From contig CM034538.1 of NCBI GenBank assembly GCA_020002185.1, positions 4,249,414 to 4,313,413 of the forward strand: a stretch of 64,000 bases of DNA, read 5' to 3'. A model generated the notes under the pieces. The model ran no database searches. It was given only the letters and a program-made list of their open reading frames with translations, and was not told where the DNA came from. The translations under genes and the position numbers were made by a program. This DNA comes from Paraescarpia echinospica. Taxonomy: Eukaryota; Annelida; Polychaeta; Sabellida; Siboglinidae. Shown piece by piece: positions 1 to 64,000 of the stretch; the first letter of the stretch is position 1, and the number at the start of each line of letters is the position of its first letter.

Positions 1-539
1 AATATATTATTTTATTGTTAAAAAACTTCCAAATTCCAGTTAAGCCCAATAAATGGATGAATGCGTGTTAAGTAATGATCATTTTAATATTAGAGTGACA
101 ATGCATGATGATTACTATTGAAATGTTCAAGATATAAGACCAATACACTTACATGTTTGTGTATAATTTGTCTTTTAACTTGAAAACAAAAACATATGCA
201 TACATTTAGCAAAATTAAACATAGTCGGCATCTGTGCGGCCAACCACCGGCCTGGCCTGTCCGGCCCGCAGGCGGATGCCGACAGCGGGCCAATAAGTCT
301 GATGCTCTCGGCCCGCTGTAGGTGTGCTATCTGGGTTGTAATCTTTATAATATCCTAAAAGAATCCCGGAATCTATAACGACCCTATTACGCTAATTTAC
401 TTCATACTACTAATACTGAAAGTATTAGTAAGGACGCAAACAACACATTAGTCTATGTTATAGTGTGATTGGTCAAATTGGTTGAAGTAACATTTAACTG
501 TGAACGCAGTGCCCCCCCCCCTCCCCCTCCCCGTGGACA
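1..539. other. AT-rich spacer with a GC-rich hairpin
   Basis: No gene is recognised. At 228-318 the base composition turns GC-rich and a perfect 10 bp inverted repeat (ACAGCGGGCC at 281-290, its complement at 309-318) surrounds an 18 nt loop. A homopolymeric C/CT run lies at 512-532. The hairpin could be the end of an unrecognised element. Confidence 0.4.
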
Positions 540-1390
540 TAACATTTTACAAGTAACCTTAATTTCGTGTAAATTAATTACGTATGCAGACGACACAATA
601 TTTATGGTTAGTGATCATGACATTGAAAGGGTGGCTTCTAAGCTAAGTAATGAAGTTTCACACTGCTTCCAATGGTTGACTAACAATCGATTAGCAATGC
701 ACATGGGCAAAACGGAAGCAATTGTCCTTTCATCGAAACGCAAAAAACATCTCACCAAGAACTTTGTATAACAATGTCAAGGTCATGATATTAAACCGGA
801 CTCTGTCAAGTATCTAGGTGTGAAGTTGGACCAGACACTTTCTGGTGAATCTATTGTGAACTCTATACTGAATAAGTGTACATCAAGGCTGAAATTTATG
901 TATAGGCATGGCAACGTACTAAATGAAAAATCATGTAAAACTACTTACATCTGCTTTGATACAATGCCATTTTGATTATGCAGCGTCATCGTGGTATTTG
1001 GGCTTAAGTAAGAAACTCAAACAAAAACTGCAAATAGCCCTAAACAAAATGGTACGTTTTGTTCTAAATATCGGTCCCCGAACACATATTGGCCATTGTG
1101 AATTTGACAAAGTTGGTATTTTAAATACTTCCGATCGTGTCAATCAACTAATGTTGAATCATATGTATAATGTATTTAATGGTACTGCACCTGAATATTT
1201 GTGTAACAATTTCACCTGATTAAGCACTCAACACAGTCACTGTACTCGTAATTCTAAACATAACTTTGTCTTGTCTATGGTACATGTTGTAGCCAAGAGC
1301 AGTTTTTGCTACAATGGTGTCAAGATCTGGAATGAGCTGCCTGCTTCTGTCAAAGGTCTAACAAGTAAACATGTTTACAAAAAGTGAAAC
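540..1390 (+). pseudogene. L2/CR1-like non-LTR retrotransposon, 3' reverse-transcriptase remnant
   Basis: Translation shows the YADD catalytic box of a non-LTR reverse transcriptase near 580-600. It is followed by the family's thumb and C-terminal region: a KYLGVKLDQ-type segment near 811, an ALIQCHFDYA segment near 950, and a WNELP motif near 1330. The reading moves between frames at about 770-920 and stops near 1217, so it is not functional. The 5' part (endonuclease and fingers) is absent, which is typical of 5'-truncated target-primed insertions. The assignment to L2/CR1 rests on the order of recognisable motifs; a Jockey-group element is the alternative. Confidence 0.75.
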
Positions 1391-1485
1391 TGTATCTAAA
1401 GAACCGGGCTCTTGCTGAAGAGCAAAGTAACTTTTTATATTACTAAGGTGTGATATTGTTGAATCATATTTTGAAACAGTATTAT

Positions 1486-1637
1486 TATCTCAGTATTACC
1501 ATCTCAGTATTATCATCTCAGTATTACCATCACAGTATTATCATTTCAGTATTACCATCTCAGTATTATCATTTCAGTATTACCATCTCAGTATTATCAT
1601 TTCAGTATTACCGTCTCAGTATTATCATATCAGTATT
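1486..1637. repeat. 14 bp minisatellite
   Basis: About eleven tandem copies of a 14 bp unit of the form CAGTATTACCATCT / CAGTATTATCATTT, in which two variants tend to alternate. The 68-codon frame across it is only repeat translation and is not called a gene. Confidence 0.9.
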
Positions 1638-2189
1638 TGCAAAACAAGTGTTATAAATGTTGGATAAGTTTTTTTAAATTCCAGAAACTGCGTATATGTA
1701 TATTGTATAAGGTGACCTCTTGCCGCACTACATCTGTAAAATGGACCACACTGGAAATAAGTGGAAACACTTTCGTGTGCAATCCATCAATTTAAATGCA
1801 TATGTCTGTACAATATATACTTTGTACTTGAATTGGAATTAAATCAAATAATCAAAAACCTTAATGATATGTCACAATATACATAAACTACTTCATTGAA
1901 AGTGGCATAACCAGCCGAGAAAATGTAATTAAAAACGCCAAAAAGCGATTAGCCGAAATATATGGGTTACTTACGTGTTAGATTTTTTTGGGAATTGATG
2001 CCCACCAAACCCCTTAAATTCCACCTCCTTGAGGCTTACTAAAAATTCCACTACACTCGCATCAGGGCTCATCAAAATCCTTAATTGCCAAAATATCGGG
2101 GGCTAAGCATAATATTATATCCAGCCCCAACCAAAGGGGTGTCGGTGGTTCAGCCGTCCAAGCCGGTGCCTATGAGAGTGGCATCACCG
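1638..2189. other. Unrecognised spacer
   Basis: AT-rich sequence between two minisatellites. No coding, splice or transposon signature was recognised. Confidence 0.4.
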
Positions 2190-3055
2190 TCTCTAGATGT
2201 GAATATAGCACAGTATCTAGAGGTGCATATATCAACGTGTCTAGAGGTAAAGACATCACTGTCTCTGATTGACGACATCACTGACTCTAGACGTGAATTC
2301 ATCACCGTCTCTAGAGGAAAAGTCATTACCATCTCTAAAAGTGAATACATCACATGTAAAGACACTACTGTCTCTAGGTGTGAAGTCACCACTGTCTCTA
2401 TAGGTGAATACATCACCGCATCTAGAGATAAATACATCACCGTCTCTAGAGGTGAATGCATCACCGTCTCTAGAGGTGAATACATCATCGTCTGTAGAGG
2501 TAAAGACATCACCGTCTCTAGAGGTAAATACATCTCCGTCACTAGAGATAAATACATCACCGTCTCTAAAGGTGAATGCATCACCGTCTCTAGAGGTAAA
2601 AACACCACTGTCTCTAGAGGTGAATTCATCACCGTCTCTAGATGTAAAGGCACCACCATCTCTAGAGGTGAAGACATCATCGTCTCTAAGTTAAGATATC
2701 ACTGTCTATAGGTGACGACATCACCGTCTCTAGACATGAATACAGCACCGTCTCTAGATGTAAAGGCACCACCATCTCTAGAGGTGAAGACATCATCGTC
2801 TCTAGAGGTAAAGACATCACCGTCGCTACAGGTGAATACAAATACATCACTGTATATAGAGGTGATGACTTCACCGTCTCTTGAGGCGATCTCTCTCATC
2901 TCTCTCCCTCCCTCTCCCTCTCCCTTCTCTCTCTCTAAGTGACCGTATCACTATAATATTATATATAGGTGAAGTTATCACCGTCTCTAGAGGTGAATAC
3001 ATCATAATCTCTAAGTGAACACATCACCGTCTGTAAGTGAAGACGGCACTGTCGT
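2190..3055. repeat. 24 bp minisatellite with a palindromic core (XbaI-site rich)
   Basis: Roughly 35 diverged copies of a 24 bp unit containing TCACCGTCTCTAGAGGTGA. The unit begins with TCACC, ends with GGTGA and is centred on the palindrome TCTAGA. Because 24 is a multiple of three, open frames exist on both strands (for example 2085-2711 plus, 2150-2680 minus) with an eight-residue periodicity. These are repeat translations, not supported as genes. Units decay towards 3055. Confidence 0.9.
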
Positions 3056-3657
3056 GGTCAGTGGAAATGCCACTACCTCCAAATGAAGATGTCATTTTGT
3101 GTACGATTACAGTGAATGCTCAAATAAACGATGACGAAATTCAGTTACTCTTATTTCGAAGCAGAACAACTAACCAACATCCATCTTAAATGTTATTAAC
3201 AGCATTTCAAGTTTGAATGAGTATATCGTACTTACAAGAAAGCACCACTGTAACTCTGGGGCTGCGTTCTAGCGATTATGTATATATAACACTGTCTCAT
3301 TCGCATTACATAAATAACTAATCATTGTTGTACTGTTAAATACCAACATAATAGTTCGACGGATTCACGCTTCGCTTCGCACGGCTTCCATGTCTAATTC
3401 AAGCATAACGTTCACTCCGTTCAACATAATGTTGTGACGACCCGCATCAAAACATTCCCTGACGCTGGACCGATTACATAAGACAGTGACAACACGGGTG
3501 ACCGAAAAGTGATAAAAGGCATCAATTACACTATATAGCGAGCATTTATTGCGGCATATATATAGCGTATGCCCATCTGTTTGGAAACCAAGGCGATTAC
3601 ACGACATGGGATTTCTTAACACTGTTGACTAAACACCGCTCATTGTTTTGTTGTCAT
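3056..3657. other. Unrecognised spacer
   Basis: No gene, exon or element recognised. The sequence leads directly into the inverted-repeat element that starts at 3658. Confidence 0.35.
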
Positions 3658-4166
3658 GGTGTCGCGCTTACATTTATCCGCGCGTTAAATAATATCCGGG
3701 TGACATTTCTGTGCGTGCGCGTATCCAGGTGAATGTATTTAGCACCAGCTACGACTGTCGCGCTTTCATTTATCCGGGCGTTATGTATGTTTGTATATAT
3801 ATATATATATATATATATACAGTGTATATTATATATATATATATATTTATTTATATATATGTCTATATACATACATAAATTATAAAATGTTTGCTTCCCA
3901 CAGACATAAACAATTTCTGTTGTAAAACAGTTTCCTCTCCACGCACACGTCACGTGACTTACTCTTATACTTGGTCACAAATCTGAAACAGCAAATTATA
4001 ATTATGAACTCTAAATATAACGCTCGTATTACGACAACAAACGAAATGTATTGAACTACTGGATATTATTTATCACTACGTGATCTACTGGTGCCAAATA
4101 TTATGTCTTACACATAAACATCACCCGGATAAAATTTAACGCCCGGATAAATGTTAGCGCGACACC
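3658..4166. mobile_element. Non-autonomous inverted-repeat DNA element, family X1 copy 1
   Basis: The ends are inverted repeats of about 45 bp. The left end starts GGTGTCGCGCTTACATTTAT and the right end, reverse-complemented, starts GGTGTCGCGCTAACATTTAT; both continue through a CCGGGTGA motif. The element is 509 bp, has no coding capacity and contains an (AT)n tract at 3793-3862. A second, window-truncated copy in the same orientation begins at 63614. I find no convincing target duplication, so the superfamily is not assigned. Confidence 0.8.
3793..3862. repeat. (AT)n microsatellite
   Basis: Interrupted AT dinucleotide repeat inside family X1 copy 1. The second copy at 63.7 kb has a much shorter tract here, so the repeat expanded after the copies separated or contracted in the other copy. 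Confidence 0.9.
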
Positions 4167-4862
4167 GACTAATTGTCACGTGTACGTGAGTCCATCTTCT
4201 ACGGCTATGAATATGCTTCTAGTTTCTCTTGCACCCACAAATAATACCTTTGGCAAGTTCGATCACTCTACGTTTCTCTGTGTACTCAGTTGTATAAATG
4301 AGTACCTAAACAGTGGTGAATAGTTGTGTGCAAATAGTGTTCGCGCATTAATTGCAGCATTGCTGAATGCTTCCCATATAAATCGAGATGGTGTCCGATT
4401 GAACAGGTCTGCCATGGAGTAAAGTGAAAAGCTCTTTGAGTAGTCCTAAGGATTGGATACTGCGCTGTATAAGAAATTACCTTTTGTTGACCTTTATTAA
4501 ATTCTCTGACCAGCTGCGACATCAAGCCCCGTGCCCGCCCTTACACACTTCTCACGTCACAAGTAAACAAAACAGGAATGCTTCGTACATTGCATCAGCC
4601 AATGTTTTCCCCGGCTACGTCACTCCCCCGAATAGCTCGTACTGATTGAACAACATGACTCACACCTCCAACTGACATGCAGGTCAAGGCTAACCAGTCA
4701 ACCGTGACATAAACACTGCAGTCATCATCGCATCAGCACACACGCCGCAGCACAATAACAGTCACCTGTCAAGGTAGTAATGAATGAATGTTTTTTTGGT
4801 AGGCCCTATACTATTCCAAATCACACTACAGTACAATACGACTGGATTAAAAAAAAATAAGT

Positions 4863-4864
<2 letters not shown>
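4167..4864. other. Unrecognised spacer
   Basis: Small open frames only (about 73-79 codons on opposite strands). None resembles a known family, and no splice-bounded exon could be argued. Confidence 0.35.
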
Positions 4865-4915
<51 letters not shown>

Positions 4916-5148
4916 TTGGGTGTGTGTGTGTATTGTGTGTGCGTGTGTGCGCGTGTGCGCGTGTGCGCGTGTGCCCTTGTGCGCGTGTGCGCGTGTGCGC
5001 GTGTGCGCGTGTGCGCTTGTGCGCTTGTGCGCGTGTGCGCGAGTGTGCGTATGTGCGTGTATTCGTGCGTGCATGTATGCATATTTGTGCGCGCGTGCGT
5101 GTGTTCGTGCGTGCATGCATGCATGCATATGTGCGTGCGCGTGTTTAT
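4865..5148. repeat. (TG)n grading into (GTGTGC)n, long alternating purine-pyrimidine tract
   Basis: About 50 bp of pure TG repeat is followed by more than 230 bp of GTGTGC/GCGTGT-type repeat with few interruptions. Nearly the whole 284 bp alternates purine and pyrimidine, the composition that favours left-handed Z-DNA. Open frames on both strands here are low-complexity artefacts. Confidence 0.92.
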
Positions 5149-6214
5149 TATGTCCGGGTTCCTAAAGCGTCAGGTTGCTGCTGTCGTTTTGATACAGTTT
5201 GCAAAACACTCTCTATGATCCTATTTAGCATTTTGACAGTGCAAACAGTGAATATGCAGCATATATTGGGGCGGATTCAAGTTTTTTACATGGGGGTCCA
5301 TTTTTTTATTTCTTGGCAGGAAATGCCGAATATGTTAGCGGGTGGGTGGGGGTGTGTACAACGTGATCTCTAATCATGGTGTGTGGTAGTATAACCGGAT
5401 ACACATGTTGTCATATGCACTGCATTGATATGGTATACACTCTTCCCATCTGTTTAAATGTTTTTTTAATAGAATCCCTGAAAATGTGCAATATGGTGGC
5501 AACTGAAAACTGGGTTTTACCAAATTTACACATATTGCAGTTGTGAGTATATTCATTTGATGGCCAACAACGAATTAAGCGCGTTTGAGGGTGTGTGGGA
5601 AGGAATTCATTAAATAAAACACTTTTTTGCAAATTTGCATTTTTTAGCACTTAGAGTCTATTTTTCAGTGAAGTAATTAATAAAAGTTGTAAATATGCCC
5701 ATTTTGTGGCCAAAAACCGAAGCACCACGGGCTTGTAAGGCACGGGGACTCAATCTGTTTAAAATAATATTTTGAACATAATACTTGCAATATGATGAAA
5801 CTGGGGTGCGGCGTGGTATGGTGGGAGTGTGTGTTGTCGACAAAACACCAGAAAAGGTTGTACTTTGGAGACACTTCCACGCATAGGTGCGGGAACAGGA
5901 GGCGGAGGGGGGCAACTGCCCTCATGGAATTTCTCCGGGGGGGAGGGGCAGACATATGGTTCTGCCCCTCCCATTAAATGTGAGCGTGAATCTCTGTTTT
6001 TGTGGCGAGTGTCAATGGCGGGTGGGAATCAAAATTTGATGAGACGATTAATGTGTATTTTTGTCGACTGGAGTGCAGACGTATGTTTTTTTGTCCTCCC
6101 TTGAAGTAATAGGCGGCGCGACATAAAAAAGAACATTTTCAACAGCACTGTTCCCCCGTGTCCGGATGTCATGAGTGACTTCACAGCCGAGAGAGCGGAG
6201 AAGCTGAAGGGGGT
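5149..6214. other. Spacer with no recognised gene
   Basis: Several overlapping frames of 60-92 codons occur on both strands near 5660-6100, without family resemblance. They include a G-rich run near 5895-5950. Nothing functional can be supported. Confidence 0.35.
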
Positions 6215-6640
6215 CGTGTTCTAGTTAGACTTCCTGTCCGTGCAACGGACAGGAAGTCTAACTAGAAAAATGCAGTATATTTTTGAGAATTTTTTTTAAA
6301 CAAAATTCACATGCTGTGACATAAGTGCATTTGAGTAAGGAGATTTTCATGTGTGATTGTAGAAGGTGTTGACTGTAAAATGGTGGATTTCTAGATGCAG
6401 CAATTTGCCTGTGTGACCTGTTTGCGGAGTAATTCTTGCCGGCAGTTGTAAATATTGACGGGTGTCACACATACAGGCATTTTACGAGAGCTGGAAGTAC
6501 GCAAGTTTTGTTAAAATCTATCGGCATGTCAATGAGATGATGATAACAGCAGGTGAGAAGTTTAAGACAATTTACAGGTCACGTTTTGTTATAATCAGAC
6601 AAAACGTTAACATGGTCGCCTATGGGAAAACCAACAGTGG
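6215..6640 (+). repeat. Dispersed repeat family X2, copy 1
   Basis: This stretch matches 16195-16610 in inverted orientation over about 400 bp. Shared landmarks are a GTTCTAGTTAGA motif, a GTGTCACACATACAGGCAT segment, the AACAGCAGGTGAGAAGTTTAAGA segment and a terminal AACGTTAACATGGTCGCC-like block. It has no coding capacity. It differs from the other copy by a 23 bp perfect hairpin near its left edge. It is probably a decayed DNA transposon or MITE; no termini or target duplication could be fixed. Confidence 0.7.
6219..6267. repeat. Perfect 23 bp inverted repeat with 3 nt loop
   Basis: TTCTAGTTAGACTTCCTGTC and three further bases (6219-6241), then GCA, then the exact reverse complement at 6245-6267. 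In the related copy at 16.6 kb the same place has only a single left arm, so the palindrome arose in this copy. Confidence 0.95.
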
Positions 6641-7618
6641 GCTCTCAGACGATCAATGAGCAGTGGCGCCACTTTACGGAGCAATACAAACAGCACCTTG
6701 CGATACTTTTCGGTGCTATTCGGTGCCTTCCGGTGCTGATCGGTCGATAGTCGTGGCCATTATGTCCAGTTATTATTATTTCTAGGCATGACATCGAATA
6801 TGACGTGTTACGTGTTGCGGCAAGATGTTTGTCCAACGATCGAAGTTGTTATTCTTGTATCTCAGTGTCGTATGCTTAGGGTTATTTGTGGTAATCTTTT
6901 TAATGTATGCATCCATTGCAGGTAAGTTCTTTAGTTTAGACTACTCAGTCTACTGCCTACTCACGACACTACTCACTAGTCTACTGTCTTTGTAGTAATT
7001 AGTAGGGTTTCTGGCATTCGCCAGATTTGGCCCCCCTTTGAACTCTTGGTGGATCTAATGAGATACGTCATTAGACGGATATCTCGGTCACTGAGAGTAT
7101 GAATGTTCAAAAAGTTGAATTTTTTCGAAGCAAAATGAAGCAAATTATTTTTGAGATTTTCCCGTGTAGTACAACATTAATCGCAAGGTGGCAGCACTAT
7201 TGAAGCCAATCGCACTGAGACCTACCATCACACCATTGTCTTCATATGTACAGCTCAGAAGAACTCTGTAGACCCAGAACTCAGAACATTGGCGGCCGAA
7301 CCAAGTGGTATAAAAAATTTGCCACTGCTCCGCCGTAACTTCAGCTTCTCTGCTGTTGTGGCTCGACTGGTGACATCGGAAGATGGGGGGAGTGCCATTG
7401 ATTTTTTTTTCCACTGCACAGCCATATCTTCAGGAAGACGAGTGGGGTTTGAACATGATTTTTAGCCGCTGTGTTGGCATAACTTCTCCTTATTGTAACC
7501 TAAACGGGGGCACATTTCAAAGGGTCTGGGTGGGCACGGTCATGTGGGGCATTGTGGGCCCATTCAAAAAAATCTACGGGCACACCAAATTCCAAATTAG
7601 TGGATCTCCCTATGATCA
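6641..7618. other. Unrecognised spacer upstream of the glucuronyltransferase exons
   Basis: No further B3GAT exon (membrane anchor or stem) could be recognised. Open frames of 63-89 codons at 6645-6836 (-) and 7145-7414 (-) show no family resemblance. Confidence 0.35.
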
Positions 7619-7806
7619 ATGTTTGTAGGTGACAAGCAAGACTGTCAGTGTCATCACTGTTTGTAGGTGAAAAGCCAGACTGTCAGTGTCATCAATGTTT
7701 GTAGGTGAGAAGTCAGACTGTCAATGTCATGAATGTTTGTAGGTGTCAAGCCAGACTGTCACTATCAGTGTCTTCAATGTTTGTAGGTGACAAGCCAGAC
7801 TGTCAA
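7619..7806. repeat. Five tandem ~38-44 bp units directly upstream of a B3GAT exon
   Basis: Units begin TGTTTGTAGGTGACAAGCCA and continue with GACTGTCAGTGTCATCAA, starting near 7619, 7657, 7695, 7733 and 7777. Each carries TTTGTAG followed by GTGA, that is, an acceptor-like AG immediately followed by a donor-like GT. The last unit runs into the acceptor of the exon that begins at 7824. Confidence 0.85.
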
Positions 7807-7823
7807 TCCGTCCTTCCCCACAG

Positions 7824-9957
7824 TGTGTCACTACAACATCTTGACAGTCGTCAGCGGGAACTCGACAGAAAACTGTCACAGCTGCATGACCTTGAGGTGA
7901 CCTTGCGACGGTCATATCCACACAAGGTTGATGCCATTGAAGAGATCGTTGCTGACCATCATATACCGACTATCTACGTGATTACGCCAACGTACACCCG
8001 CACGGTGCAGAAGGCTGAGTTGACTCGACTGTCCCACACCTTACGCCACGTCCACAAGCTGCATTGGATCCTTGTCGAGGATTCACTCACTAAAACTGCC
8101 CTCGTCTCTCACTTCCTCTCTCGTTGTCCTCTCACCTACACTCACTTGAACGTAGCCACACCGACAGTGTTCAAGGCGAAGTCGTCCGACCCTCATTGGC
8201 TGAAGCCACGGGGCGTGCTACAGAGAAACCTTGGTTTGCAGTGGCTGAGGGAGAATCTTCATGCAGACACTGCTAATGGCATCATCTATTTCGCTGATGA
8301 TGACAACACTTATGATCTGCAGCTGTTTGAAGAGGTAAGATATCTTGAAATTGTTGTAGGTGTTTCATACACATGTGGACACATACATACAAACACACAC
8401 ACAGACACACACACACACACACACACACACATGCAAAACACTGAAATGCACGCATGCATCCACACACATGCGGTCGTCTGCACGCACGCAACACGCTTCA
8501 AATATTGGTTCAACCTGTACATTAATACGGTACCGGGTGTGTATAAGATTCTTTGAAATGCTACCTAATGTTGGGTTTGTTGAAATAAAAAATAGGCCTA
8601 ACAAAGTTGTAAACGGGTGGACTAAATGTTGGGTCTGTTATAAATTCCTGTTGTTGTTCTAGGAACAATCAACATAACAAAAACATTGTTGGTGATCGTA
8701 CTTAATATACTGATCTCAGGACGTGGCAGGATCTTATGTTCTGTGCAGCGGCGGACTGAAAGCTTATGTAGTGGCTTCAGGACAGAATCTTGTGCTCTGT
8801 GTATCTGAAAGGCGGTACCACTGAACTTAGACTAGATGTTTGTGTCCTTGTTGCTGTAGATGCGTTACACCAAGAGAGTGTCAGTGTGGCCAGTTGGTCT
8901 CAGTGGCTACCTGCGCTACGAGAGTCCCATTGTCAACAGTGGTCACGTGACGGGTTGGTTCACCTATTTCCGTCCTGACCGAGCCTTTGCTACGGACATG
9001 GCTGGCTTCTCCATCAATGTTCGTCTGCTACTGGACCACCCGGAGGCTAACTTCAGTAACTCTGTGAGACGGGGTCACCTCGAGACACACCTCCTGTCAG
9101 CCCTGACAACGATGGAGGAACTTGAGCCAAAGGCGCACAACTGTACCAAGGTATGTCATGCTGAGTTGGGGTCACTGATGTACTACCTATATTTGACAGT
9201 ATACATATTTCAACTTGCCAAGCCATTATTTTATGTTTGCCTTATGTATTCACCTACCCCGAAATCAAGCTAACTGCACATCCGTATGTGCATTTGATAC
9301 TATCACGTAGCCGTAAAAAAGAGATAAACACAAGACTATCATTGGACCAGATCTTGTTTCCTTGTCGATTCACAACATCGCAACGTCTCATGTATTCTTC
9401 ATCTACATTTGTTTGCTTAATTAGGTGTGTGATAATTGTTTTGGTTAAAATCAAAAGAAAATTATGTGTGAATTTGTCCACACTGTGTTCAGCTGTGATT
9501 GGGGGGAGAAGCCACTTGTTGAATACCGTGTGTTTTAGACAAATTGACAATGAGTTGATATACATTATGTAGTTAAGTTTGTTAGTATACCTATCACATC
9601 GCACTTACTCTTTTGTTTCATGTCATTGGTATGTGCCTACCATCCCATTCTTATTCTGTTTTGTGTCATCTGATTGGTCAGTGCCTTTCATCCCACTCTT
9701 AGTCTTACTCTATGTGTTGTGTGATTTGATTGGTGAAGGCCTACCATCCCACCATTGTTTTGTGTCATCTGATTGGTCAATGCCTACCATATCATTCTTA
9801 AGAAGCAACGTTGTTGTTTTGCTCTTAAACAACTTTGATTCTGTTTCTTATGCAGGTATTAGTATGGCACACGAGGACAGAGAAAGCCGATCTGAGAAAT
9901 GAAGACAAATTTAAAGCACGCGGATTTCCTGGATCTAATCCGGAAATTGAAGTCTAG
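7824..9957 (+). CDS. Galactosylgalactosylxylosylprotein beta-1,3-glucuronosyltransferase (B3GAT family), last three exons
   Basis: Three exons in phase: 7824-8334, 8860-9150 and 9856-9957, with acceptors CCCCACAG, TGCTGTAG and TATGCAG and donors GTAAGA and GTATGT. The stop is at 9955-9957. The family transfers glucuronic acid from UDP-GlcA to galactose, in the Golgi, for the proteoglycan linker or HNK-1-type glycans. Visible hallmarks are an IYVITPTYTR start of the catalytic domain, the metal-binding DDDNTYD motif at the end of exon 1, the VNSGHVTGW acceptor segment and GFSINVRLLL in exon 2. The RGHLETHLL segment holds the expected catalytic Glu, and exon 3 contains VLVWHTRTEKADL. The start and the N-terminal membrane anchor are not seen and must lie on unrecognised upstream exons. 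Which paralogue (GlcAT-I, -P or -S type) cannot be decided from these exons. Ordinary conserved host gene. Confidence 0.93.
8393..8431. repeat. (CA)n microsatellite in B3GAT intron
   Basis: CA dinucleotide repeat about 60 bp downstream of the donor at 8335. CA tracts near donors can influence splicing in other genes; no effect is demonstrated here. Confidence 0.9.
9615..9800. repeat. Degenerate tandem repeat in the last B3GAT intron
   Basis: Three to four imperfect copies of a unit containing TGTCATCTGATTGGTCA and GCCTACCATCCCATTCTT, spaced about 50-65 bp. It ends about 55 bp before the last exon's acceptor. Confidence 0.7.
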
Positions 9958-10395
9958 CCATGACAGAGGCATCATCGCTTGTTTGTAGACAGCATAGCCG
10001 TGAGAGAAATCTGTCTGGCAATGTTCTAGTCACTCACACCTGATAACTGGACAGTGATGTTGTCACACCTGATAACTGGAGATTGTGCTGTGTGGAGTAG
10101 TGATATTATCACAGGATATTGTGCTTTGGTGGGTAGTGAGTTATATCACACCATCTGTGAAGACGATACAATGTCACAAACTGTGCATGAAACTGTTTTA
10201 TTTATGTATTTATATGTGAGTTCAGAGCCATTCAATTGCTCTGATGACTCAATACACTGTCTTCATTCCTGACTCTGGCCACTACTCGTCCTAGGGTTGG
10301 CCATAAAGGCATAAATTGAAGAAGACAGGAATTTGACACACACAATTTACAGTATGTAGTCATTCCTAATGTAAGTCTAAAATGATGCATATTTG
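9958..10395. other. B3GAT 3' flank / probable 3' UTR
   Basis: Contains an imperfect duplication of CACACCTGATAACTGGA at about 10037 and 10064. No clear AATAAA signal is found close to the stop, so the transcript end is unknown. Confidence 0.35.
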
Positions 10396-13300
10396 AGCAG
10401 GCTTGTTAACGAATGCGTATCATTGCATGCGAATGCGTAACTTTATTCAAATGCGAATGCTTATTTCTATGATCACATTCGAATGTGAATGTTTAGTGGT
10501 TGCTTCCGAATGGGCCTATATAATATGTACATTTTTAGCGTGAAATATAAAAAAACCTTAATGCTACATATTTTAAATAATTACATACAAATTACAAACA
10601 TGATATTTATTCTCAAAACCTGTCTAAAACTGTAGAACAAAACATTGTCTATAGGCTACAGCTTAATGTGTCCCTCTGGTCACAGGAGATTATATGAGCA
10701 TTACACAAGTTTCAATGTTACAATAGATTGTTCACAGAAGATGAGCATTGCATTTGGTGAACATCTATTGCTCAAACAGTTTATCACCAATACGGGCACT
10801 TCCATATTTTTAGTTACTTTTTATGTTATAACACCAGGGATGAAGCAGCTTCACAGGGCTTTTGTTTGCATTAGTAATGACTGACTACACTTTGGAGAAA
10901 TCATGGCTTCTTTTGTGCTAGCTCTGATGTTTACAAGCAGATGCTATTGGAACAGTGTCATTGCTGCCTGTCCAAAGGGATTCAATGGTCCTTTGAAGCT
11001 TAGTCCTCAGCCAAAACCCCTTTTTACACAAGGCTAATGGTACAGGCTTCATTGGCTTCCCATTCATTCACTGATTAATTGCTGGGTAATGTTTGACCAG
11101 CACTTCATCTTATAATAGCAACTTTAGTTAGTGGCTACCTTCATACCACTGACCTTATGACTTCCAGAAGTATGACAAACATCCTGATGCATTTGTCTTG
11201 AGTCAATCAGACAGAGTGAGGTGACAGTGGCAAAGACTTGTTGCTTGTTAAATCTGGCTCATTGAAAAAGGAATGCACAACGTACGATATGCCATACGGG
11301 TCTGTCGACGGTAGTAATGCAGTTTAATTAAGTTTGCTTTCTTCTCTCCTGTTGTATAATATTGAGCAGTACTGAGCACATTCCACAAAGAGCTGGCTTA
11401 GAAAGCGGATTCGCAAGTAGCGTGATGACTGTATTATTTGTTTGCTACTGATCACTTTTTGGGGACAAGTTGAGAAAGGGAACAAATATTTACAAGATAA
11501 ATTACAATATAATATTAATGCGCATGTCGATAGTGAAATAAAACCAATCACGGCAAATAATATGTGTCTAAATTCTGACGTGGGTTAATTCACGAGTCAA
11601 TCAGTGGTGTGCAGGTTGAATGAGACCTCATAAGATCATAACATTGTAACCACAATATATACAGACTAGTCAGTTAATAGAACGTTGCCGAGTGCTGGAA
11701 ACTACTAGAACTAGAACGTAATTGTCTTTTAATTGGATTAACTAACTTATTTTATGATCGTAACTTAAATAATTGAATTCATAGATTGATTTGGGTTAAT
11801 TTATTATAGTTTAATATAGTTCCACAGGAAATTAATTCTTAATTGCGTTAAAGTAGGCCCGAGCAAAACATTTAACTATAGCAGGCCCGTAGCCAGTTTT
11901 TCACAATGGGGTTTAACATTTTACTAATCCAGACTCCAGGTGGCGCCACAAGTTCATGTGGGGTTATATTTTTTCACAATGCAGAGGAGCGGGCCCCACA
12001 TATGGGGGCTCACAATGCAGAAGGTTACATTTCTAAGTGGAAGAACAGTGAAGTGGGTGTGAGATTAGTGGACCATTTGGTTTCGTCTTATATTCTTTCA
12101 TGTTAAATACAAACACCGTATTAGCATCACCAGCAGGCCCATAACGAGGTCGTTTTGGGTGTGCGTTTTCAAACAGAGTGGGACTCATATGGTCTGTGGA
12201 GATTAGTCCCATTTTGTTGCCTGATTAAGCCTAATTTACACTCAATTGTATTCACAAAAGCCAACACGCAGTGATAGTATATTTTAATACAACCGTCCTC
12301 TTGTGGAATTTGAATTAAATTATAGGTGTCAAACAGTCAAGTACCATATCCTCTACACCACGCTGACTCCAGGAAATGCTAACTGTATTTTACAACTATA
12401 CGGAACACAAAATTGACATAATTGATATTAAAGCCATTCACACATTGTTGCCTCCTCATCAGCGATAAGGCTCCCCTTTCTGAGATCTACACATACAGCT
12501 ACACAATTACACTATTTCTCAACAACATGCGCATTTTAAAATAGTTGAAGCTAAACTTTATTGTGTATTAGTCAAACACAATTATTCATTCCGTTCCAGC
12601 GCAATGGATGACAATTATGATTTGTATTAAGCCAGATGAATTTGTCTACCGGGTTTGCAGCTTGTAAGAAATACACTCGCTACACATCTTAAGTTGATGA
12701 TGGTTGAGAATAGCCTCTTTAACAGTCGGTAGTTAACCTTAATCATCATACTAAACATAAAAAGCCGCTCCTCTGGTTTACTTTTAACAGAGTTCTGATT
12801 GGAAATCATTATTATGGTTTAATTTATGTGCTCATAATTGTTAAATCATCGTCACCCCGTTCATTCACCAGTATTTTGTCTGCATCTGTCACCTCTGAGT
12901 GTCTACAATTAGGACTCACAATTTTATGTTTGGTGTAAAACTGGCTTCTTGTGTATTTGTTACCCCATGCGTTTACATAACAGGATACCTTGGGATAGTG
13001 TGAAGTCCTTCTGCAAGGCTAACTGGATGCAATGGTCCTTTGATACACATTCCTCTAGTGACTGCCCTTTCACACATGGCATTGGGGACATACCCCTCAG
13101 CCAGGCTCCCACACATTCAGTGATGATCACTTAATAGATAAGGGTTCTCCCTTTAACATCTACAGGCGGTATACAAATCAGGCTTCCTTGGCATTCCTTG
13201 TAATGCTTGAACACTTTCCAGCAGCTTTTAGAGGGTTAACGCTTTTGAGAAACATGGAATACAGTTAGTGGTTCACATTTTAAAGATGCAGTTATGAGGG

Positions 13301-13541
13301 GGGTCACATTTTGGAGAAGGGGGTTCACAAAAAGGAAGTTCACGTGAACCCCCCTGGCTACGGGCATGAATAGCGTAGGCCCCTACTTATTACAAACATA
13401 AAAAACATATTGTTGCAGTATGCCAGCATTTGTTACGCATTCGAAGAAACATTTGAACAGTACAATGTTTCGAATGCGAATGCGCGGAAAATTGAACGGT
13501 TGCATTCGAATGACATTCGCGTTCGTTAACTAGCCTGATCT
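10396..13541. mobile_element. Putative hAT-like non-autonomous DNA transposon with nested insertion
   Basis: The ends form an inverted repeat: CAGGCTTGTTAACGAATGCG at the left, and at the right the complement reading CAGGCTAGTTAACGAACGCG. Both ends carry subterminal multiples of CGAATGCGAATGC (10410-10500 and 13430-13525). CAGG termini and repeated subterminal motifs suit hAT elements, but an 8 bp target duplication is not evident. No transposase coding is seen inside. A second element (11882-13368) is inserted within it. Confidence 0.55.
11882..13368. mobile_element. CAGGCCCGTAGCCAG-end DNA element, family X3 copy 1
   Basis: The left end reads CAGGCCCGTAGCCAGTTTTT. The right end, reverse-complemented, reads CATGCCCGTAGCCAGGGGGG and adjoins GGGTTCAC/GTGAACCC repeats including a CACGTG palindrome at 13341-13346. 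Interior frames (11906-12106, 12949-13134) resemble nothing known. Related single ends occur at 15613 (left type) and 30724 (right type). No exact target duplication found. Confidence 0.65.
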
Positions 13542-13939
13542 TAAGCATTCTTTGCCACACAAAACAAGTTGTGGCTAAAAGGTACGGACTGCTTACGATT
13601 ATACAAGCCACGTACGTGTGTATATCTTAACTAGTGTCTACGAATAAACAATTTGCGACGAATTTTGTATAATTTTCCATACATTGTTTTCATAATTAAT
13701 AAACAAATCTGCATATTAAATATTATTTAAAAATTCAGATGACAACCATCTGAGTATCAGGGGCTGACAGTTTGTGGATGATCCGGTGATCATACGGCCA
13801 TCAAGTTTTGTGTAAATGCCACAAAGCCTGCTCGAATGCATAAATCTAATTTTTCGGCGATTGCGTCATATACGTCTTCCTGATTTCAAACGTGACATTA
13901 CCTCTTTGCTACATGACAAACAGTCAGGCATCCGTTAAT

Positions 13940-14178
13940 GAAATGGTTGTTGTTGACAAACATGCCCCACTGCGGAAGACGACCATAACATTGCGACCGG
14001 ACTGTCCGTGGTAGACTGATGAGCTTCGTAACGAGAAACGGCGTCGACGGCGAGCTGAGCGCAAGTGGCTGCAAACTCGTCTTGAGGTACATCGGCAGGC
14101 GTATCGCGCTCAATGCATGGTCTTCAACAACATGCTGGTTGACACAAAGAAAAACTATTACACAGCTAAGATCGATCA
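13940..14178 (+). pseudogene. Non-LTR retrotransposon fragment (endonuclease-RT linker)
   Basis: Plus-strand translation gives a segment with HAPLRKTTITLR, then a RRRRRAERKWLQTRLEVHRQ basic block, then a NNMLVDTKKNYYTAKI block. This is the characteristic linker between the endonuclease and RT domains of CR1/L2 elements. One in-frame stop occurs near 14013. The piece ends where an oppositely oriented RT fragment begins near 14180. Confidence 0.7.
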
Positions 14179-14179
14179 A

Positions 14180-14620
14180 GAATCCGATCATGCTATTCGC
14201 TTTCCTGCTCACTCTACTGATGTGCTGCTTCCAATTCAGGTCTGTCGTGATGTCAACACCGAGGACGAGGTACTTGGAGGTGGATGAGTGCCAAAGGGAG
14301 TGGCCTTTCAGCTTGTAGTTGAAAGTAGTGGGGTTCCTTGATCGTGTACAGGAAAGGATGTTGCATTTCTGCGGGTGAAACTCCATTCCAATTGACTTTC
14401 CCACTGTGCCAAGGTGTCGAGGTCGTCCTGGAGAAGCTGACAATCTCCTTCAGATGCTACTTGCCTATAGTATAGCCAATGCAGTCATTTGCAAACAACC
14501 GTATTCTTGAGTTCAGGCCACCAGGGTGGTCATTGATAAAGACCAGAAAAAGAATGGGTCCGAGCACTGTTCCCTGAGGTACTCCGCTGACCACCAGTGA
14601 CTTTGTTTATTCATTCATTC
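14180..14620 (-). pseudogene. Non-LTR reverse transcriptase fragment, catalytic box mutated
   Basis: On the minus strand, 14620 to about 14480 encodes a SGVPQGTVLGPILFLVFIND block followed by FANDC in place of the usual FADDC. Further down, at 14330-14180, come the KYLGV-type segment and KANSMIGFL. The frame is broken between these blocks. The Asp-to-Asn change at the first catalytic Asp means the copy was dead or has decayed. It abuts a plus-strand fragment of another element at about 14178. Confidence 0.75.
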
Positions 14621-15612
14621 ATGACTATTTTTATGTGCTACTTATCACCGTGTTGCTAATTACAACTTGCACTAACACTTTACATTGTGCATATAATTAT
14701 ATAATATTAATGTCATTTGTATAATATACGCTCTCTTAGTCTTAGAGTGCTGCTGTTTTTTTCTTTGGCTAAGCTGCAGTGTTTGCATGTGGTTTTCCTC
14801 CACCTAACAGGCCTTGGAGTTACAATTACACACAGCGGTTTACACAGCGCAGGTAGACGGCGTCTCTTTTAAGAGATTTGGATTAAGTCGGTTTATATTG
14901 TAAGCTCTTTACACAAAGCAACTTTTCTAACAGTCTGTTTGCACAAATGTGACGGAACAGACGTTAGACTTAGCACATGTTTATATATCTTATTATACTT
15001 ATGGAATATTTTTTGTAGGCGTAACATATTAGGATGCACAATTTTGTTTTGAATTATCCTTTGTATAATGCACTACCTCCGACACATACTGTGTTAAGGC
15101 ATACAGCAGTAATTAACCCACTGGTACATATATCGAACCGGGTATATTACATTATGGTATATTAGCAGAATTAAATATTAGTTCTGTGAATGTGTCTGTC
15201 AAGACTCAGGTTAAACTAGTTGTAGACAGTCAGATAGATGCAAGACAAATATTTGTCAGATATGTGCACGATGTTAGTATATCTGTTACCAATATGACAG
15301 TCTACAATTTTTAATGTTGCTTACTTGTATGTACATTATATGGGATTTTAACCTGAAATAAAAGTATTCTTAATAAACATTGTAATTGATTACAACATAC
15401 CATAAGCCCTAAGCCTAAGGTCAATCTCACGTGACACGGATATCCAGCCACACAATTCCATCATTATATCATACGGGGTAGAAGGTGTAAATTTATAGTA
15501 AATATATACCTCAACAATAGTGAACGTTTGATCATGTTGGCATTACTTTCAGCTACATTAAATATGCTATTGTCAACACTATCCCTCGATATATAAAATC
15601 TGCAACGATACC
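14621..15612. other. Unrecognised AT-rich spacer
   Basis: No coding or repeat family recognised in about 1 kb. Confidence 0.35.
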
Positions 15613-15660
15613 CAGGCCCGTAGCCAGGTTTGGACGGGGGGGGGGTTCACATTTTTATAA
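15613..15660. mobile_element. Isolated left end of CAGGCCCGTAGCCAGG element (family X3)
   Basis: Begins CAGGCCCGTAGCCAGGTTTG followed by a G10 run and GTTCACATTTT, matching the ends of the element at 11882-13368. The partner right end nearby is not found. The right-type end at 30724 is 15 kb away and has different flanks. Confidence 0.6.
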
Positions 15661-15778
15661 TACTGGCACAGACATAGACAACACAAACGATACTATGGTG
15701 TGAACACACATACACACACAGTCATAGTTTTCCACTCTCCCACCACCACTCTCCTACCACCACTTCCACCACACATCA

Positions 15779-16075
15779 CACGAAGAGCACATTTTTAACC
15801 TCCAGCTTCCTTGAGTATATGGCACAGAACATGTTCACAGTTTCGTCCACATCCACTGCGATGTTGTAGTGGATGTGCACTAGTGCCAACGATAACAACC
15901 TGCTCTGGCCCATGCTGGCACGCATGTACGTGTGCAGTACGTCGCCTGAGTGCTCTGGCGCTCCTCTCACACTCGCATGATGACACGGGGATGGTACACA
16001 TCACCTGCAGTATAGCACATACAGGTTGGGGAAGATGTCCTTCTGGCATACCTTGATCGCTTTCTCGCAGGAGTC
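15779..16075 (-). pseudogene. hAT transposase C-terminal dimerisation domain fragment
   Basis: Minus-strand frames encode an ILQVMCTIPVSSCECERSAR segment, the signature of the hAT dimerisation domain (usually PVSSASCERSFS), then TYMRASMGQSRLLSLALVHI, then NIAVDVDETVNMF. The two halves lie in different frames, with the shift near 15945. The transposase N-terminal part lies on the same strand at 18709-17708. The two pieces are therefore probably one hAT gene, separated by later insertions at 16195-16610 and 16798-17703 and by loss of the middle. Confidence 0.75.
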
Positions 16076-16194
16076 AGGACATTCGCTTTGCATGGCTTCT
16101 TGCCTCTGAATCGAGCTTGCCAACGGTGCATTTCTTCTGCCAGCAGAGTCGGTGAGGGCAGATCGTTCCTGTAGGGGTCAATACACAGATGGTT

Positions 16195-16610
16195 TTCACA
16201 TTGGCGACCACATTAACGTTTTGTCCGATTTTTAAGAAAACGTGACCTGCAAAATGTCTTAAACTTCTCACCTGCTGTTATTATCATCTCGTTGACATGC
16301 TGATAGATTTTTTTAAATGCGTACTTCTAGCTCTCATAACATGCCTGTATGTGTGACACCCGTCAAATTTATTTACAAATGCCGGCAAGCATTACTCCGC
16401 AAACAGGTCACACAGGCAAATTGCTGCCAAATATCCTTCCGCTTATTCAAATCATCTAGAAATCCACCATTTTACAGTCAACACCTTCTACAATCACATA
16501 TAAAAATATGTCTAGTCAAATGCATTTATGTCGCAGCATGTGAATTTAAAAAAAAATCATTTCTCAAAAATACGCTGCACCTTTTTCGAAATCTAACTAG
16601 AACATGACCC
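16195..16610 (-). repeat. Dispersed repeat family X2, copy 2
   Basis: Inverted relative to 6215-6640 and similar along its length, including the segment with GTTGACATGC and the GTGTGACACCCGTCAAATTT block. It lies inside the disrupted hAT transposase region. Confidence 0.7.
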
Positions 16611-16797
16611 ATGTACAATTCTGCAATCTCTTCTATGGCTAATTCGCTCTCACTGATGACCGGGGGGACCAGACCCAAAAGGCGAGTACTCTATCGAGAC
16701 AGTGCTGAAACACACACACTATTATTATATACAGATCTATTAGATGGAACTGTAATCACTGATTAGTTTATGATTGAAGTAGTGGTACTTAATTTAA

Positions 16798-17703
16798 AGG
16801 AAATAAAAATAGGGCATTAGCTAAAATCCTTTTTCTGTGTACACAAAGTTTAACATTGTATGTAACATTTGACAACATTAAACAAATACAGAAAAATACA
16901 TTTGTAGCATAAATTCGATTTTAAGCCCCTCTGTGAAGCGATTCCCGCGGAAAATGAAATTTTAATGAGCTAGGCGATCACGTGGTATCGTGACGTCACT
17001 TATGATACACACTCGCATCAGGCCGACCCTTTCCATGCATTCAGAGCATTTTTGCAAGGATAGCTTTTGGGTCGAAACGAGCGTCAGAACGAGTTATTGT
17101 GCAATATTCCGACGTAATACAAACACTAGTCATCATAGAGGAACAAACATTCATCTTACGGTTCCACATGAATCGAATTTTATTCACAACAACGAATGCG
17201 AATGGGCTTACAAGTCGACTAGGTTTCGCCGAGCTTGGGCTCGTTTTCAGAATAATTATATCGAATGCAACCAACGGGAGATAATCTACACCAATAAACA
17301 TACATAGCAAACATATATTGTATCCAGCTACATAAAGTAACGTGTATAATATCATAATAGCACTAAAATATCGATATATGAAAGTGTTGTACAATTTATC
17401 ATAACAACTTAAATCAGTCAGACAGTTTCCGTTGGTCCCGCTAGCTCGGTGGGTAGGCGCGTTGGTTACTAGTCATTTATTTTACAATCGGGTGACGCCG
17501 GTTCAATCCTGACAGCATGCAAACCTTTGATTTTCTATACACTTTTTTGGTTTATGTTTTCACGAAGTAATATAAACAAAATCATTTTATACTATAATGC
17601 ACTCAATGTAAATATTTTTTTAATTTTTGTAGTAATTATTTATTCGCCACAAAAATTAAAATATGGTCATTATATATAACGATGTTTCTAAATTGTATTT
17701 ATC
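16798..17703 (+). mobile_element. TTAA-target long-arm element (family X4), copy A, single type-1 arm
   Basis: Starts after TTAA (16794-16797) with AGGAAATAAAAATAGGGCAT and runs to the conserved inner arm end TTTCTAAATTGTATTTATC. Only the left arm is present. Beyond 17703 the sequence changes abruptly into the hAT transposase pseudogene, so the core and second arm are missing. Other copies lie at 31758, 35481 and 59241. The 61-117 codon frames seen in the arm recur in every copy and are shared only because the repeat is shared. Confidence 0.85.
17433..17517 (+). other. tRNA-like Pol III promoter region inside family X4 arm
   Basis: An A-box-like TAGCTCGGTGGG at 17442-17453 and a B-box GGTTCAATCC at 17500-17509 are spaced as in tRNA-derived promoters. 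The acceptor and T stems do not pair properly, so this is not a functional tRNA gene but a tRNA-related module. The same module occurs at about 32514, 59897 and 60455-60540. Confidence 0.65.
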
Positions 17704-17707
17704 AGCA

Positions 17708-18709
17708 TAAATGGATGTCAGCAAGGGGAAGGTGATACTCCTGCCGGGCACCGATGATAGCACCAGCAATGTCCTTCCCGGCTGTTCGTTGAAGGTGGAT
17801 ACATTCAAGAAACTCTTCGCGTATGTTGTTTCTTGCGCCTACAAACCGGACACACAACGCAAGTTGTTCATGGTTATGTGAAGTTACGCAAGTGCAGCGT
17901 AGAATCTGGCATCCCTCACTTCATTGAGAATCACTTCCAGTATCTGATTCTTGCCGATAACCTCGATAAGTTCATTCTGGCTTTGAGGAGACAGGTAGGT
18001 GGCAGTCTTCAAGTGTGGTGCATTAAGGTGCTGCAGCAGAAGAACATCGGAGATAGCTTGATGGTTTAGAAAAGCCAGGAAGTTACACGAATTGCCAGTG
18101 GTTAGCAATGACTCTTCATCTCAACGGAGAGCAGTACACACTGCCTACCCCAGGAAAGAATTGCCTCTGCAATCCTCTTTACCCCATGACGGTTGTCTGC
18201 TATCCGCTGCAGCAATGTGCTGTCGATGTAGGCTTTAATCGTTTGCGATGGATTCATCATTGTCGAGATAAAAATGTCCATGTCACACATAGCTTCTCTA
18301 TATGTCTTCGTGGTGTGGCCTGTTTTCCCACCAAGAACATTGCTAGCCTTAACCCATTTTTTCAGTGGTGTGTTGACTAAAACGCCTTTACTGTAGCGAT
18401 CCCGCACAAAAGCAAGCAGTAACCTCCATCTACCGAGGCACTGTATACCAGCCAGGGGTACTTCACCAACCTCGATCGCTGGAATGATCGGTTTTGGGCA
18501 TTTATCGACTTTGACGGAAATCGATACAAAGCAGACGGCTTGTAATGGTGAAGACACAAATGAAGCCGCTGTCTATCGGAGATTGCACCAATGATTGTCA
18601 CAATTTCGACCGGGTCTGTTGCTTGATCAAGAATCTCACCGATGTCATCTTTTAGAGATCGTTCAAGTGGCACAGTGGCAATGCTGGCAGATGGAAGTAC
18701 AACTGGCAA
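17708..18709 (-). pseudogene. hAT-type transposase, TTF zinc-finger and N-terminal domain (ZMYM1-like), decayed
   Basis: Read on the minus strand from 18709: a KYPWLVYSASVDGGYC block (TTF-type finger region), then KGVLVNTPLKKWVKASNVL. Next come an IDSTLLQRIADNRHGVKRIAEAI block near 18230, FLAFLNHQAISDVLLLQHL near 18070, and ATYLSPQSQNELIEVIGKNQ. The sequence then gives EVRDARFYAALA and EQLALCVRFVG-type text near 17850. This order is that of hAT-group transposases annotated as zinc finger MYM-type 1-like or DUF4371 proteins. At least three frame changes are needed. The gene is cut at 17707 by copy A of family X4. Its likely C-terminal end lies at 15779-16075. Confidence 0.78.
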
Positions 18710-19144
18710 ATCTGCAACAGTTTATAATATTTTAAGAACACCCCAAAAGAGAATGAAATATGCATTTGAAACATCAGACATGACATTTGGAAATCGACTT
18801 GATTGATGAGTAATAAGTGAAAAACCATTTTGTTGGAATAAATCCATACACTCAGAAAATAAATATGTCGTAAAGTGGTGATACATTTTGAAAAACACTT
18901 TCCAAACAATAAGTACACAAATACTAATTGCATTGAGGCCTGCTGAGCGCGAACAATCATACGACCTGTAATATTGCCATTGATTATTGCCAACCCACTC
19001 TTTAATACCCTAGAAATTTACATTACTTTTAGTACAATTATACAGTTTTAGAATATTTTATTATTTTCAATTATTTAGTATTTTTATGAGACATTATCAT
19101 TTTATTCTTCACCATTTTGAGGAAAGTACACTGTCACAAAGACA
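18710..19144. other. AT-rich spacer
   Basis: A 113-codon minus-strand frame (18652-18993) is composed of hydrophobic AT-rich codons with no family resemblance and is not called. An L2 element begins just downstream. Confidence 0.35.
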
Positions 19145-19521
19145 ATGTCACCAGCATTTTTATTGTGTGTTTTATTTTTATCCTGTTCTGCTGCTTCGAG
19201 AGGTCACGATTTTACGCTGTACAAGCCACTTAGTCCCAAACGGTCGGCAGTCATTTCAACAATTTCTCAGTACATGAGAACACAAAATTCCTTGTCACAT
19301 CTTCACAGTTTGCCATGTCTTAATCTTTGCTTTAATAGAAAGTTACTGCCAATCCCCCGCTCTAAGCCAACGTTTAAATTGGCAATTATTGTACTACTAG
19401 CAGGAGATGTAAATCTTAATTCTGGACCTACTATCAGGTGCAGTATTCGAGTAGCCAGTACTAGCCACCACTAACGTTCGATCTATTCGAGACAAAACAG
19501 CCTCGCTTACCGATTTATTAA
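19145..19521 (+). pseudogene. 5' part of an L2/CR1-type retrotransposon ORF with 2A-like motif
   Basis: The frame from the ATG at 19145 starts with a hydrophobic, signal-peptide-like stretch (LLCVLFLSCSAAS). About 80 residues on it reaches LAIIVLLAGDVNLNSGP, which resembles the 2A ribosome-skipping motif (canonical ending D-x-E-x-N-P-G-P) but has Asn for Glu and Ser for the first Pro. Downstream, an NVRSIRDKTASLTDLL-type start of an AP endonuclease domain follows after a stop and frame change at about 19470. At 19518-19521 the ORF is interrupted exactly at TTAA by a 7.4 kb transposon and resumes at 26925. N-terminal 2A motifs are known in non-LTR elements of several invertebrates. Confidence 0.75.
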
Positions 19522-19814
19522 AGGAAAACAAAAGGCAACCTTGTGGTGTTAAGCACCTAAAAGAGTTAACACAAACTAACCATTTGTATTTACAATCAAA
19601 AATTTCAGTTCAGTGGTTTACTCGGAATGTTGTCTTAAAGTGGAAGATTCTAACGAAATCTGCGATAACACGTAGACTGCCTTCTTAGTGATGACGCGTT
19701 CAGTTGAACGAAAGCAACCAATAAACGAGCAGTATTATTTTTGTCGTGTACGTCACACTGTCTTGTGTAGTTCGCGTAGTTGGTTCAGTTGTGGACGGGC
19801 TAGTTGGAAGCCTT

Positions 19815-19905
19815 CGAAATAAATAAATAAATAAAAGTACTTATATAGCGCCCAATCAATTAAAATTGCCCTCGGGCGCTTTACATACATGCACACGTAT
19901 ATAAT
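19815..19905. repeat. SINE/LINE-tail-like short repeat
   Basis: (ATAA)n followed by a TATATAGCGCCCAATCAATT block and a CCTCGGGCGCTTTACA block. This pair is widespread in invertebrate genomes near the 3' ends of retroelements. Identification is by recollection only. Confidence 0.4.
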
Positions 19906-20739
19906 AGTATTATACATTAAAAAAATGCTAACTAAGAAATAAATATGTAAAAAATATATCATTACCTTAAATATAGTTACTAAAAAAGAGAGATCATTAA
20001 AAAACGTTTAAACAAATTAAGACATTCTTAAAAAACTACTATAAATACTTTCATTTATACAAGAAGAATAACCATAAATATGTTAAGAAACTAATAAAAT
20101 AAAAAATATATTTATCAATAGAAAGCACATAAAAATGTCCTCGTTGGTGAATTATAAAAACGCTTGTTTAAAAAGGTGTCTTCAAAAGTGTTTTAAACAC
20201 TTGTAATGATGTTGCTGTCCTGATTGTAGGAGGCAGTATGTTCAGATCATTTTGAAGAAACGTGCTTCGAAGGAAATCTGTATCGTCAGTTAATGACACA
20301 AGATCCGACAAAACGTCGCTGACGTCGATGTTTGAAGCCAGGTGCAGTGCTTACGTTATTTAGTCACGGACCTCAGCCGTCGAAGCGACGCATATTTTCG
20401 GTCAAACGCGCCGAGAAATCAGATCGCAAGGTTAGTACCGAGTTACTTGGTATCCAATTATAATCTGTTGACATTTGAGATGCAAGATATGATGGAGGCA
20501 TGCTACAACAGTATCAGAATGTACTACATTGTACCATAAAGAGTTTAGACTTTAGAAGATAGCCGAATAGCAAAAGTTAACGGCAATCAAGTCGCGTGAG
20601 CGATATTACAGTAACGGATTAACAAGGGCTGGAATAATTATCTGTATCTGTATTTTGACTGGAAAAATGTCCTATGATACACATCACGCCAGTGCGCATG
20701 GTGGCTCTTATGGATTATTTTGTTACATGTTGGGCTAGA

Positions 20740-21775
20740 CTAATCTGGAATGAATTCAGTGATGTACTTGCAGGGTTGGCGTTGATTTAATCAAATTGAT
20801 TAAATCATCGATTAAATCAACATGACAAAATCAAGATATTGATTTTTTTTCAGATTATCTTAAATTTATACTTACCTGAGTACTCAATTTATTTGTGCCA
20901 ATTTATAATAATAATCCTGAAATCTGTAAGACAGCTGACATTTTTTAATTACTAGGCTCACATGTTTTTACAGCTGTGCTCAATTAAATAATTGCTTGGA
21001 CCTTGGTATGTTGTGTTAGGCAAGTGACAGAGGCAAGTGAAACATGTGATCACCGAGGCATGACTTTGACTGATTGGGAAGAGGGCAGAGAGGCATACTT
21101 TTATCTGTATTGTCACCTGCCAAGGACCAACTGACTGCAGCTAATAATAATCACCTGCACCGCAAATTGATTGTCTGTGTTGTTGTGTGCTACTGCCAGT
21201 TGATTTAACTGTACATATTTTTAATAAAGTTTAAATTTGTACATAACAACTTTGTTTTAATTCTTTAGAAAGGCTAGGAATAAAATGTTCAGCCCAAAAT
21301 CGAAAAAATTCGATTTAATTTAAAAAATCCGATTTATTCGATTAATCGAAAAAATCCGATTTTTTCGAAAAAATCATGATTTTTTTCAACCCTGTGTACT
21401 TGATACAATGCTTGGAGGTAGAGAATTCCACTCTTTTATTATGACTGGGAAAAAGCTGTTTCTAAATATGTTTGTTGAGTGCCTGATTTGTAATAACTGT
21501 TTATTATGTTTACGTGAGCATCTGGTGTTGCGTTTGATGTATTGATCTAGTGGGATATCTATGAGGTTATGTTCCATTTTATATAATATGCTAAGTCTGG
21601 GTTTTTCTTCTTGATTGGAGGGTGTCCCACTGGAGATCTTTAAGGAGTTGTGTTACCATTCCTGGCTCTCTAGAATAGTTGTTCTTACAAAATCTGGCGG
21701 CTTGTCTCCGGGTTCTTTCTATGAGTTTGATATTTCTTAGGCAATGTGGATCTCGTTTATAATAACATTGCAAAA
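20740..21775 (-). pseudogene. Non-LTR retrotransposon RT C-terminal fragment, split by a hAT MITE
   Basis: Minus-strand translation from 21775 gives IERTRRQAARFCKNNYSREP, a DLQWDTLQSRRK block (near 21620), NLIDIPLDQYIKR and NSFFPVIIKEWNSLPPSIV (near 21420). These are the end of a CR1/Jockey-type ORF. The reading is interrupted at 21394 by the MITE at 20771-21394 and appears to continue briefly beyond 20763. The 5' remainder is missing. Confidence 0.8.
20771..21394. mobile_element. hAT MITE with perfect 8 bp target duplication
   Basis: Begins CAGGGTTGGCGTTGATTTAA and ends TTTTTTTCAACCCTG. The 8 bp TGTACTTG occurs immediately on both sides (20763-20770 and 21395-21402). CAGGG termini and an 8 bp duplication define a hAT-superfamily non-autonomous element. 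Subterminal regions are rich in GATTTAATC / AAAATCGA-type inverted motifs. No coding capacity. Confidence 0.95.
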
Positions 21776-22486
21776 CTTACTGTATTTTGTGTTAAATGAA
21801 CAAAAACTAGTAAATACGTTCTGCATTCATATTGCATTAGACATTGTCATATATCGAAATGTTTGGCCTATTATTTATGTCATGATGTTATATAATTATG
21901 TGTGACTACTGTTTATGTGACGAAGAATATCACTATATATATATGCTCTTTTGTAAAACGTTTAAAATGGGTTCATTTGTATTTAGTAAAATTACATAAT
22001 GTTACTCAATTTTAGTTAAGGGGATACAATGCAGGTGAAACTGTTTTTTTTAAGAAAAAAAAACATTTGTTATGCCAGATTATGATAGCTTAGCTTATTA
22101 CGTTTACTGTGAATATATATATATATCATTTTACAACAATTACATACCTTTAAACCACTCTTATCCATGGAATAAGGGTGTCAATATCAAGTAATTTTTA
22201 TCCATTATGCCACATTTGATGGCCATTTAAAAAAAACATTTACTTTGTCATTATGTGATCCAAATATAGTTACCAATAAGCTCACCAGATACATCATGTT
22301 TGTATTATAAAAATACTGGCATCACTCAATAATCCTATATTGTTGAAATATCTTTAATAATATACCACGTGCACACATCTTCACTGACTTGTTTTTTTGC
22401 ACACTAATAGCAAAAACAGGTAACAGCTGTTTTGAAAATATCTTGATTTGGGTCAAAAATATAAATAATTGTAATTTGCATTTCAG

Positions 22487-22651
22487 CTCGATCACCAACA
22501 TGATGTGGCATATGGGGAAAGGCATCAACCGCAAGTTTACTACGAAGGTCCGAGGCAAGGGATGCGAGGACCTCCTTCATTGGATACAGAATGTATCAAA
22601 CCATCTGTGGTGGTGTTGTGCAACATACAACGGTGACGCACAGTTGCTGGA
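22487..22651 (+). pseudogene. Kolobok-like transposase exon
   Basis: Bounded by an acceptor (TGCATTTCAG) and a donor (GTAAGT). It encodes WHMGKGINRK, then KGCEDLLHWIQNVSNHLWWC, then GDAQLLE. This region recurs in transposase-like proteins of invertebrates that I associate with the Kolobok superfamily. Upstream of WH the family pattern appears in another frame, which suggests a 2 bp deletion near 22505. The family assignment is from memory, supported by the TTAA duplication and inverted ends of the enclosing element. Confidence 0.6.
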
Positions 22652-23617
22652 GTAAGTCTCAAACTTGATATGTATTCATTTTATACCTGAGGCATGTCCA
22701 AAGCAACAAGTAACCCTTAGATTTGCAGTCAGTAGATGATGAGTAGGGACCACGACCCAAGTAGTGATTAATGCTGTAAGGTGAATTCCAGTGACCGACT
22801 TGAATCCCAAATACACTAAATCAGCTCCTATACATAACCAACATTATAATAAGTTTTCGAAATTACTGCATTTCATAGGCATCCAACTCGTTTTTTTCCA
22901 ACCAGCATGACTACTACCTTATCAGTAAATGTGTTTATTCAGACTTCCAAAACTGATAATGTAGATGCTGTTTACATGTTATGTGTTAATATGTGGACCA
23001 TCCAATTATGTATGGGACCAAAAATGTTACGTAAAAGTTCCTGATGACCAACTTTTCAGTAGTTCAGTTACTCAGATGTGAGGGGGGCGAATACTCCACA
23101 GATGGATAGTGCCCATTCTGTATCACCCTACCTATTCCTTGTAATCAGTTGCTGTGTACATTTATGAGTACAGTTACTTGAGTGTAATCAATTACATCTC
23201 CGTGTAATAATTACATTCCAGAATGCAGTTGTCTGTAATGAAATAAATAAGAGCACTTGTGTCGTTATCACCAATTTTATTAAAGAAATATAACATCAAA
23301 ACATAGTGACTGTATACAGTAGATACAGAAATTAAGAAGAAAAAACAAGTTATAATAAATTATGTGAAGGAATGTGATGATGGAATGTCTTATTTGTAAG
23401 GATCAGTATCATTTTACTAATGTACCAGTATGATTGCCATTGTATTGTTACTAAAAACAACCAACACTTTACACAGGAAAAGCTTTTTAAAGTTCACTGA
23501 ATGCCACAGTCATAAGGTAAATAACAGCAGCTTACTAACAACATATAGACTGGTGTGTTACACCAGTTGTTTGCAGACATTTTATTAGAATACTGCATAC
23601 ACTATTCTTCACTGTAG
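22652..23617. other. Putative intron of Kolobok-like transposase
   Basis: Lies between the donor at 22652 and the acceptor ending at 23617. AT-rich, with no coding recognised. Confidence 0.4.
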
Positions 23618-23967
23618 GAATGAAAGCTAGATTGATGCTGTCTGCTCTGGCGTGGAACTACCGACCACGTCCCAGACCTGTTGAGACTGTTGTCATGTGG
23701 TCCAAAAGACGCAAGCAATGGGTGCTGCATAACAGACCACAGCAGGTGAACCCATGTACCCACCTACCAATGCTCACGGATCGAGTGACAGATGTGTTTA
23801 TAAAGAAATATCACACTGCATCCGATCACAGTCACTGGGGCAGATGTCCCAAAACCAGAGAAGGAGGATCTGCTGGCAGCAAGAGTCAGTCAATTTGTAA
23901 AGAAACAGTAAATACTGCCACCACCCACCTACAGCTTCATAGGTCACATGTACATTGTCTAGTTTAG
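23618..23967 (+). pseudogene. Kolobok-like transposase, C-terminal exon
   Basis: Follows a CACTGTAG acceptor and reads ALAWNYRPRPRPVE, then a VMWSKRRKQWVLHNRPQQ segment. It resembles the C-terminal region of the same transposase-like family as the 165 bp exon upstream (the family pattern has an Asn-rich block followed by WSKR-x-KxW). The remainder to 23967 is not recognised. The frame may be decayed, and the exon end is not fixed. Confidence 0.5.
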
Positions 23968-26018
23968 TTTTCAAGTCCAGAGTGGTATCCCTCGTGTTGT
24001 CCCCCATCGGGGGCAGGGAACCTTGATCTTATTTCATGGCTGGCGCATGCTGGTAGAACTCTCCGTAACCTTCGTCCCAGCTTGTCATGGATCTACCAGG
24101 TAAACTGTCTGTATGCAGCCCACCTGAGAGACCTGAAATAAATTAGGCTCAAATAAACATCTGACATTGTAAATAAATGACATAAAAATCGGTTCTATAA
24201 TGACACCATTCCTTTATATAAATTGTTTACCATTAAACATGTGTTCATTGATAATTTTGTACTACATAAAAAATTATGACGGTGCAACAAACATTGTAGC
24301 TATACGTTACGATAACTTAAGTGGAACCATTATAATTTTTTCTGTAGTGAGAGAGCATCACTTTATTCATGCAGTAGAATACAATAAAGTGTGAAGCGAT
24401 AACCCAAATACATGTGTGAATACAGTAAATAGCTATGTATAGTAGTATATTGTAGCAGGATAAAGTAAATAATGACTAACGGTTAAAGTAAGTCATATTG
24501 AAAATGAACACATTTATGTATAGGATTACTTGCTGTTGATGGAATTTTATTTTGTAATTATTGTCATATTAGGGTGATGGTCGTCATGTTTAAATTAGTC
24601 TTGGGTCAAACCATTGTGGTTCGTCTTTACATTTAGAAAGGGTGAATGTTATTAGCAGGGCTAGTTTATATAAGCATATGATTGAATTAGTTGTTTTGTT
24701 GGTCGTTATATTCCACGAGATTTTAAGGAGGTTGTCAGTCTTAGATTTGTTGGGTTCTATTATATCCTAGCCTCTGCAACCTATTTCAATGCATGTTAAT
24801 TCTGATTTTATTCCATTATTGTTTACATCATGGATTAGTGTGACATACTTGTTAGTTTTGAATACATGATCTTTCTTGATGTTAGTTTCAAATGGTAGTT
24901 AGTGCAATGATGTGAATTTGCTTAGCATGTGGATGGTAGATGACGTATGGTAAGTCCACTAAGTAATTTTCCTGGAAGATTGCTAATAATTTGGGCATCA
25001 GGCATGAAATTGCTGACAAAATTATCTATATATATTTGTATTGCTAGTGCTACTATGATGTTGTATTGCGTTCATTATTAATACATTTCAATAAATATTT
25101 AACAACACATTTCACTGGTCTTTGTAACAATGCATACACATATATACGTACTTGTTTGTTGGACGGTCTAATTCCCATTCTGCAGCATCACCTGCTTCAA
25201 AGAATTCTAAATCCCCTGCTGTTTGTAATGCACAGCAGTCCACCTGTAACAAAGAATTAAGCATTTAAATAATAGTTTTACACGAACGTTAAGCAAACAT
25301 GGATTATTATTCTGAACATATTTCACAAAGAATGCATCACGATCCTCTAACTGTATTCATCCCAGCATTATCCCTGGGTCCATAGAAATATACAGATTAA
25401 GGAAGGCCGTTTTGAAATGTGTCAATATTTGCACGAAACAGTGGTCATTTTCTTTATCACAAAACAAATGGGGGCTCTGGCTAAAAAATGTTCAATGTAT
25501 ATTTTATTCATAAGACCCAATGTAAACTTTGGGCAGGAAAATTGCAGTATGCATAAAGTTAAAAATAATCTATCTACCTGCCATGTGTTTAAAAAGTAGT
25601 ACTGCCACATATTCATATTGTTCATACATGCATAGGCATAGCCATTACTGCGAATGTGAAGACTGTCGACGGGGATAGAACAAAAGGGGAGTTAATTCCT
25701 GCTTATTTTCTATCATAGCTCTGCACAATTTTGGTTCACATGAATCATGGAACCATTCAGCTACATTTCTTTTAAAAAGTGAGGGTACAGCCTTGGGTGG
25801 TATTCGAAAACGGACATGTCAAAGTTCAAACACTGACTCAGTGACTGAGTCCAGTGGCACTGAGAGCGAGATATAATTAAGTTAAAAGTCAACCAATCCC
25901 AAATGTAAAGACAAGTGACGTGTCCCGGCCCGAGCGATCATCTCGCGCTGTTCATACGCAGCCCGAAACTTAGGCTCATCGGTTATTTAAACAATAAACT
26001 AAACATATTAATAATTAC
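23968..26018. other. Kolobok-like element interior, few recognisable parts
   Basis: A possible minus-strand retroelement linker (PNKSKTDNLLKISWNITTNK, ending DEPQWFDPRL) lies at about 24760-24590, with low confidence. No other gene was recognised. Confidence 0.3.
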
Positions 26019-26252
26019 CTTCACCAACATCGTTGCTGTCAGGTCGTAACCGACGTCACCAGTCAATTTTATGTCGGCATGGTATGCGACTCGACATTTC
26101 CACTGCCCGTGGGCCTTCCTGTTCGTGCCCACCGGCACGCGCTTCTGCCCTATCTTCCAACACAGGCCCTTGTTTTTGTGGTTCAAACCGGTAACCAGCT
26201 GCTTCGAAATCGATTTGGTTTTCGTCGTCTTCCGAAGAATCGGGAAAGCCAT
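26019..26252 (-). CDS. Possible first coding exon, unknown protein
   Basis: A minus-strand ATG at 26252 in good context (AAGATGGC) opens a frame of exactly 78 codons to a donor (GAAG/GTAATT) at 26019. The product is Lys/Arg-rich (MAFPILRKTTKTKSISKQL at the start) and resembles nothing I recognise. An NRF1-type palindrome sits about 20 bp upstream of the start. It lies near the right end of the Kolobok-like element, antisense to its transposase exons, so it may be a second gene of the element or a captured host exon. Confidence 0.35.
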
Positions 26253-26270
26253 CTTATTTACACAGTCACA

Positions 26271-26280
26271 GCGCATGCGC
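26271..26280. promoter_or_regulatory. NRF1-like palindrome GCGCATGCGC
   Basis: Perfect palindrome, 19 bp upstream of the ATG of the possible exon at 26252 (-). In metazoans this motif is the NRF1 binding site and is common at TATA-less promoters. Its function here is inferred. Confidence 0.45.
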
Positions 26281-26502
26281 ACAGTTTCGTTGGTAAACTT
26301 ACCATAGCGCCACCTAACGGAGTTGGGAACAAATAGTACGCAGAACATTTACGAAGCGAGTTACGACAGTGTGACGTCACTTTCTGATAACTTGCCTGGA
26401 TCTTCGGGTTTTAAAGTAAGGCTACAGCCTTGTGTACACCCGCCTTTATGCATCGTATTTTGATATTGAGAACGTGGCTTGTCTTGTTATTTTGTGCTTT
26501 TA

Positions 26503-26784
26503 TTAAAATTTAAACCTGTCCATCTTCAATTCTTTGTCGAGTTTTGTTTTGAAGGAGAGGATGTTTTCAGCGTTCACTGTTTGCTGAGAAAGGTTGTTCC
26601 AGTCTAGGAAGATGCGTTGTGAAAAGGAGTGTTTCCTAATATCAAGTCTGCTTGGTGTCTTATACAATTTTTTGTTGTGGCTTCGTGTGCGGTTTGTTGT
26701 GATCATGAAGAAGTCCTCTTGATTGATGTCGTCGATGCCATTGGTAATTATGTAGACTTGGATTCTAACAATGGCGTAGTCCAT
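26503..26784 (-). pseudogene. CR1-type RT extreme C-terminus fragment
   Basis: A 93-codon minus-strand frame contains NQEDFFMITTNRTRSHNKKL, a RLDIRKHSFSQRIFLDWNNL block and a C-terminal FKTKLDKEL. These match the end of CR1-type ORFs such as the one at 47951. It is a 3' fragment inserted near the right end of the Kolobok-like element. Confidence 0.8.
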
Positions 26785-26924
26785 AGAAATTCGGTAGTTG
26801 TGTGTTCAAAAATGTTTTTCTGGTAAACCGCTGACGTTAAAAATTTTATTGTAGTTGGAAAGTGTTAGTTTGTATTAACTCTTAGATGCTTAACACCAAA
26901 ACGTTGCCTTTTGTTTTCCTTTAA

Positions 26925-29900
26925 CTTCCAAGACAATAGACATCCTTGCAGTCACTGAGACCTGGCTCAGACCACATGACACAGCTGGGGTAAGACCACA
27001 TTAAGGATTCGTCCGCCATTACCGACCGAAAGAGTGCCCTTGAAAATACCGTTTTGGTGGCATGTGTGAATTTTTTTCGAGCACTTTGGCATGGCACATG
27101 TCAGTCCAGTGAATACTAAATGTACTACTACATTAGATCTTTCACGAGGTAGCAATACACATACGCTAGTCGCTCGCGTATTCGCACAGTGGCTATTTTG
27201 CAGAACGCACCAATATTTCAAAATCCGTCACCAGATTGGGGCGAAATTGAGGGGTATCAGGTTTGGGTGGATTTTTCTGAAAACTGAGGTATGAGAATTT
27301 TACGAGTTTTCCATAGCACTTGTATCAATGGAGGTTAAATATGCTGTGAAATTTTCAAGAAAATTTTTCGGCAAATTTAGCAGGAAATGAAGGAAACGTT
27401 ATAATGGCCGCCTATGTAAAATTTAAATGTGGTCTTACCCAAGCTGCATGTATTGCTGACATTTCTCCTTCCAGTTTCACCTTCCATCATCGCCCACGTT
27501 CAGTTGGGCGAGGTGGTGGTGTTGGATTTCTCGTCTCAAAACCGTTCAAAGTTAATTTGCCATCAAACCCTGATTACTCCAGCTTTGAGGCCAGCTGTGC
27601 CTAAATTTCCGATTAATCTTTCTCTGCTTATTTTGTGTGCATTTATCGCCCTCCAGGACACCCTGTCAATTTCTTTGAATAATTCCAGGATTTCCTTGAA
27701 AATCTGGCAACTATTTATTCAGAATTTTATATACTCGGTGGTTTTAATCTTCACCTGGACACACCTTCATCAACAACAAGTACATTTAATGACATTCTGG
27801 CATCCTATGACATGAAACAACGCGTACCTTCTCAACACACATACATGGCTCGATCTCTTAATCACCCGTTCAGATTGTAACAATATTCATACACCTACTG
27901 CTTCAGATGGTTTATCAGACTACCACACTGTCACTGTTGATCTCAAAGTTCCTAGAATTCCCGTAGAGTCCAAACACAACGTGTTTCCAGACTGATCCAT
28001 AAGATTGACGTTGCTGCATTAATGACGGACATCCTTAAATCCGACTTCATCAGTAACCCCAAAGAACATCTATCTGATCTGTGTCGAATGTACTGTCAAG
28101 TACTCAAAAAATTACCTAATAAACATGCACCCCTGAGATTTCAATCTGTGTCCCAAAAGCCACATGCTCCATGGATAACTACTGAAATTTTACAATCTAA
28201 AAAGCGCCGGCGCTATCCTGAACGTGTATGGCACAAATCACCCTCGCGTTTGGACAGATCACGATATTCTAAACAGTGTCACTACTGCAACAGACAAATG
28301 GCCAAAACTAAATCAGATTATTACACAAACATGGTCTCGAGTAACTCTGATAACCCACGTCAGCTATGGAACTGCATAAATCATATTTTACACAGACGGC
28401 CATCTCTACCTAGTCATGTTTCAGTCAAATCAGTGTAACTCGTTTTCTAGTAATTTCAAAGATAAAATCAGTCTTATACGTTCTGCTTTTCCATGTCAAA
28501 CTTTAAGTACTGTAAATGTGGAATCCCCACGAGTAAAATATAAATTGTATTGTTTGAGCCAGCCACAGTTGATGAAGTGAGGAAAATAATAATGTCCTCC
28601 CCAAATATGTCATGCGATCTCGATCCATTACCAACCATACTACTGAAAGCATGTCTTGATTCTTTACTTGGTACAATAACAAATATCATAAATGTATCAC
28701 TGAGTTCGGGTAAATTTTCAGATTATTTTAAACATGCACATGTAAATCCTGTTCTCAAGAAGACTTCTCTGCCAAAAGATGATTTAAAAATGATATGCCA
28801 ATTTCTAATCTTAGCTATATTTCTAAGACACTTGAGAAAGTCGTAGCAAGCCGTCTAAGGTGTCATGTCAGCTCAACTTGTTTATCCAGTGTGCTACAAT
28901 CAGCATACAAACAATTTAATTCTACAGAGACTGCTCTCCTAAAAGTACACTATGATGTTATATTAAACATTGATAAAGGCAAAAGTAACTGCACTAACCT
29001 TGCTTGATCTGTCTGCCGCCTTTGATACCATTGATCACAACACTATTGTCAAACGTTTATCAACGTGGTATGGCATATCTGGCACAGCTCTGACCTGGTT
29101 TTCTTCATATCTAACCAATAGACATCAATGTATAAAGATAGATAATTACTTTTTAACCTCACTTCCCATTTAACGTGGCATTCCCCAGGGTTCCGTTCTT
29201 GGGCCTTTGCTTTTCACTCTCTACACTACGCCACTCATAAGTCATAACTTGGATCATCACCTTTATGCAGATGACACACAGATCTACAATTCCTTGGCCA
29301 CGCCCGATACAAGTCACTCCCTAAACCGACTCAACGATTGTTTCCAAGATGTTTTCTCATGGATGACCGATAGCAAATTAAAGTTAAATGCAGACAAAAC
29401 TGAATTCCTCATCATTGGTACTCCAGAGCAGCGAGATAAACTTAATGACTTTTTTCTAACGTGCATCCTGGGTCAAAATATCACACCAGCAGCATCAGTA
29501 CGGAATCTAGGAGTGACCTTTGATTGCGACTTCAATTTCAGACAACACATATCCCAAACGTGCCGTTGCTGTTTTTATCATATCCGTGATCTTCGCCGCA
29601 TTCGCCGACATATGTCGCTTTCTGCCGCTAAGACTATCGCAACAGCTCTTGTTAGCAACATATTAGATTACTGCAATTCCCTCCTTCATAATATTGCTAT
29701 CAAGGATATTGCAAAACTACAACATGTCCAAAATTGTTTAGCAAGGGTAGTCACACAATCTCCTCGATTCTCCCGTTCAGTGCCACTTCTAAAATCACTG
29801 CATTGGCTCCCCGTGCGATATCGCATTATGTTTAAGATCTGCACAATCACCTACCAAGCCCTTTCATCCAAACAACCTAGTTATTTACAATCAATGCTCA

Positions 29901-30076
29901 CACCAGCTAGACAAGCCAGACAACTTCGGTCGTCTAGTTCGAAGTTGCTATATGTTCCTAAAGTTAAGACAAAGGCTGGAACTCGAGCTTTTTCAGTTGC
30001 CGCGCCAACTATATGGAATTCGCTTCCCGTTAATGTTAAATCAGCAGAAAATATATTACAACGGTATGATATTTAA
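26925..30076 (+). pseudogene. L2/CR1-type retrotransposon: endonuclease and reverse transcriptase, decayed
   Basis: Continues the ORF that begins at 19145. The AP endonuclease domain starts with IDILAVTETWLRPHDT (26925-26988), is interrupted by a MITE (26990-27441), and resumes with ISPSSFTFHHRPRSVGRGGG and a SDYHTVTVDL segment near 27910. The RT domain follows: DLDPLPTILLKACLDSL near 28620, LLDLSAAFDTIDHNTI near 29000, and [19 protein letters not shown] near 29175. The catalytic YADD is at 29265, followed by NLGVTFD and the C-terminal [20 protein letters not shown] near 29990. Frame shifts occur near 28800 and 28975 and stops near 29170, so it is not functional. Joined to its 5' part it is a near full-length element of about 3.1 kb, not counting insertions. 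Confidence 0.88.
26990..27441. mobile_element. Small inverted-repeat MITE in the L2 endonuclease
   Basis: Inverted ends GGGTAAGACCACAT at both sides, flanked by AGCTG at 26985-26989 and again just after the right end (with one extra base). The host ORF reads across the target in frame when the element is ignored. About 450 bp, with no transposase. Confidence 0.8.
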
Positions 30077-31753
30077 TTTTCAAGACGATGATTGATTACA
30101 AGCGTTATACTACCTGTTCTAGATGACTTGATATATTTTTACTTTGGTTCAACATCATCATCTTCACTTCTGGCTGGCTGACATGAGTCAATATCCGATT
30201 TCTGAGAAGTGGAACTGCAAATAATTCATTAAAATTCAACACCGTTACATATATAAATAATAATCATAATAGCAATTATTAATTTACAACGGTACAAGGA
30301 ATTTCTTTCCAAATTTCTTTTCAGTTCCTCAATTTTTTAATGTAATGTTCTTAATACTAGAATAAATAGTGTGTACTCAGATGCATGTATACAGTATAAT
30401 TATTTGTCACGTCTTTAATTACCCGGTAAGGTGTGGTCACAACTATTTCACGGTTCATTCGCAAGGTGACACCACCAAACACCTCCACCTTATCGTTACG
30501 AAATACACTTTAGTCACCAGTCAAACAAGGATTTTAAGCCGTATTTATTTGTAGACGGAGAACAAAAAGCGTGTCTAACTATGACCTACAACGTCCACGT
30601 TTTGGAGAAAGGAGGAAATTAAGATGACATTTTTAAGATGGGAGGTTAGGGGGGTTCACAATTTAGGAGAGGGTTCACAAAAAGGGGGGTTCACGTGAAC
30701 GTGAACCCCCTGGCTACGGGCCTGATAGCCCCTTGACACTAAACGTACGTTCTGCAACAACACTATACCCATTCGACATAAAACTATGCAACATTACCCA
30801 CATCCTCAACATCGAAAATCACCGACCCTGCTCCCGTCTACACCAAAACTATCCGTCGCTATCCCCTCCTCAAAGACGGAAATATATCTAACACTACCCC
30901 CACAGGACACCAAAAAGTGGGAAATGTGCAATCCCAGGTCGTAATTCTGTAAAACGTACCCATAAAAAATCAACTACGCTACGACCCTAGGCTGGTGGCC
31001 TTCTCAGTGCTGTCTGCCAGGTCGTCAGTTATGTCCCAATATACACATACATGCATGGAGACCACACCAAACCTTGAATTATACCTTGAAAGTTGAATGG
31101 GATTGGGGTAGGGAGCGTGCAGACTCACAATATATAGCGGCCCTCAATCAGTGGTTACTAATTTTGATCGACATCTCTTTCACTTAATTCCACCATTGAT
31201 TCACTGTCCAGATCAGCGAACGAGTCTGCAAAAACATAACTTTGCATCGTTGAAAGCCTGCGGCATTGCCCCGCTTTCGGTAAACTTTCCCCTTTCACGT
31301 TAGTCTTTGCCTCGGAGGAACACTGAAATACGAGGCACCGAATCGCCGATTGACGAACGCCAGCGCAACATGTTCGTCCTTGTTCTCATTTTGGCAGCCT
31401 TATGTCTCGTAAATATTCTTGAATTTTATCTTTGTTCCATAAATGAAACTGGTTAAAATCGAGCTTATCGGCAACGACCACGAAAAACGCGAATTAATTA
31501 CGGAAATCAAGAAACTTCTATATACTTTTAGCAGGCACATATGGGTTGTTTATGTCGATTGACCTATGACATTACCCATGATGCTTTGCGGCAGTGGAAC
31601 TCATAAAACTGATTATTAGCATTCTATTTGTACCATGTCCATGATGGGTAGCTAGGCAACAAAATAACGTTGTATTTTTATTATGATGAGCAGGTTGTAT
31701 ACGAGTGCCTCAGTTATTCAGTTACTGGTAGGATGCTTGTTGTCCGCTTTAAT
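30077..31753. other. Spacer with one family X3 right end
   Basis: At 30640-30724 a right-type end of family X3 ends TGGCTACGGGCCTG and contains two GTTCAC repeats and a CACGTG palindrome. Its left half was not found nearby. The remaining sequence to 31753 has no recognised gene. Confidence 0.45.
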
Positions 31754-32056
31754 TTAAAGGGAATAAAAACATATTGCTTAAATTCATGTTATATTACATC
31801 CTGCTATCTATTTCCATGTCCACCAAGCAAAAAAAATCAAACAAATTCAATGAATTAGAAATTCCACATTTTATGCTGTACATCCGGACATTTTCGAATA
31901 TGCATATTTTTGGCGCGCTTTTCGGGATGCCGAGATGTGACGTCACTTATGACTCAAACTCGCATCAGGCCGACCCTTTCCATGCATTCAGAGCATGTTT
32001 ACAACTATAGCTTTTGGGTCGAAACGAGCGTCAGAATGAGTTATTGTGCAATTTTC

Positions 32057-32197
32057 CGTTTAAACTTCTTGGGAACAGTTCCTATGGGAAAACTATCACG
32101 TGAGTCGATCTCTACCGGGAAATCGTCTCCCGGTGCCGCGACGCTGATCAACGATCGACGCTTCCGTCAACTCGACGTCGTCGTACCCGACGGTCTC
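32057..32197 (+). other. 141 bp captured fragment of the Polinton DNA polymerase gene
   Basis: Identical to 37801-37941 except for one base (A at about 32170 for G at 37914). It replaces five bases of the family X4 arm (ACGTA in other copies). The fragment begins in the motif B region of polymerase B. Both copies share the same sequence around the site where the polymerase frame is broken. Confidence 0.95.
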
Positions 32198-32513
32198 GAT
32201 ACAAACACTAGTCATCATAGAGGAACACGCAGTTATCTTACGGTTCCACATGAATCAAATTTTATTCAAAACAACGTATGCGAATGGGCTTACAAGTCGA
32301 CTAGGTTTCGCCGAGCTTGGGCTCGTTTTCAGAATAATTATATCGAATGGAACCAACGGGAGATAATCTACACCAATAAACATACATAACAAATATATAT
32401 TGTATCCAGCTACATAAAGTAACGTGTAAAATATCATAATATCACTAGAATATCGATGTATGAAGGAGGAGTTGTACAATTTATCATAACAACTGAAATC
32501 AGTCAGCTTTCTG

Positions 32514-32600
32514 CCGGCCGTGATAGCTCAGTTGGTAAACGCGTTGGTTCCTTGGCATTTGTTTTACAATCGGGCGACGCCGGTTCAATCCTGACAGAAT
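32514..32600 (+). other. tRNA-like module in family X4 copy B
   Basis: A-box TAGCTCAGTTGG (32524-32535) and B-box GGTTCAATCC (32582-32591). This is the best match to canonical boxes among the copies. Stem pairing is poor, so it is not a tRNA gene. Confidence 0.65.
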
Positions 32601-32998
32601 GCAAACTATTGATTTTCTTTACACTTGTTTTGTTTATGTTTTCACGAAGTAATATAAACCAAATCATTTAGTATACTATGATGCATTGTTTGTAAATAAT
32701 TTTTAATTTTGTAGTAATTATTTATTCGCCACAAAAATGAAAATATGGTCATTATATAACAATCTTTCTAAATTTTATTTATCCAAACAAATATAATGTA
32801 ATGGATATATAATGTATTAATTGTAAATATATTGTACAGTAATATATTGTAATTATATATGAGAAAACAGATTGTGATCTGTCTGGATAAATACAATTTA
32901 GAAACATCGTTGTATATAATGACCATATTTTCATTTTTGTGGCGAATAAATAATTACTATAAAAAAAAAAGAGTAAACAACAACCGACATTCAATTAA

Positions 32999-33124
32999 AT
33001 GGCAACGATGGAGGCGCATGCAACTTACGAGGAGCAACAGTTGTATTTAGCGAGAGCGCGCAAAGAACTCGTTACACCTACCTACAATAACTTTCCTTTT
33101 AATATTCACTCGATACTACAGTAA
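32999..33124 (+). CDS. Small ORF in the displaced Polinton left end
   Basis: A 41-codon frame (MATMEAHATYEEQQLYLARA at its start) with a protein-like mix of charged residues, ending at TAA 33122-33124. It sits where the inverted left interior of the Polinton begins, next to the breakpoint at 32970. No family recognised; it might be the first exon of the downstream proline-rich frame (an acceptor-like TTTACAG lies at 33231-33237). Confidence 0.3.
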   Translation: MATMEAHATYEEQQLYLARARKELVTPTYNNFPFNIHSILQ

Positions 33125-33262
33125 CTAGGATGCTCATTATTTATTGTCTATGTTTACAAATTCTACTATTTTCCCTCAAATAATTTTTCCTTTTAAACTT
33201 CAATAGATACTAACTAGAATTTTGTCTATGTTTACAGAATCTACTATTTAAGAACGAAAAAT

Positions 33263-33745
33263 TTGCCCCTCAATTGGAATGGGTTTGGTATACGACCCCC
33301 GGCTACTAATGTGCCTACAGACTGGAGTCTCCTCGATTCGCCGCCGCCACCACCACCACCGCCACGTTCGCTTGGCTGGGGCCGTGGCATTCTTTCGCTA
33401 CCGTCACCACCCGCTGTTGGTCGGGGCGCGCTACACCCGCCACCACCGCCGCCGCCACTAACTGCTGATCGCCGAGTGCTACCGTCGCCCACGACGCCAC
33501 ACACACTTGGTCGAAGCCGTGGCGTTCTTTCTCTACCGTCATCCGCTGTTGGCCGGGGTCGTAGCACACTCTTACTGCACCCGCCACCGCTACCTGCTGA
33601 TAGCCGAGCGCTACCGCCGCGCACGCCAACGCCTCGTGCCCAGCTGGGGGATGGCTTCGGGCCTTACCCCGGGCCCGCTTGTCCGCCGTACCCGGGCGGT
33701 GGTTTCGGTGGTCCTCCTAGGGGATACGGAGCCCAAAACTTCTGA
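33263..33745 (+). CDS. Proline-rich ORF, unknown
   Basis: A 160-codon frame rich in Pro, Arg and Gly, with PPPPPPPP runs at residues ~28-35 and ~61-68 and a C-terminal GFGPYPGPACPPYPGGGFGG segment of PY/PG repeats. An antisense Gly/Arg-rich frame (33244-33624) overlaps, so the coding strand is uncertain. It lies inside the displaced left end of the Polinton, between the breakpoint at 32970 and the left terminal repeat. There it could be an element gene or a low-complexity coding remnant. No homologue is recognised. Confidence 0.35.
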   Translation: MPLNWNGFGIRPPATNVPTDWSLLDSPPPPPPPPRSLGWGRGILSLPSPPAVGRGALHPPPPPPPLTADRRVLPSPTTPHTLGRSRGVLSLPSSAVGRGRSTLLLHPPPLPADSRALPPRTPTPRAQLGDGFGPYPGPACPPYPGGGFGGPPRGYGAQNF

Positions 33746-34494
33746 CGTCGCAGCTACAGCGCCTCACGCGTAGGTTTTTGAACTACCGTTGTGATACCAT
33801 ACCTTCTCTTCTACGCTAAAAGACATAATATTACTTACTGATTTCTTACACTGAACAACTTGAGCGGTACATCGAACGACTGACTAATAAAATATAACTT
33901 ACCGTCTCCTTTCATTTGTTCACAATAGAGTCCTCGTTGTAATATCCGATTTACTATAGGCCACTATATTCCAATTACTTGTGCACGAACAATAATAATA
34001 ATCCACTATAAAGCCAACTTCAGCTTAATAATACAGCACACTTATTAGAAAACAGTCTTACTCCTAGCAAGTCCACAGTATGAATAATAAAACGCTTTCT
34101 CCAGTTAGCGTCGGTCTATATTATTTTAGCCCCTAGCGTTCCACCTCACGTCCATACGACCGAACTTTGTACTACGCCTACAGCTAGCCTTAACTAGGTC
34201 ACCGACGCCGTCATCAATCATTGACACCAGCAGCAGCGGCAGCCGTTGCATTAAGGAATACGTCACCAACTACGGGTTTGTACAGGAACGCGACAGAATA
34301 AAATAGCTAACTCACAACACCCTATTTTCCCACACAACTAATACACCGACCTAGGCTAGTGACCAAATAATAATAAGCCTTCCAGTTTTCCCTGGTTAGT
34401 ACACAAACACGATGGATTCAAATACTCTTTATTTTCCCTATAGGCTACACTACACTATTTGTTTACGTCTACATAACCACGAGTTTTCATAACC
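33746..34494. other. Polinton left-end interior, non-coding as far as seen
   Basis: AT-rich sequence between the proline-rich frame and the terminal repeat. No gene recognised. Confidence 0.35.
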
Positions 34495-34869
34495 TCACAC
34501 ATAACCACGATTTTCATAACCTCACACATAAGTGTCTGATTACTCATTCTTGCACTAGAGGATCTACTGTCTACTTTATTATAGCATTATACATAACCAC
34601 TAGAGGCCAGCACTATACACCATTATACACATTTACGTCAATAGAGGTCAGCACTATACAACTATACACTTACGTGAACCTGCGGCAACTATAAAAAGGG
34701 GTCAACTGGTTATTAATCAACGTTTTAAATCAAGTAGATTTTTATGACAGGTCATTCATTATTTATTTTTTATCAGTAGGAATCCGTTTGGAATGACTGG
34801 TCCAAAAACCCTTTGATGTCCTTTGATTTTTGATTCCTGTACGGTGTTGTCAGTCCCCTCTACACTACT
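34495..34869 (-). repeat. Polinton terminal repeat, left end (inverted in place)
   Basis: Similar to 45050-45416 along its length with several indels. Shared blocks include TAGAGGCCAGCACTATACAC, a GGTCATTCAT block and the last 100 bp to the terminus. A TATAAAA box at 34690-34696 sits inside. Because it lies in the same direction as the right repeat instead of inverted, this end has been flipped. Confidence 0.88.
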
Positions 34870-34875
34870 AACACA
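34870..34875. repeat. Target site duplication of the Polinton, left copy
   Basis: AACACA, the complement of TGTGTT found at 45417-45422 beyond the right terminus. The inversion of this end explains the complement. Confidence 0.85.
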
Positions 34876-35365
34876 TTCTCACCCTTGGTTGGTTCTAGCA
34901 CATATTGAGAAAGGAAACTATCTTATACTAAAAAAAACTTGTGGTCCTCACTCCCCGTACAGTCCCGTTTGCTCACTTTCCTTATAGCGTTTTGTTTGTT
35001 TTCATTATTTTCTATGCTTATGTTTGGACTTCGATAAACTAACCCAATTTAATCGTTAACGTTGAGTTTCCTGTAACTATATTACACCAAACAGCTTCTT
35101 CATAATCTGCTTCTCTTTCTAATTTTATTTCATAGGCCTGGATAGATTTTTTAATATATAAAATAACTCCTCTTCTTTCTATTCTATCTTTCGTAAACAT
35201 TACTTAGCCTGTCAGTCCCAATTCGGCATCTGCTATATCGGTGGTTGCCCATGATTCGGTTATACCTATTATGTGAGGGTCAATATCTTCTATCATAATG
35301 TTAGTTCATTTCTTTTTTCTATGCTCCTTACATTTAAATAAACGCATTGAGAGATTAGACTAGAT
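34876..35365 (-). pseudogene. CR1 retrotransposon endonuclease domain, 5' flank of the Polinton insertion
   Basis: Minus-strand translation from about 35365 gives NVRSIEKRNELTLMIEDIDP, HIIGITESWATTDIADAELG, then a DRIERRGVILYIKK block. These are the start of an AP endonuclease domain. It ends beside the Polinton terminus at the codon where the other flank (45417 onward) resumes. The 34880-34975 part is nearly the same as 50188-50285 in the other CR1 copy. Several stops are present. Confidence 0.8.
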
Positions 35366-35480
35366 TGTGAGATTAGTCTAGAAGGTAGTAAAATCAATTC
35401 GTCAGACGGTTACATAGAATAAGTACCAAATTATCCATGGATGTATATCATGACCATAGCAAGAAGAATTTATAGTTTAA

Positions 35481-35999
35481 AGGAAATAAAAACAAGGCAT
35501 TAGCTAAAATCCGTTTTCCATGTGTACAGAAAGTTTAATATTGCATGTAACATTCGAGAACATTAAAAAAATAAAGAAAATACATTTGTAGCATAAATTC
35601 GATTTTAATCCCGTCCGTGTAGCGATTCCCGCGGAAAATAAAAATTTAATGAGCTAGGCGATCACGTGGTATCTTAACGTCACACATGACTCACACTCGC
35701 AGCAGGCCGACCCTTGCTATGCATTCAGAGCATGTTTACATGGATAATGTTGGGGTCGAAACGAGCGTCAGAATGAGTTGTTATGCAATAATCCGATGTA
35801 ATACAAACACTAGTCATCACAGACGAACAAGCAGTTATTTTACGGTTCCACGTGAATTAAATTTTATTCAAAACAATGAATGCGAATGAGCTTACAGTAC
35901 AAGTCGACTAGGTTTCGCCGAGCTTGGCCCTGGGCTCGTTTTCAGAATTATATCGAACGCAACCAACGGGAGATAATGTACACCAATATACATACATAG
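35481..35999 (+). mobile_element. Family X4 element, copy C (outer part of a type-1 arm)
   Basis: Starts after TTAA (35477-35480) with AGGAAATAAAAACAAGGCAT and follows the type-1 arm until CATACATAG at 35999, where the sequence switches abruptly to Polinton polymerase. The inner arm, core and second arm are missing. It matches the outer portion that copy B lacks, so both may be halves of one element separated by an inversion. Confidence 0.85.
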
Positions 36000-38612
36000 T
36001 ATCACCTCGAACGTCCCCGGCCACGAGACGGCGCAATCCTTCGTCACGACCGGGGATTCAAACGAGCTCACGAAGCGCCTGATCATCGCCCTGGAGGCCG
36101 TGAGCAAAGCGGCATGCGCGGCTCTGCAACCGTCGTACGACTCTACCTTCGAAGAGATCGCCGAGCGCGAAGACAATTGGCGACTCAAGTGTCAAGAGAT
36201 GGAGGCGGCGTCGGCGGCTTCGGACAAGAACCCGTACACCGTACTCGCCGAGTGCCTGTGGGCCCGTCTACGACAGCTCCCCGTCCTCGGCTTCAACTCG
36301 GGTAAGTACGTCCTGAACGTCGTCAAAAAGTATCTCACTCCCGTGTTCATGACCGAAGGACAGAACATATCGTCGGCCTTTACGATCAAACGTCAGAACA
36401 ACTTCATGTGACAAACGACGGCGACGCTCAAGTTCCTGGACATCACCAACTACATAGCCCCCGGTTTTAGCTACGATAAGTTTCTGAAGGCCTACGGCTG
36501 CGAAGTGATGAAGGGACATTTTCCATACGAGTACCTCGACGAGCTGCAGACATTGAACTGCCGCCACGGGAGGCTTTCTACAGCCACCTAAAACGTGAAG
36601 GGATCTCCGTCGCGGCGTACGAGGGTTGCGTGAAGGTATGGCGCGACGAAGTGATGACGACGCTGCGGGACTTCCTCGTCTGGTACAACAACAGGGACGT
36701 GGCACCGTTCTTGGAGGACATCGACAAACAGTTCGCCTTCTACCAGCAGCGCCGCATCGATATGTTCAAAGACGCCATCAGCGTACCGGGTCTAACGCTA
36801 CTCTACCTGTTCAACGATCTCCCGCCGACGCATCACTTCACTCTCTTCAACAAGCCGAACAAGGACCTGCACCGGCTCGTGCATTCGCAGATCGTCGGCG
36901 GTCCCTCGATCATTTTCGCGCGTCATCACGAGGCCGACGTAACCGTTCTACGCCGAACCGAGTACGGCGAGTCGGCGCCGACTTGTCGCTCGATCGTGGG
37001 CTTTGACGCAAATACTCTCTACATCTGGGCTTTCACACAAGACATGCCGATGGGGTGGTACACGCGCCGCCGCGAGGAGAACGCCTTTCGGCCGGAACGC
37101 CTGCACCGCTACGGCCGTATGGCCGTACAGTGGCTGACGTGGGAGGCCGAGCGGACGGCTTGTGTCGGGAGACGAAGACGGCATACCAGTTCCAATGGTG
37201 CTTCTTCCACGGCTGTCCGTGTATGGGGAGGGAAACAAACGATTTTAGCGGAAAGCTGATGAGTCAACTGTACGCTGAAACGATCATCACCGTAGCCTAC
37301 CTTCGCCGCTTCGTCACCGTCGTCGAGATGTGGGAGTGCCAGTGGCGCGAGGTGAGACCGCCGCCGCCGCCGGAGACCCGTCGCTGGAGCGGCGGGAACA
37401 TTACGCGGTCGACGATCTTGAAGGCCGTACTCGACGGCAACCCCTTCGGCCTATTAGAGTAGTTCCGGATGTGCTGCGCGACACCTTCACCGAGATGCAG
37501 CCTATCTTCAAGAACGCCTACATTACATGCAATGATCTCAGCCCGTTCATGCGTCGCTACGCCGAAGCGCACGAGCTCCTGGCCTGACCTCAGGGACGCT
37601 CATGGGGAGCTTTTTTGGCACCAAGATTCTGCTCGCGAATCCCCTACTATGGTGGTATCTGAAGAACGGACTCGTCGTCGACCGCGTGTACCAGATCGTC
37701 GAGTACGTCCCGACCGCGTACTTTCGCCGCTTCGGCGACTCGGTCTCCGCCGCGCGACGCGAGGGCGACAGCGACCCCGACAAGGCCATCCTCGCCGATA
37801 CGTTTAAACTTCTTGGGAACAGTTCCTATGGGAAAACTATCACGTGAGTCGATCTCTACCGGGAAATCGTCTCCCGGTGCCGCGACGCTGATCAACGATC
37901 GACGCTTCCGTCAGCTCGACGTCGTCGTACCCGACGGTCTCTACGAGGTGGCGATGAACAAGCGAACCGTCAAGTACGCGCTTCCCATCCAGATCGGCTA
38001 CTTCATGTACCAGTACGCTAAACTAAGTATGCTGGAGTTTTACTACGACTTCATCGCTACCTACGTACCGCGTCCCCTGTTCCAGTACTGCGCAATGGAT
38101 ACCGACTCAACGTATTTGGGCCTCGCGAGCTCGAGGAGGAGGCTAAGTGCGAGCACTACTTCCGCCACCGAGGGGAATGGTTCCCGTCGGAGTAGTGCGA
38201 CGATCACGCGGAGGCGTACATACAGTGCCGACTCGCCGGCCGACCGTGGGACGCGCCCGCCTAATGTTGCGCGAAGCGTCGGACGTACGATAAGAGAAAG
38301 CCGGGCCTCTTCAAAGAGGAATGGTTCCGCCGCGGTATCGTCGAGCTCTTCAGCAAGACCTACTACTGTTTCGGTGCTGCCGGGGATAAGTACAGCACGA
38401 AGGGGTTGAGCAAGCGTCAGAACGACATCGACAAGGACGACTTCCTCGCCATGCTGCGCGGTCAACGGAGCTGTAGCGGATGGAACCGCGGCTTCCAAGT
38501 GAAGGAATCGTCCATGCTGACGTACATTCAGGAGCGCGCGGCGTTGAGCTACTTCTACGCCTAACGTCGCGTGCTCGACGACGGAGTCACCACGGCACAT
38601 ATACTCGTATAA
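36000..38612 (+). pseudogene. Polinton protein-primed DNA polymerase B, 5'-truncated and frameshifted
   Basis: Reads from the junction at 36000 into the exonuclease region (PVLGFNSGKYVLNVVKKYL near 36280, then LKFLDITNYIAPGFSYDKFL after a TGA at 36409-36411). The palm follows in 36630-37259 with GFDANTLYIWAFTQDMPMGW (motif A). Motif B, KLLGNSSYGKT, is at 37806-37838. Motif C, AMDTDSTY, is at 38092-38115 and carries the catalytic Asp pair. The C-terminal GFQVKESSMLTYIQERAALS lies near 38490-38550. At least five frame changes and two nonsense codons break it. The N-terminal third is missing at the breakpoint at 36000. It would replicate the element using a terminal protein. Convergent with the protease-to-ATPase block. 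Confidence 0.92.
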
Positions 38613-38826
38613 ACAAACAACACTACCCTACCTAAGGGGACCTAAACACTACCCTAAGGGACACAACCCCTACCCTACCCTACCTAAGGGGCCCGCCCTC
38701 CCTAGGGGTAGGGGTATGTATGTATGTATCTATGTAGGAAGGAAATAATAATAAAGAGTGAACAACAATATCAACGCAGTTTTCATTGTCTTTTATTTAC
38801 CACTCACTACTAAGTGATGCGAAAAT
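38613..38826. terminator. Convergent 3' ends: poly(A) signals on both strands
   Basis: AATAAA at 38750-38755 (+) serves the polymerase side, and AATAAA on the minus strand at 38797-38792 serves the protease/capsid side. Between 38615 and 38720 lie short CCCTACC / TAAGGGG tandem repeats with a palindromic CCCCTTAGG character. Confidence 0.65.
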
Positions 38827-39276
38827 TCATTGCTGTTTTAGCCAGTCGAATACGAGACAGTCGTTAGCCACCCTATCAGGGCCGAACAGGCACTGGAAGA
38901 CCTTTAACGGCATACCGGGGCATCGTAAGAGCAGGTAGGCGACGCAATATTGTTCGCATACATTAGATACCCCGCTCTGCAGTCTCTTGTCGTTGTACGT
39001 CCACGAGTCGCAGTTACGGCGAAGGAAGGCGTAGAAGTCGGCGTGTAGCGGTGGCAGTCCGTACGAGTCGAAGTAGTCGCCTCGCCGATCGGCGTCCACG
39101 TAGACGGCCACCCTGTGTTCCCCCGGTTCGTCACCGTCGTCGGTGTTGCACACGAAGGCCGTCGGGTAAGCGGTGAGTCGTCTTTTCGGTAGCTCGTCTT
39201 TAGGCAGGACACCGATGACGACATTTTTAGTGAACGCGTCGTGCTTCAGGAGATGCATGAGCTGAAACGTGTCCAT
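38827..39276 (-). CDS. Polinton cysteine protease (adenovirus-type maturation protease)
   Basis: Intact 149-residue frame. Adenain-like features are visible: GEHRVAVYVD with the catalytic His (about residue 55), FDSYGLPPLHADF with the Asp/Glu-loop region (residues ~69-81), and CEQYCVAYLLL with the catalytic Cys (about residue 110). Related enzymes mature capsid proteins during virion assembly. The start ATG at 39276 lies two bases after the capsid stop at 39279, a compact spacing that supports this start. It is one of the few intact genes of the element. A minus-strand AATAAA follows the stop within 36 bp. Confidence 0.88.
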   Translation of the reverse strand: MDTFQLMHLLKHDAFTKNVVIGVLPKDELPKRRLTAYPTAFVCNTDDGDEPGEHRVAVYVDADRRGDYFDSYGLPPLHADFYAFLRRNCDSWTYNDKRLQSGVSNVCEQYCVAYLLLRCPGMPLKVFQCLFGPDRVANDCLVFDWLKQQ

Positions 39277-39278
39277 GC

Positions 39279-40525
39279 TCAGTAGTCGTACACGACGTTC
39301 GCCGTCTGGTCCAGCGCCGCTGCGAAGTGTACCTCCACCCGCAGGTTCCCCTTACGCACGACGTGGAAATGATCCCGTCGCAACAGTCGGGCGACAGGTC
39401 GAAGCCGAAGACAGTGTAGCCGCCGCCTAAGTCGGTGCGCGACAGGTCGTTACCCTCGTCCTCGTTCGCCTTTCCCGTCGCCCCGAAGAGGTTCATGTAG
39501 CATCGGATGAAACGTCGACCCGCGAAGTTCGGCTGCAGCTGCTTGCTCGGCACCTGGCGTCCGTTGATGTAGAGGGCGAGGAAGTTTATGTCGTGGTGCT
39601 TCGCTTTAAACGGGTTTTTATCGTAGGCACCGTTATAGGCGTCGTTGTCGACCAGACACATGAACACGCGTTTCGGGAGGGCACCCAGGTAGACGTTCTT
39701 GTGAGTATGAGACATCATGCCCTGCGGTATCGAGAACACCTTGCAGTCGACTCGACGTAGCGGATACTTGGCCGTCCCCTTCGTCAACGCTTTAAAGTGA
39801 CCGAGCTGGACTGCCGGATTCACCTTAGCTTTTCGCACTTGAAGGAAGGTCTCAAGCAGCACGATTTTGAACCCCGGATCGACGACCGCTCCCAGGAGCG
39901 CGAAGGCGTCCTTGCTTCGCACCAGTCGGATCTTTACGTCGACGCCGTTCAGTAGGTATCGGTCTTGCATGAACACTTTGGCGTGCAGGCGTCCCAACAG
40001 GTCCACGTCGCCACTGTTCCGTATGAAGAGGCGCCGCTGCGCGTACCCGTTGTTAGCATTCGCGGTCGCTTCCATGTATCCGGGGGTATCCTTGTACCAC
40101 AGACTGCCTCCGAGCTGCGTATTTTTGGCGTCGGCACCGTAACTCAGCAGGGTTTCGATATAGGCCCGGTAGGGATACGTATTGGTCGACGGCGTCACGA
40201 GCGTGCCGTTCAGCGACACGTCGACTTGACTGAACAGCGAATGCAGAAAATTGTTGACCGGGGTCACGACGCTGCAGTCTACGAGATCAGTACCGTCCCC
40301 CTGCACCACTTTGACTCGCGCGTACAGTCTAACGTTCGCCAGGTCCAGATAGTCGTCTCCCGATCCCGGGACGAGGATCTCGATAGGGTTGCCCGCGTCG
40401 AGGGCCGTCAGCGGCTGGTGATCGATCCACTGACTGGTCTAGATGCTCGTCTGCGTCATCGGAACGCTGAACAGGTCCAGTTCGCTCTTTAGGCCCTCGC
40501 ACGACTGTCGACGCAGGAACGCCAT
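39279..40525 (-). pseudogene. Polinton major capsid protein (hexon-like double jelly roll), disrupted
   Basis: A start ATG at 40525 opens a frame that meets a TAG at 40439-40441 after about 28 codons. The same frame then continues for some 360 codons. Family-typical blocks include VNNFLHSLFSQVDVSLNGTL, a TYPYRAYIETLLSYG block and LNGVDVKIRLVRSKDAF. Near 39365 the reading moves to another frame, whose stop TGA is at 39281-39279. The family forms the icosahedral capsid shell of adintovirus/Polinton virions. The nonsense codon can be explained by one C-to-T change. Two lesions (one stop, one frameshift) are visible. Confidence 0.88.
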
Positions 40526-40578
40526 TCTAGTTGGTGAATATGTCGCTCGACGTCTGTTCCTTTCGACGACGTTTCTTC

Positions 40579-41159
40579 TTACATGGCGCTTCGAAACAGG
40601 CCGCTGGTGACGGAGTCGCGCCGTGGTTGCCCGATGACGAAGTCGTCGTCGTCGTCCCCCGGCAACAACGCATCGGGACTCGCGATAACGGACGATTCGA
40701 AGCCCAGTATGCTCTTCAGGTGGCTCCGAGGTGTATGTTAAATTTGACACCCGGCGATAGACGCAGCTTCATCCGGTTAGAAATGCGGCTGTACTCCAGG
40801 TGGGTCTTGACTTTATCGGTGCTCAGTCTCGTTAGTGTCTCGTTGATTTTGTGCATCAACTCATAAGCACTGTTGTAAAAGCCGTGAGGGATGTTGCCTT
40901 GCCGGTGAATTTCACCACCGTCCAAGGTGGTATAAATGCCCCCCTCCCCCGCCTTGCAAGCCAAGAAGAAGTACGCGTCCTCTTCTCTCACGTTGTATCA
41001 GGTATGCGGGTACTGTAGCACCACTAGCCGGCATTCCCACTGCCCCGACAGGTCGATGTGTTGCGGTAGATTCGTGATGTAGTGAGTCAACGTGTTTTCG
41101 GGATGCCCTTTCATAGAGGCATTGCTCGGTAACGTCAGATAAAAGTCTGACGATGTCAT
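40579..41159 (-). pseudogene. Polinton minor capsid (penton) protein, disrupted
   Basis: The ATG at 41159 starts a frame with an ENTLTHYITNLP block, then LSGQWECRLVVLQYPHT, typical of the start of Polinton pentons. It hits TGA at 41000-40998 and continues with an IPHGFYNSAYELMHKINETL block (the usual PGxYxS motif). The C-terminal part is in another frame after about 40720, ending at TAA 40581-40579. Penton-like single jelly-roll proteins occupy capsid vertices. Identification rests on these motifs and on the position beside the major capsid gene. Confidence 0.75.
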
Positions 41160-41454
41160 CGCGTTTCATAGACGGACTCGGTAGAAGGTAACCGAGACAG
41201 CTACTCAGCAGCGCCGTCCACAGGTTGGAGTCGCCCTGGCCGCGCGTTAGACTGTATATACTGACCACGATAACCGTGTACAGGACGACGATCTGACACA
41301 GGAAGATGATCTCGGCTTTAGGGCATTCGTTGCCGCAGAAACGCCATGGAATGTGTTCGCGGACGTCGTGGTCGTCGTCGATAGCATCGGTCGCATCGAC
41401 AACGGTGGATGCGGCGGTATCTTCGGAGGCGGTCGTTGTCAACTCGTCGGTCAT
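41160..41454 (-). CDS. Polinton-associated single-span membrane protein
   Basis: The frame from ATG 41454 shows an acidic N-terminus, an IPWRFCGNECPKAEIIFL block, and a hydrophobic segment (about residues 49-67). The C-terminal motif is LWTALLSSCLGYLLPSPSMK. This short protein with a C-terminal SSCLGYLLP motif recurs next to the penton gene in animal Polintons, as far as I recall. The open frame runs on to 40912, but only the first ~95 residues look conserved. The penton ATG starts inside its last codons (41159), so a small indel has probably removed its stop. Function unknown; virion membrane or minor structural roles are guesses. Confidence 0.6.
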
Positions 41455-41619
41455 CGGTGGTCGTTGTCATCTCGTCGGTCATCGTCGCACGACTGCCGCC
41501 TGACGATAAAGCATCCTCCCTTGATCATACGCGCGCAAGAAGGTACGACGCGTTGCAATCCTTGCAGTCGTACGCACCCGTCCAACGCCGCATGTCTACC
41601 GAGGCGGTGCGTCTACCCT
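41455..41619. other. Polinton intergenic region
   Basis: Short GC-rich gap between the integrase and membrane-protein genes. Frames on the plus strand here are antisense shadows. Confidence 0.4.
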
Positions 41620-42705
41620 TTATTGTCCACGAACGCCTTGGCGTCGATCCAGATGGTTGCTGGAAGCCGGATAACCGCCCCATTTCACCAGCACCTCCGC
41701 ACCGCCTCCCTTACGTCGCCGACGCTGTAGAACAGCCTCCATGCGATACAGTTTATCCTTCGGGACGGTTACTCGTTGTAGCTCCGGTTCGTAGAAGGTT
41801 CTGTCTAGTAGCGTTCCGGCGTCGTCCCTCAAACGGTAAACGGGAGGGTCGGACGGGTGCGTTTCTACAACGGTGAAGAGCTCTTCGCTCCAGTTAGCCA
41901 TGTACCCTTTCTTGAACCGACCCTTCACCTTGCTGATGCGTACGCGATCTCCCTCTCGCAGTTTCGGCTTGGCTCCGCGACCCTCGCCGGTGTACAACCG
42001 CTGAAGCACAGTATCCTGGTTCGCGGTGTTGACACTCGCCGGCGTCCTACCGATGCTTCGATGGTAGGTGTTGTTGTACGACCACACGAAGTCCGGCAAC
42101 GGCTCTACGTATCTCAGCGTCTGATGCTTCGTGAAGTACCTCCACATGCGGGTCTTTAGCGTCCGATTGAATCTTTCCACGACACTCGCTTTAGTCTCCT
42201 CGTTGTGCGTCACGAAATGGTGGACGCCGTGTTCCGTCAAAAGTTTCTGAAAGGGTCTGTTGAGAAACTCCCTCCCCTTGTCGGTCTGCAGCGCGTTCGG
42301 CGGTTGCTTCTGCTGCTGCAGCAGGCTCTCGAAGGCTGGACTGGCTTTACTCTTCAACGGGACGCACCACGCCCGCTTCGAAAAGACACCGATGACCGTC
42401 AATAGGAACGTTATACCGTCGTTGTACTTTTTCAGTTTACCTACGTCGACGAGATCGGCTTGCCACTGCCGGTTTCGACCGCATACGATAACGCAAAGTC
42501 GTTTGACCGGTTTGTGAAGCGTATAGGCATCCTGTTCCGATAGCCACTGCTTGACGATTGGTTTGGGTACTACAGTCTCTCGGTGCAACGCGTCGACGTC
42601 GCCGTAGCTGCCCGCCTGTTTCGGGTCGAAGTAGGCACGCATCAGGCGGTCCCGTTGAGGGCGGCGGCGCTTTCGTTGCGTACCACGATTCCGCCGGGAC
42701 ACCAT
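41620..42705 (-). CDS. Polinton integrase (retroviral-type DDE with C-terminal chromodomain)
   Basis: From ATG 42705 the product starts MVSRRNRGTQRKRRR. The catalytic core shows Asp in WQADLVDV, Asp in LQTDKGREF and Glu in TKASVVERFNRTLK. This is the DD(35)E arrangement of c-integrases, which insert Polintons with 6 bp duplications. After the core come a GDRVRISKVKGRFKKGYMANW domain and a C-terminal VLVKWGGYPAS start of a chromodomain. The last ~15 codons depart from the family pattern, so a frameshift near 41680 probably trims the chromodomain. Otherwise open over 360 codons. An upstream in-frame ATG at 42750 is less likely because a separate small ORF ends at 42731. A TATATATATA run at 42749-42761 precedes the gene. 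Confidence 0.9.
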   Translation of the reverse strand: MVSRRNRGTQRKRRRPQRDRLMRAYFDPKQAGSYGDVDALHRETVVPKPIVKQWLSEQDAYTLHKPVKRLCVIVCGRNRQWQADLVDVGKLKKYNDGITFLLTVIGVFSKRAWCVPLKSKASPAFESLLQQQKQPPNALQTDKGREFLNRPFQKLLTEHGVHHFVTHNEETKASVVERFNRTLKTRMWRYFTKHQTLRYVEPLPDFVWSYNNTYHRSIGRTPASVNTANQDTVLQRLYTGEGRGAKPKLREGDRVRISKVKGRFKKGYMANWSEELFTVVETHPSDPPVYRLRDDAGTLLDRTFYEPELQRVTVPKDKLYRMEAVLQRRRRKGGGAEVLVKWGGYPASSNHLDRRQGVRGQ

Positions 42706-42730
42706 GACGATGGCGGCGAGTCCGATCGAT

Positions 42731-42871
42731 TTACGAAAAATAATATACATATATATATATAGCGAAAGCCGCTGCGACTACGGCGAGGCCGACGACGACT
42801 ACCGAAATTCGAGGGAAGGTACTAGCTTGTGAGCGGCTCGGGCGTTTCAACCTCTTTAATATTTCTCCCAT
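42731..42871 (-). CDS. 46-residue single-span membrane protein
   Basis: A small frame from ATG 42871 to TAA 42733-42731. It has a basic N-terminal half with LKRLKRPSRSQ and a hydrophobic helix ISVVVVGLAVVAAAFAIYIY (residues 22-41). Its start lies within the end of the upstream conserved gene, as in the compact layout of this gene block, and the integrase ATG follows 26 bases later. Basic-then-hydrophobic small proteins are common in virus-like elements. No precise family can be named. Confidence 0.55.
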   Translation of the reverse strand: MGEILKRLKRPSRSQASTFPRISVVVVGLAVVAAAFAIYIYVYYFS

Positions 42872-43513
42872 TCGCACTCTAGAGACTTAGCGCGACGACG
42901 TTTACCCGACCATTTCGTCGCCTGGTGCTGCTTCTGTATGTACGCATAGGGACTTTCAGACGCCTCATACGGTCCCCGAACGCTTCCCATCCAACCGGCG
43001 GTAGCGCCTTCTTCCTTTTTCGCATGAGGTCGTTCACGAGATCGACCATGTTACTTCCCGCGATAGGTTTACCGTCGTACACGAACTCGCCGCGGTTGTT
43101 CCAGCAACACAACGGGTCGGTTTTCATTTTCTCGATCAGAAGATGGGCTTTCCCTTTCAGAGTTTTCGGCATGCTTTCCACGATCTCGCGCTCTATACCG
43201 CTCAGTGCCGTCGACGGCGGCAGTGGCGCCGGCGGCGGCTGGCCCTCCTCGGTCACCCCTTTCACCACGGACACGCGTACCGGTTGCTCCGCCCGAGACG
43301 CCTCAATCATATATTGTAGCGACTCAGCAGTTGATTGTACGACGCCACCTTATCTCGCTCGGATAAATCCGAGCGGTCTAGAACGTTTTTCATGTCGTTG
43401 TCCAGGCTACTCATCACACGCGACGTGGTCGTGCTCGGTGGCTGGTCGATTAACGGGAGGAGACTCTCCACCAACCGAGGGTCTACCAACGCCATCTTCT
43501 TCGCATGTTGCAT
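42855..43513 (-). pseudogene. Polinton conserved protein of unknown function, frameshifted
   Basis: Starts at ATG 43513 (MQHAKKMALVDPRLVESLL), overlapping the upstream stop as TGATG. Follows with MKNVLDRSDLSERDKVASYN, then a frame change near 43308. It continues with a proline-rich linker and MPKTLKGKAHLLIEKM, a CCWNNRGEFVYDGKPIAGSN block, and VDLVNDLMRKRK, then VGWEAFGDRM. The pattern 'KTL..KA..L...L....W...GE..Y.G.PI.GSN.VDLVND' is recurrent in animal Polintons. The C-terminus after about 42950 shifts frame again. No enzymatic motif is seen; it sits in the structural block, so a core or virion role is a plausible inference. Confidence 0.65.
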
Positions 43514-43857
43514 CACCCGATAACCTGTCTGAGCAGCGGGAGAAGGACGGTGCTCGCTAACGGGGCTAGCAGCGCTGTCAGAAACCCGCCCGCACCCGTT
43601 TGCAAGACCGGCCACTTCTGTTTGACGGAGACCTGTTTCGACATCAACTTTCGCAGATGCTTCTTGTATTTTGACAGTACTTTTTTCTGTTTCGCTGACA
43701 ATTTCACGTTCCCTTTCAATATGGTATTTGCGCAGTCGCACAGACTACAGATGAAGTCGGGATGTTCGTTGGCAATTATGGCTTTTCTCAACTTTATATT
43801 CTTACAGGCATTCAGCATCTGCAGACCTAAGATATGCTTCTTCACGCGCCCTGTCAT
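43513..43857 (-). CDS. Polinton small basic protein with hydrophobic C-terminus
   Basis: Open frame from ATG 43857 to TGA 43515-43513, 114 residues. N-terminal MTGRVKKHILGLQMLNACKN, a Cys pair (CSLCDCA), and a strongly basic KGNVKLSAKQKKVLSKYKKH region. A GGFLTALLAPLASTVLLPLL hydrophobic end follows. The arrangement (basic middle, Gly/Leu-rich C-terminus) resembles the pX/core-precursor-like small proteins found in this place in Polintons and may bind DNA or membrane. The stop and the next start overlap by one base (TGATG), a sign of the element's compact coding. Intact as far as visible. Confidence 0.65.
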   Translation of the reverse strand: MTGRVKKHILGLQMLNACKNIKLRKAIIANEHPDFICSLCDCANTILKGNVKLSAKQKKVLSKYKKHLRKLMSKQVSVKQKWPVLQTGAGGFLTALLAPLASTVLLPLLRQVIG

Positions 43858-43928
43858 CCTGACGCCTCCCGACGAGTGACGTCCACGGTGACGCGTCCCT
43901 CTTTTTATACTCTCGGCACCTAGACGTA

Positions 43929-45010
43929 CTAAACGCGATCGTCGGGAAAAATGGCCGTACACAAGCGCATATTTTCCGATGTTTCCTGTTTCAGATCCAC
44001 CAGGAGATAACCGTAGGTTGGTGACCTGGCGTCTTGGAAGGCTTCCATCATGTATTTGATTATACCCGGATACTTCTGTTTTGCCAGGTGACCTACTTGT
44101 CCCGCGTCCCGGGGACTCTTGAATAGCACCATGTATTGCGCATTTAGGCTGATTGTGCTGTTTTCTTTCCCTTTTGGAAAGAGATTCTGCAGAAGCTGTA
44201 CGACGGACGTGTTGCAGTGATGACTTTTTTAGTGAATAAGGTCGTGACCCGACTATCGGTTTCCTCCATAAGGTCATCGAGTACTAGAAGCGTCCTCGTT
44301 TCCGCATCTAAAATCTTTGGATCCGGTAAACCGTCTACGAATTCTATATCGGAAATCATAGAGGCATAGGCGGTTTGCCACTGGCCGTAACACCACAGGA
44401 TTTTCTCCGGAGGCGGATCGATCATAGAAGAAGCGAACTGTAGTAGACGAGTGACGAAAGTAGTCTTACCGCAACCTGTAGGTCTAGCCACTATACACGT
44501 AAAAGGATGCTTTAGCGACGTGTCCATATCGACGACTGGCGCGCGGGAAACGAGCGATGATTTTTTTTCGTTTCTTCTATATTCATAACGCACCTCCATC
44601 AACAATTTGCTGAGCATATTTTGACCCTGTTTATTCCCGTGGGTGCTACCCCAAAAGGCTTCTTTTGACGGTACCCTCTCCACCAATTCGGCGTCCCCGG
44701 TAGCCAATAGGGCGTCTTTCAACTTTTTCGACGCTCTGAACTTACTCATCAACAGCGCTTTCATACACTCGACCGTAACGGCATCCCATTCGGCTCCCGT
44801 TTTCCTGATTCCGTAACTTCGTCGCTTCGATATATACCCCGACCACGACTGTTTGATGTACTCCGCATTTTCTTCGTCTTCATTAAACATTGCTTTTCTA
44901 AACTGATAGGCGTGCTCGACGGATCTGAAACTCCGACCGTACGCCGCGACTCGACAAGGATAAAAATTCGACAGGAACGACGACGAACCACCGAAATGTA
45001 TAGGCTCCAT
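43929..45010 (-). pseudogene. NADAR domain fused to Polinton genome-packaging ATPase (FtsK/HerA type), frameshifted
   Basis: ATG at 45010. Residues ~1-150 carry the NADAR (YbiA/DUF1768) signatures: FGGSSSFLSNFYPCRV, SVEHAYQFRKAM with the conserved Glu, GAEWDAVTVECMKALLMSKF, and FWGSTHGNKQGQNMLSKLLM. NADAR enzymes hydrolyse ADP-ribose N-glycosidic bonds. Without a stop, the frame runs into the packaging ATPase: KHPFTCIVARPTGCGKTTFV (Walker A, whose first Gly is Arg here) and TLLVLDDLMEE (Walker B). Near 44215 the reading is lost. The conserved C-terminus (MVLFKSPRDAGQVGHLAKQK, then YGYLLVDLK) lies in another frame at 44132-43929. An internal Met at 44526 could start the ATPase alone. The ATPase identity is firm, and the NADAR identity is strong by motif. 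Confidence 0.85.
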
Positions 45011-45049
45011 TTCCACTTAACGTTCTCTATACCACTGATCTAGAGATAC
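45011..45049. other. Short leader between packaging gene and right terminal repeat
   Basis: Forty bases only. The promoter for the leftward structural block probably lies in the terminal repeat. Confidence 0.3.
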
Positions 45050-45416
45050 ACCTCACGCATAACCACGATTTTTATAACCTTACACATAAGTGTCATAACC
45101 TCTAGAGGCCAGCACTATACACCACTATACATATTTACGTCAATAGAGGTCAGCACTATACAACTATACACTTACATGAACACGCGGCAACAAAAAAAAG
45201 TTGGCTATTAATCAACCTGTTTTTATACATTTTTATAAGTAGGATGTCAGCAAGCAATTAAGATAAGACATTTTTTATAAGTAGATTTTTATGACAGGTC
45301 ATTCATCATTTCTTTTTTACAAGTAGGAATCCGTTTGGAATGACTGATCCAAAAACCCTTTGATGTCCTTTGATTTTTGATTCCTGTACGGTGTTGTCAG
45401 TCCCCTCTATACTACT
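45050..45416 (+). repeat. Polinton terminal repeat, right end
   Basis: Matches 34495-34869 with indels. The terminus reads ...AGTCCCCTCTATACTACT. The TATA motif of the left copy has decayed here to an A-rich run near 45190. Confidence 0.9.
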
Positions 45417-45422
45417 TGTGTT
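45417..45422. repeat. Target site duplication of the Polinton, right copy
   Basis: TGTGTT, 6 bp, directly after the terminal CT. It continues into the CR1 reading frame (GTTAGACATAGTTTTG). Confidence 0.88.
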
Positions 45423-45800
45423 AGACATAGTTTTGTTCTCACAGAATGAATTAGTTGACAATGTAGTGATCACAATCAGATACATTTTACCATCAAAGTA
45501 AAATGAGAATGGAATAGTAAAAAGTAGTACAGGAGAAATTTCCACAAAGGACTATACAGCTGTATAAGGACATGAGGAAATATTTAGCAAAGATAGAATG
45601 GAATAACACACTGAAGAATAAGACAGAAACAGAATGCTGGAATATCCTAGAGTGAAATTGAGTGCATCGTCGATAAACTTGTTCCTTTGAAAAAAAAACA
45701 AGGGAAACGGTCCAAAAAGAAACACTTATCGAAAGAAGCCATTAGAAAAATTAAATACAAAGAAATTATGTAGAAGTCATACAGACGTCCTGGAAATGAA
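45423..45800 (+). pseudogene. CR1 retrotransposon, 3' flank of the Polinton insertion
   Basis: Continues the same ORF as 35365-34876 after the insertion point: endonuclease end, then a MRKYLAKIEWNNTLKNKTE segment near 45574 that is almost the same as 49990-50010 in the complete copy (minus strand). Stops and indels are frequent after 45650, and the match fades at about 45800. Confidence 0.8.
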
Positions 45801-46099
45801 CCAAGTAGTAATATAGGTACAAATCGTTGTATGACTGAAGCACAACAAAAGCAATAACGTCATTTCCGGTGCACAAATGTCAAACGTCTCTCCTGTTCCA
45901 CAAAGGTTAACCGGTGCAAGGTTAAAGTCAAGTGGTGCCCCTGGCAAATATGTGTTGAACTGTGTAACTAGGTCAAGTAGCACCATCTTTCAGGAAAATG
46001 GTTAAACTGTACCGCTTAAATTCGTGTCTCTTACTTTATTCTACTATAAAATAGGTCAAAGACGTCAAGGTCAAGTGGGGCCCTTGGAGTCTTTAGTGA
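45801..46099. other. Unrecognised spacer
   Basis: No gene or repeat recognised. Confidence 0.3.
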
Positions 46100-46600
46100 T
46101 GAACCGATAAAAACACATACACAAGTTCCATCAGCGAGGTGAATATAGGCTAGCAATACTTATATAATATTATGTTACAGTATGTTGACTGAATCGCAAA
46201 TATATCCCCTCGTCCTTCTCCTTAATTTTAGCGTTTCAGTGCGGTAGATTTATAACGTTTTCATAGAATTTACGACGTTCACGCGTTCATTTGTTAAAAT
46301 TCTAAGAAGTTACATCGGTAATGTACTACACTGGCACGAATTTACGACGCTCACGCATTGATGTAAGAAAGTTGTACAAGTCTATAATGTTGAAACAATA
46401 AAAACACAGAAGTTCTATCAGCGAAGTGAATATAGGCTAGCAATACCTATATATGTCACAGTGTGTTGAATGAATTGCAAGTATATCTGCTCCTCCTCCT
46501 CCTCAATTTTAGCGTTTCAGCGCGGTAGATTTGTAACATTTTCATCGCTTCGCTGCAGTAGAGCGGTAGTGTTTTAGTAATGTTGTGCATCACCGAGGTA
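46100..46600. repeat. Imperfect ~285 bp tandem duplication
   Basis: The segment starting near 46100 (AAAACACA, then AGTTCCATCAGCGAGGTGAA, then TATAGGCTAGCAATACTTAT) recurs from about 46395. The last part of the first unit (46262-46372) also matches 52236-52350 in direct orientation on the far side of the Merlin region. Confidence 0.7.
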
Positions 46601-46663
46601 ATATCTGAACATTTTATTGTTTCAACGAGGTAACCCTGTATCGTTTTCATATTTTAATGGGCG

Positions 46664-47150
46664 ATCTTTTACTTTCTGACCTAACCATGAAAACGACCAC
46701 CTACAACCGCCAAACTTCTCACATATCTTACATACATACACACACACTACGTTACAAAAAGAATTATTTTACATTCCTACAACGATCAAATTTCGCAAAA
46801 CAAACTCAAGTAAAACTCGACTTCTACGTCGGCGACTATACGGTGCTCCGCGGTTACCGTAAAATTTATATTGTGTCGAGCTTCACACAAATTCCGCACA
46901 GTGGCGCTATCATTAATGTACGCATGTTCGCGCGCGATACAAATATAATATATCTTTAATATATACGGGCGTGTGAGTGTGTGTGCGTGTGGTAGTTATA
47001 ATATTTTGTTATTGGCATTGTTTCAGTTAAAAAGTAGCTCGATTAATTAAGGCATGATTATTATCATCAGTATGGTTTGCAGGTAATGAAAGGTTTCTAC
47101 TTAATGAAAAAAACAAAATAAGTCTTACGAATAGCCAATAATTGTGTTTC
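46664..47150 (+). repeat. Left inverted arm flanking the Merlin-like region
   Basis: About 487 bp, similar to the complement of 51735-52220 at high identity. A frame of about 90 codons (MKTTTYNRQTSHISYIHTHT at its start) is open in both arms. Probably the long terminal or subterminal inverted repeat of the element carrying the Merlin transposase. Confidence 0.8.
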
Positions 47151-47202
47151 CGTGCGCGCGCGCGCGCGCGCGCGTGTGCGTGCGTGTGTGTGTGTGTGCA
47201 CG
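47151..47202. repeat. (GC)n-(GT)n alternating tract
   Basis: CG-rich dinucleotide repeat passing into GT repeat, just inside the left arm. It is absent from the right arm, so it is a later expansion. Z-DNA-prone composition. Confidence 0.9.
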
Positions 47203-47590
47203 TACACCAATACGTTCTTTTAATAAGAAAATTAATACGAATTATTATTCAATTAATGAAATATAATGCTAACACCAGATTTGGATTAATAATAATAATA
47301 ATAAATTTTTTGATATTCATTACTTGTTAAGCATAATTAATAAATGATATTTACACGAAATGTGAATATGGGATGGGAAATAAGGTGGTAGAAAAATACA
47401 AAGTTTTTAACGATTTGGTCGCATTCTAAAATAATAATTATTAATATCTTAGTGCTTTTCTTATCAATATCACCATATATGCATAGTAGCAATCTCTTTT
47501 GGGGAAGTTTTGGTTGGTTCTGAACAGAGCCGTTGTTTTTTTCTTGGCTCTTAAAACAGCCGTTGTTTTTGTTCTCGATATGTTCGTCCT

Positions 47591-47848
47591 CTACACAGGG
47601 TACAGTTGGGCGACGTGGTTCACGATGTGGTGAAATGCTGCATCCCCGTAGCGCCTTCGCCAAATAAACTCTTGGAGGTAGGTGTCAAGCAGCGGCCCAT
47701 TCTTTCTCGTTCCCGACATCCTCTTGAACTTCCTTTTCACCTGCGTCGTGTGCCTTCAATGGTGTTCGTGTGGAGTTTCGCATCGTTGGGGTCCACGTAG
47801 TGCTGGCTGTGGTTCATCGTCTTATGCGTGTACCCAAGTTGCTGTAAG
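47591..47848 (-). pseudogene. Merlin/ISXO2-like transposase, C-terminal part
   Basis: Minus strand 47848 to the TAG at 47593-47591 reads QQLGYTHKTMNHSQHYVDPN, then HTNTIEGTRRR (with the third catalytic Glu), then DTYLQEFIWRRRYGDAAFHH and a C-terminal HVAQLYPV. This is the end of the DDE domain whose first two Asp lie at 50289-50955. A retrotransposon (47849-50288) separates them, with CTTACA shared at both junctions. One stop or frame change lies near 47745. Confidence 0.88.
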
Positions 47849-50288
47849 ATTTAACAAGATTTAACAAGATTGCCACCCAGAGAATTAACTCTAGGTGGCA
47901 GGTGGACAAGGAAGCCCTTTGGCTTATCGAGAGTCCGACCCTTTTATCTATGTGTATCCCGCCCGTCTGAGGTATGTGTCGATTTTATTTTTAAACATAT
48001 TCACGCTACTAGCACCCACACAATCAGCAAGTAATCTGTTCCATTCATTTACAGTCCTTTGTGAAAATGAAAACTTTCTTATATCCAATCTACTCTGCTC
48101 CTTTGCCAATGTAAGTTCATGTCCTCTAGTCCTTCTATCTTTCTTAACTGAGAAAAAAATATTTCTATCAATATTTTCATAACCCTTCAATATTTTAAAC
48201 ACTTCTATCTGATCTCCTCTCAATCTCCTGGTCTCTAGTGTTGTTAAACCGCATTTTTTTAGGCGTATTTCGTAACTAAGATCCCTCAGTTTTGGTATCA
48301 TTTTAGTTGCTCTCCTCTGCACTCTTTCTAGCATATCTATGTCCTTCCTGCGATATGGCCTCCACGCTTGAATACAATATTCTAAATGAGGCATAACTAT
48401 TGTTTTGTACAGCGGTATTATTAGCTCTTTTTCCTTATACGTTATGTTTCGCCTAATTAATCCAAGGATTTGATTTCCCTTTGAAGCTGCAATTCCGCAC
48501 TGCTCTGAAACCTTCATATCAGCACTAATGGTTAACCCTAAGTCCTTTTCTTTTACAGTAGTACTTAGTACAGTACCCCCCATTGTATATTCTACCTCTT
48601 CGTTCCCATGTCCTGTGTGGAGGCATTTACATTTCCCAAAATTGAACAGCATTTGCCACTGTTCAGACCATTTGATCAACCTGTCAAGATCATCTTGTAA
48701 ATGCTGTCTATCTCCATCACTTTTAATCCTTCTAAACACTTTTGTATCATCCGCAAATTTCAACACCTTGCTTGTTATTTCATCATCCAAATCGTTGATA
48801 TATATTAAGAATAATATAGGACCTAATACTGATCCCTGTGGTACCCCACTCAATACTGATTTCCAGTTTGAAGCCTCCCCATCAACTACTACACGTTGTC
48901 TTCTGTCAATCAACCATTGTTCTATCCAGTTTATTATACCATTTCCTATGCCATGGGCCTTTAGTTTAAGCAGTAATCTTTGATGTGGTACTTTGTCGAA
49001 AGCTTTTTGAAAATCTAAGTAGACGATATCTACTGGTGATCCCTCATCTACCCACTTAGTGATGTCTTCCAAAAAACATAACATATTTGTTAAGCATGAC
49101 CTCGCTTTAAAAAAACCATGTTGAGATGGGTTTATCAAGTTTTGTTTAACAAGAAAATCCACCATGTGATCTTTAATTAGTCTTTCTAACAATTTACAAA
49201 TCACTGATGTTAAACTCACTGGTCTATAGTTCTCTGACTTGTTTCTCGAACCTTTTTTGAATAACGGTATAATGTTTGCTTCTTTCCATTCTAAAGGAAC
49301 CACTCCCTCTTCTAATGACAAATTGAAAACTGTTGCAAGCGGTATGCTAATTTGTTCTACAATTTCCAATAGTAGTTTGGGTGGAATACCATCCACTCCA
49401 GGTGATTTATTATCCTTCATAGCCCTTATTTTCTTACCTACCATTTCCGGGGTTACAATTAATTGTCCTAAATAGTCTGAATCTGCCCCCTTGAACTTAG
49501 CCTCTGGTACTGGCAGTGAACTAATATCTTCCCTGGTAAACACTGAACTAAAGTACTCATTCAGGTCTTCTGCCATTAAGAATCCCTCTGATATTATATT
49601 TCCAGCACTATCTTCTAGAGGACCGACCTTATCTTGAACTTTCTGTTTGCTTCGAACATACGCATAAAAACTCTTGCTGTCATGTTTTATATTACTAGCT
49701 AATTGTTGTTCATAGCTTCTCTTTGAATTTCTAATTTCAGCTGTAGCTTGGTTAAGTGCTTCTTTATAACTGTTGTAGTCTTCATCATTTCCAGTACATC
49801 TGTATGACTTCCACATCATTTGTTTGTACTTAATTTTTCTAATGGCTTCTTTCGATAAGTGTTTCTTTTTGGACCGTTTTCCTTGTTTTTGGAAGGGTAC
49901 AAATTTATCGACTATGCACTTAATTTCACTCTTTAATACATTCCAGCATTCTGTTGCCGTCTTATTTTTCAGTGTGTTATTCCAGTCTATCTTTGCTAAA
50001 TATTTCCTCATGTCCTTATACCTTCCTTTGTGGAAATTTCTCCTATATTGCTTTTTACTATTCCTTTCTGATTTTATTTTGATGATAAAATGTATCTGGT
50101 TGTGATCGCTACTCCCCAGTGGCTCACATATCTTGACATTGTCAACTAATTCATTCTGTGAGGACAAAACTATGTCTAACACATTCTCACCCCTGGTTGG
50201 TTCTAGCACATGTTGAGAAAGGAATGTATCTTGAACTAAAACTAAAAACTTGTGGTCCTCACTCCCCATACTCTGTAGAGATTTCCAT
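47849..50288 (-). mobile_element. 5'-truncated CR1-type non-LTR retrotransposon with long intact RT frame
   Basis: Inserted in the Merlin transposase gene. The minus-strand frame from 50288 to 47951 is open for about 780 codons. It covers the end of the endonuclease (SSDHNQIHF near 50100), an RT with [38 protein letters not shown] (near 48830), catalytic FADDTKV (near 48760), and a C-terminal DIRKFSFSQRTVNEWNRLL. The 5' end is cut inside the endonuclease, as usual for target-primed insertion. The 3' tail is a short TTAAATCTTG-type repeat (47850-47875), characteristic of CR1. The lack of frame damage implies a recent insertion. CTTACA at both junctions is probably the target duplication. Confidence 0.9.
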
Positions 50289-50955
50289 TGTAAGGTGCCG
50301 TATGCACGCCACTCGTCGGTTATGATCGTCGTACCAGGCAGAACCCACTGCTGGATTATAGGAATCAGCGTTGCGGCATCCCTCTGTTGAACCGGGACTA
50401 GGAAAATCACCCCATGATCAGCTCTGTCGACGCCGCCAAGCACCCATACCCCGTCGATGCGACGTCCGCGGTTGAATTTTCTTTTTTCGAACTTGCTTTC
50501 GTCGATTTCAACTGTGTGCCGACACCACCGATGCGTACCGGGTTGATCTGGATGTGTTGAGCACATATGTCGCGCATGAAATTGCTCCAGTCAGCGTTTT
50601 CCCTGAAGCTATCCCGAGTTCGGACTGGATGGTGGGACACCCGACGCTGACCATGCTCCACCAGTACATAAATTGTGCAAGATCTTGCAGCGAGAAATGG
50701 CTTTTCGCGAAAAAGCTACCATGCCGTATGGAAAGACGTTTTCGGCATGGCTGGTTGGGACAGCGCCATGCGTAGCCATCGGCCAACGCAGCCGTCACCT
50801 CCCAACGACATGCCACGTGGCACGCCGGACAGTTGAGGTTTGTTGCAAGCAGGCGATTCGCTTGCAGCCAGGTGACTGTCCTCCTGGTCGATCTCGTCGC
50901 GATGACCAAACATCTCAAACGCAAGCCGCGCAGATTCACATTTACTTCAGCCATC
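50289..50955 (-). pseudogene. Merlin/ISXO2-like transposase, N-terminal part
   Basis: From about 50955 (MAEVNVNLRGLRLRCLV) the product shows a zinc-ribbon-like CPAC...CPNQPC pair, a HGSFFAKSHFSLQDLAQFMY segment, then ENADWSNFMRDICAQ. The catalytic region follows: HTVEIDESKFEKRKFNRGRR (first Asp) and ATLIPIIQQWVLPGTTIITD EW (second Asp). Frame changes occur near 50600 and 50525. IS1595/ISXO2-type DDE transposases in animals belong to the Merlin superfamily. The gene resumes at 47848 after a CR1 insertion. Confidence 0.85.
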
Positions 50956-51734
50956 TCGAAAAGAACCGAAAATCGATATGAAGCAGGAGTCGGAAACATC
51001 GCCTTATATACCAATAAGCTCATGGGAATGAAAGACAACCTTCTCACCAATAAACCAGATCCAATATTGAGATCATTTGTTGTTTCGCCTTAGCAACAAC
51101 TACAGGAAATGTGTTCCAATTGCTTGCGTCTGACGAACATGCAACATAGGCAAGTATATGCACTTTCACAGAGAAGTCTACGGGAATGTAATGAATGAGA
51201 GATACATTCCCGGCTGTGGCCACTACTTCCCAGAAACGACTTGTGTGAAAGTTGTTCATTCTCTCACGACACCGGCCCACCTGCGATTCACTACGATGGT
51301 TACATATGCAGTTTTTGTTATTGTGGGAAGAATGGATTAAACAATAAAATTCATCTCCGAGTTAAACTCGTCGTAATTTCGCGGCAGTTACAACGAATTG
51401 CCGTGTTCACCGCCAATTGATGTATCACAAGTAGTTTCCTTTTACATACAGAGTGGCAGCAAATTGTGCATAATTTGTTCCAAACCTGCACTTTTAATGG
51501 CGACACAAAACACTATCTGGAAATGAGGATTGGCGTCTTCTTAGTTCAGTTTGTCACATTAACTAATTACGGAAATGACTTTCCCAGCTTAGAAAAATAA
51601 ACAATTTAACAAAATATTCACATAAACGAATATATGATTCATCCTAAGTCTGAATGCCCCCCAAATTGTGTAATTCGTTGGAGCACCGACTCGTGCGTTG
51701 GTCATCAACTGAAAAAGAATTGACCTACGGGAAC
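50956..51734. other. Merlin element 5' region
   Basis: No second gene recognised. Upstream codons of the 50508-51050 frame precede the likely start at 50955 and lack conservation. Confidence 0.35.
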
Positions 51735-52220
51735 ACAATTATTGGCTATTTGTAAGACTTATTTTGTGTTTTACATTAAGTAGAAACCTTTCATTACCTG
51801 CAAACCATACTGATGATAATAATCATGCCTTAATTAATCGAGCTACTTTTTAACTGAAACAATGCCAATAAAAAATTATTATAACTACCACACGCACACA
51901 CACTCACGTGCCCGTATATATTAACGATATATTATATTTGTATCGCGCTCGAACATGCGTACAGTAATGATAGCGCCATTGTACGGAATTTCTGTGAAGC
52001 TCGACACAATATAAATTTTACGGTAACCGCGGAGCACCGAATAGTCGCCGCCGTAGAAGTCGAGTTTTACTTGAGTTTGTTTTGCGAAATTTGATCGTTG
52101 TAGGAATGTAAAATAATTCTTTTTGTAACGTAGTGTGTATATATGTATGTAAGATATGTGAGGAGAAGTTTGGCGGCTGTAGGTGGTCGTTTTCATGGTT
52201 AGGTCAGAAAGTAAAAGATA
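51735..52220 (-). repeat. Right inverted arm flanking the Merlin-like region
   Basis: Complement of 46664-47150 with few differences. The conserved ~90-codon frame lies at 52196-51921 on the minus strand. The arm ends where an unrelated direct repeat (52236-52350, also at 46262) begins. Confidence 0.8.
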
Positions 52221-52352
52221 ATGGTAATGTATTCAGCTGGCAAGAATTTACACTGACACTGTTCACGCGTTCATACGCTAAAATTCTAAGATGTTACCTG
52301 GGTAATGCGCTACACTGGCACGAATTTATGACGCTCACGCATTATTGTATAA

Positions 52353-52425
52353 AGTTAATAAACCAGTCGTCTTTATAAAACACGCGTCCGAAATTACTTT
52401 ACATATATAACAACAAAACGACACA
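52353..52425 (+). repeat. Remnant of 5' LTR (3' portion only)
   Basis: Matches the last ~73 bp of the 3' LTR (57074-57148) with one difference: AATAAACCAGTCGTCTTTAT through AACGACACA. Upstream LTR sequence is absent and replaced by the repeat at 52236-52350. Confidence 0.88.
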
Positions 52426-52443
52426 TGGTGTCAGATGTCCCGT
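52426..52443 (+). promoter_or_regulatory. Primer binding site of the LTR element
   Basis: TGGTGTCAGATGTCC directly follows the 5' LTR end. TGG at this place pairs with the CCA end of a tRNA primer. The primer tRNA is not identified. Confidence 0.7.
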
Positions 52444-52703
52444 CATATCGTCGGTTAACGAACCAGGATCAGCATGTGTTATTGACGAACTTTGCATTGA
52501 AGCACGCAGCTTGCAAAAGTGAACTTTGAACATTTTCGCCGTGATTGTGACATCACGCCGACTGGCAGCGCAATGCAGACATCGCGGTAGGCTTGTCGAG
52601 CGTTGTTGTGACTCGTGCGACAACCAAAGGTACGTGACATTTTAATTCTACTACAACACAGATTGTACAGCATGGCCGAGTCAAACACAGCCGACACTAC
52701 CGG

Positions 52704-55700
52704 GTGTGGGGCAAGTGCAACGGCGATGTTGATACCCCCGCAAACATACCACCCCCGCGACCATTGATTATGGACAATAATCTGGCCACAAACTGGAAGC
52801 AATGGCGTAAAATATGGCAGCGCTATGAAATAGCTACTGGCATATATAAGCAAGAAGGCTTAATTCGCGTCGCCACACTTCTGTCTGTGATAGGAGAGGA
52901 TGCGGCGAAAGTGTATGACACATTCACTTGGGTGGACAGTCAAAATGAACAGTGTGTAACCGATGTGCTAGCGCAGTTTGATAGATATTGTGAGCCACGC
53001 ACACAAGTGATCTACGAACGGTATCGGTTTAACAACCGGAACCAGGCGGTCGACAAAACGATATCAGCTTACGTCACGGATCTACGAACCATCGCGAAGA
53101 ACTGTGCACATGAAGACATCACACCAGATGAGATCATCCGCGATCGGCTTGTGTTAGGTTTGCGTGACGACAAGATGCGTGAGCGGCTGTTGCGCATGAA
53201 TGACCTCACCCTGGAGAAAGCCATCGACATCTACAAGGCAGCCGAGCAAACGAGTGCTCAGCTACAGGTTATGCACGGTGTCACGCAGGATGTCAGCTTC
53301 GTCAGGAAACGGCAGACGCGACAAGCAGCCAGCACACCACATAATCGCACACAGCAAAGGTTCACCACACCGAACCGCAAGTACTGTGGACGCCACCATG
53401 CTAAAAGAGAGTGCCCCGCATACGGCCAAACGTGCCGTAAGTGCGGAAAGAAGAACCATTTCCAGCTCAAGTGCAGGGCGACGGCGTCAACCGTCCGCAC
53501 GACAAAGAAAATCTTCTTCGTCGGTCTTGTTGAAGACAGAGCGTCGAAGGCAGTCATCACAGTGGAAGTTGGATCTCCGAGACCAAGTAGCCGGGTTCTG
53601 TTCCAAATGGACACTGGAGCAGAATGCAACGTGCTTCCACGAGAGACGTACTGCAGAGCGACAAGGGACCGCCAAATGAAGAAGCTGCAACACTGTACCC
53701 ACAAGTACATCAGGACGTACACTGGAGAAAAGTACCAGATACTTGGTTGGGTGACACTTCCGGTATGGCGACAAGGCAAACAAAGCAATTTGACCTTCAA
53801 CATCACGAACGATGACTTTATGCCACTGTTGTCATTGAAGACCTGCACAGAGATGGGTTTCGTGACGATCAACGACAGCGACAGAAACGTGCACGCAGTG
53901 AGCGACACGTCAGGAACGCGCGTGTCGTCAGGCTACAGTGACAGTCCACATCCAGCCCCACGATCATCGCTGAGGAAAGCGGTGCGAGCAGCAGTGAAAG
54001 AAAAAAACGATCTACTCACAGAGTTTAAAGATGTCTTTGAAGGTCTGGGCGAGCTGCCTGGCGAATACCACATCGTCACAGACGAGAGTGTTGCACCCGT
54101 GATACACCCACCTCGTCGTGTGCTAGTGCCGTTGAGAGCGAGAATCAAGGAGAAACTTGATGAGATGGTGCAGCGAGGAATCATCAAGCCAGTCACCGAG
54201 CCTACAGCTTAGGTGTCGAGCATACTTGTTGTCGTCAAGCCCGATAAGTTGAGGATCTGTATCGACCCAAGAGACTTAAACCGAGCGATCTGTCGCGAAC
54301 ACTACCAGATGCCGACGATCGAGGAAGTCGCGACACGTCTGACTGATGCAAAGATGTTCAGCGTGTTCGATGCCAAGGAGGGATTCTGACAGAAGCGTCT
54401 GGGCGAGGAGTCGAGCTTCAAAACGACTTTCAACTCGCTCTTTGGAAGGTTTCGTTGGACACGCATGCCTTTCGGAATAAGCTCAGCGCCGGAAGTCTGG
54501 CAGAGAACGATGCACGAATTCGTTGAAGACCTTAACGGAATAGAGGTCATCGCAGACGATTTTCTAATAGCGGGATTCGGCAAGACGGAGCAAGAGGTAA
54601 ATCAGAGTCTAGAAGACAATGAGCGCGCATTCTTCGAGAAGTGCCGAGCATGGAAGCTGAACCGCAGCAAAGTGAAGCGAGGACAAGCAAGCGTCCCCTT
54701 CATGGGTCACATACTGACGCCGGACGGCCTGAAACCCGATCCAACGAAGATATCGGCAATCAGAGAGATGCCGGAGCCAGGCGATGTGACCGCTCTGAAG
54801 AGATTTCTAGGCATGGTGAACTACTTGTCTAAGTACCTGCCACGACTCTCGGAGATGACTGAACCTCTAAGGAGACTTGATGACAAAGACGCAGAGTTCA
54901 ACTGGACAAACTCGCACACAGCAGCGATTGATGCCATTAAGCAGCTTGTCACCAAAGCACCAGTATTGCGCTACTATGACGTCAAGCAACCGGTCACGAT
55001 CCTGTGTGATTCGAGCAAACGTGGTCTGGGAGCCGTGTTAATGCAGAACGGACAGCCAGTCTCATACGCTTCGCGGGCTCTGACCGACACAGAGACACGT
55101 TATGCCCAAATAGAGAAAGAACTTTTAGCAATCGTGTGGTCGTGTGTCAAGTTCGATCAGTACATCTATGGGCGAGACGTGGTCACCATTGAATCAGATC
55201 ACGAACCGCTGAAGACAGTATTCAAGAAAGAGATTCACAAGTCACCGAAGAGGCTACAGCGCATGTGTCTCGCTCTACAGAAGTACAACCTAGATGTACA
55301 GTACAAGCGAGGTCCACTAATGCATATCGCCGACACGCTCAGCCGTGCCTACAGAGACACAACAGAGGGCGGCCAGCATGAGAACTGTGAGATTCGCGCA
55401 CTAGAATCAGTGAGCCACGAGAACATCTCGGTAACCAAGACGAAACGAGACGAGTTCAGGGAGAAAGTGGCCGCAGACGAAGAAACTCAGGCGCTGATCA
55501 AGATCATACGACAGGGATGGCCTGCGAGAAGAGAATGTCCGCCAGCAGCATCGCCATATTATGACGAGCGCAGCAGCCTGGTTGAAGCCGAAGGACCAGT
55601 GTTTCGAGGCGAGCAGCTGGTCGTTCCGAGGTCACTGCGAAAGGATATGCTGCAGCAGATACACAGCAGCCACATTGGAATGGGGGGATGCGTTCGACGA

Positions 55701-56765
55701 GCCAGAGAAGTGCTGTACTGGCCGGGGATGAGTGCTGACGTCAGAGACTATGTGTCCAGATGCAGCACTTGTCAGACATTCACGCCACAGCAGTGTCGTG
55801 AGCCCCTGCATCCATACGAACTGCCATCTCGTCCGCGGGAGAAGTTAGGAGGAGATCTGTTCGAGTTCAACGGACAGTCGTTCATCATCATAGTCGATTA
55901 CTGGTCCAACTACTTCGAGGTAGCGGAGTTACACAAGAAAACGTCACGGTCTGTAATAAACCAGTTAAAAGCGCAATTCGCTCGACATGGAATACCTTCT
56001 GTTATGATGACAGACAACGGACCGGAATTCGCAAGTGATGACTTCAAGGAATTTGTGAAACTATGGAAGATCAAGCACATCACTTCTAGCCCGAGGTTTC
56101 CGCAATCGAACGGCAAAGCGGAAAACGCGGTGAAGACGCGTAAAGCACTCTTCAAGATAGCACGAGAAGACCACAAAGACCCACTGCTAGCGCTGCTAGA
56201 CTGGAGGAACACCCCGAGCGAGTATATCGGAACATCGCCGGTACAACGGCTGATGGGAAGGCGTACAAGGACCCTCCTGCCGACAACTGAGGAGCTATTA
56301 CGCCCAGCGATACCACCTTCAACAGAAGAGAAGCTGGCCTCACAGAAGGAAGCTCAGACAAAACACTACAACCGAGGCACGAAGAAGCCCTCGGAGCTAA
56401 ACGCTGGTGACAACATCCGAATGAGGTTACCAGGTGATCGACGCTGGTCACTGGGGCTTTGTCGCCGTGTGTTGGGACACAGATCCTACGAGGTTGAGGT
56501 GAACGGCGCGCGCTACCGTCGCAACCGTCGTCAACTGCGGTCGACAGCTGAACTGCCAAACATGGACACGGCTATTGATGACATCGAGTCGACGCATCAG
56601 GACGAGCCACTTCAGCGAAACCAGACGACCGAACCAGCTGACGTGCACTACGGTCCGGAGTCATACAGCACGCTGCCACGACCCGTGCCGGCACCGAGAC
56701 GGCCCAGGGACACCCAACCAACCCACTCCACCTATACCGATGCTACGAAGATCTACCCGAGATAG
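52704..56765 (+). pseudogene. Ty3/gypsy (Mag-like) gag-pol with two nonsense codons
   Basis: One reading frame runs from the gag region (PRPLIMDNNLATNWKQWRKI near 52755) to 56765. Domains in order: gag; a CCHC-type knuckle region (CRKCGKKNHFQLKC near 53430); protease with MDTGAECNVLP; RT (RICIDPRDLNRAI near 54250, FGISSAPEVWQ, IADDFLIAG); RNase H (ILCDSSKRGLGAVL). The integrase has the HHCC finger (HSSHIGMGG, CSTC) and the DDE residues (GGDLFEFNG, MTDNGPEF, SNGKAENAVK). In-frame stops are TAG 54210-54212 and TGA 54387-54389, both at positions where Trp is usual. The region upstream of 52704 needs a frame change to reach an earlier ATG at 52672. No envelope gene. Otherwise well preserved. Confidence 0.93.
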
Positions 56766-56928
56766 AGTTAAACCCAAGTGACAAGTAGACTACGAACTGT
56801 AGGTGTTATACATTTTTTTTACCATTTATCACACTTTACGGACTGTAGCAAGTATCCACAGTATACTTCAAGGACACTTACTTAATGACTAGTACATGCG
56901 TACATTGTTAAGAAAGGAGATATGGCGA
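56766..56928. other. Region between gypsy pol and 3' LTR
   Basis: Non-coding. A purine-rich AAGAAAGGAGATATGGCGA segment at 56910-56928 is a candidate polypurine tract. Confidence 0.5.
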
Positions 56929-57148
56929 TATGTCATTTAAATTTAGTATAATCGCTAGGTAGCGCTACGGTATTTCTATGTTCCCACTAACTTGGCATAG
57001 TTTAGACAGGTGACACCATCACGTGATTTCAGGAGTCCTTGACCGAGCCTCGTGTAGCGGGTCTGCATGGAGATGTTCAAATAAACCAGTCGTCTTTATA
57101 AAACACGCGTCCGAAATTACTTTACATATATAACAACAAAACGATACA
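56929..57148 (+). repeat. 3' LTR of the gypsy element (left border approximate)
   Basis: Ends ACGATACA at 57148 and contains AATAAA at 57074-57081, which probably marks poly(A) signalling. The left border is set at a TG after the purine-rich tract and could instead lie at about 56906 (TGTTAAGAAAGG). Confidence 0.65.
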
Positions 57149-57425
57149 GTCCGTTGTTTCGTTCGTTGTCTCGTCCGTTGCCGTTTGTTATCTCGTCTGT
57201 TGTCTCGTCCGTAGTATTCTGTTGACTCCCTGTTTTCTCGTCCAATGTCTCGGCCGTTGTCTCGTCTGTTCTCATGTGCGTAGTCTCGTCCGTTGTCTCA
57301 TCTGTTGTCTCGTACGTTATCTTGTACGTTGTCTCGTCTGTTGTCGTCTGTTATCTCGTCCAATGTCTTGCCCATTGCCTCGGTCTTTGTTTCGTCCATT
57401 GTCTCGAGTCTTTTCGTCTAACCCA
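57149..57425. repeat. CTCGTC-TGTTGT minisatellite
   Basis: Degenerate tandem repeat of GTCTCGTCCGTTGTCTCGTC-like units immediately after the LTR. Open frames across it (57222-57585) are low-complexity. Confidence 0.8.
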
Positions 57426-57429
57426 AAAG

Positions 57430-57588
57430 GAGGATCCCACCTTGAGGGCATGTTTACCAGCAACGCACTGTCAGTGCAGCCCATGGTATTTCTTGAATGT
57501 ACCAGAAGACTATATCCACAAACGCATGAACCAACGCGGTTGCGGATTCGATAAACGATCGAGCCCCGCACTTATCATATGTTGAACG
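57430..57588 (+). CDS. Possible Cys-rich exon, unknown
   Basis: A plus-strand frame after an AG (near 57431) reads EDPTLRACLPATHCQCSPWY, then FLNVPEDYIHKRMNQRGCGF, then DKRSSPALIIC and a stop. The C-x-C-x-PWYF arrangement with further Cys spacing recalls extracellular parts of degenerin/ENaC channels, but the resemblance is weak. The exon lies just 3' of the minus-strand acetyltransferase gene. Confidence 0.25.
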
Positions 57589-57849
57589 CTGCCTACATTT
57601 CAAAAAAAAAATACTGAAGTCTAATGAAATGGAACTGGTCAAGATAAATATGGTAATTAGTTTTTAATCAAAATATAATGTAAAATTGTAAGGGCATTGT
57701 TTCTGCAGAGCATTTGATTTGTGTGTGCGAAAATGTACACATTTCGCGATAATTGCCCTTATAAGACAATACTTGAACATTTACGATTGCAACCAGTGAA
57801 CCCTTAACAGGACTCGTGTGTGCTAACACCTGTCCATTGGGCTATAAAT

Positions 57850-60800
57850 CTAGAAGCCGCACACATCTATCGACGTCAGCGCAAACACCCGGTCCTTATA
57901 TTCTCCAGGGTCGCCGTTCACGTGCATCCGCGCGACGTGAAACACTTCCTCGAAACCAAACTTCTCTGTCATCGCTAGTGCCGCTTTGTTCTTCGTCCTA
58001 CATTCGGAAACAACCCGGGAATTAACTATGAAACGTCTAAGCGAAGTAAACGGATGCCACTCAGTAGCAAGAAATGAAATGGCTAATTAGGTAACTACTC
58101 GATATGAATTAGTGACCTTTACGGAATAATAAAAATGTCTCGCCACATTGGGAGGGTGAAAACGACGAAGGGGTATTTTCTGATTGTGAACAATACTCAT
58201 GAGCTGATGCGCCCGCAGGCTGCTGGAGTTTAACAGATTTAAGGATGCTAGGGTGACCTAGACTGCAATGGGAGGACAGTGTAAAGAGAGGTTTGGAAGG
58301 ATTAGGAGGAGTGGAAAACGAAAGCAAAATATAGAGGGAATGGAGACGGTTGGTGGAGAGAGCATTTCAATGAGGGGAAAACAAATTGAGGCTCAGAATC
58401 GAGGCCAGACCCACCCTAGTCAGACAGGGAAACAGGAGGAGAACACCAACATAGACACTCACCAGAACTGTAGGACAACGGTCTCTCCAACGACGTCAGC
58501 ACACAGCCGGCGCAGCAAGGCTTCAGCGACGGCGGCGGAGTCCGCGTACAAGGGGCCAATTAGGTGTGTGCGGGGCTGCTTGTCAATGCACCGCCGCCGA
58601 CACCCGTAGCCCGCCACCAGGCCGTTATCCAGGGCCACGTAGGCTGCGCCGCCGGGCAGGGCGACCCACTGGCGCAGGAACTCGGCTCGTACGGGGTTGC
58701 CACGGCCGATGAAACACAGGTCGTCGTAGGCTAGGAGTTGGTCGAAGGGAACCTCAGCCACCTGCAACACGACGTAAATATTGTTGATGACCTGCTCGCT
58801 GTCGCAGGGTGTGCAGCGCAAACGAAACTATGCACATATATTGTGTGCAATAATAACACTAAGAAGAAATTCCAAACAGGTCTTCCCCCGTTTAATTCCA
58901 CAGTTCACCCGTCCATTAATAAATAAATGAAAACATAATCTTATTACACTTGCTGAATACTGGGGGATTATGAAATAAATTGACGCCGTTTATTAGTTCA
59001 TCGACGTAGAAAGAGGATATCCCTTGTAAATCGAAAGAAACAATGGCGGGCGGAATCGGGAACATCGTACGGGTTCGACAACGTTTAGAGGATAGCCTGC
59101 TGGTGGTAACAAGGAGGAAGACGATGTTCACCCTGTGCTCGCATGACGCATTTTCGGCAGCATCAAACAGAATATAATAATAATGAAGTTTCGGATATCA
59201 TGTTAAAGGTTGACTTCATTGGCGTCGGATCCGGGCTTAAAGGAAATAAAAACAAGGCATTAGCTAAAATCCGTTTTCCATGTGTACAGAAAGTTTGATA
59301 TTGCATGTAACATTCGAGAACATTAAAAAAATACAGAAAAATACATTTGTAGCATAAATTCGGTTTTAAACCCGTCTGTGTAGCGATTCCCGCGGAAAAT
59401 ACAAATTTAAAGAGCTAGGCGATCACGTGGTATCTCAACGTCACACATGACTCACACTCGCAACAGGCCGACCCTTTCTATGCATTCAGAGCATGTTTAC
59501 ATGGATAATGTTGGGGTCGAAACGAGCGTCAGAATGAGTTGTTATGCAATAATTCGATGTAATACAAACACTAGTCATCATAGAGGAACAAGCAGTTATC
59601 TTACGGTTCCACATGAATTAAATTTTATTCAAAACAATGAATGCGAATGAGTCTACAACTTGTAGTACAAGTCGACTAGGTTTCGCCGAGCTTGGGCTCG
59701 TTTTCAGAATAATTATATCGAATGCAACCAACGGGAGATAATGTACACCAATATACATACATAGCAAACATATATCGTATCCAGCTACAGAAAGTAACGT
59801 GTATAATCTCATAATATCACTAGAATATCGATGTGTGAAGGAGTAGTTGTACAATTTATTTATCATAACAACTGAAATCAGTCAGCGAATTTCTACCGGC
59901 CCTGATAGCTCATTTGGTAAACGCGTTGCTTCCTTGGCATTCGTTTTACAATCGGGCGACGTCGGTTCAATCCTGACAGCATGCAAGCTATTGATTTTCT
60001 TTACACTTTTTTTTAAATGTTTTCACGAAGTAATATAAACCAAATTATTTAGTATACTATGATGCACTGTTTGTAAATATTTATTTTTATTTTTGTAGTA
60101 ATTATTTATTCGCCACAAAAATGAAAATATGGTCATTATATATAACGATGTTTCTAAATTGTATTTATCCAGACAGATCACAATCTTTTTCACATATATA
60201 ATTGCAATATATTACTGTACAATATATTTACAATTAATAAATTATATATCCATTACATTATATTTGTTTGGATAAATAAAATATTGAAACATCGTTATAT
60301 AATGACCATATTTTCATTTTTGTGGCGAATAAATAATGACTACAAAAATAAAAATTATTTACAAACAGTGCATCATACTATATACTAAATTATTTTGTTT
60401 ATATTACTTCGTGAAAACATAAACAAAAAAGTGTAAAGAAAATCAATAGTTTGCATGCTGTCAGGATTGAACCGGCGTCGCCCGGTTGTAAAATAAATGA
60501 CAAGTAACCAACGCGTTTACCATCTGAGCCATCGGGACCAGCGGAAACTCTCTAACTGATATAAATTGTTATGGTAAATTGTACAATTCCTTCATATATC
60601 GATATTCTAGTGATATTATGAGATTATACACGTTACTTTATGTAGCTGGATACAATATATGTTTGCTATGTATGTTTATTGGAGTAGATTATCTCCCGCT
60701 GGTTGCATTCGATATAATTATTCTGAAAACGAGCCCACGCTCGGCGAAACCTAGTCGATTTGTAGGCCCATTCGCATACGTTGTTTTGAATAAAATTGGA

Positions 60801-63077
60801 TTCATGTGGAACCGTAAGATAACTGCTTGTTCCTCTATGATGACTAGTGTTTGTATTACGTCGGAAAATTGCACAATAACTCATTATGACGCTCGTTTCG
60901 ACCCAAAAACTATACTTGTAAACATGCTCTGAATGCATGGAAAGGGTCGGCCTGATGCGAGTTTGAGTTATAAGTGACGTCACATCTCGGCATCCCGAAA
61001 AGCGCGCCAAAAATATGCATATTCGAAAATGTCCGGATGTACAGCATAAAATGTGAAATTTCTAATTCATTGAATTTTTTGCTTTTTTTGCTTGGTGGAC
61101 GTGAAATAGATAGCAGAATGTAATATAACATGAATTCAAGCAATATATGTTTTTATTCCTTTTAACCCCAAATATGGTGGGTTTTTTTAAATTGTGGTGA
61201 TCACCATTCAAGTTGGTATTTCGGGGTAGAATCTGTTGCTGTTAAAAAAAGTCTTCTGTATGGTAAGTTATATAGTAACGCCTTAATAATGTATGTTAAA
61301 AAATCAAATATAGGCCTGCAGTTCCTACAACACGAGTATCGATTCCCTGCTTGCAAAACTCATTGGGCCAACGAAGTATCAATGGAAGTTATGCAGTAGC
61401 CATCAAATCATGACTTGCTAGCTGGATTTCAGGAATATAAGTTCACAAAACATGTTCGGCTATTTTCATGAATCCCTGGCCTTCGTGGGCCCCCGGCACG
61501 TGCCTATGGTGCAATTTGGGCAATCCACCAGTAAGGATAAGGCTAAGGGTAACATGGTACATAAAACATTTCACGTTTGCTCAACTGATATAAAGAATAA
61601 GCTATATGCTGCCGACTTCAGTAATATTTACACGTATGCTCTGTGGGTAAAGTGTGTAAAAGCTGTTTTACAGTAATTGGTCGTTGCCTATAACAATTTA
61701 TACACGATATTGAGCAATATGCCTAGATTGTCGATATACATGTAGCCCTGGACAGAACAACAAACGTACACACATACATGTGATGGGCCAAACGAACGAA
61801 TAAATAATGTCAGGCTATGCTAATGTCAACTCATATAAACGTGTTACCAGAGAAGCTATTTTAGCATAATGACTAGGATTGACGATCGACGTCTCTGTGT
61901 ATCCTATGATCTACTAACTTAGTGGCATGTACCGTAAGCTTAAATTGCGGCATATGTGGGTCCTAGCTTGGTATACTTTTTAAATATATTGTTTTTATCG
62001 ATGTCTTTATTATTTTTATATGGACATACGCCTACTGACTGATAGTCTGAAATACAAACATCATTATTATATATACCTTAAAACGGCGAAGCGGATTTTT
62101 TAGCAAAGATTAGGAATGGGCAAGCCCTGATGGTGGAGACCATGAAGAATGGGCAAGCCCTGATGGTGGAGACCATGAAGAATGGGCAAGCCCTGATGGT
62201 GGAGACCATGAAGAATGGGCAAGCCCAGTAACAGCAATAACGATCTCCAAGACTTGACGAGAGGAGTTCATCGATGAACCGGTGCACCACGCAGGCAAGG
62301 AGAAAGCGAAGCGCATTAATGCGACCCACTCTCAACCGAACACGGTGATATTTCTGTCGGAAACTCGGTGGCTGCGGAACAGGAAAGCTGTGACAGTTAC
62401 ACTCGAAGACAACTGCTAGGCTAATTTACCAAAAACTGAACAAAAGAGCGGGACGTGGTAGAGAGCACTTCAGCGTTCTCAACGACCTTAACGTTTACTA
62501 CTCCTTTCGAGATCTGGAAGACCGTTACTGCGCCCTCACTCCTATATCGACCGTGTTTCACAAGCACCAGTTCTGTCTGTCACGACCGTACGCAACACGA
62601 CCGTACGTAACACGACCAGAGTTCTCCGCACGCGACTAGAGGAGCGCTGGAATGACTGGTACAGATACGTCACGTGTCGCAGAGGGGGTGGACAGCGAAG
62701 GTCCTTAGCTCGTGCGTGCTGCCAGAAGAGGAGTGAAGATAAAATCTGTCACCGGTCATGCTGAGCTACTTCATAATAATAATAATAATTGCTTTATTCA
62801 CAGACTCCATGCAACATACAAGTACATTATCGTGATTCTATAGTTGTGTTATAAACAATAGTTACAATGTACAGAATTAATGCCTACCTACCGGGACAAT
62901 GCCGCCATTTTTGTAGATGGTGGAGTCGGCTGTGACGTCATCACGAACGACGACCTGCATGCGTCTTGTCACGAACGAGGCTGCCACGTAGCCAAACTTG
63001 TCGCGGTTGTCGGCGGCAACTTTGCCGAGTGCAGCGTCAACAGCAAGGATATTGTTACCAACATGTTCCCGCGCTAC
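57850..63077 (-). CDS. GNAT-family N-acetyltransferase (Acetyltransf_18-type C-terminus), last three exons
   Basis: Exons 63077-62892, 58761-58459 and 57997-57850 (stop 57852-57850), with acceptor and donor dinucleotides and compatible phases (0, then 2). Exon 1 ends an N-terminal acetyltransferase-like domain (NNILAVDAALGKVAADNRDK, FGYVAASFVTRRMQ). Exon 2 reads VAEVPFDQLLAYDDLCFIGR, then RAEFLRQWVALPGGAAYVAL and GYGCRRRCIDKQPRTHLIGP with LYADSAAVAEALLRRL. Exon 3 gives KAALAMTEKFGFEEVFHVAR and GEYKDRVFALTSIDVCGF. This double-GNAT layout (Acetyltransf_1-like then Acetyltransf_18-like) is found in uncharacterised animal proteins; the substrate is unknown. The first intron shown is 4.1 kb and contains a complete transposon. 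The start codon lies on unrecognised upstream exons. Confidence 0.75.
59897..59985 (+). other. tRNA-like module, left arm of the complete X4 element
   Basis: A-box TAGCTCATTTGG (59906-59917) and B-box GGTTCAATCC (59964-59973), reading towards the element core. Confidence 0.6.
60455..60542 (-). other. tRNA-like module, right arm of the complete X4 element
   Basis: On the minus strand, A-box TGGCTCAGATGG (60532-60521) and B-box GGTTCAATCC (60473-60464), reading towards the core and therefore convergent with the left-arm module. Confidence 0.6.
61166..62117. other. Acetyltransferase intron, unrecognised
   Basis: AT-rich. A 74-codon plus-strand frame at 61452-61676 resembles nothing known and is antisense to the enclosing intron. 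Confidence 0.3.
62118..62226. repeat. 33 bp minisatellite, 3.3 perfect copies
   Basis: GGGCAAGCCCTGATGGTGGA plus GACCATGAAGAAT, repeated exactly three times with a partial fourth. Identity between copies is complete, so the expansion is recent. Confidence 0.95.
62227..62891. other. Acetyltransferase intron near exon 63077-62892
   Basis: Contains a short duplicated ACACGACCGTACG motif near 62585-62620 and an (AAT)n run at 62775-62790. No gene recognised. Confidence 0.35.
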
Positions 63078-63376
63078 CTGGCGATGATGAAATTGAACAT
63101 AGTTTTTAATCTACCTAAACAAGTGTCAAGTGTGTATAAACAATTAAAAAGTGTATTATAGATGTATTAAACATTAAAACAAATTTGTTAATTAAAATAT
63201 AATAAACACTTACTGCTACTAATAATTAATTACACTATGGATAAGTGCATTTGATAAATCCACATGATCATATGTAGAAATGCTTCTCTAAAAGGGATTG
63301 TTTGGGGGAATGTTTTGAACTGCCGTGCCTTTGCTGTCCTGATACTAAGCTACATGTAACATCCCTGTTGATGTAC
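63078..63376. other. Unrecognised AT-rich spacer
   Basis: Upstream of the first visible acetyltransferase exon on the minus strand. No further exon recognised. Confidence 0.3.
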
Positions 63377-63613
63377 CCCTCCGTCACGGTACCACCCATC
63401 CGTCACAATGCCACCCCCACGTCACGGTACCAACCCCCGTAACGGTACCAACCCTCCGTCACGGTGTCATCCCTCCGTCACGGTGCCATCCCTCCGTCGC
63501 GGTGCCACCCCTAGTCACGGTGCCACCCCTAGTCACGATGCCACCCCTCCGTCACGGTACCAACCCTCCGTCACGGTGCCACACCTCCACCACGGTACGA
63601 CACTCCGTCACGG
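63377..63613. repeat. 17 bp-class minisatellite
   Basis: About fourteen units of the type CCGTCACGGTGCCACCC / CCGTCACGGTACCAACC. Each holds GTCACGGTGCC or GGTACC. The last unit merges into the GGTGTCG terminus of family X1 copy 2. Confidence 0.9.
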
Positions 63614-64000
63614 TGTCGTGCTTACGTTTATTCGGGTGTCAAATAATATCCGGGTGACGTTTCTGCGCGTGCGCGTATCCAGGGGAATATATTTAGCACC
63701 AGCTCCGACTGTCGCGCTTTCATTTATCCAGGTGTTATGTATGTTTATATATGTCTATATATGTCTATATACACATAATTATAAAATTGTTTGCTTCCCA
63801 CAGACATAAACAATTATCTGTCGTAAAACAGTTTCCTCTTATACAGTTACTTACTCTTATACTTGGTCATAGGTCTGAAACAGCAAATTATAATTATGTA
63901 CTCTAACTATAAGGCTCGTGTTACGACAACAAACGAAACATATTTAACTACTGGATGCTATTTATCACTACGCGATCTACTGGTGCCAAATATTCCTATG
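63614..64000. mobile_element. Family X1 copy 2, cut by the window end
   Basis: Direct-orientation match of 3658-4100, starting GGTGTCGTGCTTACGTTTAT and running out of the window at GTGCCAAATATT. It lacks the long (AT)n of copy 1. Confidence 0.85.

Follow-up and report, generated by a model that had tools for sequence, protein, structure and literature searches.

A NADAR gene beside the packaging ATPase of a decayed Polinton in Paraescarpia echinospica is probably an accessory gene with an incidental run-on

Introduction

A single open reading frame in the genome of the annelid Paraescarpia echinospica (Siboglinidae) contains a NADAR domain followed by the packaging ATPase of a Polinton, which belongs to a group thought to be ancestral to many eukaryotic DNA viruses. 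Does this frame encode a packaging motor with an additional enzyme, two genes that happen to share a frame, or a stray piece of DNA beside a dead gene? It lies in a stretch of 64,000 nucleotides (assembly GCA_020002185.1, contig CM034538.1, positions 4,249,414 to 4,313,413), which was analysed as a whole and is hereafter called the window. NADARs have been shown or proposed to remove ADP-ribose from guanine or to process ADP-ribose derivatives, according to the available text of two sources (PMC11543638, PMC11125620). A sequence-only reading of the locus took the frame for a fusion protein that would protect DNA during packaging. Our analysis favours another answer: probably, one lineage of Polintons captured the NADAR as an accessory gene, with an ATG separate from that of the ATPase, and the single frame is an accidental run-on in a decayed copy.

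Results

The minus-strand frame from 45016 to 44144 is open for 290 codons without a stop and includes, in order, the motifs SNFYP, EHAYQ, FWGS, GQNMLSKLLM, PTGCGKTT (Walker A region) and LLVLDD (Walker B). Pfam places NADAR (PF08719) at residues 9-142 (E 7.8e-24; 85.2 bits against a cut-off of 35.1) and Adeno_IVa2 (PF02456) at residues 157-206 (E 6.6e-5; 22.3 bits against a cut-off of 21). Polinton ATPases match the ATPase part of the frame at up to 182 bits among the matches listed (120 of 1589). Hence, the sequence-only reading was right that the NADAR is complete, with all four of its named motifs, and that its frame continues uninterrupted through Walker A and Walker B; the Pfam search of the N-terminal residues that it proposed gives a NADAR match far above threshold. 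The coordinates it gave, 43929 to 45010, hold for the start and the motifs but not for the end, because 43929-44228 is in another frame. The ATPase homology of the NADAR-containing frame fades near 44228 and the frame stops at 44144. The N-terminal half of the packaging ATPase (44228-44527, minus strand) has a Met at 44527, a Walker A with R for the first G, and Walker B, and the C-terminal half (43932-44228, minus strand) is read in a frame that differs from that of the NADAR and the Walker A part.

A shared frame is not in itself unlikely to arise by chance. Between the residue where the closest NADAR relative (P0121, see below) ends and the ATPase Met there are 13 codons. Stretches of 13 codons are stop-free with a frequency of 0.71 on this strand within the element and of 0.52 on the minus strand over the whole window, which, multiplied by 1/3 for phase, gives a chance probability of 0.17-0.24 for a shared open frame over this spacer. 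With an accidental shared frame at about 0.2, the continuity of the frame is in itself weak evidence of fusion. The relative phase of the two ORFs is set by the size of a run of eight A at the junction (44561-44568, minus strand). This run reads A_AAA_AAA in the NADAR frame, a pattern known from sites of -1 ribosomal slippage, though probably by chance.

The NADAR ORF (44564-45010, minus strand) has its ATG at 45010 and is of the YbiA type. An AlphaFold2 model of it, built with 39 relatives, is confident (mean pLDDT 91.9). Together with its two close relatives, P0121 and P0122, it scores above the cut-off of the NCBIfam ribosyl N-glycosidase model TIGR02464. In PHROGs it matches a family of unknown function (5.9e-33), and in the PDB it matches E. 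coli YbiA (2b3w) and the NADAR protein 8bau, which a profile built from the window NADAR together with 39 relatives recovers with E 1.6e-35 and 1.5e-22, respectively. Relative to these YbiA-type structures, the catalytic glutamates and the lysine are retained. The available text of PMC11543638 lists E43, K50, R79, W89, R93, E125, D130 and W133 as the ADP-ribose contacts of the P. nicotianae NADAR. We mapped them by eye via the PDB alignments, assuming that 8bau is this protein with a numbering offset of two. By this hand mapping five of the eight contacts are kept (E31, K38, W74, E110 and W119, corresponding to E43, K50, W89, E125 and W133), D130 becomes E116, and R93 becomes T78, where P0121 and P0122 have R. 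R79 lies opposite Y65, in a column with R in just 58 of the 120 listed relatives.

A residue of the last strand separates the types of NADAR, being glutamate in the YbiA type, D in the BC4488 type and H in the phage type, as far as the available text of PMC11125620 and PMC11543638 goes. E110, common to 116 of the 120 listed NADAR relatives, matches E125, so the window NADAR is of the YbiA type and not of the BC4488 or phage type. Judged by its sequence, the domain is a genuine YbiA-subfamily NADAR. The copy in the window may be inactive, because it departs from its relatives at two positions: T replaces the K or R found at position 78 in 118 of the 120 listed, and S replaces the G that all 120 have at position 133.

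Since the NADAR starts 40 nt inside the right terminal repeat, it lies within the Polinton, between this repeat and the ATPase. The terminal repeats (34492-34869 and 45050-45416, both on the plus strand) are about 370 nt long, with AG...CT ends. They are in direct orientation in the assembly, so that the left one is an inverted end, and have identical outer ends, CTACT being followed by AACACA at 34869/34870 on the left and by TGTGTT on the right, where the minus strand reads AACACA, the target duplication. The outer flanks of both repeats continue into a LINE, and a paralogous copy of this LINE has the unoccupied target with a single AACACA (50160-50200, plus strand). The simplest account is that the Polinton inserted into the LINE with a 6-bp target duplication and that its left end and flank were inverted afterwards. 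The left repeat and its LINE flank (34492-34961) are inverted with respect to the right end, either by a real inversion or by an assembly fault.

Several hallmarks of a Polinton are found here: a retroviral-type integrase and a packaging ATPase of the FtsK/HerA/IVa2 type, in addition to the long terminal repeats and the 6-bp target duplication. Much of the remaining annotation relies on L004, a related contig introduced below, whose 1397-residue ORF we take to be PolB. The order starts with a plus-strand PolB remnant (35998-38609), which has tblastn matches within residues 465-1397 of the L004 protein. It is followed on the minus strand by a protease-like ORF (38836-39348; 51% to L004 10341-10949), presumably an adenain-like protease, and by a capsid-protein homologue (39377-40525; 57% to L004 9187-10497) that had no Pfam match and that we assume to be the major capsid protein. 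Then come homologues of two further L004 ORFs (40758-41454; 47-48%), the integrase (41626-42645; rve E 7.7e-10 in the ORF 41623-42777, with a chromodomain below cut-off), homologues of two more L004 ORFs, of which one is divided between two frames (42945-43857), the ATPase and finally the NADAR. No Rfam family matched the window at gathering scores.

This copy is a relic. The first 464 of the 1397 PolB residues have no match, and the remainder is divided among five pieces in three reading frames. Beyond Walker B the ATPase frame is broken, and the first Gly of its Walker A is replaced by R. This position is G in 118 of P0001-P0120, the 120 listed ATPase relatives (112 by pattern and 6 by eye), D in P0008 and E in P0081.

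A dispersed repeat of about 0.55 kb occurs at 16990-17552, 31831-32467, 35473-35999, 59237-59764 and 60421-60983, with one copy inside the Polinton. A 141-nt segment from the PolB region of the Polinton occurs at 32057-32197 and 37801-37941 with 99% identity; the former sits in the repeat copy 31831-32467, between two blocks matching another copy at 60588-61089. A minus-strand ORF (47948-50590) has a fragment of an ISXO2/IS1595-type transposase in frame with a reverse transcriptase, an apparent fusion that probably results from transposon nesting. There is also a retroelement ORF, presumably Gypsy-like, that encodes RNase H, integrase zinc-binding and integrase core domains (54465-56765), and an exon-like ORF, probably a host gene, whose product has a glycosyltransferase family 43 domain (7705-8556; E 2.4e-36).

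Is the NADAR a regular part of the ATPase? Relatives were defined as matches to a 287-residue piece at E<=0.001 (1589 in total), and the 120 listed ones were examined; all 120 match the ATPase, with 51-70% identity. None of these 120 (of 1589) has a NADAR at E<=0.001, the best sub-threshold match having E 0.019. The alignment starts at window residue M161, the Met at 44527, in 115 of the 120, all with a Met there, and 80 of the 120 proteins begin exactly at this residue, which favours separate starts for the two domains. The spacer KKSSLVSRAPVVD aligns weakly with KIKSGLRTSLTPFAD, the 17-residue N-terminal extension of P0001-P0003, and part of it may be old or genuine N-terminal coding sequence of the ATPase; these three proteins, with a similar linker, start at their own Met. 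Five of the listed relatives (P0060, P0070, P0081, P0085 and P0113) have PolB C-terminal sequence, identified by its match to the window PolB, in frame before the ATPase. In-frame run-ons thus arise independently of NADAR. PolB and ATPase are separate genes in L004, where the former ends at 4229 and the latter begins at 4583.

A profile search of genome contigs with the ATPase alignment gave three relatives (L003, L004 and L005) in 17 stretches. All are Polinton contigs in bacterial MAGs (Escarpia symbiont; Ca. Nomurabacteria), presumably by contamination with host or other eukaryotic DNA. The comparison of upstream regions is based on L003 and L004, the 69 nt upstream of the ATPase in L005 being too short. 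An in-frame stop directly precedes the ATPase Met in L003 and lies 20 codons before it in L004, and neither has a NADAR upstream of the ATPase (tblastn, E<=0.001; L003 has just 291 nt upstream). Stops before the ATPase in related Polintons, which the sequence-only reading named as evidence against a fusion, are therefore present in L003 and L004. Yet, both contigs lack the NADAR, so their stops weaken the case for a core component more than that for a fusion specific to one lineage. Scanning IMG/VR with the fused protein gave no match, and scanning it with the alignments of the ATPase (24 stretches), the capsid (57) and the integrase (43) gave no relatives.

Among the 120 listed relatives of the NADAR, two are close: P0121 (151 aa, on a 1082-nt contig), with 71% identity, and P0122 (152 aa, on a 799-nt contig), with 65%. 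They resemble the window NADAR in start and size, and both terminate at the junction, beyond which the window frame reads on (EYRRNE/KKSS). Contig edges are an unlikely cause, since the two proteins stop at the same place, and we infer that both terminate in stop codons. In a tree of 63 NADARs (that of the window, the first 60 of the 120 listed relatives and two from viral contigs), whose bootstrap had not settled, the window NADAR, P0121 and P0122 form one clade apart from the other 60 rows (support 100/100; stem of 1.37 changes per column). They share an insertion at window residues 41-42 and an S at position 114, neither of which occurs in the other 118 listed relatives; position 114 is W in 114 of the 120. 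That two NADARs of this clade end at the junction favours a separate NADAR.

Scanning IMG/VR with the NADAR alignment gave two relatives in 24 stretches, with 34-37% identity and outside the window clade. No contig with a separate NADAR beside a Polinton ATPase was seen, and none of the ATPase relatives listed (120 of 1589; 120 of 153) lies on a contig of 1082 or 799 nt, a check that is blind to ATPase pieces under 58 aa. P0121 and P0122 are too short for the length limit of the search with the 287-residue piece.

We reject a conserved NADAR-ATPase fusion on the absence of the domain from all 120 listed ATPase relatives, the ending of the two closest NADARs at the junction and the stops that precede the ATPase in L003 and L004. 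Nor do these results support the NADAR as a core component of Polintons.

Discussion

Our results point to a lineage of Polintons that would have gained a NADAR gene between its terminal repeat and its ATPase gene, the place where we observe it. To judge from the relatives, translation of the NADAR would start at the ATG at 45010 and that of the ATPase at a separate ATG at 44527, and the single open frame would be an incidental run-on across the short, A8-bearing spacer of a decaying element. In living copies the product might be a free ADP-ribosyl hydrolase or N-glycosidase of the YbiA type that, by analogy with the NADAR family, would remove ADP-ribose from guanine in nucleic acid or, alternatively, break down ADP-ribose derivatives. 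Such a free NADAR could counter host antiviral responses based on ADP-ribosylation, as is proposed for virus-encoded NADARs in the available text of PMC9503650. Some observations speak against this reading. No contig was seen with a separate NADAR next to a Polinton ATPase, the T at position 78 and the S at 133 may leave this copy inactive, and the GC content of the NADAR (0.474) fits that of the ATPase (0.470 and 0.478) but not those of the integrase (0.562) and the capsid (0.580).

The same difference from integrase and capsid would be expected if a piece of a host NADAR, or of the NADAR in the ORF1 of a Tx1-type LINE, had landed once in a dead copy without ever being a gene of the element. 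We regard this as unlikely. Sources of such a piece exist, since the available text of PMC11125620 has NADARs in many animal phyla and that of PMC12477816 indicates that oyster Tx1 LINEs apparently carry one in ORF1. The window is also dense in transposon fragments, and no second Polinton with a NADAR was seen among the listed ATPase relatives, in the genome-contig scan or at the L003 and L004 loci. However, a stray piece fits poorly with a complete ORF whose start and size are near those of P0121 and P0122, and which begins 40 nt from the terminal repeat and leaves 13 codons to the ATPase Met. Its GC content is also that of the adjoining ATPase rather than that of the flank (0.382). Finally, the ORF1 of a LINE would be much longer than the NADAR ORF of the window.

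A genuine fusion restricted to this lineage, in which the ADP-ribosyl hydrolase of the packaging motor cleans the translocated DNA, seems to us quite improbable. It would explain the 290 open codons, and the resemblance of the spacer to the extension of P0001-P0003 fits a linker that may be partly old coding sequence. But those three proteins begin with their own Met, the listed ATPase relatives have no NADAR, the NADARs of P0121 and P0122 go no further than the junction, stops precede the ATPase in L003 and in L004, the window ATPase is broken and altered in its Walker A, and the frame would be shared by accident in about one case in five. We give little credence to a Polinton motor whose N-terminal NADAR would strip ADP-ribose from the DNA of the element during its passage into the capsid, with a dead copy in the window and the stand-alone NADARs as a sister state. 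The idea that a NADAR on the motor guards DNA during packaging finds no support here, the ATPase of this copy being broken, and nothing seen in the window analysis ties the NADAR to packaging.

A Polinton with an accessory NADAR would add a new carrier for accessory genes of a known kind. Viruses and transposons took up NADARs repeatedly, and a Polinton with its own would extend this range. If true, it would hint at ADP-ribose-based host defence against DNA elements. Our results also show how relying on open frames alone in decayed elements manufactures fusions, the five PolB-ATPase run-ons being an example.

The closest element that we could compare is L004 (QGON01000029.1), a Polinton/Maverick contig filed in a MAG of the Escarpia laminata symbiont and presumably tubeworm host DNA. 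It resembles the window element in its ATPase pieces (67-71% identity), integrase (59-61%; the L003 integrase is at 61%), capsid homologue (57%) and PolB pieces (42-60%), and its gene order is identical from the ATPase to the protease. In contrast, its PolB and ATPase share a strand, PolB coming first and a short ORF separating the two, and there is no NADAR, whereas in the window PolB is at the far end on the opposite strand and the NADAR occupies the slot before the ATPase. The NADAR, for its part, differs from the YbiA-type proteins 2b3w and 8bau by the insertion at residues 41-42 and the S at 114 that mark the window clade.

We found no published Polinton carrying a NADAR among the papers listed by our searches of the open-licence literature. 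NADARs are known from NCLDVs, phages and RNA viruses, where they are thought to counter ADP-ribose-based defence and, outside the polyproteins of RNA viruses, typically stand alone (PMC9503650, in its available text). These are virus-encoded like that of the window, and the same text names no Polinton among the carriers. Retrotransposons offer a second parallel, with NADARs described in Gypsy elements of Ectocarpus and apparently in ORF1 of oyster Tx1 LINEs (PMC12477816, in its available text). There, too, a eukaryotic mobile element captured a NADAR of the YbiA family, but as a part of Pol or ORF1, whereas the element in the window is a DNA-virus-like Polinton in which the NADAR is most likely a gene of its own.
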